From: Polyangiaceae bacterium
GTDB taxonomy: Bacteria; Myxococcota_A; Polyangia; Polyangiales; Polyangiaceae
Length of the DNA: 41,430 bases
Direction of reading: 5' to 3'
Assembly (NCBI GenBank): GCA_025937835.1
Contig: JAICQO010000061.1
Location: 1-41,430 of the forward strand
The notes under the pieces are model-generated. The model made no database searches. It saw nothing but the letters and a program-made list of their open reading frames with translations, and had not been told where the DNA came from. The translations under genes were made by a program, and so were the position numbers. Every line of letters begins with the position of its first letter. The stretch's first letter is position 1. Of the stretch, positions 1 to 41,430 are shown piece by piece.

Positions 1-117
1 GGTCACATCACCAACAACGGAGAACCAGGCTGGATTGTCTTGGGTCGCGGCTACCAGAAGCTGCTCGACTTGGAAGAGGGCGTTCTCATCGCCCACGGAG
101 ATTTCAGCGACCCCTGA
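1..117 (+). CDS. C-terminal end of an unidentified protein (partial)
   Basis: The first frame is open from the window edge for 38 codons and stops with TGA at 115-117. The residues end in VLIAHGDFSDP. The piece is too short to assign to a family and shows no recognisable motif. It converges on the uvrA fusion, with a GC-rich hairpin lying between the two stops. The call rests on the open frame running in from the edge, balanced codon use and the convergent layout; the upstream sequence is needed to name it. Confidence 0.5.
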   Translation, partial: GHITNNGEPGWIVLGRGYQKLLDLEEGVLIAHGDFSDP

Positions 118-154
118 AAAAGATGTGATCAATCCTGAGGCACGCGCCGCCCCT

Positions 155-179
155 CCCCGCCGAAGTGAATTCGTCGGGG
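155..179. terminator. hairpin between convergent genes
   Basis: Arms 155-164 (CCCCGCCGAA) and 170-179 (TTCGTCGGGG) pair over 9 of 10 positions around the loop GTGAA. The hairpin sits between the stop of the partial gene (117) and the stop of the uvrA fusion (191). It has no T-tract on either side. Its position suggests a shared bidirectional terminator or transcript-end stabiliser, but this is inferred from placement only. Confidence 0.4.
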
Positions 180-190
180 CCCCTCCGCGC

Positions 191-3100
191 TCAGCTAGCC
201 GAGCGCAGCGTGTCGCGCACGACTGGCGCGGTCGGAGTGGCGCCGCGCGCGAGCTTTTCCGGCGGGCCTTCGCCGACGCGACGCCCGCCGCGCTCGCCGC
301 CGTCGGGGCCGAGCTCGATCAAGTAGTCCGCGCCCGCGAGCACCTGGGGGTGATGCTCGATCACGACCAGAGTGTCGCCGCGGTCGACGAGGCGACCGAG
401 CACGCGCATCAGACGCTCCACGTCGGCGACGTGCAGGCCCGTGGTGGGCTCGTCCAGCACGTACAGCGTGGGCTCGTGGCGCAGCGAGGCGGTGAGCTCG
501 GCTGCCAGCTTCAGCCTTTGGGCCTCGCCGCCGGAGAGCGTGTGGGAGCCTTGACCGAGGCTCACGTAGCCGGCGCCGAGATCGGCCAGCGTGCGCAGCG
601 GCGCCGCGATCGTGCGGTGATTCTCGAAGAAGCGCGAGCCTTCCTCGGCCGTGAGCGCGAGCACGTCGCCTATCGACTTGCCCTGATACTTCACCTCGAG
701 CGTGCGCGGTTCGAAGCGCAGGCCCGAGCAGGTCGGGCAGCTCGAGACGACGTCGGGCAGGAAGCTCATCTCGTGCGTGATGGCTCCCTGGCCGTCGCAA
801 GCCGGGCAACGGCCGCCGTTCGGCGTGTTGAACGAGAAGCGCTGCGGCAGGAAGCCGCGGACCTGGGCTTCGGGCGTGGACGCGAACAGCTTGCGGATCG
901 GATCCCAGATGCCGAGGAAGGTGGCGGGCACGGAGCGCGGTGTCCGGCCGATCGGAGATTGATCGATGGCGATGGCGCGCCGGAGCGTCTCCGTGCCCTC
1001 GAGCTTCTGGAACTCGCCGGGGTCGTCGGCGATCAGGCCGAGCTTCTGCCGCACGGCAGGCAAGAGCACGCGGTTGATCAAAGTGCTCTTGCCCGAGCCC
1101 GAAACCCCGCACACCGCCGTGAAGCGACCGAGCGGCAGCTTGATGTCCACGCCCTTGAGGTTGTGCTCGCTCGCGCCGGACAGGCTCAAGAATGCCTGAG
1201 ACTTGGCGATCGGCAGCGGTTTTCTGAGCTCGGGGGCGCGCGAGAGCGCACGGCCCGTCGGTGAGTCGGGCTGCGCGAGCACGTGCTCGGGCGAGCCTTC
1301 GGCGGTGACGCGGCCGCCGGTGGTGCCGCCGCCAGGGCCGAGATCGATCAAATGATCGGCGGCGCGGATCGTGTCGGTGTCGTGCTCGACGACCAGGACC
1401 GTGGAGCCGAGCTCGACCAGCCGCCGCAGGTTCTGGATCAGCCGCCCCGTGTCGCGCGGGTGCAGGCCTATCGTCGGCTCGTCGAGCACGTACAGCGCGC
1501 CGGTCAGGCCCGCGCCGAGCTGCGCGGCCAGACGCAAGCGCTGCATCTCTCCGCCCGACAGGGTGTGCGCGGCCCGATCGAGCGCCAGGTAGTCGAGGCC
1601 CGTGTCGCACAAGAACACCAGCCGGCGCTCGAGCTCGGCGACCAGCGGCGTGGCGATGCGTGCCGTGTCGCCTGCGAACGAGAGCTTGCGAACGCGCGTC
1701 AACGCGGAGCCGACGGGGCGCGCCAGCAGCTCGTGGTAGCGCTCGCCGCACAGGCGCACCGCGCGCGGGATCGGCGCGAGCCGCGTGCCGTCGCAGTCGG
1801 GGCAGGTCTGTTCGTGCTCCTCGACGCGGCGGTTTTTGCCTCGTCCCAGCACCTTTTCCGTGATCAGCACGCCCTTGCCCTCGCACGGCTCGCAGCGGCC
1901 CTGTTTGGTGGCGAAGGAGAACCAGCGCGGGTCGAGCTCGGGCACGGAGAAGCCGCACACCGGGCAAGCGCCGACCGTGGAGAAGAGCGACTCGGTGCCG
2001 CTCGGCGTGCGCAGCTTCAGCGCGCCGCGGCCGAGCTCGAGCGCGCGGCGCAGCTCGGCGTGCTGGAAGGCCTTGGGCTCCCGCGGCGGCGCCACCACCA
2101 GGTCGATCGTGTGCTCGCGGGTCTTGGCGAGCTTTGGCGGATTGTCGCACTCGACGAGCTCGCCGTCGGCGAAGGCGAGCGTGATGCCGGCGCGCGCCGC
2201 GCTCGTGAACACGTCGAGGTAGGTGCCCTTGCGCGCCGTGACGGCCGGCGCGAGCAGATACGCCCGGCCCTTGCTGCGGCGCACCGCGTCGAACACGTCT
2301 TCCTCGCTGCGGCCCCCGATCGGGCGGTCGTGCTCGGGACAGTGCGGCGTTCCGAGCCGCGCGTAGAGCAGGCGCAGGTAGTGCGCGACCTCGGTCACGG
2401 TCGCGACCGTGGATTGGCCGCCAGTGCGCGCCGTGCGCTGCTCCAGGGCGATCGACGGCGGGATGCCGTTCACCGAGTCTACGTCGGGACGCGGCATGGT
2501 CGGCAGGAATTGCCGGGCGTAAGGCGTGAGCGTCTCGAGGAAGCGGCGCTGACCTTCGGCAAACACCACGTCGAAGGCCAGCGTGCTCTTGCCGGAGCCG
2601 CTCGGTCCCGTGACCACGGTCAGCGAGCCGTGCGGGATCTTCACCGAGACGTCGTGCAGGTTGTGCTCGCGGGCGCGCGTGACGTCGAGTGAACGCTCGC
2701 GACGGCTCGGCCGCCGCGCGGACTCGGGGACGACGCCTTCGGCGGTGCGCCCGCGCAGGCGCTCTGCGAGGGCTCGGCCAGTGCGCGTCTCCGTCTTCGC
2801 GAGCTCGGCCGGCGTGCCCTGGGCGACGACCCGACCGCCGGCGCTTCCGGAGCCGAGGCCCATGTCGATCGCGTGATCGGCGTCGAGCACCAGATCTAGA
2901 TCGTGCTCGACCACGACCACGCTGGCGCCGGCTTCGACGCTGCGGCGCAGGGCCGCCGAGAGCAGAGTGACTTCGTCGGCGTGCAGGCCCGCGCTCGGTT
3001 CGTCCAGCACGAACAGCGTGCCGTTCGGGCTCTCGGACAGCGCACGCGACAGCTTCAAGCGCTGCGCCTCGCCTCCGGAGAGGGTCGAGAGCGGCTGTCC

Positions 3101-5485
3101 GAGCGTCAGGTAGCCGAGCCCGAGCAACGCCAGCGGGCCCAGCGCGCGCTGGATCGACGCCTCGCCGCGGAAGGTCTCGAGCGCGCGCTCGACCGTCATG
3201 GACAGCACGTCGGCGATGCTCTGCCCGTCGAGCTCGACGGCCAACACGTCGTCCTTGAATCGCCGGCCACGGCAGGTCGGGCAGATCAGCCGCACGTCGG
3301 CCAAAAACTGCATCTCGACCGTCTCCGCGCCTTCGCCCGAGCACGCCTCGCAGCGCCCGCCCTCCACGTTGAACGAGAACGACGCAGCCGTGAGCCCGCG
3401 CGCGATCGCGCCCGGTTGTTTGGCGTAGAGCGCGCGGATCGTGTCCCAGGCCTTGGTATAGGTGGCGGCGTTGCCGCGAGAGGTGCGCCCGAGCGGGCTT
3501 TGATCGACGAGCACGACCCGCTTCAGCGTCGCTCCGCCCTCGAGCGCCGCGTGGGCCCCGGGCCGCTCCACGTCGAGCTCGCCGAAGCGGCGCGCCAGGG
3601 CCTTGTAAACGATGTCGACCGCCAGCGTGCTCTTGCCGGAGCCGCTCGGCCCCGTGATCGCGCACACCACACCGAGCGGGATCGCGACGTCGACGCCGGT
3701 CAGGTTGTTCTCACTGGCGCCGCTCACGCGCAGCGTGTCGCGGATTCGGGCAGGGCTGCGCGGCTCTCGCGCAGGACCGAGCAGCGCGCGCGTCGTAGCG
3801 AGACGCGCATCGGTGAAGGCTGCGGGCGGCGCATCGGCGACGATCGTTCCGCCTTGCTCGCCCGAGCCCGGTCCGAGCTCGATCACGCGATCCGCTCCCG
3901 CGATCAGCTTTGGATCGTGCTCGACGACGACCACGACGTTGTCCCGCCGCGACAGCTCGCGCAGGATCTCGATCAGCGGCTCCACGTCGGCGGGGTGCAG
4001 GCCCACCGTGGGCTCGTCCAGCACGAACAGCGCGTTGTTCAGCGAGGTGCCGAGGGCCGCCGTCAAGGTCACGCGCTGGGCTTCGCCGCCCGACAGCGTG
4101 CGTGCCTGGCGATCGAGCGTGAGATAGCCGAGGCCCACGCGCTCGAGGTAGCCGAGCCGCGATACGAGCTCGCGCCGCGCGAGGTCGCCCTGACCCGTCT
4201 GCGTCTTCAGCTGGTCGAGCCGCCGCTTGGCTTCGCCGACCTCGAGCGAGTGCCAGGCCGCGAGGTCCAGCCCGCCGACGCGAAACGCGAGCGCCCCGGA
4301 GTTCAGGCGCCTGCCGCCGCAGGTGTGACAGGGGTCGTAGGCGCGGTAACGCGCGAGCAGCACGCGCACGTGCAGCTTGTAGGTCTTGGTCTCGAGCCAG
4401 CGGAACCAGCCGAGGACGCCCGGGAACAGGCCCGCGTCCCAGCTCCCGTCCCCCTCCAGCACGAGCTTTTGCTGCTTCTTCGGCAGCGCTTGCCAGGGCA
4501 CGTCCAGCGCAATGCCGTGGCGCCTGCAGAGCTTGGCGAGCTCCGACCGCTCCCACTTGGTCGACGCACCGCGCCAGGGCCGGACGGCCCCCTTGGCGAG
4601 CGACTTTTCGTGATCGGGGATCACCTTGTCGAGATCGACGCCGAGGGTGCGGCCGAAGCCGCGGCAGACCGGGCAGGCGCCGAGCGGCGACTCGTACGAG
4701 AACAGCCCGGCGCGCGGCTCGGGCAATGAATCGCCGCACTCGGGGCAGCCGAGCCCACGCCGCAGCACGAGCTCGGCGCTGTCTTCGGCGTGGACCATCG
4801 CCGTGCCCGCGCTGCGCGACCAGGCGAGCTCGATGCTGTGCGCAATCCGCCCGCGCTCGGAGACCCGGACCCGGTCGAGCACGACTCGACACTGGGCGCC
4901 GATCACGTCCGACGGCCGAACGCCGTCTATATCGCGCACTTCGCCCGCGACTAGCAGCCGGCGGAAGCCATCGCGTGCGAGCGCGTCGCGGAGCTCCAGG
5001 TACTCCTCGTGCCCGACTGGTGCGATGGGATAGCTCACCAGAGCGCGGGCGCTGCCGAAGCGCGCGTGGACCTCGGCTGCGGCGCGTTCGGTGTCGAGCA
5101 GCACGGCCTCCACGCCGTGGGTCGAGCACACCGGCAGGGCTTCGCGCAGGAACAGCGCGGAGAGGTAGGGCTCGAGGTCGGCCATGGTGGCGACCGTCGA
5201 CCGCGAGCTCTTGACGGGCGCCCGCCGATCCACGGCAATTCCGGCTGGAACCGGCTCGAGCGAGCGGACGTCGGGGCGCTCCAGGCGCTCGAGGAACTGC
5301 CGCGCGTAGGGGCTGAAGCTCTCGACGAAGCGGCGCTGGCCTTCGGCGTACAGCGTGTCCATGGCCAGGCTGCTCTTGCCGGAGCCGGACACGCCCGTGA
5401 CCACCACCAGCTCGCCCGGGGCGAGCGTGACGGAGACACCTTTCAGATTGTGAACGCGAGCGCCTTCGAGCGTTGTCTCGAGCAT
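191..5485 (-). CDS. uvrA: Tandem UvrA fusion (excinuclease ABC subunit A, two copies in one chain)
   Basis: UvrA is the damage-sensing ABC ATPase of nucleotide excision repair; it normally works as a homodimer that loads UvrB on damaged DNA. Here 1764 residues hold two complete UvrA units, against about 950 for one. Walker A motifs lie near residues 31 (GVSGSGKS), 610 (GPSGSGKS), 960 (GPSGSGKS) and 1458 (GVSGSGKS). ABC signatures of the LSGGE type lie near 462, 800, 1310 and 1650. Each half has the second, DNA-binding zinc finger (CxxC...CPTC, near 710-740 and 1560-1585) and a UvrB-binding-like insert after the first Walker A. In the first half the early Cys pair is degenerate (VCSTHG). The ATG at 5485 sits directly before the conserved start of the fold. 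Tandem UvrA chains are known in some bacteria. This may be the main UvrA or a second specialised copy; that cannot be told from here. Confidence 0.95.
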   Translation of the reverse strand: MLETTLEGARVHNLKGVSVTLAPGELVVVTGVSGSGKSSLAMDTLYAEGQRRFVESFSPYARQFLERLERPDVRSLEPVPAGIAVDRRAPVKSSRSTVATMADLEPYLSALFLREALPVCSTHGVEAVLLDTERAAAEVHARFGSARALVSYPIAPVGHEEYLELRDALARDGFRRLLVAGEVRDIDGVRPSDVIGAQCRVVLDRVRVSERGRIAHSIELAWSRSAGTAMVHAEDSAELVLRRGLGCPECGDSLPEPRAGLFSYESPLGACPVCRGFGRTLGVDLDKVIPDHEKSLAKGAVRPWRGASTKWERSELAKLCRRHGIALDVPWQALPKKQQKLVLEGDGSWDAGLFPGVLGWFRWLETKTYKLHVRVLLARYRAYDPCHTCGGRRLNSGALAFRVGGLDLAAWHSLEVGEAKRRLDQLKTQTGQGDLARRELVSRLGYLERVGLGYLTLDRQARTLSGGEAQRVTLTAALGTSLNNALFVLDEPTVGLHPADVEPLIEILRELSRRDNVVVVVEHDPKLIAGADRVIELGPGSGEQGGTIVADAPPAAFTDARLATTRALLGPAREPRSPARIRDTLRVSGASENNLTGVDVAIPLGVVCAITGPSGSGKSTLAVDIVYKALARRFGELDVERPGAHAALEGGATLKRVVLVDQSPLGRTSRGNAATYTKAWDTIRALYAKQPGAIARGLTAASFSFNVEGGRCEACSGEGAETVEMQFLADVRLICPTCRGRRFKDDVLAVELDGQSIADVLSMTVERALETFRGEASIQRALGPLALLGLGYLTLGQPLSTLSGGEAQRLKLSRALSESPNGTLFVLDEPSAGLHADEVTLLSAALRRSVEAGASVVVVEHDLDLVLDADHAIDMGLGSGSAGGRVVAQGTPAELAKTETRTGRALAERLRGRTAEGVVPESARRPSRRERSLDVTRAREHNLHDVSVKIPHGSLTVVTGPSGSGKSTLAFDVVFAEGQRRFLETLTPYARQFLPTMPRPDVDSVNGIPPSIALEQRTARTGGQSTVATVTEVAHYLRLLYARLGTPHCPEHDRPIGGRSEEDVFDAVRRSKGRAYLLAPAVTARKGTYLDVFTSAARAGITLAFADGELVECDNPPKLAKTREHTIDLVVAPPREPKAFQHAELRRALELGRGALKLRTPSGTESLFSTVGACPVCGFSVPELDPRWFSFATKQGRCEPCEGKGVLITEKVLGRGKNRRVEEHEQTCPDCDGTRLAPIPRAVRLCGERYHELLARPVGSALTRVRKLSFAGDTARIATPLVAELERRLVFLCDTGLDYLALDRAAHTLSGGEMQRLRLAAQLGAGLTGALYVLDEPTIGLHPRDTGRLIQNLRRLVELGSTVLVVEHDTDTIRAADHLIDLGPGGGTTGGRVTAEGSPEHVLAQPDSPTGRALSRAPELRKPLPIAKSQAFLSLSGASEHNLKGVDIKLPLGRFTAVCGVSGSGKSTLINRVLLPAVRQKLGLIADDPGEFQKLEGTETLRRAIAIDQSPIGRTPRSVPATFLGIWDPIRKLFASTPEAQVRGFLPQRFSFNTPNGGRCPACDGQGAITHEMSFLPDVVSSCPTCSGLRFEPRTLEVKYQGKSIGDVLALTAEEGSRFFENHRTIAAPLRTLADLGAGYVSLGQGSHTLSGGEAQRLKLAAELTASLRHEPTLYVLDEPTTGLHVADVERLMRVLGRLVDRGDTLVVIEHHPQVLAGADYLIELGPDGGERGGRRVGEGPPEKLARGATPTAPVVRDTLRSAS

Positions 5486-5567
5486 GGGGGGACGCCCACG
5501 TGGCCGTGAGCGGCCCTAGCCGTGTCGCGAAACCCTGTCTCCGGCAAGCTACCTGATCAGCCGGCGC

Positions 5568-5599
5568 CCGGATTGCCCCGTGTTTCCAGGGCAATCCGG
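5568..5599. terminator. 11-bp perfect hairpin downstream of the DUF6496 gene
   Basis: Arms 5568-5578 (CCGGATTGCCC) and 5589-5599 (GGGCAATCCGG) are exact reverse complements around a 10-nt loop. On the minus strand the hairpin starts 22 nt after the stop of the DUF6496 gene, where a terminator is expected, but no T-tract follows. It also lies about 80 nt upstream of the uvrA fusion start, so a regulatory role there is possible. Confidence 0.45.
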
Positions 5600-5621
5600 C
5601 GATATCGCGCTAAGCGAGTGG

Positions 5622-5966
5622 CTAGCGCGAGCGGCGCTGAGGCACCTTGCCGCCAGAGCGCCGGGCTTCGGACAAGCCGATCGCGATGGCTTGCTTGCGG
5701 CTGCGCACCTTCTTGCCCGAGCGACCCGAGCGCAGAGTGCCTTGCTTCATCTCGTGCATGGTGCTCTCCACCTTCTCGCTCGCCTTCTTTCCGTACTTGC
5801 GCGAGCCGCGGCGAGCCGACGTCTTGCGAGACGAGCTCTTGCGCGACGACGTCTTGCGAGCCGACGTCTTGCGAGAGGTCTTGCGAGACGAGGTCTTGCG
5901 GGAGGTCTTGCGAGACGCCTTGCGGGTCGAGGTGGAACGCTTGCGGGTCTTCTTACGTGATGCCAT
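5622..5966 (-). CDS. Basic histone-H1-like protein with C-terminal DUF6496 domain
   Basis: This is a 114-residue protein. The first half is almost entirely Ser/Arg/Lys/Thr in repeated SRKTSRKTS-type units (residues 2-55), like bacterial histone H1-like tails that bind DNA or RNA without sequence preference. The second half (YGKKASEKVESTMHEMK and KSRKQAIAIGLSEAR-like segments) matches my memory of DUF6496, a small domain of unknown function in proteobacteria. The ATG at 5966 is preferred: a longer open frame upstream runs back through the coding sequence of the acidic neighbour. The gene follows that neighbour on the same strand after 46 nt, so the two are probably co-transcribed. Nucleoid or nucleic-acid binding is inferred from composition. 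Confidence 0.85.
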   Translation of the reverse strand: MASRKKTRKRSTSTRKASRKTSRKTSSRKTSRKTSARKTSSRKSSSRKTSARRGSRKYGKKASEKVESTMHEMKQGTLRSGRSGKKVRSRKQAIAIGLSEARRSGGKVPQRRSR

Positions 5967-6012
5967 GCGCCCCGATTGAGCAACATTCGTGCCGAGGTCC
6001 CGGTCCTCAGCT

Positions 6013-6402
6013 TTATTCGTCCTCGTCTTCGTCGTCTTCGTCGTCTTCGTCGTCTTCGTCGTCTTCGTCGTCTTCGTCCTCGGCGGCGACCGACGGTTCG
6101 AGGCGATCGGCCAGGAGAGCCTTGGCGCGTTCGGCCCGGCGCAGCTCCTCTTCACGGCACTCTTCGAAGAACGTGACGAGCTCGCTGTCGCCCGCTTCGC
6201 GCGCGTCGTCCGCGTACTCGTCGTACGTCTCTGCTCCCTGAAGCGCGTGATAGAGCACGCTCACCACGCCGTACAAATCGTCGCTGGTGCCGCGCTCGGT
6301 CGGCGCGCTCTTCGGCAGCGGCGCCGGCTTCGAGCGCGCAGCCGCCTTGCCTTTGGTCGTCGGGATCGCAGCGGAGCGTGCAGCTTGCGGTTGGTTCGGC
6401 AT
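6013..6402 (-). CDS. Small helical protein with repetitive Asp/Glu tail
   Basis: This is a 129-residue protein of unknown function. Residues 1-38 are basic and Ala/Pro/Lys-rich. Residues 40-108 look like a two-helix bundle rich in Glu, Tyr and His (DDLYGVVSVLYHALQGAETY; FFEECREEELRRAE), which recalls ferritin-like helical hairpins. The last 22 residues are Asp/Glu only, built from repeated DDE units. A strong ribosome site (AAGGAGG on the minus strand, 6408-6414) precedes the ATG. It is the upstream partner of the basic DUF6496 gene. An acidic protein next to a basic histone-like one invites a chaperone or counter-ion role, but that is inference. Confidence 0.8.
   Translation of the reverse strand: MPNQPQAARSAAIPTTKGKAAARSKPAPLPKSAPTERGTSDDLYGVVSVLYHALQGAETYDEYADDAREAGDSELVTFFEECREEELRRAERAKALLADRLEPSVAAEDEDDEDDEDDEDDEDDEDEDE
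6025..6078 (+). repeat. six exact copies of a 9-nt tandem repeat
   Basis: The unit GTCTTCGTC is repeated six times without mismatch and is flanked by imperfect copies. It encodes the DDE tail of the acidic protein on the minus strand. Each unit is three codons, so gain or loss by slippage would change tail length without shifting the frame. Confidence 0.9.
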
Positions 6403-6591
6403 GAGGGCCTCCTTCAGGTTGGGACCGCCCGAAGTGCAACCTCGATGCCGCCTGCGCGCGACGACTCGACGCGCGATGATCCTCGCGAAAGGTGCGAGGT
6501 GTGGGGACGCTCCGCGTCAGTGCGCCGCAGCGTGACAAGAACGCGTGTGCACTTTGAGCGGCTGCGCAGGCACGTTACGCTGGAGGGAAGC

Positions 6592-8013
6592 ATGGCGCCG
6601 CGCAGGCAACCGAGGCTGCTCTGGTTCGCAGCGTTCGTCGCGCTCAGCGTGAAGGCTTGCAGCGGGGACGGTTCGAGCTCCGGAGCCGAAGCGGGCGCGT
6701 CTGGCAGCTCGAACGGCGGAGCCGACGCCGGCACGTCCAGCGCACGAGGCGGCGCGATGCCGTCTGCAGATACCGGCGGGCGCGCTGCGACCAGCGGAGG
6801 ACGCTCTCCCGCATCCGGCGGCCGCGAAAGCAGTGGCGGCTCTGCCGGTGGAACGGCCTCCGGGAGCGGCGGCAAGGCGGAGCCGACTCCACCACCCGAC
6901 GACGAGCTCGGGGCATTTCCCTTCACGCCTTCCACGGTGACGCGCGGCGGGACCATGACCTTCACCAACGTCGGGGCTCCGGGCTTCTGGCCCCGGCGCA
7001 TCGAGCGCGAGCCCGGCGACCCCGCTTGCGATTACAAGGACGGAACCGACACCTGGGGTGGGCACTGCTGCATGACCCGCCACGAGACCGGCAGCGCCGC
7101 GCTCTCGCCGTTCGACGAAGAGATGACGCTGATCCTCAAAGCCATCGACGTGAAGCAGCTTGCCGTGTACCAACCGGCAGAGCCCGGCGCCGACTACCGC
7201 CGGGTCAGCGCCTGGGATTCTCGCAGCGGCGAGGCGCAAAACCTCTGGTTTACGCAAAAGGGCGACGGCAGTTCGTCCTTCCCCGGGGACTTGAGCCGCA
7301 ACGACTGCGTCGGCTACGTGATGCAGGAGCCGCTGGCCTCGTGCGGCGACTACTTCTGCCCCGACGACGACGGCATCCTGCATCGCGGCTACTCCGGCTC
7401 GAAGCTGGTGGTCTTTCTGGGCTCGACGAATTTCGACGACGCCGGCGTGGCCGCCTGCGACGGCGACGGCGAAGGCCACCCGGGTCCGTGGGTCGCTTTC
7501 GTGGCGTCCGAGCTGGTGCGTGACGGAGGCCGCAAGTGGAACGGCGCCTGCAACTGCTACTCGAAGACCGGCAGCGTCGGCGACGGCTGTGGCGAGATCA
7601 ACGTGTTCGAGGTCGTGATGGACGACAACGACTTTTCGAACCGTGAGTTCGCGAGCACCGGCGTGCGCTCGTACCAAGCCGGCCACGTGGGAGGCGCGGT
7701 GTGCAAGGCGTCGTGCCGCCGCGACCAATTTCCCGATGACGTCGAGGTCGTCGACGCCTGCGCCGGGAGCGCGTACGAGCACGGCCCGGTGCTCGAGGTC
7801 GGCGGCGACACCGACGGTTGCCCCGTCTGGCGCCGCCCCGATGGCGACCGCTATTTCTTCATCCTACTCGACGAGCAGCAGCGCGCGATCCAGGTCGGCA
7901 TCGTCCACCCGGCCAACGTACCCGCGGCGATGGCAGAGCTCTTGCCGGAGCTACCCGGGAGCGTTTCGCGCGCGGCGATCGACCAGGTGCTCGCGCTGCG
8001 GCTGCCCGAGTGA
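6592..8013 (+). CDS. Tos1/YJL171C-like secreted protein (putative GH16-related glucanase)
   Basis: This 473-residue protein is exported. It has a hydrophobic segment at residues 9-22, then Cys23 in a weak lipobox (VKAC), then about 80 residues of Ser/Gly/Ala linker. The rest (106-473) resembles the two domains of fungal cell-wall proteins Tos1/YJL171C (old DUF2403 and DUF2401). It has LSPFDEEMTLILKAIDVKQL (171-190), a RVSAWDSRSGEAQNLWF stretch, CNCY (320-323) and GCGEINVFEV (332-341). The last segment has the spacing of the GH16 catalytic motif E-x-D-x-x-E, with E335 and E340 kept and Asn337 where Asp is usual. A GGAGGG ribosome site lies just before the ATG; the frame is open upstream, but that part lacks a signal peptide. 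Action on glucan, perhaps of fungal prey, is inference. The family match is from memory and was not searched. Confidence 0.7.
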   Translation: MAPRRQPRLLWFAAFVALSVKACSGDGSSSGAEAGASGSSNGGADAGTSSARGGAMPSADTGGRAATSGGRSPASGGRESSGGSAGGTASGSGGKAEPTPPPDDELGAFPFTPSTVTRGGTMTFTNVGAPGFWPRRIEREPGDPACDYKDGTDTWGGHCCMTRHETGSAALSPFDEEMTLILKAIDVKQLAVYQPAEPGADYRRVSAWDSRSGEAQNLWFTQKGDGSSSFPGDLSRNDCVGYVMQEPLASCGDYFCPDDDGILHRGYSGSKLVVFLGSTNFDDAGVAACDGDGEGHPGPWVAFVASELVRDGGRKWNGACNCYSKTGSVGDGCGEINVFEVVMDDNDFSNREFASTGVRSYQAGHVGGAVCKASCRRDQFPDDVEVVDACAGSAYEHGPVLEVGGDTDGCPVWRRPDGDRYFFILLDEQQRAIQVGIVHPANVPAAMAELLPELPGSVSRAAIDQVLALRLPE

Positions 8014-8028
8014 CTGTCGCGCCCGCTC

Positions 8029-8874
8029 TCACGGTTTGACGAACTTCAGCACGAAGCGGTCGCTGGTCCCCCGGCGCTCCCCGACGGCGCGCGGTGACGT
8101 GCTCCAGTCCCGCGTGTCGGCCGCGTTCTTCAGGAAATCAGCCTCGGCCTCGAGCCGGAAGCCCGCCGCCAGGACTTCCTTCTTCAACAGCGGCTCCTCG
8201 ATGCGGTGCAAGGTCTCGACGTCGGCCAGGCCAGTGCCGGCCTTGGCGCTGTGGTCCACCACCAGGTACACGCCGCCCGGTCGCAGCGCGCGGAAGATCG
8301 CGGCGTTCATCTTGGCGCGGTCGACCTTTTGCCAGACGGCATCGTGGTAGAACATCACCAGAAACACCGCGTCCAGGTTGGTAGCTTCGGGCGGTAGCGG
8401 ATCATCGAGCTCGCGATCGACGCGCGTGACGTTGGCCATCACGGGCTTCAGCAGCCGCTCGCTCCACGGCTGCTCGGCGAAGCGCTTCAGGACGAACGGG
8501 CTGTTCTGGCCGTAGACGCGGCCGTTCGGACCGACGACGCGCGCCAAGAGCTCGGCGGTGTAGCCACCCCCGGCCTGGAGCTCCGCCACGCGCTGGCCAG
8601 TGCTCACGCCGGCGAAGCGCAAGAGCTCGACGGGCTTGCGCCCGGCGTCGAGCGCGCGATCGTCCGCGCTGCGATCGCTCGCCGCGACGGCGCTCTCGAT
8701 CGGATCGCTCGCGGGAGCGGCCGGCGCGGCTTGCGCGGTCGGCTCGGAAGCGGGCGGTGCCGTGCTGGGGAGGGGCCGCGCTGGCGGCGCGACTGGCTCG
8801 GGCTGCGCGGACATGGCGCAGCCGGCGAGCAGACACAGGATGGAGAGCGACCCGAACAACCGATGAATCCGCAT
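8029..8874 (-). CDS. Lipoprotein with class I SAM-methyltransferase fold (COG4798-like)
   Basis: This is a 281-residue protein. Residues 1-19 form a lipoprotein signal (hydrophobic core, LLAGC with Cys19), and a Pro/Ala-rich linker runs to about residue 65. The remainder is a Rossmann-type methyltransferase: RKPVELLRFAGV, motif I AELQAGGGYTAE (about 95-107), then a segment after GRVYGQN, and an LDAVFLVMFYHD acidic loop. This layout matches predicted methyltransferases of the COG4798 type, which often carry signal peptides. The substrate is unknown. A SAM enzyme outside the cytoplasm is odd because no SAM supply is known there; the fold may have another job. The gene lies 47 nt downstream of the dehydrogenase gene on the same strand and converges with the Tos1-like gene. 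Confidence 0.85.
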   Translation of the reverse strand: MRIHRLFGSLSILCLLAGCAMSAQPEPVAPPARPLPSTAPPASEPTAQAAPAAPASDPIESAVAASDRSADDRALDAGRKPVELLRFAGVSTGQRVAELQAGGGYTAELLARVVGPNGRVYGQNSPFVLKRFAEQPWSERLLKPVMANVTRVDRELDDPLPPEATNLDAVFLVMFYHDAVWQKVDRAKMNAAIFRALRPGGVYLVVDHSAKAGTGLADVETLHRIEEPLLKKEVLAAGFRLEAEADFLKNAADTRDWSTSPRAVGERRGTSDRFVLKFVKP

Positions 8875-8921
8875 GGCCGCGAAGCTACCGCCAGATCAGC
8901 GCGGCATCGAGATCAAAGCGC

Positions 8922-9797
8922 TCAGAGGTTGATGCCCGCGGCGCTCTCGAGCGCGCGGATCACCGCCGCGATGTCCTGGCCGCCGAGCCCCTGAGCGCGC
9001 GCGGACTGAAACACCTCGCGGATCGCGGCCAGGCCGGGCAGCGGCGTGGGCTGGGCCGCGGCCTCGGCGAGCATCAGGTTCTGATCTTTCACGAGCAGAT
9101 CGATGCTGAACTGGGTGTCGAAATTGCGATCGCGGATCGCCGGCCCCTTGAAGGCGTAGTACGGCGACTGAAAGCCGGAAGCGGCGATCACCTCGAGCAC
9201 CTTGTCGACCTCGAGGCCGCCCTTGCGCGCCACGAGCAGACCCTCGCACAAACCTTCGAGCATGAACGAGATCAGCGTGTTGCCGACGAGCTTCATCAGC
9301 GCGCCATGGCCCGCTATCCCGCAGTAGATGGCGCGCGTGCCCATCGCGAGCAGGATCGGCTCGAGCCGCGCATGCACCTCGGCAGGGCCACCGGTCATGA
9401 ACAAGAGCGTGCCGTTCTCGGCGGCGAGCTTGGAGCCGGTGACCGGCGCCTCGAGCATGGCGGCGCCCTTTTCGGCAAAGGCGAGCGCTGCCCGGCGCAC
9501 GAGCTCGGGAGAAACCGTGCTGCATTCGACGTAGGAAAATCCGGCGCGAGCGGCGGCCAGCACGCCGTCCTCGGCAAACACGACGCGCTCCACGGCCGCT
9601 GGATCGGCGACGCAGCTGACGACGACGTCGGATTGCTCCGCGAGCGCGCGCGGCGACTCTGCGGTGGGGAGGCCTACGGCGCGCGCTCGTTCTCTGCTGC
9701 GGTTCCAGACGCGCACCGCGTAGCCACGCCGGGCGAGGTTCTTCGCCATGCCGGAGCCCATGATGCCGAGACCGACGAAGCCGATGCGGGGTTGCAT
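8922..9797 (-). CDS. NAD(P)-dependent beta-hydroxyacid dehydrogenase (GLYR/HIBADH family)
   Basis: This 291-residue enzyme, of the usual family length, belongs to the 3-hydroxyisobutyrate dehydrogenase group, which reduces or oxidises small beta-hydroxy or semialdehyde acids. The N-terminal Rossmann motif is GFVGLGIMGSGMAKNL (residues 6-21). The substrate motif ECSTVSPE follows about 115 residues later. The catalytic lysine lies in GHGALMKLVGNTLI near residue 170. The helical C-terminal domain is complete. The form is closest to the glyoxylate/succinic semialdehyde reductase branch; the exact substrate cannot be read from sequence. Only 19 nt separate its start from the crcB stop, so joint transcription is likely. 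Confidence 0.9.
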   Translation of the reverse strand: MQPRIGFVGLGIMGSGMAKNLARRGYAVRVWNRSRERARAVGLPTAESPRALAEQSDVVVSCVADPAAVERVVFAEDGVLAAARAGFSYVECSTVSPELVRRAALAFAEKGAAMLEAPVTGSKLAAENGTLLFMTGGPAEVHARLEPILLAMGTRAIYCGIAGHGALMKLVGNTLISFMLEGLCEGLLVARKGGLEVDKVLEVIAASGFQSPYYAFKGPAIRDRNFDTQFSIDLLVKDQNLMLAEAAAQPTPLPGLAAIREVFQSARAQGLGGQDIAAVIRALESAAGINL

Positions 9798-9816
9798 GGA
9801 CGTGTTTTAGCTCCAC

Positions 9817-10203
9817 TCACGCGAGACGCGCAGCGAACCAGAACCCGAGCAGACCTGCGAGCAAACACCCGGCGTTGGTCACGAACCAGTTCAAGACCGC
9901 GAGACCCGTCAGCCCGCTTTGAAACAAGTGACTGGTTTCGTAGTTGAAGCTCGAATACGTGGTGAGGCCGCCGAGAAACCCCGTAATCAGTAACCAGCGC
10001 GAGGCGGGGGAAAGCGCGCCTTGGGTGAACAGGTGCATCAGGCACGCCATCAGGAACGAGCCGGTCAGGTTCACCACGAGCGTCCCGAGCGGGTAGGCGC
10101 CCGTGGCTCGCGCGAGGGTCACCGAGATCAGGTAACGAGCGGCGCTTCCCGCGCCACCGCCGAGAAAAACCAGGAGAACGGGGGGCATTGTCCAGCTCAA
10201 CAC
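9817..10203 (-). CDS. crcB: Fluoride ion channel CrcB/Fluc
   Basis: CrcB is a small dual-topology membrane channel that exports fluoride. The 128 residues contain four hydrophobic segments and the family motifs: GGGAGSAARY near the start, GTLVVNLTGSF (the conserved Asn of the pore) and GFLGGLTTYSSFNYE (the Thr/Ser/Phe fluoride track). The listed start is GTG at 10203. An ATG five codons later (10188) is equally good for the fold, and neither has a clear ribosome site. The leader was read for a fluoride riboswitch and none was recognised. Confidence 0.93.
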   Translation of the reverse strand: MLSWTMPPVLLVFLGGGAGSAARYLISVTLARATGAYPLGTLVVNLTGSFLMACLMHLFTQGALSPASRWLLITGFLGGLTTYSSFNYETSHLFQSGLTGLAVLNWFVTNAGCLLAGLLGFWFAARLA

Positions 10204-10290
10204 TTCTTAATGTTCGGCAGGGTACGAGCTTAAAGGTCGGGCGGCAGAGTCTTTTCGTGCGGTTCAGCTCGAGCCGCCGAAGGAGTCGAA

Positions 10291-10773
10291 ATGTTCGGAT
10301 TTTTGTTTGGTGCTGCCTGTCTGGCTGGTTTGTTCGCAGTGGGCCGCCGCGGCCACGGCCACTTTGGTGGCCACGGGCACTGGGGTCGGCGCGGCTGGGG
10401 TCGCGGCTTTGGTCATCACCACGGGTTCTCCCCGCTCCGCAGCGTGCTGGATCGGTTGGATACGACCCCGGGACAAGAAAAAGAGATCCGCGCGGCCATC
10501 GACGAGCTGACGGAGGAGGCGCGTGCTGCGCGCCGCGACTTTCGTGGAGCTCGTGAGGACGTGGCGCGGGTGATCCGCGAGCCGGAGATCCCGGAGGGCG
10601 CCTTCGAGTCCTTGATCCAGCGGCAGGACGAGACGCTTTCGCGGCTGCGCCAGGCAGGGCAGCGCGCGTTCCGCAGGATCCACGAGACGCTGGACGCCCG
10701 CCAGCGGGACCTGCTCGCGAACCTGGTCGAGTCGTGGGGCCCGGGCTTCTTCTGGTCCCGGACCGGCTGCTGA
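10291..10773 (+). CDS. His-rich CpxP/Spy-like periplasmic stress or metal sensor
   Basis: This is a 160-residue protein. Residues 1-17 are a hydrophobic export signal or anchor. Residues 18-46 are very rich in Gly, His, Arg and Trp (GHGHFGGHGHWGRRGWGRGF then HHHGF), a likely metal-binding stretch. Residues 50-150 form long charged helices with TPGQEKEIRAAIDEL and TLDARQRDLLANLVE segments typical of the CpxP/Spy/ZraP family, which hold periplasmic proteins or metal and tune a sensor kinase. An AAGGAG site precedes the ATG. The gene heads a run of small membrane protein, response regulator and histidine kinase, which supports a CpxP-like role. The ligand is not known. Confidence 0.8.
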   Translation: MFGFLFGAACLAGLFAVGRRGHGHFGGHGHWGRRGWGRGFGHHHGFSPLRSVLDRLDTTPGQEKEIRAAIDELTEEARAARRDFRGAREDVARVIREPEIPEGAFESLIQRQDETLSRLRQAGQRAFRRIHETLDARQRDLLANLVESWGPGFFWSRTGC

Positions 10774-10785
10774 AAGGAGACGAAG

Positions 10786-10983
10786 ATGGGACGCTACCTG
10801 TTGATGGGACTTCTGGCGTTCGGCGCGATCGCGGGCTTCGGCTCGGGGTTCGCCCGGATATATCACCACCGCCACGGCGACTCGTGCGAGTTCCGCGGCG
10901 TGGAGCGGCGCGCAGCCGAGGCCTGCACCCGCGCCGCGCTGGACGTGCTCGAGGAACGCCGAACCTCCGCGCAAAATCGTTGA
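10786..10983 (+). CDS. Small membrane protein of the sensor operon
   Basis: This is a 65-residue protein. It has one hydrophobic segment (residues 3-23), then HHRHGDSCEF and a charged helix with a second Cys. A strong AAAGGAG site overlaps the stop of the CpxP-like gene; the spacing is 12 nt. No family was recognised. His and Cys after the membrane span could bind metal, in keeping with its neighbour. It is probably translated together with that gene. Confidence 0.7.
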   Translation: MGRYLLMGLLAFGAIAGFGSGFARIYHHRHGDSCEFRGVERRAAEACTRAALDVLEERRTSAQNR

Positions 10984-11011
10984 TAGACTCGGCACCCGCG
11001 CGGCCGAAACC

Positions 11012-11686
11012 ATGACGTTACGGATCCTGATCGTCGATGACGACGCCCGCCTGTTCGAGCTGCTCCAGAGCTACCTCGAGCCCAACGGCGTCGTCTCGGT
11101 GCACGCCGAGAACGGGCGCCGCGGGCTCGAAGCGCTCGCGGCGTCGGCGTTCGACGCGGTGCTGCTCGACGTGATGATGCCGGAGCTCGACGGGTTGAAG
11201 ACGCTCCAGAAGATCCGCGACCAGAGCCGCGTGCCCGTGATCATGCTCACGGCCAAGGGCGACGAGACCGATCGCGTGGTTGGGCTCGAGATGGGCGCCG
11301 ACGACTACCTGGCCAAGCCGTTCAGCCCGCGCGAGCTCCTGGCCCGCTTGCGCGCCGTGCTGCGGCGTACCGAGCTCGCGACCGAGAAGGAGCGGCTCTC
11401 CGTCGGCGAGGTGAGCGCGGATCTCGGTAGCCGGCGCGTCAGCGTCGGCGAACGCGAGGTCGAGGTGACAGGGCTCGAGTTCGACCTGCTCGTGGCGTTG
11501 ATGCGACGGGCGGGCCGCGTGGTGCCGCGCGCGGCGTTGCTCGAGCTCGCCGGGCGCAGCGACGTCAACGTCAACGATCGCGCGGTCGATGTGCACATCT
11601 CGCATCTCAGAAAGAAGCTGGGGGACGACCCGCCGCGCTGGATCAAGACCGTGCGCGGCGTCGGCTACACGATGGCAAAGGCGTGA
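11012..11686 (+). CDS. OmpR/PhoB-type response regulator (CpxR-like)
   Basis: The protein has 224 residues, the normal length. The receiver domain covers residues 3-115 with the acidic pocket D9-D11, phospho-acceptor D53 in LLDVMMPELDG, T80 and K102. The winged-helix DNA-binding domain covers about 125-223, with VNVNDRAVDVHISHLRKKLG and the closing VRGVGYTM. Its last codon overlaps the start of the histidine kinase (GTGA), so the two are translationally coupled. With the CpxP-like gene two places upstream, the layout resembles Cpx envelope-stress systems; target genes are unknown, but autoregulation is likely. Confidence 0.95.
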   Translation: MTLRILIVDDDARLFELLQSYLEPNGVVSVHAENGRRGLEALAASAFDAVLLDVMMPELDGLKTLQKIRDQSRVPVIMLTAKGDETDRVVGLEMGADDYLAKPFSPRELLARLRAVLRRTELATEKERLSVGEVSADLGSRRVSVGEREVEVTGLEFDLLVALMRRAGRVVPRAALLELAGRSDVNVNDRAVDVHISHLRKKLGDDPPRWIKTVRGVGYTMAKA

Positions 11687-13053
11687 GGCACGGCCGGCGC
11701 TTCCGCGGCTTTCAGGGCTTCCACGGCGGGCACGGGCACGGGCACGGCGCGGAGGGCTGGGCGGGGCTGCATCTCAGGTTTCGGTTGCAACGCCAGCTGT
11801 TCTGGTGGGCGGGGATCACCATCTTGCTCACGGGCGCGGTCACGGTCGGCGTGTTGCACCTGGTGGCGGAAGAGAGCCCCTTCCGCGGCGGCTTCGAGGA
11901 AACCGCGATGGCCTTCGTCGGCAGCCGCTTCGAGGACGCCTGGGAGCGACCGGATGCGCGGCGCGCCCTCTCGCGCGAGCTCGCCGAGCGCTTCCACGTG
12001 AGCGTGCGGGTGTCCGACGCCGAAGGACGGACGCTCGAGCGATTCGGAGGCAGCTGTTACTACTCTGCCCCAGAGATCGACGTGGTGCGTGCGGGGCACC
12101 AGGTCGGGCGGGTGCAGCTGTGCCTCGAGCGCGGCGCGCGCTTCCGCGGCCTGATGCCGCTCGCCGGGCTGTTCGCGGCCGTGTTCACGCTGTGGGCCGC
12201 CTCCGCCTGGTTTGCGCGGAAGCTCTCGCGGCCGTTCATCGATCTGGTGCGCGTCACGCGCGAGATCGGCGAGGGCAAACTGTCGGCGCGGATGCGGCTC
12301 GGTCGCCACGGCTCGGGCGAGGCAGCGGTGCTGGCCGAGGCGATCAACGACATGGCCTCGCGCATCGAACGGCAGATCGAGGATCAGCGCGAGCTGTTGG
12401 CGGCCGTGTCGCACGAGCTCCGGAGCCCGCTGACGCGGCTGCGCGTCTTGGTGGAGCTGGCGGACGAGCAGGGCGACAGCGTCGAGACGCGCCGTAAAAT
12501 CGAGCGCGAAGTGATCGAGATCGACGAGCTGGTGGGCAAGCTGCTCGCGAGCTCCCGGCTCGACTTCGAGACCCTCGACTTTCAGCGGCTCGACGCCCGC
12601 GACGTCGCGCTCCGGGCGCTCGAGCGCGCCGGTCTCGATTCGAGCCTGCTCGAAGCCCCGGCCGAAGGGCTGTCCTTCGACGGCGACGCCACGCTGATCG
12701 CGCGTGCGCTAGGAAACTTGCTGGAGAACGCGGCGCGCCACGCCGGTAAGGCCGAGCGGCTCGTGGTCTCGGGCGGCGCGGGCGGCGTCCGGTTCGAAGT
12801 GCTGGACGGCGGCCCGGGGTTCAGCGAAGCCGCGCGAACCCGAGCTTTCGACCCCTTTTTCCGGGGCTCCTCGCGAGAAACGCCCGCGCACGACGGCGGC
12901 GCGCTCGGCCTCGGTCTATCGCTCGTGGCGCGCATCGCTCGCGCGCACGGCGGCCGCGCCTTTGCCGAGAACCGCCAGAACCGCGAGAGCGGCGGTGGCG
13001 CGCGCGTCGTGCTCGAGCTTCCCAAATCGCGCGGCCAAACGCTCGGGCATTGA
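11683..13053 (+). CDS. Membrane sensor histidine kinase with His-rich N-terminus (CpxA-like)
   Basis: This is a 456-residue protein. The start GTG at 11683 overlaps the regulator stop by 4 nt. The cytoplasmic N-terminus is His/Gly-rich (residues 10-22, HGGHGHGHG type). Membrane segments lie at about 40-62 and 158-178, enclosing a short periplasmic sensor domain of about 95 residues with two Cys. A HAMP domain (179-231) follows. The HisKA motif AVSHELRSPLTRLR carries phospho-acceptor H244. The ATPase domain has the N-box GNLLENAARH (N345, N349), DGGPGF (375-380) and GLGLGLSL-type G2. All catalytic parts are present. A His-rich tail in both the kinase and the CpxP-like protein points to a metal cue, which is inference. 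Confidence 0.93.
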   Translation: MRHGRRFRGFQGFHGGHGHGHGAEGWAGLHLRFRLQRQLFWWAGITILLTGAVTVGVLHLVAEESPFRGGFEETAMAFVGSRFEDAWERPDARRALSRELAERFHVSVRVSDAEGRTLERFGGSCYYSAPEIDVVRAGHQVGRVQLCLERGARFRGLMPLAGLFAAVFTLWAASAWFARKLSRPFIDLVRVTREIGEGKLSARMRLGRHGSGEAAVLAEAINDMASRIERQIEDQRELLAAVSHELRSPLTRLRVLVELADEQGDSVETRRKIEREVIEIDELVGKLLASSRLDFETLDFQRLDARDVALRALERAGLDSSLLEAPAEGLSFDGDATLIARALGNLLENAARHAGKAERLVVSGGAGGVRFEVLDGGPGFSEAARTRAFDPFFRGSSRETPAHDGGALGLGLSLVARIARAHGGRAFAENRQNRESGGGARVVLELPKSRGQTLGH

Positions 13054-13087
13054 CTCCCCCAGGGCTGGGCGGTAGGCCCCTCGGGCT

Positions 13088-14320
13088 TTGGCCCTGATTG
13101 TCCAGAAATACGGTGGTACCTCGGTCGCGAACCCGGAGCGCATGCGCGTCGTCTCGGAGCGCGCGCTCAAGACGCAGGCCGAGGGACACCAGGTCGTCAT
13201 GATCGTGAGCGCGATGGCCGGCGAGACCAACCGGTTGCTCGCGCTCGCGCACTCCATCTCGCCGACGCCCGACATGCGCGAGATGGACTCGCTGGCCTCG
13301 ACCGGCGAACAGGTGAGCGCCGCGCTGGTCGCCATGACGATCCAGACGCTGGGCGGGCAGGCCCGGAGCTTGCTCGGTCACCAGATCAAGGTCCAGACCG
13401 ACGCGGCCTTCACCAAGGCCCGCATCCACAACATCGATGCCACGCGCATCCTGCAGACGGTGAAGGACGGCAAGGTGGCCGTGATCGCCGGCTTTCAGGG
13501 CGTGGACGCCGAGGGCAACATCACGACCCTGGGCCGCGGCGGCTCGGACACCACGGCCGTGGCGATCGCGGCCGCGATCCAGGCCGACGTTTGCGAGATC
13601 TACACCGACGTCGACGGCGTCTACACGACCGACCCGAACATCGTGCCCACGGCACGCAAGATTGACCGCATCAGCTACGAAGAAATGCTCGAGCTGGCAT
13701 CGCTCGGCGCCAAAGTGCTCCAGATCCGCTCGGTGGAGGTTGCCATGAAGTACGGAGTTCCGGTTCACGTTCGTTCTTCCTTCAGCGATCGCACGGGCAC
13801 CATGGTGGTCGGCGAGGAGGGCCTGGAGAGCGTCGTCGTCGCGGGCGTCGCCTACGACAAGGGCGAGGCCAAGGTTCAGCTGGTCGGCGCCGACGACAAG
13901 CCCGGCGTCGTCGCCAAGATCTTCGGGATGCTGGCGGAGAAGAACGTCCAGGTGGACATGATCATCCAGAGCCCCTCCCGCGGCGGGGACTCGCGCACGG
14001 ACGTGACCTTCACCGTGGCCAAGACCGACCTGCCGCGCGTGAAGGACCTGATCGAGGACTCGGCCAAGGGCGTGGGCGCGCGCGTCGAGTACGACGCCGA
14101 CATCGCCAAGGTGTCGATCGTCGGGCTCGGCATGCGCTCGCACGCGGGCATCGCCGCCAAGACCTTCGGCCTGCTCGCCGCCGAGGGCATCAACATCCAG
14201 GCGATCAGCACCAGCGAGATCAAGATCTCCTGCATCATCGCCGCCAAGTACACCGAGCTCGCGGTCCGCACGCTGCACGAGGGCTTCGGCCTCGATCGCG
14301 GCACCGGCGCCGAAAGCTGA
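13088..14320 (+). CDS. lysC: Aspartate kinase
   Basis: Aspartate kinase phosphorylates aspartate, the first step toward lysine, threonine, methionine and diaminopimelate. The 410 residues match monofunctional enzymes. KYGGTS (residues 7-12) is the phosphate-binding start, [15 protein letters not shown] lies near 148-162, and [12 protein letters not shown] follows. Two ACT regulatory domains fill about 265-405 ([21 protein letters not shown] and [19 protein letters not shown] regions), so feedback control by lysine or threonine is expected. The start is TTG at 13088, because the fold begins with the very next residues and no ATG or GTG lies close by. No clear ribosome site precedes it. Confidence 0.96.
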
Positions 14321-14345
14321 TCCGCCGAACCGACCCACGGGGCGC

Positions 14346-14597
14346 GTGACTGACTCCGAAGACGGTTCGGGGAGGCCTTCGGGGAAGGGAACCTACCTCC
14401 CGCCGCCCCCGTCGGCCGACGAGGCGCCGAGCGGAGAGGTGCGCGTTCCGCGCGTGGCCAAGCCCTCTCCGCAGCTCGAGGCGTTCGTCAGCGACCCGCG
14501 CAACTTACGCAAACGCAGGCGCATCGACCCGTGGATGGTGCTGGTCGTGGTGATCGCGGTCGCTGCCGCGGTCGCGTATCTACTACGCTCGGCCTAG
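14346..14597 (+). CDS. Small tail-anchored membrane protein
   Basis: This is an 83-residue protein with a GTG start. It has a Pro/Ser/Asp-rich soluble part, then a basic patch (NLRKRRRIDP), and a single membrane helix (about 63-80) at the very C-terminus ending LLRSA. No family was recognised. It lies 25 nt after lysC, and its stop TAG shares one base with the GTG start of priA. It is therefore probably co-transcribed with both and may couple translation to priA. Confidence 0.65.
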   Translation: MTDSEDGSGRPSGKGTYLPPPPSADEAPSGEVRVPRVAKPSPQLEAFVSDPRNLRKRRRIDPWMVLVVVIAVAAAVAYLLRSA

Positions 14598-16816
14598 TGC
14601 TGCTCGCGCGCGTCGCCGTACCGGTGCCCCTCGGGCAGGCGTTCAGCTACGCCGTGCCGGCGGAGCTCGCCTCGAAGGTCGGGCGCGGCGCGCGCGTCTT
14701 GTGCGAGTTCGGCCGCCGGCGCGTGCTCGGAGTGGTGATCGACGTCGGCGAGCGGGAGCCCGACGTTTCGCCCGACAAGCTGAAGCCGATCGTCGCCGTC
14801 ACCGATGCCGAGCCGGTGTTTCCGGAAGAGCTGATGGCCTTCCTGCTCGAGCTGTCGCGCTACTACGTGGCGCCGATCGGCGAGGTGATGCAGCTCGCGC
14901 TGCCGGCGCTGGCGCGCTCGGCCGCGAGCCAGCTCGGCGACGTCTCGAAGGCAGCCAAGCTCGTGGGCCACGCCGTGCAGGTGGCGCGCGCCACGGGTGT
15001 GGAGCCGGAAAAGGCCTCCCCACGCGCTCGGGAGCTGTTGAAGCTGCTCACGGAGGCAGGCCCGACACCTCTCTCCGCGCTCGAAGAGAAGTTCTCGAGC
15101 GCCCGCAGCATGGTGAAGAAGCTGGTCGCGCTCGGCGCCGCGGCCATCGACGAACAAGAGCGGAACCTCGATCCGTTCTTCGCGAGCGACGTCCCACGCG
15201 ACGTTCCTCCGCAATTGACCGAGCCTCAAGCGGCCGCGGTGGCCGCAATCGTCGCGCGCATCGAGGGCGGCGGCGGCGCGCTGTTGCTGGACGGCGTGAC
15301 GGCTTCGGGAAAGACCGAGGTCTACCTGCGCGCGGTCGAGCGCTGCCTCTCGCTCGGGCGTGCGGCGATCGTGCTCGTGCCGGAGATCGCGCTCACCCCG
15401 CAGCTGGTGACGCGCTTTCGAGCGAGGATCGGCGACGAGATCGCGGTGCTACACAGCGGCCTCGGCGAACCACAGCGCCACTCGATGTGGAAGGCGCTGC
15501 GCAGCGGGCGCGTGCGGATCGCGGTCGGCGCGCGCTCCGCGTTGTTCGCGCCCGTGCCGAACCTGGGCCTTTTGTGCGTCGACGAGGAGCACGACGGGAG
15601 CTTCAAGCAGGAAGAGGGCGTGCGCTACAACGCGCGCGACATGGCGCTCTTGCGCGCGCACCGCGCCGCCGCGACTTGCGTGCTCGGCTCCGCCACGCCG
15701 TCGCTCGGCAGCCTGTGGCTGTCGCGGCAGGGCAAGCTCGAGCATTTGCGATTGCCGGCGCGCGCCCGCGCGGCCTCGATGTTGCCCGAGGTCGAAGTCG
15801 TCGACCTGCGCCGCACCGGGCCCGGTCCGGGCGGCGAGCGGTTGATCAGCGTGCGGCTCTACCGAGAGCTCGAGTCGGTGCTCGAGCGCAAACAGCAGGC
15901 GATCCTGTTCTTGAATCGGCGCGGCTTCTCGCCCAGCCTGATCTGCGACGACTGCGGGCAGATCGTCGAATGCCCGAACTGCTCGGTGGCGCTGACGCTG
16001 CACCGCGCGCGGGGGGAACGCCTGGTCTGCCACTACTGTGACCACGCCGCGCCGCGCCCCTCGACCTGCGCCGTGTGCAACCAGCCGGCGCTGCTCGAAG
16101 AGGGAGCCGGCACCGAGCGCATCGAGACCTATCTCGGCGCGCGCTTTCCCGAAGCCCGCGTGGCGCGCCTGGATCGCGACGTGGCAGCCGGCGCCAAGAG
16201 CAGCGCGATCCTCGAACGCATGCGCTCCGGCCAGATAGACATCCTGGTCGGCACGCAAATGGTCACCAAGGGCCACGATTTGCCGAACGTCACGCTCGTC
16301 GGCGTCTTGAACGCGGACTCGGCGCTGTCGTTACCGGACTTTCGCGCGGCCGAGCGGACGTTCCAGCTCCTGGTGCAGGTGTCCGGCCGCGCCGGTCGGG
16401 GCGACGCGCCGGGCCGCGTGCTGATCCAGACGCGCAAACCGGGGCACCCCGCCGTGGTCTGCGCCGCCCGCCACGAGGTGGAACGCTTCGTCGAGCTCGA
16501 GCTCGAGATGCGGAAAGAGCTCGAGTACCCGCCGTTTTCCAGGCTCGCGCTGGTGCGCTGCGACGCCGTCGAAGAAGCGCGCGCCAAGGACGTCGCTCTG
16601 CGCGCCGCCGAGCTTTCGCGGCGGGTCGAGGGAGTGCGCGTGCTCGGCCCCGCACCCGCGCCCATCCCACGCCTCCGCAACCGCTACCGTTTCCACGTCA
16701 TGCTCCGCGCCAATGACCGCCCGCCCCTGCGTCAGGCCTTGCTTGCGATCGCCCGCCACCCCTTCGACCGCAAAACCCGCGTCGCCCTCGACGTGGACCC
16801 CGTAAACATGCTCTAG
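14597..16816 (+). CDS. priA: Replication restart helicase PriA
   Basis: PriA recognises stalled replication forks and reloads the replisome. The 739 residues are the normal length. The N-terminal DNA-binding part begins ARVAVPVPLGQAFSY. The helicase core has Walker A GVTASGKTE (about 234-242), the DEEH Walker B box (near 328) and GSATPSLGS. The zinc-binding region (about 450-495) holds four CxxC pairs (CDDC, CPNC, CHYC, CAVC). Motifs VGTQMVTKGHD and QVSGRAGRGDAPG close the second helicase lobe. The GTG at 14597 is chosen: it overlaps the stop of the small gene before it, and the fold starts at once; a longer frame upstream would read through that gene. Confidence 0.96.
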   Translation: MLLARVAVPVPLGQAFSYAVPAELASKVGRGARVLCEFGRRRVLGVVIDVGEREPDVSPDKLKPIVAVTDAEPVFPEELMAFLLELSRYYVAPIGEVMQLALPALARSAASQLGDVSKAAKLVGHAVQVARATGVEPEKASPRARELLKLLTEAGPTPLSALEEKFSSARSMVKKLVALGAAAIDEQERNLDPFFASDVPRDVPPQLTEPQAAAVAAIVARIEGGGGALLLDGVTASGKTEVYLRAVERCLSLGRAAIVLVPEIALTPQLVTRFRARIGDEIAVLHSGLGEPQRHSMWKALRSGRVRIAVGARSALFAPVPNLGLLCVDEEHDGSFKQEEGVRYNARDMALLRAHRAAATCVLGSATPSLGSLWLSRQGKLEHLRLPARARAASMLPEVEVVDLRRTGPGPGGERLISVRLYRELESVLERKQQAILFLNRRGFSPSLICDDCGQIVECPNCSVALTLHRARGERLVCHYCDHAAPRPSTCAVCNQPALLEEGAGTERIETYLGARFPEARVARLDRDVAAGAKSSAILERMRSGQIDILVGTQMVTKGHDLPNVTLVGVLNADSALSLPDFRAAERTFQLLVQVSGRAGRGDAPGRVLIQTRKPGHPAVVCAARHEVERFVELELEMRKELEYPPFSRLALVRCDAVEEARAKDVALRAAELSRRVEGVRVLGPAPAPIPRLRNRYRFHVMLRANDRPPLRQALLAIARHPFDRKTRVALDVDPVNML

Positions 16817-16853
16817 CCGAGGGCGGACGGCTGATAGCCGATAGCTGAAATCC

Positions 16854-17369
16854 ATGACCTCACGCCGGTTCACGTCGCCCCTCGCGCTCCTCGTCGCCAC
16901 GCTCGCGGCGCCTTCGGCCCACGCCTTCGAACGCCAGTGGCACCTCGGCGCTACCGGCAGCTTCGTGGTCCCGAACCACGGGCGGGCGCGCGGTTACGGC
17001 GCAGGTCTCTACGGCGCCTACGGCGTCTCGGACGTGTTCGACGTGCGCGCGGAGCTCCGGAGCTCGTTCCACCCCGAGCTCGGCTCGCGCGACGCCTTCT
17101 CGATCTACAGCGGAGCGCTCGGGCTTTGCTACAAAGTCGATATCCTCGAGTGGATCCCGTACCTCGGCGTGCGCGCGGGTTACTTCCAGCAAACGGGCGA
17201 GCTTGGTAGGTGGGCTCGCGGCGGCGGCCTGGTCGGCGGCTTTGCCGGGATCGACCACGCCTTCTCGCGAAGCTTCGCCGCCGGGGTCGAGGTCGCGACC
17301 GATCAGCTCCTGCCCGACGGCTTGTTGTCCGAAGTGTCGCTACGAGCCGAATATCGTTGGGGTTATTAG
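16854..17369 (+). CDS. Outer-membrane beta-barrel protein
   Basis: This is a 171-residue protein with a clear signal peptide (residues 1-24, cut after AHA). The mature part is about 147 residues of alternating aromatic/hydrophobic and polar residues with many Gly and Tyr, such as YGAGLYGAYGVSDVFDVRAEL and WIPYLGVRAGYF. It ends in an aromatic residue (EYRWGY), as expected for an eight-stranded barrel inserted by the BAM machine. No specific family or ligand was recognised. It is followed 10 nt after the stop by a small hairpin. Confidence 0.8.
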   Translation: MTSRRFTSPLALLVATLAAPSAHAFERQWHLGATGSFVVPNHGRARGYGAGLYGAYGVSDVFDVRAELRSSFHPELGSRDAFSIYSGALGLCYKVDILEWIPYLGVRAGYFQQTGELGRWARGGGLVGGFAGIDHAFSRSFAAGVEVATDQLLPDGLLSEVSLRAEYRWGY

Positions 17370-17379
17370 GCGGTTTCTC

Positions 17380-17396
17380 CTGGCGCGTCGCGCCAG
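17380..17396. terminator. 7-bp hairpin after the barrel gene
   Basis: CTGGCGC (17380-17386) and GCGCCAG (17390-17396) are exact reverse complements with a 3-nt loop. It lies 10 nt after the stop of the barrel gene and about 50 nt before the transglycosylase start. There is no T-tract, so it may be an attenuating hairpin or chance in GC-rich DNA. Confidence 0.3.
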
Positions 17397-17444
17397 TGCG
17401 CCGATTGTTCGGCGTTTGCGGGAGCGCGTGGTAACCCCTGCAGG

Positions 17445-19715
17445 GTGCGGGTCCGCGCCGCCGTCTTTTCGTGGTGCCTGCTCGGGGCATGTGGCCGCTC
17501 TCCAGCGGGGGCGCCGTTGCGCGCCGACGTGCCGGCCGAGCCCACGCCCGCCGCCTCGGTGACCCAGCCCGCCGTGCAGCCCGAGCTCGAGCTGCGCATG
17601 CCGTTCCAGTCCACCAACGGTCCCGCGTGGGTGGAGTACCTGCGCATGGAGCGCTGGGCGGACGCGGCGCGCCTGATGGATGCCGAGCCCGGGCCGCTCC
17701 GTGAGAAACCGGAGTTTCGCTATGCGCGCGCGGCCGCCGCAGAGCGACTCGGCGAGCCGGCGCGCGTGGTGTCGCTGCTCGCCGGCCTCGAGAAAGACCT
17801 GCCGGTCCTCACCGAGAAAATCCGCGAGCGCCGAGCCCGCGCCGCGCTGTCTGCGGGAGATCCGCGCGAGACGCTCGCGTATTTCAAGCCCAAGCACGAT
17901 CCAGAGAGCCGGCTGCTCACCGCGCGCGCTCTACAGGTGGTCGAGGGTCCCGACAAGGCGCGTGTTCAACTCGAGGCGCTGCTCAAGCAGCTCCCGAAGC
18001 GCTCGAATCCTTGCGGGGTCGAGGCCGAGGCCCGCGCCTTGCTCGCGCGCCTGCTCGAAACGCGTTCGCTGCCGCTCGCGCAGCGCGAGTACCGCTGGCT
18101 GGCGGTTCAAGCCCCCTTGTGCGAGAGCTCGGAGGGCGCGCTCGAGCGGCTCGCGGCCTTGTCGGCTCCGGAGCTCGCCCGCGACGAACGCCGGGCGCGG
18201 GCGCAGGCCTTCGCCGACGCCGGCGCCGTCGATCGCGCCGAGAGGGAGCTGCCCGAGCTCTTGCGCGCCAAGGGCGCCCCCCTCGAACCGGGGACGCTCA
18301 ACTACCTGCAGGGCTGGTCGCGCTACATCAGCCGCAGCGATCTCGGGCGCGCCGTCGAGGCGCTGAGCAGCGCCGCCCGCGCCAACTCGACTCAAGCTCC
18401 GGCCTGGTTGTTCTACGCGGGACGAGCTGCATCCCGCCTCGGCAAGGCGGAGCAGGCGCGGGCGCTGTTCGAGCGCGTCCGCCGCGAGCACCCCAAGAGC
18501 TCCTTCGCCGAGGCCGGCGAGTATCAGGCCGCGCAAACGCACTACGAGCACGGGCGCTTCGTGCAGGCTGCGGCTGCCTTCGACGCGTACCTCACGCGGC
18601 GCGGCAAGAAGGGGAAGTTCTCGGAGGACGCCTTCGACGAGCGCGCCGTGTCCTGGCTCGCCGCCGGAAAATTCGACGGCGCCGCCCGCTCGTTCGCGGA
18701 GCTGTCGAAGGGCGCGACCGGCCTCGACAAGGCTCGCTACGACGAGCTGCTCGGGGTCGCGCTGGTCGGCGCCGGCAAGCGCGCCGAGGGCGTGGCGCTG
18801 CTGCGCTCCGTCGCCTCGAGCTACCCGCTCACGTTCGCGGGGTTGATGGCCGAGGCGCGGCTACGTGCCCTCGGCGAGACGCCACCGGTGTTCGCTGCGA
18901 GCACCGGAGCCGCGCCCGCGGGTCGGCTACTGCCGGCGGTGCCGAACTCGGCGCGGTTGCTTCACGCCGTCGGGCTCGACGCCGAAGCCGAGCGCGCGCT
19001 CGGCCGCGCCGAAGCCGAGATCCGCCGCGCTCACCCGGGGCGCGAAGACGAGGCGCTGTGCCTGGCCTATGCCGAGCTCGCCCCCAAGCGCCGCGCGTAC
19101 CGCGCCGGGTCGCGCGCCGCGAGCCGCGCGGAGCTGATGGCCAAGCCCGCGCCGGGCCGCGAGTGGCTCTGGAATTGCGTGTACCCGCGCCCTTACGTCG
19201 CGCTCGTCAGCGAAATCGGCGATCTGGTCGATGTCGAGCCCGAGCTGATCTTCGCGATCATCCGTCAGGAGAGCGGTTTTCGCGCGGACGTCGTGTCCCC
19301 CGCCGCGGCGGTCGGCCTGATGCAGTTGCTGCCGGTCACCGCTCGCCGCGTCGCCGCCGAAAATGGCCTCGTCGCCGAAGCCGAGCGGCTCACCGAGCCT
19401 CCGGTGAACATCGGCTACGGCTCGCGCTACCTCCGCAAGCTGCTCGATCTGTTCGACGGCAACTACGCGCTCTCCGCCGCGGGATACAACGCCGGTCCGA
19501 GCGCGGTCCTGCGCTGGCTGAAGGGCGCGCCCGAGCTCGAGCTCGACGTCTTCGTCGCGCGCATCCCCTTCAGCGAGACCCGCGGCTACGTCGAGCGCGT
19601 GCTCGGCAACTACGCGCGCTACCGTTACCTCGGCGGGGAAGAGTCGCCGCTGATGCTGTCGCTGGCGCTGCCGGCTGCGCCGGATCCCGCGCCGGATCCC
19701 GAGAGCCTGTACTAG
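17445..19715 (+). CDS. slt: Lipoprotein soluble-type lytic murein transglycosylase (Slt family)
   Basis: This enzyme cleaves the MurNAc-GlcNAc bond in peptidoglycan and leaves anhydro ends. The 756 residues start with GTG and a short lipoprotein signal (LLGAC, Cys16), so the enzyme is probably anchored in the outer membrane rather than free. Residues about 60-560 are helical TPR-like repeats, as in the ring-shaped Slt70 body. The catalytic GH23 domain covers about 590-735. It has IIRQESGFRADVVSPAAAVG with catalytic Glu609, then GLMQLLPVTA and the AGYNAGPSAV motif. It stands alone on the plus strand and converges with the next gene. Confidence 0.92.
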   Translation: MRVRAAVFSWCLLGACGRSPAGAPLRADVPAEPTPAASVTQPAVQPELELRMPFQSTNGPAWVEYLRMERWADAARLMDAEPGPLREKPEFRYARAAAAERLGEPARVVSLLAGLEKDLPVLTEKIRERRARAALSAGDPRETLAYFKPKHDPESRLLTARALQVVEGPDKARVQLEALLKQLPKRSNPCGVEAEARALLARLLETRSLPLAQREYRWLAVQAPLCESSEGALERLAALSAPELARDERRARAQAFADAGAVDRAERELPELLRAKGAPLEPGTLNYLQGWSRYISRSDLGRAVEALSSAARANSTQAPAWLFYAGRAASRLGKAEQARALFERVRREHPKSSFAEAGEYQAAQTHYEHGRFVQAAAAFDAYLTRRGKKGKFSEDAFDERAVSWLAAGKFDGAARSFAELSKGATGLDKARYDELLGVALVGAGKRAEGVALLRSVASSYPLTFAGLMAEARLRALGETPPVFAASTGAAPAGRLLPAVPNSARLLHAVGLDAEAERALGRAEAEIRRAHPGREDEALCLAYAELAPKRRAYRAGSRAASRAELMAKPAPGREWLWNCVYPRPYVALVSEIGDLVDVEPELIFAIIRQESGFRADVVSPAAAVGLMQLLPVTARRVAAENGLVAEAERLTEPPVNIGYGSRYLRKLLDLFDGNYALSAAGYNAGPSAVLRWLKGAPELELDVFVARIPFSETRGYVERVLGNYARYRYLGGEESPLMLSLALPAAPDPAPDPESLY

Positions 19716-19722
19716 CGTGCAA

Positions 19723-20202
19723 TTAGCGCGCTGCTCGCCAGATCCCGACGGTGGCCGCCGCGCTCGGAACGCCGAACAGCAAGGCGAAGCCGACGGCGGC
19801 CGGCAAATGCAGCTTGGCGCCGAGGAGCGCGCCGATCACCACCACCGCACCGAGGAACGCGCCGGCGATGCCGAACAAGAGCCCGCGCCCGGCCCTCGCG
19901 GAGCGCCCTCCGTACACCTCCGAGAACAACCAGCCGCTGATGCCGACCGTCAGCGGTAAGAAGGAATAGAAAGTGAGCATGCTCATCGTCTGCGCCGCTT
20001 CCGGGGCGTAGCCGAGCAGCACGATCGAGACTTCCACCAGCGGGCGCGCGACGATGGCGGCGGCGAGCCCGCCGAAGAACGCGCTCAGCAGCCGCACTTT
20101 GCGCGGGCGCTGCCGAGGCTTCACCGCAAAGCGCCAGACGGCGAACGCGAGAGCCGTTTGAATGGCCGCTAGGACGGCCGCGATCACCAGGGCGGGGTGC
20201 AT
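19723..20202 (-). CDS. Four-helix integral membrane protein of unknown function
   Basis: This is a 159-residue protein with four predicted membrane helices (about 5-25, 40-62, 72-92 and 105-150, the last perhaps two). A basic loop (KPRQRPRKVR) follows the first helix, which places that loop in the cytoplasm. No catalytic motif or family was recognised. It lies 13 nt downstream of the TPR protein gene on the same strand and may share its transcript. Confidence 0.65.
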   Translation of the reverse strand: MHPALVIAAVLAAIQTALAFAVWRFAVKPRQRPRKVRLLSAFFGGLAAAIVARPLVEVSIVLLGYAPEAAQTMSMLTFYSFLPLTVGISGWLFSEVYGGRSARAGRGLLFGIAGAFLGAVVVIGALLGAKLHLPAAVGFALLFGVPSAAATVGIWRAAR

Positions 20203-20215
20203 CCGCGCGCGGCGC

Positions 20216-21340
20216 TCAGAACGTGCCGGTGGCGAACAGACCGCCGCCGTTCGGGCCGAGCACGGGCTGGACCGCGAGGCGACGCCGCGGCGGCTCCAGC
20301 TTGGCGGACGTCGTCGTCTCGACGGGGCCGCCGAAGATGATCATGGTGATGCCCGCCGCCGCCAGCACGCCGCCGCCGATCAACAAGTAGTTGGTCGTCT
20401 TGGCGAGATCGTCGGCGGAGTCGAGCGCGGCTTCACCGCTGGGAGGGCAGCGCTGGATCGGGTTACCCATTGCGTCCGTGGATGCGTAGCAATCCTTAGT
20501 GGCCTCGTCTTCCTTGTTCTTGGCGAGGATGCCCGTGATCGCGCCGCCCATCAGCGCCGCTGCGCCGACGCCGGTGACGACGAAGCCGACCACGCGCAAT
20601 GCGCCGCCGGTTTCGCGGACATGGACGCTACCACCTCCGCCACCTCCGCCGCCCCCACCGCCGCCGCCGAGCGGCGTCTCCTTGGCGTCGAAGTCGAAGT
20701 GGTGAGACGCTTCTTTTCCGGGAAAAATTGAGACCTCCCAGGTGAGGGTGCGGCCGTCCGGCGCGGTGGCGCGCAGCGTGTGCGAGCCGGCGCGCAGCCG
20801 GAGCTCGAGCGTGTCGCCCTCGAGTTTGTAGTTCTGCGCCGGAGCGCTCGAACCGCTGCGGGAGTCGACGACCTCGGTCCCGGGCTCGGTCGCCGTGATC
20901 TGGACGGGCGCGCTGTTGCCGCTGATCAGCAACATCTCGCGCTCGAGAGCGGCACGCTCACCGGGGTCGATCTCGTTGCCGCCCTGTTGCAAGTACTCGG
21001 TGTAGGCCTGGAACGCTTCACCGTCGCGCTCGAGCTTCAGCGCGCACAGACCGAGGTTGCCGAGCACCTTCCAGCTCTTGCTCTCCTGATACGCGAGCTT
21101 GAACTGGTAGTAAGCGTCCTGGTAATTCGGCGGCGAGCTCTGGAGCAACTCCACTCCGTTGCTGAAGTAGAGCTTGGCCTGCGCCGAGACCTCTTGCGCC
21201 GACGCGACGTGCGGCAGAGACAGCGCGAGAGAAAGCGTGATGCTCGCGAGCCAGCGTCCGGAACGGAGGCTTCGCCTTCGATTCAGAGTCGAGCCCGGGA
21301 ACGAATCGAAGCGCGGATCGGCGAGCACTGAGCGTGACAC
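20216..21340 (-). CDS. Exported TPR-like protein with poly-Gly linker and two membrane helices
   Basis: This is a 374-residue protein. A hydrophobic export signal follows a long basic N-terminus (cut after VASA, about residue 49), so the true start may lie later. Residues 50-140 resemble tetratricopeptide repeats (AKLYFSNGVELLQ, YYQFKLAYQESKSWKVLGNL, LCALKLERDGEAFQAY). A beta-rich region like PEGA domains (LRAGSHTLRATAPDGRTL) follows, then a run of 13 glycines, and two helices near 250-272 and 315-337. This layout recurs in myxobacteria next to Pkn kinases, and here the kinase gene lies 86 nt upstream on the same strand. The function is unknown; a role as a partner or target of the kinase is inference. 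Confidence 0.75.
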   Translation of the reverse strand: MSRSVLADPRFDSFPGSTLNRRRSLRSGRWLASITLSLALSLPHVASAQEVSAQAKLYFSNGVELLQSSPPNYQDAYYQFKLAYQESKSWKVLGNLGLCALKLERDGEAFQAYTEYLQQGGNEIDPGERAALEREMLLISGNSAPVQITATEPGTEVVDSRSGSSAPAQNYKLEGDTLELRLRAGSHTLRATAPDGRTLTWEVSIFPGKEASHHFDFDAKETPLGGGGGGGGGGGGGSVHVRETGGALRVVGFVVTGVGAAALMGGAITGILAKNKEDEATKDCYASTDAMGNPIQRCPPSGEAALDSADDLAKTTNYLLIGGGVLAAAGITMIIFGGPVETTTSAKLEPPRRRLAVQPVLGPNGGGLFATGTF

Positions 21341-21426
21341 GGCGCGATTCTGCCAAAACCCCTGGCAAAGCCAAGTTCTGCGAGGCGCAGCGCCGCGAGC
21401 GGCACTCGAAAATGCCTGCGGCAGCT

Positions 21427-22935
21427 TTACAGCGTCGTTCGAATCGGTCGCTCGCCGACCTTGCCGACCGGTTTGTCTTGCTTGGGCGGCGGATCAGTCT
21501 TCGGCGGCGGATCGTTCTTCGGTGGCGGCGCGGGTTCGACGCGAGGTGTCGGCGCGGGCGTCGCGCGACGACGCTGCGCGACGGGGCGTGACTCGCGCAC
21601 GGGCGGAGTGTTGCCGCCTCGAGCGCGAGTGACGACCGGCACCGGCTCTTCCTCTTCGCGATCGAGCTTTTCGGCGAGCGCGCGGCGCTCGGCTTCGATC
21701 TTCTCGACGTCGATCGTCGGGACCGGCTCCACCTTGGGCTCGGTGTCGACAGGGGTTGGCGCCGGCGGCGGAACGGGATTCGGGCTGCCCACGGAAGTGG
21801 AGCTGGTGGTCGGTTCGGTCGTCCTCAGAATGCCGAAGGCGAGCGCGGACGCACCCACGACCATGCCGGCCGCGAGCAAGCCCAGCCACACGCGCTTGCG
21901 CCTGTGGTTGCGCATGTGCGTGTCGTACATCTCGCTGATGCCGCTGTCGTTGCTCGACCAGGTGGCGGTGGTGGCGCCGACATTCAGCGAGTCCGGTCCC
22001 TGGTTCTGGCTGTTGGACGGCAGCGTGCTCGGCGAGCCGGAGAGCGGCGGAGAGACCAGTGAAGCGCGAACCGGGTCGACCGTCTTGGCCCAGCTGGTGA
22101 GCGCCTGGCGCAGCTCGACCGCGGTGCTGAAGCGCTGCGCGGGCTCGCGCGACATGGCCTTGGTGACGATCGCGGCCAGGGCCTCGTCCACGTGCGGAGC
22201 GAGCGATCGCAGCGGCCTCGGATCTTCCAGGGCGATCTTGAACATCAGCTCGTTGAAGGACGAGGCGCGGAACGGCACCTGGCCGGTCAGGCACTCGTAG
22301 AGGATCACCCCCACGGCATACAGATCCGCCCGGTGATCGACCTGCTTCGAGCCGCGCGCTTGCTCGGGCGCCATGTAGAACGGCGTGCCCATCACCGCGC
22401 CGGTGCGGGTCATGCTCAGGCCGCTGTCGTCGTTCAGCACGCCGAATTTCGAGATGCCGAAATCCAGCAGCTTGACGAAGTCGCCGCCCGGCCTCTGCTG
22501 CAGATACACGTTGTCGGGCTTCAAGTCCCGGTGGACGATGCCCGTGCCGTGCGCGGCGATCAGACCGTCGAGCAGCTGAGCCGCGATTGGATACAGATCG
22601 ATCGGCGACAGCACGCCGCGCTCGATCCGGCTCCCCAGGCTCTCGCCCTCGAGGAACTCCATGACCATGTAGCGCGCGCCCGACGGCAAGCTGCCGAGGT
22701 CGAGCACCTCGACGATGTGCGGCGACCCGATGCGCCCGGCCGCCTGCGCCTCGCGTTCGAAACGCATCGCAGCTTCGGCTCGCTCGACGACGCCGGCGTG
22801 CAGCACCTTGATCGCCACGCGCCGATGGATGAGCGTGTGCAACCCTTCGTACACCGCGCCCATCCCGCCTTCGCCGATCAACCGGACGATACGGTACTTG
22901 CCGTCGATGACTTCGTCGCCGTTCAGGATCGTCAA
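21427..22935 (-). CDS. Pkn-type membrane Ser/Thr protein kinase
   Basis: This 502-residue kinase carries a complete eukaryotic-like catalytic domain (residues 14-275). The Gly loop is GEGGMGAVYE (21-30), with K43 in VAIK, E61, HRDLKPDN (135-142, catalytic D137), DFG (158-160) and MAPE (188-191). A Ser/Thr/Asn-rich linker leads to one membrane helix (about 345-368). The outer part is Pro/Glu/Val-rich low complexity, followed by a basic Pro/Lys tail, with no folded sensor domain. No phosphatase gene lies nearby. Its likely partner is the TPR protein directly downstream. It is not adjacent to the T6SS operon 7 kb away, although that operon contains an FHA phosphothreonine reader. Confidence 0.95.
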   Translation of the reverse strand: MTILNGDEVIDGKYRIVRLIGEGGMGAVYEGLHTLIHRRVAIKVLHAGVVERAEAAMRFEREAQAAGRIGSPHIVEVLDLGSLPSGARYMVMEFLEGESLGSRIERGVLSPIDLYPIAAQLLDGLIAAHGTGIVHRDLKPDNVYLQQRPGGDFVKLLDFGISKFGVLNDDSGLSMTRTGAVMGTPFYMAPEQARGSKQVDHRADLYAVGVILYECLTGQVPFRASSFNELMFKIALEDPRPLRSLAPHVDEALAAIVTKAMSREPAQRFSTAVELRQALTSWAKTVDPVRASLVSPPLSGSPSTLPSNSQNQGPDSLNVGATTATWSSNDSGISEMYDTHMRNHRRKRVWLGLLAAGMVVGASALAFGILRTTEPTTSSTSVGSPNPVPPPAPTPVDTEPKVEPVPTIDVEKIEAERRALAEKLDREEEEPVPVVTRARGGNTPPVRESRPVAQRRRATPAPTPRVEPAPPPKNDPPPKTDPPPKQDKPVGKVGERPIRTTL

Positions 22936-23153
22936 GATGGCCTCTGGGCCCGAGCTAGTGCCGCCACACTCACCGAATCTCCCAAGATTTTCCTCGTCTA
23001 CCTACAATGTCAAGGTCGGCTCGGCGGCGGGTCGTCGGTCCGCCCTGGTTGGACGCACCGAGCCGTCGCGGATTGGACACGCGGCTCGGCCCGCTCCGGA
23101 ATTCTACGCGCGGTGGTGTCGCGGCCTCCCCGGACAAAGCCCGCCAAAAGGGC

Positions 23154-24407
23154 TCAAAAGGGATGTCCTGAGATGAGATAGCCGGCGATGGGATGGGCAT
23201 CGGGGGACCACGCCACGTCACAACGCAGCACGAACGACTTTCCTGACATCAGCCGGATCCCGCCGCCCAGGCCGTACTTGAGGCCCAGGCCGCCGCCGTC
23301 CAGCTCCGGGTCGTCCCGGTAATCGGCCCAGACCCGGCCGGCGTCGGCGAAGGCGGCGAGACCGAGCCGCCGCTCGTCTCCGAACAAGTCGAAGGAGAAG
23401 AGCTCGCTGCGCAGCTCGGCGTTGGCGAAGGCCTTGACCTTGCCGTAGTAGCGCTGGCCCGGCACGCCGCGCACGCCCTTCACACCGCCGAGCGCGTACG
23501 TCTCGTCGAAGCGCGCCATCTCGTAGAACGGCGCGGCGCCGAACAAGAAATCGCCGAGGACGCGCGCGGCGAACACCAGCCTTCGACCGGCGAGCGGCGC
23601 GTACCCGCGCAGCGAGACGTTGAGGCGCTCCCAGCGCTCGGTTGCGCCGCCGGGGGTGTCCCCTCCGAGAGAGCCCGGAGAGAAGTCGATGCGCGCGGTG
23701 TCGTAGGTCCCTCGCGAAGGGGAGACCTCGTCGTCGCGCGTGTCGAGCCCGATGCCGGCCGTGAGCCGCGGCGAGCCGTGGGTCTCGGCGCCGCGCAGCG
23801 CACGCCGCACGCGCTCGGGGCCGTTCGCCAGATCCTCGGCGAGCTTGCCGTCTTCCGGGATCTCGAACGAGTTGTGGACGTAGCTGAACCCCCACGACAC
23901 ACGCAGCCAGTCCTCGCGGTACTCGTTCACGAACAAGAGCGTCGGGTGCTGCCACTCGTAGGCGAAGACCTCGTCGAGCGGATCCATTCCGTCGGGGATT
24001 TTCGAGTCGTTGCCGAGCCCGTAGTACTTGAGCGCCTGCTCGCGCGTGTACGAGATCCGGACTTGCAACCGCAGCCGCTGCGCGATCGCGTGCGGAAATT
24101 CCAGCAACACGTAGTCGTCGATGTACGGGATTTCGAGCCCGTTCTCGTCGCCGCGCCCGGGCCGGAACGTCACCGTGCCGGCCGATTCCAGCCGCATCAG
24201 GTACGGCGCGTACCCGGGCGCCACGCGCGCGATCGACGCGATGTAGCCGCCGCCCCAGCCGACATCGCTGTTGCCTCCTACGAAGGGCAGCACCGTGAGC
24301 TCGGTGTCGGGCTTCGCGGGCTTGTCCGCTGCTAGTGCGACGCTCGGCAAGGAGAGCAGCACAGCAACCGCGGCGCGTGCGACATAAGAGAAGGAGCGAA
24401 GGGGCAT
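23154..24407 (-). CDS. Omp85-like outer-membrane barrel (bacterial surface antigen domain)
   Basis: This is a 417-residue protein with a signal peptide (cut after ALA, about residue 27). It lacks obvious POTRA domains and is mostly barrel. Strand-rich segments and the C-terminal VKGVRGVPGQRYYGKVKAFANAELR-type region (written here only in outline) recall the VRGF/Y loop of the BamA/TamA family. The chain ends in Phe (ISGHPF), the usual insertion signal. ATG at 24407 is preferred over an upstream TTG because it leaves a normal signal peptide. It may act as a secretion porin or patatin-like translocator barrel; the partner is unknown. Confidence 0.8.
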   Translation of the reverse strand: MPLRSFSYVARAAVAVLLSLPSVALAADKPAKPDTELTVLPFVGGNSDVGWGGGYIASIARVAPGYAPYLMRLESAGTVTFRPGRGDENGLEIPYIDDYVLLEFPHAIAQRLRLQVRISYTREQALKYYGLGNDSKIPDGMDPLDEVFAYEWQHPTLLFVNEYREDWLRVSWGFSYVHNSFEIPEDGKLAEDLANGPERVRRALRGAETHGSPRLTAGIGLDTRDDEVSPSRGTYDTARIDFSPGSLGGDTPGGATERWERLNVSLRGYAPLAGRRLVFAARVLGDFLFGAAPFYEMARFDETYALGGVKGVRGVPGQRYYGKVKAFANAELRSELFSFDLFGDERRLGLAAFADAGRVWADYRDDPELDGGGLGLKYGLGGGIRLMSGKSFVLRCDVAWSPDAHPIAGYLISGHPF

Positions 24408-24644
24408 CGGGCGTTCCACCAAGCACGAGCAGCGCCAACTCCCGCGAGGCGGGATTTCAGCGATGGTGCGGGGAAGCTTGCCCGCTCGTGGCGTGGCGTT
24501 CGCGCCGAGCTCGTAGCGAAGCGCCGCAGCATCGTGGAAGCTCCCGCGCTTTTGGCCGGGAAGTCGGGTCCTTTCGCCGACCGTTTGTGTGGCGCGGCGC
24601 TTGCTTCGGCGGTGTTTCGTTCGACCACGAACAGGAGGAACTCG

Positions 24645-24992
24645 ATGAAACGCATCGTCCTACTGGGCGCGCTCACCACTGGATTCGTATTCGGCGGCTG
24701 CGCGTCCAACCCCGTACCGCCCGCGAAGGTGACCGACACCCAGGCTTCGATCAGTGCGGCAGAGGCCGTCGGCGCGACCAGCAATCCGCGGGCAGCGCTG
24801 CACATGAAGCTCGCGAAGGAACAGCTCGCTCAGGGCGAGCAGCTGCTGCGAGACGGCGATGACGACGAGGCGCGCCTCGTGCTCGAGCGTGCGCGCATCG
24901 ACGCGGAGCTTGCCATGGCCCTGACGCGCGAAGAGCAGGCTCAACACCAGGCTCGCGCCTCGATGGAGAAGGTCCGTCAGGTGGGTCGCTGA
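24645..24992 (+). CDS. DUF4398-type small lipoprotein
   Basis: This is a 115-residue protein with a lipoprotein signal (VFGGC, Cys19). The rest is one helical hairpin: DTQASISAAEAVGA, AALHMKLAKEQLAQGEQLL and ARLVLERARIDAELAMAL, the pattern of DUF4398. An AGGAGG site at 24633-24638 fixes the ATG; the open frame upstream has no such site. The next gene, 23 nt downstream, carries the same domain fused to OmpA. Together they probably form an envelope pair that holds outer membrane and peptidoglycan; the precise role is unknown. Confidence 0.85.
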   Translation: MKRIVLLGALTTGFVFGGCASNPVPPAKVTDTQASISAAEAVGATSNPRAALHMKLAKEQLAQGEQLLRDGDDDEARLVLERARIDAELAMALTREEQAQHQARASMEKVRQVGR

Positions 24993-25015
24993 ACCATTCA
25001 TCAAGGACACCAGCA

Positions 25016-25921
25016 ATGAACCAATTGAACCTCAGGAAGTTCGCGGTCCCCTCGCTGCTCGGCGCCCTCGTGGCGCTCGGCTGCGCCAGCACCAACCCAT
25101 CGCCTCAGCTCGTGGACGCGCGTCGCGCTTATGACCAGGCGCGCATGTCGGAGGCCAGCAAGCTGGTCCCGGCGCGCGTTTACACGGCCAAGCAGGCGCT
25201 CGACAAGGCCGAGAAGGCACACAAGGACGACGCGGGCTCCTTCGAAGAGAAGAGCCTCGCGTACATCGCCGAGCGCCAGGCTCAGCTGGCCGTCTCGTAC
25301 GCCGGCATCGCGAAGGCCGAGCGAGACATGAAGACCGCGCAGGCGACGTACGATCAGCGCCAGCAGCAGGCTCTGCACCAGGCGCAGACCACGGCTGCGC
25401 GCGCGCAGAACCAGCTCGCGTCGCAGTCGAGCGAGCTGGAGAAAGAGCGCACCGCTCACGCCGCCGCCGAGCGCCGCGCCGCCGCAGCGATGGCCAGCCT
25501 GTCCGAACTGGCGAAGGTCAAGGAGGAGTCTCGAGGCACCGTGATGACGCTCGACGGCTCGGTGCTGTTCGTGACCGGGAAGAGCGAGCTTTTGCCGATC
25601 GCGCGCGAGAAGCTGGATCAGGTCGCCAACGCGCTGAAAGAAATGGGAAGCGGCGAGAGCGTGTTGATCGAGGGTCACACCGACGCGCAGGGCGCGGACT
25701 CCGCGAACCTCGCGCTGTCCCAGGCGCGCGCCGACGCGGTCCGTGAGTACCTGATCAGCCGCGGCGTGCCGCAGGACAAGGTGCGCTCGATCGGCCGCGG
25801 CGAGCAACAGCCGGTGGCCAGTAACGATTCGCCCGAAGGCCGCGCCAACAACCGGCGCGTCGAGATCGTGATCCAGAACGCGCAGCAAGCGGCGGCGAGC
25901 AGCACGTCTCCGCGCCGCTGA
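25016..25921 (+). CDS. DUF4398-OmpA peptidoglycan-binding lipoprotein
   Basis: This is a 301-residue protein with signal and lipobox VALGC (Cys23). Residues 30-100 form a DUF4398-like helical hairpin (DARRAYDQAR; ARVYTAKQALDKAEKAHKDD). Residues 105-170 are a Gln/Ala/Glu coiled coil. The C-terminal OmpA domain (about 180-292) has LIEGHTDAQGADSANLALSQ with the diaminopimelate-binding Asp, and GRANNRRVEIVI with the paired Arg. It should tether the outer membrane to peptidoglycan. It is in one operon with the shorter DUF4398 lipoprotein before it and the Gly-rich lipoprotein after it. Confidence 0.93.
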   Translation: MNQLNLRKFAVPSLLGALVALGCASTNPSPQLVDARRAYDQARMSEASKLVPARVYTAKQALDKAEKAHKDDAGSFEEKSLAYIAERQAQLAVSYAGIAKAERDMKTAQATYDQRQQQALHQAQTTAARAQNQLASQSSELEKERTAHAAAERRAAAAMASLSELAKVKEESRGTVMTLDGSVLFVTGKSELLPIAREKLDQVANALKEMGSGESVLIEGHTDAQGADSANLALSQARADAVREYLISRGVPQDKVRSIGRGEQQPVASNDSPEGRANNRRVEIVIQNAQQAAASSTSPRR

Positions 25922-25950
25922 GCCGTTCCAGACTCCCGAGGCAATAGAAC

Positions 25951-26343
25951 ATGAAGCCCCGAATCCCTCGCGCTCCGCTGTCGGGAGCGCTGGTCGTACT
26001 CGCGGTGGCCTGCGGTGGGCCCGACCGTCCCGCCGAGAATCCGCTGCAGGGTCCGACCGGCGGGCAGAGCTCGACGGATATCCCCGTACTGCCGTCCCCG
26101 ACGCCGGCTCCGGGCACCGAGCCCGTTCCGGCGCCGGGCGGGCCGGATACCGTTCCGGGGAGTGACGCTCCCTCGACGACGATGCTCGACGTCCGCAGCC
26201 CGGTGATCGCGACGACGCTCTACTCGGACGTGGACGTCTACGGTAAAGCCCAGGCCGGCTCCGGCATCGGCGGTGCCGCGGGCGGCATGCCGGGGATCGG
26301 CGGGTTGCCCGGCCTGGGCGGCGTCGGCGGTCGAGGCCGCTGA
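25951..26343 (+). CDS. Small Pro/Gly-rich lipoprotein
   Basis: This is a 130-residue protein with an export signal and lipobox (LAVAC, Cys21). The mature chain is low complexity: a Pro/Thr/Gly-rich half, a short ordered patch (MLDVRSPVIATTLYSDVDVY) and a tail of GIGG/GLPGLGG units. No family was recognised. It lies 29 nt after the OmpA gene on the same strand and converges with the following lipoprotein gene. Confidence 0.7.
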   Translation: MKPRIPRAPLSGALVVLAVACGGPDRPAENPLQGPTGGQSSTDIPVLPSPTPAPGTEPVPAPGGPDTVPGSDAPSTTMLDVRSPVIATTLYSDVDVYGKAQAGSGIGGAAGGMPGIGGLPGLGGVGGRGR

Positions 26344-26359
26344 CGGTCTCTCAGGTCGC

Positions 26360-26923
26360 TCAGAGCTCGCGGTATGCGCCGGGTACGGCGATCGTGTCGT
26401 CGCGCCCGGCCATCGAGAACATGCCCCAACAGGCGAGCTTGTACTTCCCAGCAAAGGCGAGATCGTCCTCGGCGCTACCGATCGGGCCGAGCACAGCCAG
26501 GTTCGAGCGGTGAACGCCCCACGAGCCCTGCCCGTGTTGGAGCAACGCGCCGTGTAGCTCTTCGCCAGCGAGGCTGGCGTTGGCGAGGATCGCGACGCGC
26601 AGGCGCACTTCGTTGGCCGTACCCACGCCGGACAGCACGAGATAGACCAGATCCGCGCGAGGGCGCTCGACGCGCACGGCGAGCTGCTGGCGCTCGAGGA
26701 AGCGGATTAGATGATTCGCGTCCAGCTTCTGCGTCTCGGGCTCGAGGTTTTCGCCCTGGCAGGTCTCGGGGCGGAACCTGAGCGCCGAGAAATCGGCTCC
26801 GCTCGGCCCACCGCTGCGGTCCTGGACGAAGCTCTTGTAGTTCGTGCCGTCGGTCACGCGCAGCATGGGTGAGCTGCAGGCCGTGACGGCGAAACAAAGA
26901 CCCAGGGCGACCGACCTCCACAT
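26360..26923 (-). CDS. Lipoprotein of unknown function
   Basis: This is a 187-residue protein. The signal MWRSVALGLCFAVTAC gives lipidated Cys16. The mature part has an Arg/Glu-rich helix (NHLIRFLERQQLAVRVERPR), a strand (LVYLVLSGVG), and a Gly/Trp-rich end (YKLACWGMFSMAGRDD). No family was recognised. The ATG at 26923 is chosen because it starts the signal peptide and a GGGGGCGG purine-rich stretch lies just before it; the longer frame upstream has no export signal. It is transcribed divergently from the next gene, about 120 nt away. Confidence 0.7.
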   Translation of the reverse strand: MWRSVALGLCFAVTACSSPMLRVTDGTNYKSFVQDRSGGPSGADFSALRFRPETCQGENLEPETQKLDANHLIRFLERQQLAVRVERPRADLVYLVLSGVGTANEVRLRVAILANASLAGEELHGALLQHGQGSWGVHRSNLAVLGPIGSAEDDLAFAGKYKLACWGMFSMAGRDDTIAVPGAYREL

Positions 26924-27044
26924 AGCCGCCCCCGTTGTATCCCAGCTCGGGCCAGCTATCCACCATCGAGGTCGAGATCGCGACGGGGGAAGCGAAGCGC
27001 GATTGCTAAGCACCCGGCGAGGTTGATAACCTGCCGGCCTCGTG

Positions 27045-27671
27045 ATGCGCGCCAGCGTCCTCCTGGCCCTTTGTGGGTTCATTTTCGGGTGTGGTGGTCC
27101 TTCGCCGACGGCGACCAAGAACCGCACGTTCTACGACTGGGCCGTTGCTACCGGGGAGGGCGATCAGCTCGAGTTCGAGCAGCGCTATCCGCCCCTCGAC
27201 TGGGCCGAACAGCCGCCGAACCCGGCGTACATCGGCGTGACGGTGCTGCGCGGCGGCGTGCGCCTGTCGAAGCCCGGCAACTGGAAGATGCGCGACGCCG
27301 GCAACGTGCCGGGGCAAGCGTACCTCAGCTACATCTCGCCGAACGCCTACTCCTTCGCGCTGTACGAGCGGCCGGATTCGCCGCGCGATCCGTGGCGCGA
27401 CGTGATCAAACATTACGAAGACGACGCCAAGGCGCTCGGGGCGAAGATCACGTCGCAGCGGGTGCCGGTTGCGACCGGTATCGGGCAGGGCCGCGCCTTC
27501 ACGGTGGAGCGCGACGTCGAGGCGGCGAAAAAGCCGCTCGTCAGCCGCGCGCGCGAATACCTGGTGCGCGGCCAGACCCGGATCGTGCTGATCCAGATCG
27601 TGCACCCCGGCGAGCTGTTCGAGGTCGATGACGAATTGATGCGCGTGATCGACACGCTGGAGGTGCTGTGA
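27045..27671 (+). CDS. Lipoprotein of unknown function
   Basis: This is a 208-residue protein. The ATG at 27045 (a GTG one codon earlier is also possible) starts the signal MRASVLLALCGFIFGC with Cys16. The mature part has a folded alpha/beta look: VLRGGVRLSKPGNWKMRDAG, YLSYISPNAYSFALYERPDS, GRAFTVERDVEAA and a TRIVLIQIVHPGELFE strand near the end. The pattern recalls lipoproteins that carry a PsbP/DUF1795-like fold, but that is only an impression. Its stop overlaps the start of the next lipoprotein gene (GTGA), so the two are coupled. Confidence 0.75.
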   Translation: MRASVLLALCGFIFGCGGPSPTATKNRTFYDWAVATGEGDQLEFEQRYPPLDWAEQPPNPAYIGVTVLRGGVRLSKPGNWKMRDAGNVPGQAYLSYISPNAYSFALYERPDSPRDPWRDVIKHYEDDAKALGAKITSQRVPVATGIGQGRAFTVERDVEAAKKPLVSRAREYLVRGQTRIVLIQIVHPGELFEVDDELMRVIDTLEVL

Positions 27672-28630
27672 TCCGCCTGGGCTTCGGAAAATTGCTGCTC
27701 TCGGCAGGCGTCTGCGCCGTCCTGGGCTCGGTGTTCGGCTGCGCCAGCGCCGTCGAATCGTCGAAGCTCGAGGATCGGGCGCGCCGCACGGTCCCGGTGC
27801 CGATCTGCCTGAAGCCGTTCGAGCGGCACGGCACGAGCGGCATCGTCTCGTCGCTCCGGCCCGAGGATTACTGGTCCCTGGTATTGCCGGGGTTCGACGC
27901 GGGTCAGCTCACGGTCGATGCGGCCATGCCCGACTGCGCGGGGCGCCCCGCCTTCATCCCGTCGGAGCTGGTCGAGGCCGAGGGCGCGCGCACCGGGATG
28001 ATCCCGGTCAAGCCGGACGACGCCATGATCGCGTCGGGCCCGGACGGCTTCCGGATCGTGTGGCTGCGCACGCACACGTTTCCGGGCGGCGCCTCGTCGG
28101 GTCCGCTGGCGCTGGTTCGGCCGCGCGAGGGCTACGCCGAGGTTTACGCCACGGGAACGTACAAGGGCGCGGTCGCGACCTCGCGCTTCTCGCTCGAGCG
28201 CATGGGTCCGCGGATCTTGGTCAGCGCGACCGACGAGGGCTGCGCCGGCGTGAAGCCGAACGAGTCCTGTGAAACGGACTTCTCCGTGTACTTGCTGAGC
28301 GCGGGGCGCCTGGCGCGCGCGGCCACGTTCCCGCTCGATCGCATCGAGTACCGCAGCGCCTCGGGAGAGACCGCGCAGTTCCGGCTCACCGCGACGCCCG
28401 TGTTCCAGGACAACGTCATCCGCGTCGTCGAACAGGTCGTGGTCAGCGCGCCCAGCCAGGGCGTGATCCGCAAGGCCGACCTCGAGCGCGTCTATCGCCT
28501 CGAGCCGAACGGCAAGCTGCGAGCCAACGTCGACTCACTCTGGCAGCAGGTCGCAAAAGAGACCGCGACCCAAGCGCCGCCGCCTCCTCCGCCGCCGCCT
28601 CCTCCTCCGCCCCGGCGGAAGGGGCATTAG
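27668..28630 (+). CDS. Lipoprotein with poly-Pro tail, unknown function
   Basis: This 320-residue protein starts at GTG 27668, overlapping the previous stop by 4 nt. The lipoprotein signal ends VFGC (Cys25). The mature domain (about 35-295) is strand-rich (RIVWLRTHTFPGGASSG, YAEVYATGTYKGAVATSRFS, TPVFQDNVIRVVEQVVV) and holds a Cys pair near EGCAGVKPNESCE. The C-terminus is a run of 12 prolines followed by RRKGH. No family was recognised. It is co-transcribed with the lipoprotein before it. Confidence 0.75.
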   Translation: MIRLGFGKLLLSAGVCAVLGSVFGCASAVESSKLEDRARRTVPVPICLKPFERHGTSGIVSSLRPEDYWSLVLPGFDAGQLTVDAAMPDCAGRPAFIPSELVEAEGARTGMIPVKPDDAMIASGPDGFRIVWLRTHTFPGGASSGPLALVRPREGYAEVYATGTYKGAVATSRFSLERMGPRILVSATDEGCAGVKPNESCETDFSVYLLSAGRLARAATFPLDRIEYRSASGETAQFRLTATPVFQDNVIRVVEQVVVSAPSQGVIRKADLERVYRLEPNGKLRANVDSLWQQVAKETATQAPPPPPPPPPPPPRRKGH

Positions 28631-29075
28631 AAACGTGCCCGTGCCCGTACACGCGCACCCGTCCACGCGGGGCCGTGCACGCGCTCAACCGCGGTGATGA
28701 TGGCAGCGCTGTCAGTCATCAGCCTTGGAAGGGTGATTGATTGGGGGAAACGCTTGGGACGGGCGCGATGGGTTGGCGGGGCAGCGGCGCGAGGCAACGG
28801 GGAGCGGCGAGGGCAGTGAGCAGCAGCCGCGCCTGGGCGCGCAGGGTGGGGCCGCAATTTACGGCACGAGACGATTCACAGTCAGAATTCGGACTGCGGA
28901 ATCGCGTTGCGCGCTGAGTAGTGGGCGGAGCGACGTGTTGCGGGGACCTCCTCCGTTCGCGCGCAGCCCGAACGGGCGAGCACGAACTTGGAGGAGGTCG
29001 GCGAGCGAAGCGAGACGGGTGGAGGCAACTACGGCAAGGGCTCGCTCGCCCGTACCAGACGCCCGGCGGCGCCTC
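28631..29075. other. gene-free interval with nested hairpin and heptad repeat
   Basis: About 445 nt lie between two convergent stops. Open frames here are short, have no ribosome site, and look like GC-rich chance frames. The interval holds a GCTGTCAGTCATCAGCC repeat copy at 28707-28723 and the nested hairpin at 28945-28999. No tRNA or other RNA gene was recognised. Confidence 0.6.
28945..28999. terminator. nested (two-level) hairpin
   Basis: Outer arms GACCTCCTCC (28945-28954) and GGAGGAGGTC (28990-28999) are exact reverse complements. The pairing continues with GTTCG (28955-28959) and CGAAC (28983-28987) after a 2-nt bulge. Inside the loop a second hairpin, GCCCG-AA-CGGGC, spans 28966-28977. 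It lies 77 nt downstream of the PAP2-like gene stop, so a transcript-end role is possible. No T-tract is seen. Confidence 0.45.
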
Positions 29076-29768
29076 TCACCAGCAGATCAGCGAGCCCGTA
29101 TAACCGCACTCCGGCCGCTGCATCGTCGCGTAGAGCGCGCCGAGGGCGAAGCCCGTCGCGAGGCCGACGCCCGCGCTGCCCCAGACCTGGCCGGAGCTTT
29201 CCCAGTTGCCGGCGCTGCGCCCGAGCGCGGTGATTACGGAAAGAATCGCCGGAACGGCGACGTGACCGGAGAAGGCGCCGACGTTGAAGCGACCGCCGCT
29301 CCACTTGGCGGTGTCGATCACGAAGATGCCGAGCCCCTGCCCGAGCATCGAAAACGACAGCAGCGAATGGCTCGAGAACATGCCGTAGTCCTCGCAGCCC
29401 GGGACGCCCATGTTGGCTTCTTCACAACCCGGGCGGTAGCCCTTGAACTGCTCTTTGAGCGTGTGCTCATTGAGCAGCGTCAGCGCGGCGAGCGTCATCG
29501 TCGGAGCCAGCACCGACAAGTGGAAGCGCGCTTTCCAGCCCACCGTCACCTCGGGATCCGCGTAGAACACGCGCGGCATCACCAGACCGAGCCCGACGGT
29601 GGAGAGGGTGAGCACCGTGGTCGCCGTGTCCCAAGCTTCGCTGCGCTCGTCGGGGATCAACATCCCTTGGTCTTGAGCGTGCGCGGTGCTGCTCGACAGC
29701 CACAGCGACAGGCCGAACAGGACGGCGGCGACGTGTTTCCAGCACCCGAGGCGTTGAGCTCCCGACAC
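29076..29768 (-). CDS. PAP2-like membrane protein with degenerate active site
   Basis: This is a 230-residue protein with a signal peptide (cut after AHA, about residue 31) and four to five membrane helices. It fits the type 2 phosphatidic acid phosphatase layout: K105-x6-R112-P113 for motif 1, and SSH at 132-134 where motif 2 has SGH. Motif 3 (R...H...D) reads R184 followed by ESSGQV, without the usual His and Asp. An inactive or altered lipid phosphatase is therefore possible; the family call is moderate. It lies about 100 nt downstream of the FHA gene that ends the T6SS operon, on the same strand, but a repeat-bearing gap suggests a separate unit. Confidence 0.6.
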   Translation of the reverse strand: MSGAQRLGCWKHVAAVLFGLSLWLSSSTAHAQDQGMLIPDERSEAWDTATTVLTLSTVGLGLVMPRVFYADPEVTVGWKARFHLSVLAPTMTLAALTLLNEHTLKEQFKGYRPGCEEANMGVPGCEDYGMFSSHSLLSFSMLGQGLGIFVIDTAKWSGGRFNVGAFSGHVAVPAILSVITALGRSAGNWESSGQVWGSAGVGLATGFALGALYATMQRPECGYTGSLICW

Positions 29769-29817
29769 GGGGGGAATTTAGGCTGGACGGTGCGAGAACC
29801 GCAATATTTGATTTGCG

Positions 29818-29846
29818 CTGTCAGCCATCAGCCATCAGCTGTCGGC
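29818..29846. repeat. heptad GCTGATG-type repeat cluster
   Basis: CAGCCAT occurs twice in tandem, flanked by GCTGT and CAGCTGT variants. Read on the minus strand it gives GCTGATGGCTGATGGCTGAC. Related runs occur at 16824-16848, 28707-28723 and 39352-39381, all between genes. Confidence 0.6.
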
Positions 29847-29875
29847 CCGGAGCAGGGGAGGGGCCGGCTCCCGAG

Positions 29876-31291
29876 TCAGAAACCTTCGTCGCCGTCGGCG
29901 CGGCGCGTTCTGTACTGCCGATAGGCGCTCGTGAACTCGGGGCCGAAGATGTACGCGAACGCTTGTCGCTCTTCGGATAAGTCCTCGTAGCGCTGGCGGT
30001 AGGCCTGCCAGAGCGCCTTGTGCTTGCCGAGCCCGAGCCCCAGGGCGCCGCCGCCCTGCTGATTCTCGAGGTTCTCGGGCGAGAGCTCGTCGAGCAACGC
30101 GCGCACTCCGCGCATCACGCCGTCGAGCAGCGCCATCTGGTGCAACATCAAGTCGGCAAACATGCCCTCGATCGCCTGCGGCGCGTCGAACGAGCGATCG
30201 CGGAAATCCAGCAGCGCCGCCGCGACGGCTTCGGGCGTGCGCGCTTCGGCGACCTTGGCGTAGGCCTCCGAGCGATAAGCGCTCTTCTGCACACGCGCGA
30301 GGTCGAGCGACGAAACGAACTGCGTGTAGCCTTCGCGCAGCGGGATGAAGCAGCGGCAGAACACGTCGACCGCGTCGTGGAGCTTGGTGATGAAGCGCGC
30401 CACGTCGCCGGACGTCTCGAGCGTGAGCCCCGGCACCAGCGAGCCTGCGAGCTCGCGCAGCCCCTGGATCGCCAGGCTCTCGGTGCCTCCGAGCTCGTCG
30501 AAGAACTGCGTGTTGTTCGAGCGTCGCGCCGGCCCGGCCTGCGGCAACTGTGCGCCCGGTTGGTGAAAACCACCCCCGCCTGCCTGCGGCGGATAAACCG
30601 GGGGCGCTCCCTGCCCCGGCAGGTCAGGAAGACCCGGGACCGCGGGTTGCTGACCCGAGCCGCTCGGGTAACCGGGGATCGCGGGTTGCTGTCCGGAGCC
30701 GCCGGGATATCCGGGCACCGCGGGCGGCTGACCCGACCCATAACCGGGCGGAGCTCCGTACCCGGGTTGCGCAGGCAGGCTCGGATAACCTTCCGCGGGC
30801 GGAGGGCTCGAAGCTGCGTGCTGCCCCGACGGCGCTCCGTAGCCGAGCCCGGGTGGTTGCCCAGCGCCCGGCGCGTCGAGCAGCATGGCGGGGTTGCCGA
30901 GCACACTGCCGCTCGCGGGCAGGTCGCGAAACGCGAGGCTGTGCGGCGCTTGCTCGAACGTGATCTGGATCCGGAGCTGCGGACCCAAGAAGAACTGGAA
31001 CCCGGACGCCGACAGATCGATCGGTGTATCCGCCGCGGCGCGCTTCGGCATGCTCGCGCCGTAGTAGTCGGGGATGAACACGCCGTTCTTGCTGCCCAGA
31101 TCGCGAATGCAGATCTTGCCGTCGACGTCCTCGATGCGCGCGTGGAAGCTCGAAACCGAGAGCTGCCGCACCTGATAGTCGTTCAGGGGGTTTCGCCCGA
31201 TACGGATCGGCAAGGCAGCGAACTTGTGCCGCCGCACTTCCACCGGGGCGTTGTCGAGGGTGAAAGCGTTCAGGATGAACGCGGTCTGCAC
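29876..31291 (-). CDS. tagH: T6SS-associated FHA-domain protein (TagH type)
   Basis: This is a 471-residue protein. The N-terminal FHA domain (about 22-115) has the phosphothreonine-binding signature: GR at 32-33, SSFH at 47-50, and NG at 69-70 in LGSKNGVF. Residues about 140-245 are a Pro/Gly/Gln linker with repeated PGYPSGSGQQPA units. The C-terminal helical domain (about 260-465) matches the conserved end of T6SS FHA proteins (GLRELAGSLVPG; KHKALWQAYRQRYEDL). FHA proteins link threonine phosphorylation to T6SS assembly. It is the last gene of the tss operon, 14 nt after tagF. No kinase or PppA phosphatase lies beside it. Confidence 0.88.
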   Translation of the reverse strand: MQTAFILNAFTLDNAPVEVRRHKFAALPIRIGRNPLNDYQVRQLSVSSFHARIEDVDGKICIRDLGSKNGVFIPDYYGASMPKRAAADTPIDLSASGFQFFLGPQLRIQITFEQAPHSLAFRDLPASGSVLGNPAMLLDAPGAGQPPGLGYGAPSGQHAASSPPPAEGYPSLPAQPGYGAPPGYGSGQPPAVPGYPGGSGQQPAIPGYPSGSGQQPAVPGLPDLPGQGAPPVYPPQAGGGGFHQPGAQLPQAGPARRSNNTQFFDELGGTESLAIQGLRELAGSLVPGLTLETSGDVARFITKLHDAVDVFCRCFIPLREGYTQFVSSLDLARVQKSAYRSEAYAKVAEARTPEAVAAALLDFRDRSFDAPQAIEGMFADLMLHQMALLDGVMRGVRALLDELSPENLENQQGGGALGLGLGKHKALWQAYRQRYEDLSEERQAFAYIFGPEFTSAYRQYRTRRADGDEGF

Positions 31292-31305
31292 CCGCCGATA
31301 CTACG

Positions 31306-32268
31306 CTAATCAGTCGCCAAAAGAAGATCGGCGACGCTCGCGCCGTCCGTGGCGAGCACTTCATGAACTTTGGGCGGCAGGGGTGGCAGGGTAGAAACCC
31401 ATTCCCCTTCGAGACGTGCGCACAGGTCACACACCTCGTCTCGACTGCCCGAGGGCAGCCAGAGCTCGGACAAGGTGCTCGCCGGAGGTTGGCCCAGGTT
31501 CAACATCAGCCCGCCGGCCTGCCCGTCGTGTGACCAGAAAAAGCTCGGTACCGTCGCACGCCAGCCCAAGAAGCGGCGCGCCAGATCGAGCCAGAAGCAC
31601 AGCGCCGCCCCTCCGGCCTGGCCGAGCGGGAGCCTCAAGCTGAGGGGTGAGCTCGGGTGCTCGATTCCGCGCAACGGTCGGACGGCCTCGGCGAGTAGCT
31701 TCAGGGGAGCGACTGGATCCGACCCGAACGTGTTCGCGTCGAGCAGGTGCCAGAGGTCGCGCAGGGGCATCTGCTCGGTCCAGCCCCGGTAAGACTCGAA
31801 CGCCATCTCGAAGTCGAGCTCCGACCGGGTCGCGAGCACTCGCGAGCGTTCATCGAGGTCTGGCGTCGGCCGGTGCGACGACTCAGCGACCAGATTGCCC
31901 GCCGCCCACCAGAACTCTTCGAGCAGCAGCGGGAGGATGTGTGGTGAGCGCACCAGGTTCTGATCGAGCGCGAGCATGGCCCCCGCGATCAGGGGGAACT
32001 TGCGCCCGGCCGCGTCGGCGCTCGGCCCGAGTGCGCCGGTGATCGGCGCGCCCTGCCCACCGGGAGGGTGGAACAAGTAGGCGTGGATCGAGCCGCGTGA
32101 ATAGCTGTCGAGGAAGGCCGCTCCGCCGCGTTCGCTCGCCCATTCGAAGCTCCCCGCCAGCCAGTCGTCGAACGCGACGAACGCCGGGTGGCTCGCGCGA
32201 ATGTGAAGGAAATCTCCGTGCGCCGGAGACTTGCCGAGCACGCCCACGGGGCCCGCCGTGAGCTCCAT
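31306..32268 (-). CDS. tagF: T6SS accessory protein TagF
   Basis: TagF is a cytoplasmic T6SS regulator, known in Pseudomonas to repress post-translational firing, sometimes with the FHA protein. The 320 residues start VGVLGKSPAHGDFLHIRASH, the family hallmark GKxPxxGDF, followed by DDWLAGSFEW and PITGALGPSADAAGRKFPL. The start ATG shares one base with the tssM stop (TGATG), so translation is coupled; the longer open frame upstream lies inside tssM. TagF and FHA side by side suggest control through an FHA-TagF contact. Confidence 0.9.
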   Translation of the reverse strand: MELTAGPVGVLGKSPAHGDFLHIRASHPAFVAFDDWLAGSFEWASERGGAAFLDSYSRGSIHAYLFHPPGGQGAPITGALGPSADAAGRKFPLIAGAMLALDQNLVRSPHILPLLLEEFWWAAGNLVAESSHRPTPDLDERSRVLATRSELDFEMAFESYRGWTEQMPLRDLWHLLDANTFGSDPVAPLKLLAEAVRPLRGIEHPSSPLSLRLPLGQAGGAALCFWLDLARRFLGWRATVPSFFWSHDGQAGGLMLNLGQPPASTLSELWLPSGSRDEVCDLCARLEGEWVSTLPPLPPKVHEVLATDGASVADLLLATD

Positions 32269-35200
32269 CAGCGCCTGCCCCCGGCAGCAGGGAGCCCGGC
32301 GGAGACCTGTGCCGGGCAGCGCAGCCGCTTGAAGAACCCGGGCGAGAACGGGTGCACCGACTTCGACGGCTTCACGTCGAGCGTGACCGGCGGTTGGCCG
32401 GGCCGCGTCAGCGTCCAGCTGCCCGCGAGCACCGTCATGCCCTCCGAGATCTGCCCGCTGGCCTTCAGGTTGCCGGCCGCGAACAGGCGAAACAGCCCGA
32501 AGTCGCCGAGCCGCGGGATCTCGTCCGTGAAACCAGCGCCGCGCACGCGCAGGATGCCGCCTATCGGCTGCGCCTTGCCCGGCCACTGCACCGGCAGCCA
32601 GCGCTCCGGCTCGTTCCGGTAAATCGTCGGCTTGCCGTCGACGATCAGCGAGACCTCGGAGATGGCCGAGCCCACGGGGTGGATCTTGATAGAGAACGGC
32701 ACGAGCGGCTCGGTACCGGTGCCGAAGACCGCGTCCGTGATCTCTTGCGCGACGTTCAGGCACTGCAAGAAGTCGGGGCGCAGCGGCATGTCGGTGCTGG
32801 CGCGCGGCACGAAGCGGTTGCCGCTGCGCTCGAGCCGGCTCTCCAGGTTCGTGGCGTAAAACTTCCAGAGTGTGCCGGTCTGCGGCCGGAAAAACTCGGC
32901 AAATTCGGGGATCGTGACGTCGGCGGGCACATCGGCGAACGGATAGCGCGGCGCGATCTTCTGCGCGTAGATGTCCCAGACCTCGGCTTTCCAGTGTTCG
33001 CTGAGGGCGCTGTAGTCGGCGACCATCACGCCTTCCTGGCTGCCCTTGATCGGGTTCATGAGCAGCGGCTCGAGCACGAGGCGCGTGCGCGGCTCGATGC
33101 CGCCGAGCAGCCGCCGCACGGCGCTGGCCGTGCGCTGCAGCTCGTTGTTGAAGTCCTTGCTGACCTCTTCGCGGCTGTCGGAGAGCTGCGTCAGGCTCAC
33201 CTCGAGGTTCGTGAGCTGCGCGAGGTACTGGCTGAGCCCCGACGGAGCGACGTCGGCCTTGCCCGCCGAAGGTTCACCGAAGCCGAAGCGCAACAGCGGT
33301 TGGAACTGCTTCTCGACCGGAGAAATTTCCTTCTCCTGCTCGCCGGCGTCCGCGACCTCCGCACCCACGCCGGCGTCGCCGAGCCCCACCTTGTTCAACG
33401 CCCTGTCGAGCTTCTTGCCGGCGACCTTGGCGGCCTTGCCGAGCGCCTTGTCGAGCAACGCGTTCGAGTCGTACGGAAGCCGCATGTTCTCGCCGATCAC
33501 CTTGAACAGCCGCACGTACGGCCCCTCGGTCTCGGAGAGCGCGCGCAGCTCTTCGATCGCGCCGTTCATGTCGGTCGGCGCCTTCACGCTCAGCGCGCCG
33601 ATGAAGTCCTGCCAGGCCCGCCCGTAGCGCTGGAAATACAGCTCCTGCAAGCGTTGCAGGTTGGAGGTTCGCACCTCGTCGGTCTGGATCACGCTGCGGC
33701 CGAGCACCCACGGCTCGATGTCGAAGCGGGTGTCCGGCGATTCGAGCAGCGCCTTGACCTTCTGCCAGCCGAGCGCCGTGTACAGGCCCGGCACCGCCAC
33801 GTTGTTGCGCGCGTCCCAGTACGGAGCGGCCCCGCCGATGAAGATGTTCTCCGGTCGCACCGGCGGCGCGCCCTTGGCCGCTTCCACCAGCCAGCCGTAG
33901 TGGAGCTCGTCGAGCGGCACCATCGAGAGCCGGCCCTGCGCACGCGCGATCGCGCTCTTGTCCGGCGACCAGGCCCACGTCTTGTCTGCCGCGAGCGCCT
34001 CCACGTAGTAGCCGGCGTGGAGCTGGAGCTTGTCCTTGTCGGTCTCGGTCTCTGAGCGCAGCGCGCGCGCCCAGGCTTTCGCGAGCTTCTGCGTCGCCCA
34101 GTCGTTCTGGAGATGCTCCGGGTAACAGAGCATCAGATACAGCTTCAGATCGTCGTAACCGGCCTGGAAGTTCGTGGCATCCATCCGGGTCAGGTCGCCG
34201 ACCTGGGTGACGTCCCCGACGAGCTGCGTCTGAACCGGCCCGCTCACGAGCGCGCGCAGGCGCTCGAGATAAACGCCCTTCAGCGCCGAATACATGGGCG
34301 GCGCCGTGTACGGCCCCCAGAACGCGCGCACCTGGCTCTCGCCGTTGGCTTGCTCGAGCTTCTGCACGCGGCTCATCAAGAGGTCGAGCGAAGCGGCCGT
34401 GGCCGCGGCCCCGCCGTTCGGCGTGCGCTCGAGCTTTTGCGAGTCCTCGATGTCCTCGGTCGTGGAGCGGACCAGCTTCGAATTTTCGACGTAGGCGAGC
34501 GCCGCCGGCAGGATCATCGTCAGCGTGCCGAGCAGCGCGATCGACACGACCGCGATCTGCCGCCGCAGCTTGCGCCGCACCTGGCTCATCGAGCGCACGG
34601 CCAGGTGGCGATCCGGGAAGATCACGCGCTGGAACAGCTCGGTGATGAAGTAGCTCTGGGGCGGCGCGGTCAGCCCCTGTCCGGCCGCCGGCATCGCCAG
34701 GTTGAAGCCGCGCGCCATGTTGTCGAGCACGCGGTCGATGGCGCGGCCGGTCTGCGTGCCGCTCGCGAAGTAGAAGCCGCGGAGCAGCGGCGTCTCCTGG
34801 TAAGGGTTCGGCCGGCAAAGCTCCTCGGTGAAGCGCGTGAGCGGCTGGCGCAGCGCGTGGAACTCCACCGGAAACTGCAGGATCTTCGAGCGCACCTCGG
34901 CCAGCGGCTCCCCTGCCAGGCGCTCGAGCATGCGCGCGTGCAGCACGCGCACCAGGAGATCGAACTCGGCCTCGATCGCCGGCGCCGGATCGTCCAGATC
35001 CGTGTCCAGGCTGAAGCTCGCGCCGAACGCCTGGGCGCGCTGGGCCTTGGTCAGGTCGCCGCAGAACTCCACGAAGCCCGCCACCAGATCGACCTTGGTG
35101 GTGAGCACGTAGATCGGCAGCACCATTTCGAGCCGCCCCATCAGCTCGTCGGCGCGGGCGCGCAGCGTCTTGGCGAGCTCTTCGAGATCGACCTCGCTCT

Positions 35201-35840
35201 TCGACAGCAGATCCTCGGCGCTCACCGCCACGATCAGCCCGTCCAGCGGGCGCTCGCTGCGGAAGCGCTTGACCGTGTCGAGGAAGCTCATCCACTCGTC
35301 GCGATCGTCTTCGCCCGTCGCCAGGCGGCCGGCGGTGTCGAGCAAGATCGCGCGCTCCGAGAACCACCAGTCGCAGTTGCGGGTGCCGGCCGTGCCGCGC
35401 ACCTTGGCGCCGCTCGAGCCCGGCGGCGCGATGAAGCCGAGGCCGGACTGGGTGAGCGCCGTGGTCTTGCCCGCGGCGGGCGGCCCGACGATCACGTACC
35501 AGGGCAGAGCGTAGAGCGCCGCGCGGCCGCCCTTCGAACCGAGCTTGGTGCGCTTCAGCGCATCCAGCGCGTTCTTCATCTGCGTCTGCAGCGCCATGAT
35601 CTCGGCGCGGCGGTCGGGCCGCGCCTTGTCGGCCTGCGCCGCGGCTTGCTTGAGCAGCTCGCGCTCGAGCGCGGCCGCCTTCATCGAGGCGCGGATGCGG
35701 CGCACCACGATCCAGGTGACGATCGTCAGGACCGCGACGACCGTGAACACGATCGCGATCCACAGCGGCCACTCGAGCAGAATCACCAGCACCCACAGGG
35801 CGGCGGTGAGCAGGGCGAGGACGATGGCGAGCCAGATCAT
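32268..35840 (-). CDS. tssM: T6SS membrane complex protein TssM (IcmF)
   Basis: TssM spans the inner membrane and forms the trans-envelope complex with TssL and TssJ. The 1190 residues are a full-length family member. Two membrane helices lie at about 3-22 and 27-48. The cytoplasmic NTPase domain has Walker A GPPAAGKTT (119-127), the LLDTAGR box and a TKVDL guanine-type motif, so NTP binding looks intact. A third helix lies near 430-448 (VVSIALLGTLTMILPAALAY), and the large periplasmic part with the IcmF-related and C-terminal beta domains fills the rest. Its start overlaps the tssL stop by 4 nt. Confidence 0.96.
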   Translation of the reverse strand: MIWLAIVLALLTAALWVLVILLEWPLWIAIVFTVVAVLTIVTWIVVRRIRASMKAAALERELLKQAAAQADKARPDRRAEIMALQTQMKNALDALKRTKLGSKGGRAALYALPWYVIVGPPAAGKTTALTQSGLGFIAPPGSSGAKVRGTAGTRNCDWWFSERAILLDTAGRLATGEDDRDEWMSFLDTVKRFRSERPLDGLIVAVSAEDLLSKSEVDLEELAKTLRARADELMGRLEMVLPIYVLTTKVDLVAGFVEFCGDLTKAQRAQAFGASFSLDTDLDDPAPAIEAEFDLLVRVLHARMLERLAGEPLAEVRSKILQFPVEFHALRQPLTRFTEELCRPNPYQETPLLRGFYFASGTQTGRAIDRVLDNMARGFNLAMPAAGQGLTAPPQSYFITELFQRVIFPDRHLAVRSMSQVRRKLRRQIAVVSIALLGTLTMILPAALAYVENSKLVRSTTEDIEDSQKLERTPNGGAAATAASLDLLMSRVQKLEQANGESQVRAFWGPYTAPPMYSALKGVYLERLRALVSGPVQTQLVGDVTQVGDLTRMDATNFQAGYDDLKLYLMLCYPEHLQNDWATQKLAKAWARALRSETETDKDKLQLHAGYYVEALAADKTWAWSPDKSAIARAQGRLSMVPLDELHYGWLVEAAKGAPPVRPENIFIGGAAPYWDARNNVAVPGLYTALGWQKVKALLESPDTRFDIEPWVLGRSVIQTDEVRTSNLQRLQELYFQRYGRAWQDFIGALSVKAPTDMNGAIEELRALSETEGPYVRLFKVIGENMRLPYDSNALLDKALGKAAKVAGKKLDRALNKVGLGDAGVGAEVADAGEQEKEISPVEKQFQPLLRFGFGEPSAGKADVAPSGLSQYLAQLTNLEVSLTQLSDSREEVSKDFNNELQRTASAVRRLLGGIEPRTRLVLEPLLMNPIKGSQEGVMVADYSALSEHWKAEVWDIYAQKIAPRYPFADVPADVTIPEFAEFFRPQTGTLWKFYATNLESRLERSGNRFVPRASTDMPLRPDFLQCLNVAQEITDAVFGTGTEPLVPFSIKIHPVGSAISEVSLIVDGKPTIYRNEPERWLPVQWPGKAQPIGGILRVRGAGFTDEIPRLGDFGLFRLFAAGNLKASGQISEGMTVLAGSWTLTRPGQPPVTLDVKPSKSVHPFSPGFFKRLRCPAQVSAGLPAAGGRR

Positions 35841-36523
35841 GGAGCATCCCGCAAGACGCGCGAGCTGCCGAGCGGCATGGCCCTGAGCGCGTCGTGCACG
35901 TCGCTTTGCAACATGCGGTCGAGGCCGAACAACACCAGCGCCGTGAGCAGCAAGCTGCCGACGATCAGCGCGATCAGCGGTGCGCTCGACGATTTTGTCT
36001 TCTGCACGCGTTCGCGCGGCTCGGCGTGCGGACCGAGCTTGTTGGTGGGAACCAGCGAGCTCACGAGCTGCTTGCGCGCCGCGTCGGTGAAGCTCGAGAG
36101 CGAGGCCATGTCACCGCTCACGCCGTAGGCGCCGCGGAAGCCGAGCGTCAGGCACAGGTAGTAAGCGTGCAGCGCCTCGGGGCGATTGCCTTGCTGCAGC
36201 AAGCTGCGCAGGCGCACGAAGAAGTTCTCGCCCGCCGTGTTGTGTTGGTAGAGCAAGAGCTGGAGCGGCTGCCCCATCCACTCGTTCCGGCCGTACCAGC
36301 TCGACTTCAGGATCTGCTCGTCGAGGAAGGCGACCAACGCGTAGCGAGCTTCGGCCAGATCGGCGTCCTGGATCCCGAGCGAGCGCCCCTTGCCCACCAT
36401 CGCGTCCAGCGCCGTGAGCAGCCGCTGCCGGAGCTCCGCGGGCGCGGGCAAGCTGGGCGAGGTCGGCAACTGCACGCCGACCATCAGCACGTCGGCACAA
36501 GCCCAGTACACCCGATCGCTCAT
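35837..36523 (-). CDS. tssL: T6SS inner-membrane protein TssL (DotU/IcmH)
   Basis: This 228-residue protein is the short form without a peptidoglycan-binding extension. The cytoplasmic helical domain has the family pattern ARYALVAFLDEQILKSSWYG (59-78), WMGQPLQLLLYQHNTAGENFF (82-102 region) and YYLCLTLGFRGAYG (121-134). One membrane helix lies at 181-203 with a short periplasmic tail. It is placed 12 nt after tssK and overlaps tssM by 4 nt. It docks the baseplate protein TssK to the membrane complex. Confidence 0.95.
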   Translation of the reverse strand: MSDRVYWACADVLMVGVQLPTSPSLPAPAELRQRLLTALDAMVGKGRSLGIQDADLAEARYALVAFLDEQILKSSWYGRNEWMGQPLQLLLYQHNTAGENFFVRLRSLLQQGNRPEALHAYYLCLTLGFRGAYGVSGDMASLSSFTDAARKQLVSSLVPTNKLGPHAEPRERVQKTKSSSAPLIALIVGSLLLTALVLFGLDRMLQSDVHDALRAMPLGSSRVLRDAP

Positions 36524-36535
36524 GCCCCGCTCCGC

Positions 36536-37879
36536 CTATCGGAGGTGGGCCGGATCGACCGCGTACAGCGACAGTCCGGCGCCCGCCCATTCGCCGTCCA
36601 CCGGCAGATACAATGCCACCGTCGACGACTTGGCGATCTCGTCCCAGTACGTGCCCTCGCGGCGCACGCGGAAGAAGCACACCCCCGGCTTCACGGGCAG
36701 CGCGCCGGTCGGGTTCCACTCGACGTTGACGCGCACGCCGTGCCGCGCGTGCTTCACCACGTCGTAGATCTGGTTCCAGCCGGCCATCTTGAGCACGCCG
36801 GGCACGCGCTCGCGCAGCAACGCCTCGGCGAGGCTGGCCTTGACCGAGACGAAGAACTCGTGCGCCACGAGCTTCGGATCGCCGATGCGCCCGATGAACA
36901 TGCCGTCGGGGCGGTGCTCGAGCGGGATCTCGACGTACGACTGCTCGATGCCGCCGGGCAAGAGCCGGAGCACGATCGCGAACAGCGTCTCGAAGCACTC
37001 GCCGAGCTCGAGGTAGTTGAACTTCGGCAGATCGCTGGGATCGAAGTCGGCGGAGAAGCTCGCGAGGCTGCCGGCCAGGTTCGCCAGCATCAAATAGGCC
37101 TCTTCCGGGTGGGCGCGCGGCGTGTCGAGCAGGTGATTGAGCTGCGGGATCGCGCCGTTCAGCGTGTGCAGCAGCCAGAACTTGCGGGCTTCACTGACGT
37201 GAAAGTCGACGCTGCCTTGCTGGCGCTGGCGGCGCTCGCCGGTGAGCTGCTGCTGGCGCGCCACGATGTTGGCGAGCACGCGGCGCACGCCGTTCTCCAG
37301 GAACGGTGCCGTGGACAGGTGCGCGACCGGCGGGATGCGCGTGTCGAGCACCTGGAACTGGCCATTCTCCTGGCGCAGCAGCTCGGCAACGCGGATCACG
37401 GCGAAGCCGTCCTTGCGTTCGTTGCCGTAGAGGATCTGCAGGTTGGCGTCGGCCCACTCGAGCTCTTGCGGCGAAGAGCCGTTGTTCAGATCGACCACGC
37501 TGCGGATCTCGCGTTTGTAGCGGCGCGCCGCGGCGCCGTCCTGCGCGACCATCGCCGTGTCGTTGCTGTGCGCGAGCCCGACGTAGACCTCGAGCTTCAC
37601 GGCCTCGGGCGGCAGAGGGCGGGGAGCAGGCGGTGGGATCGGCGTGCCCTCGCCGCAGCTGACGACCGCGCCGTCGGGCCAGATCGCGGAGAACTTGCGC
37701 AGCTTGAACTGGCCGGCGGCGAAGCCGCGCTCGTCGATGTCGAGCTCGGTGATACCCCAATCGTAGTGAGTGACCGCGCTCAGGCGGTCTTGCAGGATCT
37801 TCTCGTGGTAGCGGTCCTGCTGCTGGAAATGGTGCTGGCTGACCAGCAGACCCTCGGTCCACAGCGGCTTGTGCGCCAT
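36536..37879 (-). CDS. tssK: T6SS baseplate protein TssK
   Basis: TssK links the T6SS baseplate to the membrane complex. The 447 residues begin MAHKPLWTEGLLVSQHHFQQ, close to the family signature LWxEGxFLxPQHFQQ, continuing QDRYHE. The shoulder and helical neck domains follow, with LEVYVGLAHSNDT and EKxxxDLPKFNYLELGECFE-like segments. It has the usual family length. The ATG at 37879 is chosen because the signature starts there, 5 nt after the tssJ stop. The longer frame upstream lies in tssJ. Confidence 0.95.
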   Translation of the reverse strand: MAHKPLWTEGLLVSQHHFQQQDRYHEKILQDRLSAVTHYDWGITELDIDERGFAAGQFKLRKFSAIWPDGAVVSCGEGTPIPPPAPRPLPPEAVKLEVYVGLAHSNDTAMVAQDGAAARRYKREIRSVVDLNNGSSPQELEWADANLQILYGNERKDGFAVIRVAELLRQENGQFQVLDTRIPPVAHLSTAPFLENGVRRVLANIVARQQQLTGERRQRQQGSVDFHVSEARKFWLLHTLNGAIPQLNHLLDTPRAHPEEAYLMLANLAGSLASFSADFDPSDLPKFNYLELGECFETLFAIVLRLLPGGIEQSYVEIPLEHRPDGMFIGRIGDPKLVAHEFFVSVKASLAEALLRERVPGVLKMAGWNQIYDVVKHARHGVRVNVEWNPTGALPVKPGVCFFRVRREGTYWDEIAKSSTVALYLPVDGEWAGAGLSLYAVDPAHLR

Positions 37880-37884
37880 CGTTC

Positions 37885-38454
37885 TCAGTAACCCCCGCTC
37901 GACGCCGGGGCCCCTGCGTCGGATTGAGTTTCCGGTTCCGGCTCGGCCTCGCGCCCCGCGCCGTCCTGGATTTGCATCCGGTCGACCCAGACCGGGATCC
38001 GCTCGCCCTGTTTCGGACAAGGTGGCGTCGTGCGCGGACCCTCGAGGTCGTACGTCACGAACCAGTCCTTGCCTTGTGGCTCGCGAAACAACGCCACGAG
38101 CGCGAGCGTCGCTGCGCCCGGCGTGGGTGTGACAGGAAACAGCTTCGTCTCGCCCGGGAACAACGTCTGCTCTTCGACCCCGAGCAGATCCTTGTCCAGC
38201 GTGACGGCGTCGTTCTGCCAGATATCTTCGAAGCTTGCCGTGCGAAGCCGAGCATCGGAGCGAAGTTGGTAGATGCGCACCTGAACGGGCCGCCCTTCTC
38301 CAGTCGCCTCCGCATTGACCCGAGCCGTCGCCGTGATGGCGAGGGTCGGCTTCACCGGCTCACAGGCCTTGGGGGCCGCCTTCGGCGCAGGGGGCGGCGT
38401 CGAGCCGCATCCCAGCACCACACCACAAATCAGCGCGAACACCGCGTTTTTCAT
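37885..38454 (-). CDS. tssJ: T6SS outer-membrane lipoprotein TssJ
   Basis: TssJ anchors the T6SS membrane complex to the outer membrane. The 189-residue chain has a lipoprotein signal MKNAVFALICGVVLGC (Cys16) and then a Pro/Ala linker. The transthyretin-like domain includes RPVQVRIYQLRSDARLRTAS, FEDIWQNDAVTLDKDLLG and ETKLFPVTP, the family pattern. The last 25 residues are a Glu/Pro/Ser-rich tail. It heads the operon tssJ-K-L-M-tagF-tagH. A TATAAC box on the minus strand (38465-38470) lies only 10 nt before the ATG, so if it is a -10 element the mRNA would be nearly leaderless. Confidence 0.92.
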   Translation of the reverse strand: MKNAVFALICGVVLGCGSTPPPAPKAAPKACEPVKPTLAITATARVNAEATGEGRPVQVRIYQLRSDARLRTASFEDIWQNDAVTLDKDLLGVEEQTLFPGETKLFPVTPTPGAATLALVALFREPQGKDWFVTYDLEGPRTTPPCPKQGERIPVWVDRMQIQDGAGREAEPEPETQSDAGAPASSGGY

Positions 38455-38839
38455 CCGCGGCAACGTTATACACGACAACGGGCCCTGCCGTGCGCGGCCC
38501 GTTACCGGTTGGCGACGTCGCCGCCCCGGGTCGGCCCTCCAACCGCGCCGGACCGAGCACTCCCGATCTGGTGGTCTGGCCTGTTCGCGGAATCCGGATG
38601 GCAATGCCGTCGGACGAGGGCAGGTCGAGGCGCCGCCCCACGTAGATCCGATGCTGGGAAGCTGATCCGACTGCGACCCCTTCACTGGAAGTCGCCGAGC
38701 GGTCGTCCCTGCACTTGACCGTCGGGTCGCTTGAGGATACTCGTTGAGCGTGTGGTGTGGGCCCCTTCTGGGCGAGGATAAGCAGAGGTCGCCGGACGAC
38801 CGTGCCGTGCGAGCCTGTTCAAATTGAAGGAGTGTTGCG
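38455..38839. promoter_or_regulatory. divergent control region between tssJ and hcp
   Basis: This 385-nt interval carries no credible gene. Near tssJ lie TATAAC (minus strand, 38465-38470) and an 8-bp hairpin, AACGGGCC (38477-38484) with GGCCCGTT (38496-38503). On the hcp side TTGACC (38715-38720) and GATACT (38736-38741) give a weak sigma70-like pair with 15-nt spacing, about 100 nt before the start. No -24/-12 sigma54 box was recognised. Confidence 0.4.
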
Positions 38840-39340
38840 ATGGCCGTCGATATGTTTCTGAAGTTGGATGATGTGAAAGGGGAGGCGAAGGGGGAGAAGA
38901 AGGACGAAATCGTCATCCTCTCGTGGTCGTGGGTCGCCGCCCAGCAAGGCACCGGCAGCGCAGGTGGCGGTTCCGGTACGGGCAAGGTCGAGTCTCTCGA
39001 CATCGAGCTCAGGAAGTGGGTCGATCGCGCGTCCCCCATCCTCTACAAGTACTGCTGCAAGGGCACGCACTTGAACGAGGCGTTGATCACCGTGCGCAAG
39101 GCCGGCGACACGCCCCTCGAGTACATGAAGGTCACCTTGCGCGACATCATCATCACCGGGTTCAGCACGGGCACCGTGGTCCCGGGCGATGATCGCCTGC
39201 AAGAGACCGTGCGCCTGAACTTCAAGAAGGTGTTCGTCGCGTACTCGCCGCAGGTCAAGGGCGGCTCCGGCGACGCCGAGACCGGCGGCGGTTTCAACCT
39301 CGAGACCGCGCTCGAGTGGGACGGCAAGTCGGACGACTGA
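38840..39340 (+). CDS. hcp: T6SS tube protein Hcp (TssD)
   Basis: Hcp stacks as hexameric rings to form the inner tube that is fired into target cells. The 166 residues show the Hcp1 pattern: MAVDMFLKLDDVKGEAKGE, EIVILSWSWVAAQQG, a Gly/Ser loop, VESLDIELRKWVDRASPIL, then ALITVRKAGDTPLEYMKVTL and the closing FNLETALEW. A GAAGGAG site at 38826-38832 gives strong initiation. It is transcribed away from the tss operon and ends in its own intrinsic terminator, as expected for the most abundant T6SS part. No VgrG or effector gene follows it. Confidence 0.95.
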   Translation: MAVDMFLKLDDVKGEAKGEKKDEIVILSWSWVAAQQGTGSAGGGSGTGKVESLDIELRKWVDRASPILYKYCCKGTHLNEALITVRKAGDTPLEYMKVTLRDIIITGFSTGTVVPGDDRLQETVRLNFKKVFVAYSPQVKGGSGDAETGGGFNLETALEWDGKSDD

Positions 39341-39351
39341 GAGTTCCGAAT

Positions 39352-39381
39352 GCTGAAGGGGGGGCCTGGCTGAAGGCTGAC
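39352..39381. repeat. GCTGAAG-type repeat after hcp
   Basis: GCTGAAG appears three times within 30 nt (TGCTGAAGGG, GGCTGAAGGCTGAC). Flanking GAAGGGG and CCCCTTC can pair as an outer stem around it. It belongs to the same loose repeat family as 29818-29846. Confidence 0.4.
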
Positions 39382-39405
39382 TTCGCCTGGCCCCTTCGGA
39401 TTGCG

Positions 39406-39450
39406 ACGCCACGCTGACGCTACCGCGGAAGACGTGGCGTTTTTCTTTCT
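39406..39450 (+). terminator. intrinsic terminator of hcp
   Basis: ACGCCACG (39406-39413) and CGTGGCGT (39433-39440) form a perfect 8-bp stem with a 19-nt loop, followed at once by TTTTCTTTCT (39441-39450). It is the only clear hairpin plus T-tract seen in the window. It points in the plus direction, 66 nt after the hcp stop. Confidence 0.85.
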
Positions 39451-39451
39451 G

Positions 39452-40369
39452 CTACTCCGCGGTGGCGCCGAAATGGACTTCGCGAGCCGTTCTGGAGACG
39501 ACGGTCAGGCTCAGGGCAATCGCGATCGCGATCACGATCGCGCCAGCCCGCCGCAAGCGCTTCATTTGCCACCACATCACGAGCCCGCTCAACGACCACA
39601 GGATCAACGTCGCCGCGGTGAGGTCGGCGAACAACGCCCACACGCTGGTCGCGTCGGCGTGTGGGGGATAGTGGTGCTGCTTGTGCAGGCTCTCGAGTAG
39701 CTCCGCCAGGGAGCCGCGATTGCTGGCGCCGCGGGGCGTTCCGGAAAGCTCGCCAGTGCTCAGATCATAGACGACGTTCCACGGGCGCCCGTCCCGACTC
39801 GACATGCCGAAGCGGAGCTCTGGATGGATCTCCGGATGGGGACGGAGCGGGCCTTCTACCGCAAGCCTCGGATCGCGGAGCAACGGGCTCAGCCGATCGG
39901 CGAGCTTCGCGAGATCGTAGTCATCGAGCGCCAAGCGTTGACCGTCGAACGGGACCCGCGCAACCCTTGCGGGATCGGGTCGCTCGGTGAGCGTCGCGTC
40001 GCCGTCGGAGAGGTTCAGTATCAGCACCTGCTTGCCAGTGGCCGCGGGCGCCGCAAACAGTGGAAAGCCGGAAAAACGCGGTCGTTCCGCGAGATCGAGA
40101 TGGTAGCGGCGACCGTCTGCGTTCAGGTCGTGGACGAGCCGTTCGGCGATCCGTTGCGCGTCCCATCCTTCGAAGCCGGTGTGCCGGCTGACGGTCGCCG
40201 CCGACAGACGCCGGACCTCGAGCCCGCGTCCAATCGTCGGGTGGTTGAACGACAGACCCGTGATGCCGAAGAACAGCGCGAACGGCCAGAGTAAGAGACC
40301 GAGGTACAGGTGTATCCGGCGCACCAGCCGCAACGCGAGTGGGACAGCGCGCCGGAGACCTGCGTTCAT
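39452..40369 (-). CDS. PepSY-associated transmembrane protein
   Basis: This is a 305-residue protein. The first helix (about 17-40) begins RRIHLYLGLLLWPFALFFGI, the usual start of PepSY-associated membrane proteins. A large periplasmic part holds two PepSY-like segments (AERLVHDLNADGRRYHLDLA; DLAKLADRLSPLLRDPRLAV). ESLHKQHHYPP precedes the next helix (about 238-262), which ends WSLSGLVMWWQMKRLR, and a third helix closes the chain. Such proteins are often found with TonB-dependent iron-siderophore receptors and may reduce or handle iron. The ATG at 40369 follows the MxcI-like stop by 11 nt, so the two form an operon. Confidence 0.85.
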   Translation of the reverse strand: MNAGLRRAVPLALRLVRRIHLYLGLLLWPFALFFGITGLSFNHPTIGRGLEVRRLSAATVSRHTGFEGWDAQRIAERLVHDLNADGRRYHLDLAERPRFSGFPLFAAPAATGKQVLILNLSDGDATLTERPDPARVARVPFDGQRLALDDYDLAKLADRLSPLLRDPRLAVEGPLRPHPEIHPELRFGMSSRDGRPWNVVYDLSTGELSGTPRGASNRGSLAELLESLHKQHHYPPHADATSVWALFADLTAATLILWSLSGLVMWWQMKRLRRAGAIVIAIAIALSLTVVSRTAREVHFGATAE

Positions 40370-40380
40370 CGCGGCGCGGC

Positions 40381-41430
40381 TCAACGCAGCTTGACCGCCG
40401 AGAACACGAGCCCTGGGACCCGCGCTGCCGACCCGTGCGTGGGACCGTTCCGCGTCAGCTCGACGAATCGCGTTTCCTCCCCGGCGAGGAACACGGGCGC
40501 GAATGCGCGCTCTCCGAGCTGGAACGGCAGCACGCTGCCACCCGCCAATTCGGCGTCCACGGCTTCCAGCGCCGGCTCGTCGCCGAGCCTCAGCTTGGCC
40601 CAGTTCCACACCGGCAGGCTGGCGAGGGCGCGCGGATTGGTCACGTCTTCGGGGATGGCCGTAGGATCGAGCACGCGCAGGAAGGGCTGATTGTCGGGTC
40701 CGATCAGCAGCGAACCCGCGGAGGCCCCGCTCAGCTCCGAGAGCGAGACGTAGAAGTCCGGGTCGAAGCCGTCCGTGCTCGTGTCGAGACGCAACAGGCA
40801 GGGCTCCGGGTTTTCGTGGTTGAGGTAGGCCGCCGCCGCACCGAAGGCTTCCGTCGCCAGATACAGGAAGCCGTCCGCGTCGAGCACGCCGTCGCGGACG
40901 TAACCGCAGCGGGTATCCTGCACGATCTCGGCGCTATCGCGCTCGGTATCGACGATCACCACCGCGAGTCGCGGCACGACCTCGAGCTCGCGGCGCCAGG
41001 CGGCGAAGCTGTAGAGCTTCGGCCCAATGCGCACCGGAGCGGCGGTGAAGGACAGCACCTCACCTTCGTGCGCCAGTTGCTCGAGTGAAATCGTCCCGCC
41101 TACCTTCATCGCGCTCGGATCCCAGACCACGATCTGCGCCGTGGGTCCGTCGAACCAGTACGCTTTATCTGCGGCCACGTACTGGAACTGGCCGCCGTAC
41201 TCGCCGAACTTCGTGATGCCCTGGCCGAGGACCGAGACCGTGCCGTCCTCGGCGAGCTCGCCGCCCGGCTCGAGCACGTAGCGCGTGACGGTCGGCCCCT
41301 GGTCGCTTGCCACGAACAGCGCTCCAGCGCCCTCCGCGCCGGTGCCCAGGGCGCGCCCCGGGACCTCGACCACGGCTTCGTCGAGCGACAAGCTCGTCTT
41401 CTCGTCGATGGTGTCGGTCAGCAGCACGTA
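40381..41430 (-). CDS. MxcI-like protein, beta-propeller type (5' end beyond the window)
   Basis: At least 349 residues are present. The frame stays open through the window edge, and no signal peptide is seen, so the true start is upstream. Repeated short strand units (TVTRYVLEPGGELAEDGTV; AYWFDGPTAQIVVWDPSAM; RLAVVIVDTERDSAEIVQDT; GVLDADGFLYLATEAFG) suggest a beta-propeller. The layout, with RCG after the third unit and CLLRLDTSTDGFDPDF, resembles MxcI-like proteins of myxobacteria, first noted beside the myxochelin siderophore cluster, as I remember them. The PepSY gene 11 nt downstream supports an iron-uptake role. The biochemical function is unknown. Confidence 0.65.
   Translation of the reverse strand, partial: YVLLTDTIDEKTSLSLDEAVVEVPGRALGTGAEGAGALFVASDQGPTVTRYVLEPGGELAEDGTVSVLGQGITKFGEYGGQFQYVAADKAYWFDGPTAQIVVWDPSAMKVGGTISLEQLAHEGEVLSFTAAPVRIGPKLYSFAAWRRELEVVPRLAVVIVDTERDSAEIVQDTRCGYVRDGVLDADGFLYLATEAFGAAAAYLNHENPEPCLLRLDTSTDGFDPDFYVSLSELSGASAGSLLIGPDNQPFLRVLDPTAIPEDVTNPRALASLPVWNWAKLRLGDEPALEAVDAELAGGSVLPFQLGERAFAPVFLAGEETRFVELTRNGPTHGSAARVPGLVFSAVKLR

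Follow-up and report, generated by a model that had tools for sequence, protein, structure and literature searches.

What does a protein with the layout of a fungal cell-wall protein do in a bacterium, and does a change in its GH16-like motif mean that it grips glucan rather than cuts it? This question is raised by a gene at 6592..8013 (+ strand) in a stretch of 41,430 nucleotides, hereafter the window, which spans positions 1-41,430 of contig JAICQO010000061.1 from a Polyangiaceae bacterium (assembly GCA_025937835.1). A preliminary description, made from the sequence, had recognized in the product an exported protein of the Tos1/YJL171C type with Asn in place of Asp in the motif, and had considered a role in the binding or remodelling of beta-glucan and a transfer between kingdoms.

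A Tos1-related exported protein

The gene encodes a protein of 473 aa (plus stop) from an ATG start, with GGAGG, a putative ribosome-binding-like site read by eye, 5 bases upstream (6582..6586, +). The hydrophobic N-terminus reads as an export signal with Cys23 at its end (6592..6660, +). It is followed by a Gly/Ser/Ala-rich linker of about 80 residues (6661..6900, +), which ends near residue 103 and whose sequence itself is not conserved among members, so that the export behind a Ser/Gly linker proposed earlier agrees with our reading. All the motifs named in the preliminary description were found in place. SPFDEE (residues 172-177) is included in the match to PF10290 (YJL171C_Tos1_N; 7066..7176, residues 159-195, +), and the match to PF10287 (YJL171C_Tos1_C) covers 7366..7635 (residues 259-348, +). 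The CNCY motif (7549..7560, residues 320-323, +) has both Cys invariant in 27 aligned rows, GCGE stands at residues 332-335, and EINVFE (7594..7611, residues 335-340, +) occupies the place of the GH16 motif ExDxxE, with Asn at 337.

A relaxed lipobox was detected in 45 of the 55 members examined (within the 160 residues before the core), ahead of a similar linker. The window protein has Lys at position -2 and failed this relaxed pattern; with such an atypical lipobox, it may be secreted instead of lipidated.

We then scanned the window protein against Pfam. Only the two Tos1 domains were found, in N-to-C order and both below the curated cut-off of 27 bits (19.2-20.0 bits for PF10290, 19.2-20.1 bits for PF10287, the placed matches scoring 19.2 bits each), with E-values of 9.9e-4 for PF10287 and 1.7e-3 for PF10290 (5.2e-4 and 9.6e-4, respectively, with the core alone). 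Whole-genome searches with PF10290 and PF10287 at E 0.001 missed the window gene. Against NCBIfam, nothing came near a cut-off (best E 0.062), and a sequence search of the PDB gave no significant match (best E 0.35).

The homology of the window protein to Tos1 is therefore bridged by its relatives. Both Tos1 domains were matched by all of the 27 aligned members, the window protein included, at E up to 10, the best E-values being 1.8e-11 and 1.3e-7 for the two families. Fifteen relatives were also scanned singly (five including L044, and ten including L112, L093, L056, L104, L085 and L086). Five of them, all from the subfamily with Asn in the motif (L044, L112, L093, L056 and L104), passed both cut-offs, and 8 of the 15, besides the two canonical proteins described below, passed one cut-off at most. 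Within this subfamily, PF10290 scores reach 44.7 bits, and five other members score 28.1-31.9 bits with PF10287. The profile search suggested in the preliminary description had a divided outcome, sub-threshold for the window protein itself and above both cut-offs for five of its subfamily relatives. Given the conserved domain order and these relatives, the alignments indicate that the window protein is homologous to Tos1/YJL171C. That a secreted, Cys-rich protein resembles Tos1 by chance, as the sub-threshold scores of the window protein might suggest, is scarcely credible: both cut-offs are passed by relatives in its tree, and canonical bacterial rows score about 160 bits.

These canonical rows, L085 and L086, are full-length Tos1 proteins from two metagenome-assembled genomes of the window's class, with an intact motif (ELDVAE) and scores of 160.7 and 162.1 bits with PF10287 and 59.4 and 59.2 bits with PF10290, respectively. 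The gene of L086 is flanked by bacterial genes (a lipoprotein-type gene and a HlyD-type protein), the short contig of L085 carries the same lipoprotein-type neighbour (compared by eye), and both proteins have a bacterial lipobox. The bacterial neighbours and the lipobox speak against fungal contamination.

The motif and its relation to GH16

In GH16 enzymes, the two Glu of ExDxxE serve as nucleophile (the first) and as acid/base (the last). The window protein does not have this laminarinase-type motif (EINVFE), but it keeps both Glu. We examined residues 335, 337 and 340 in a tree of 56 bacterial rows, a quick build with SH-aLRT support only and with long-branch warnings, from which the fragment L047, the masked L111 and second-frame hits below 45 bits were omitted. 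Glu-Asn-Glu was found in 28 rows, Gln-Asn-Glu in 26 and Glu-Asp-Glu in two, which are L085 and L086; L111, whose motif is GCGELDVVE, would make a third row with Asp. Asn337 and Glu340 are thus invariant in the subfamily, the place of Glu335 being occupied by Glu or Gln. The motif types follow the tree, with 3 state changes where shuffles need 20.2 on average. The window protein lies within a supported clade of 26 rows, all of them Glu-Asn-Glu, and in the sister group of this clade (13 rows) the first Glu is replaced by Gln in 11. Copies of the Glu type and of the Gln type occur within 5 kb of each other in five genomes (G067 and G084-G087).

Variants of the L085 protein were scored with the PF10287 profile. 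In the middle of the motif, Asp gains 2.7 bits over Asn and 4.4 bits over Ala, and Glu gains over Gln 2.6 bits at the first place and 2.9 bits at the last. The reading of EINVFE as a GH16-like motif with Asn for Asp is in line with this preference. Since Asn is found in all of the 54 subfamily rows and the profile prefers Asp, Asn is a fixed feature of the subfamily and not a recent mutation. From these sequences, Asp is the usual residue of the Pfam family and Asn the fixed state of a bacterial subfamily. The picture of a lone fungal-type protein bearing a mutation is not supported; the protein is part of a bacterial subfamily, and its gene has the base composition of the host. In this subfamily the motif is also followed by some 50 inserted residues, which are absent from the canonical bacterial rows.

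The available text of PMC4176579 reports that dbCAN assigns TOS1-like proteins to GH16. In our searches, no match of PF00722 (GH16) to the window protein was listed at E up to 10, with filters that drop most matches above 0.1. Using hhalign, we aligned the canonical rows with 14 myxobacterial GH16 sequences, which put the motif in register (score 30.6, P 0.00098, probability 22%). None of 100 column shuffles of the canonical set reached 30.6 (maximum 19.0), this set being made of the near-identical L085 and L086 plus the L111 fragment, and column shuffles being a lenient control. The Asn subfamily alone was not significantly similar to GH16 in the same kind of profile comparison (probability 0.4%, 15 out of 100 shuffles as good), and the mixed alignment A5 was equalled by 6 out of 100 shuffles.

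Two structure models were built for comparison with the GH16 fold, a ConA-type jelly roll. The first one (19 rows) was poor, with a pLDDT of 47.1, and the second one, which had four 44-45% paralogues among its 20 rows, reached a pLDDT of 61.8 and a pTM of 0.73. The second model shows part of a beta sandwich, with little confidence around the motif: the pLDDT is about 50 there and falls below 50 on both flanks. Foldseek found no match to this model at E 0.001. VIA-align of the same mediocre model gave weak rows, led by 2qng (Z 5.5, 131 aligned, rmsd 3.8). In this list, the laminarinase 3azx (Z 3.8, 139 aligned, rmsd 4.3) ranked near unrelated rows, together with a TerD homologue (Z 5.0), a legume lectin (4.5), a kappa-carrageenase (3.2) and many antibody chains.

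Glucanase neighbours and the proposed role

GH128 is a family of beta-1,3-glucanases, in which the Sc of the enzyme ScGH128_II presumably stands for Sorangium cellulosum. A scan of genome contigs with the window protein, which reaches close relatives only, returned 18 loci of myxobacterial type. At these loci and in the window (frame shadows aside), the commonest neighbour is an exported protein, present in 11 of 19. The two examples of it that were scanned are GH128 proteins (PF11790; 212 and 183 bits). One GH128 neighbour is close to the solved structure 6uax (phmmer E 1.6e-154), identified as ScGH128_II in the accessible part of PMC10956234.

Then, we counted GH128 genes near Tos1-like genes in the window's family (40 typed copies, 42 GH128 matches of at least 50 bits, partial matches in G037, G102 and G075 left out). 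A strong GH128 match lies within 5 kb of 25 of the 40 copies, in 17 of 30 genomes, and for 16 of these 25 copies only 40-336 bases separate the domain edges. Conversely, 24 of the 42 strong GH128 matches stand beside a Tos1-like gene. In the wider class, we examined 20 loci (18 from other families) with models for GH128 and for a SUN-like protein built from recurrent neighbours, and GH128 was detected in 13. Two of the seven loci without GH128 are on contigs of 5.3 and 8.2 kb. G008 (with GH128) and G072 (without) enter both counts. At one locus, L193 in G008, a canonical Tos1 gene (PF10287, 68.7 bits over its unmasked part) lies within 4 kb of both GH64 and GH128, and the GH64 match (PF16483, 100 bits) and an RCC1-repeat gene stand between the GH128 and Tos1 genes. 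These recurrent neighbours favour the link to beta-glucan that had been suggested for the window protein.

The export on a flexible linker, the conserved Cys framework, the motif middle, which is without charge throughout the subfamily (as is the first residue in about half of it), and the pairing with GH128 suggest a glucan-binding partner. With a changed active-site residue and a beta-1,3-glucanase gene frequently nearby, the protein would probably grip a fungal or algal polymer and not cut it. We give an even chance to the reading that it acts at the surface as a beta-1,3-glucan-binding partner of glucanases and is probably non-catalytic. Held off the cell surface by its Gly/Ser linker, it would grip a chain of beta-1,3-glucan with what was once the active-site groove, cut it poorly, and so bring fungal, oomycete or algal glucan to the surface glucanases. 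In the window genome, where three GH16 matches are present and the only PF11790 match scores 26.6 bits, the partner enzyme would be encoded outside the window. Several points count against this reading: the window copy has no GH128 on its 41-kb contig (nor a SUN-like gene), its lipobox is atypical, the structure model is of middling quality, and none of the solved folds ranks clearly above the rest.

As both Glu are kept in the window protein, some activity is possible. An active enzyme, with Glu335 as nucleophile, Glu340 as acid/base and Asn337 tuning the rate or favouring transglycosylation as in wall-remodelling enzymes, is the strongest alternative, which we nevertheless judge unlikely. 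Both Glu are present in half of the 56 rows, including the whole window clade, and a pairing with GH128 would suit a set of enzymes. A review, PMC10932003, credits Tos1 in its accessible text with a demonstrated role in remodelling the wall of non-Saccharomyces yeasts, and this would argue for enzymatic activity in the family as a whole. Against this reading stand the Gln that replaces the first Glu in most of the sister group and the oomycete Tos1-type domains, which have ExDxxE and yet, in the available parts of PMC7219551 and PMC4915311, did not hydrolyse laminarin; the authors of PMC7219551 allow for misfolding and a missing exon behind this result.

It is more doubtful still that the protein would serve another ligand at the surface, such as the matrix polysaccharide of the bacterium itself or a partner in cell-cell contact, with no role on foreign beta-glucan. 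Fifteen of the 40 family copies, that of the window among them, lack a strong GH128 within 5 kb, and the insert after the motif, present in the Asn subfamily, would also fit such a role. However, the pairing with GH128 recurs in several families of the class, and GH64 is found at one locus. The glucan-binding partner remains our preferred reading.

Known systems offer partial likenesses to this proposed binder. Tos1 is a wall protein of yeast, whose activity is mostly called predicted or putative in the available text of PMC11657238, PMC3852720 and PMC5872309. Fungal Tos1/YJL171C and the window protein are alike in domain order, in export, and in a six-residue motif that, with the Cys and Gly around it, falls at the same profile positions. 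The window protein differs by its bacterial export signal, by Pfam scores below both cut-offs and, together with its subfamily, by Asn for the motif Asp in 54 of 54 rows, with Gln for the first Glu in 26. The oomycete protein OPEL carries a GH64/thaumatin-like domain, a Gly-rich part and a TOS1-like domain in one chain, according to the part of PMC7219551 at hand, and mutation of its motif abolished the elicitor effect (PMC7219551 and PMC4915311, in part). As in the window protein, a Tos1-like domain follows a Gly-rich stretch, and at the canonical locus L193 a GH64 gene is near, unfused. OPEL as described there keeps ExDxxE and unites all parts in a single chain; in the window protein the motif is altered and a GH64 part is absent.

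The insect beta-glucan-binding proteins are described in the accessible text of PMC6403176 as related to GH16 but devoid of its catalytic residues, and as binding beta-1,3-glucan. They would resemble the proposed mode, a GH16-type fold being kept for binding and its catalytic residues lost. They are a parallel only, from another lineage and with an immune role, and are not known to be permuted. GluM, an outer-membrane beta-1,6-glucanase that Corallococcus sp. EGB uses on fungi (PMC10800785, available text), is likewise a myxobacterial surface protein acting on glucan and, by the same text, a precedent for a surface glucanase deployed against fungi, but it is described as an outer-membrane beta-barrel enzyme, a different kind of protein. 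For the window protein, a use in predation on fungi is what we would infer from the proposed role, and no more than that.

A broader proposal, which we put forward tentatively, is that of a myxobacterial surface module for beta-1,3-glucan capture, assembled from wall-protein families known mainly from fungi and oomycetes. A Tos1-type binder, arisen through the fixed Asp-to-Asn and often a Glu-to-Gln change, would be paired with GH128 and, at one locus, with GH64, some genomes having both copy types and a sub-threshold SUN (GH132)-like neighbour. The same bacterial family could show whether myxobacteria capture fungal glucan with a Tos1 domain, and its natural Asp/Asn and Glu/Gln variants, beside a GH128 of a solved kind, offer a route to asking whether this domain cuts or only binds beta-1,3-glucan.

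The SUN-like exported protein is the second recurrent neighbour (8 of 19 loci, and also L178, at 8065-9420 in L007, 8029-9393 in L010, 4403-5773 in L006 and 5538-7040 in L178). TRTQFPG and HAEGFTWPELR are invariant across the eight aligned members. With PF03856, six of the eight give sub-threshold matches at E up to 10, the lowest E being 0.046, and a search of 317 genomes of the class with this profile at E 0.001 found nothing. Its assignment to GH132 was therefore kept as a lead only. In L007, L009, L010 and L011, Tos1-like paralogues of the Glu and Gln types lie close together, with a GH128 and a SUN-like gene nearby. Within positions 1-12000 of L193, beyond the partly masked Tos1 gene, there are matches to an arabinofuranosidase, a fucosidase and a GH42 galactosidase.

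Distribution and origin of the bacterial genes

We searched for relatives of the window protein at increasing taxonomic distance. They were found in 30 of 108 genomes of its family (partial matches included) and in 34 of 183 genomes of its order. In 317 genomes of the class, PF10290 matched 39 (35 over the cut-off) and PF10287 matched 37 (15 over the cut-off). A phylum-wide sample gave matches in 8 of 377 genomes, the window's own included, all of them in the window's class. The distribution of Tos1-like genes is thus patchy, and because the profile searches were centred on the window's phylum, this bacterial range should be read as a minimum. Among the holders with names are Sorangium, Polyangium, Minicystis and Labilithrix, and the nearest named relatives of the window bacterium are Polyangiaceae. 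No relatives were found on plasmids (searched with the L044 and L085 proteins), in phages (L085) or on viral contigs (alignment A2).

A recent transfer of a fungal gene into the window bacterium would agree with a family described from fungi and oomycetes, as it is in the available text of PMC5872309, PMC4176579 and PMC7219551. The presence of relatives in many genomes of the family and the class does not support it. Furthermore, the window protein shares 75% identity with its nearest relative and 37-52% with deeper bacterial rows, its reading frame is uninterrupted, and its GC content resembles that of its surroundings (69.4% for the gene vs. 68.8% for the window). The transfer considered in the preliminary description is, in its recent form, very improbable. 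An ancient transfer between kingdoms, in either direction, may have occurred; our tree holds bacterial rows only.

In the open-licence full-text literature, we found no paper combining Tos1 and myxobacteria, and the open-licence papers on PF10287 or DUF2401/DUF2403 are confined to fungi and oomycetes. Bacterial members may already appear in the species list of Pfam. These bacterial genes bear on where the Tos1 of fungi and oomycetes came from. If bacterial Tos1 is ancestral, wall proteins of both groups may descend from bacterial glucan-scavenging genes.

Finally, we looked at the other genes of the window. Type VI secretion genes occupy 29879-39337 (an FHA protein with T6SS_FHA_C, IcmF (TssM), DotU, VasE (TssK) and Hcp). 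A 1764-aa protein at 194-5485 (- strand) contains ABC ATPase parts as well as two stretches of the UvrA-interaction type and one of the UvrA DNA-binding type, and resembles two UvrA chains in tandem fusion. The gene at 5625-6155 (- strand) encodes a Lys/Arg/Ser-repeat protein with DUF6496 at its end (80.3 bits) and covers 12-27-base tandem repeats at 5811-5924. From its first start codon, this frame overlaps another one on the same strand at 6013-6402, which encodes a short protein whose tail, an Asp/Glu run, comes from a perfect 9-base tandem repeat at 6023-6078.
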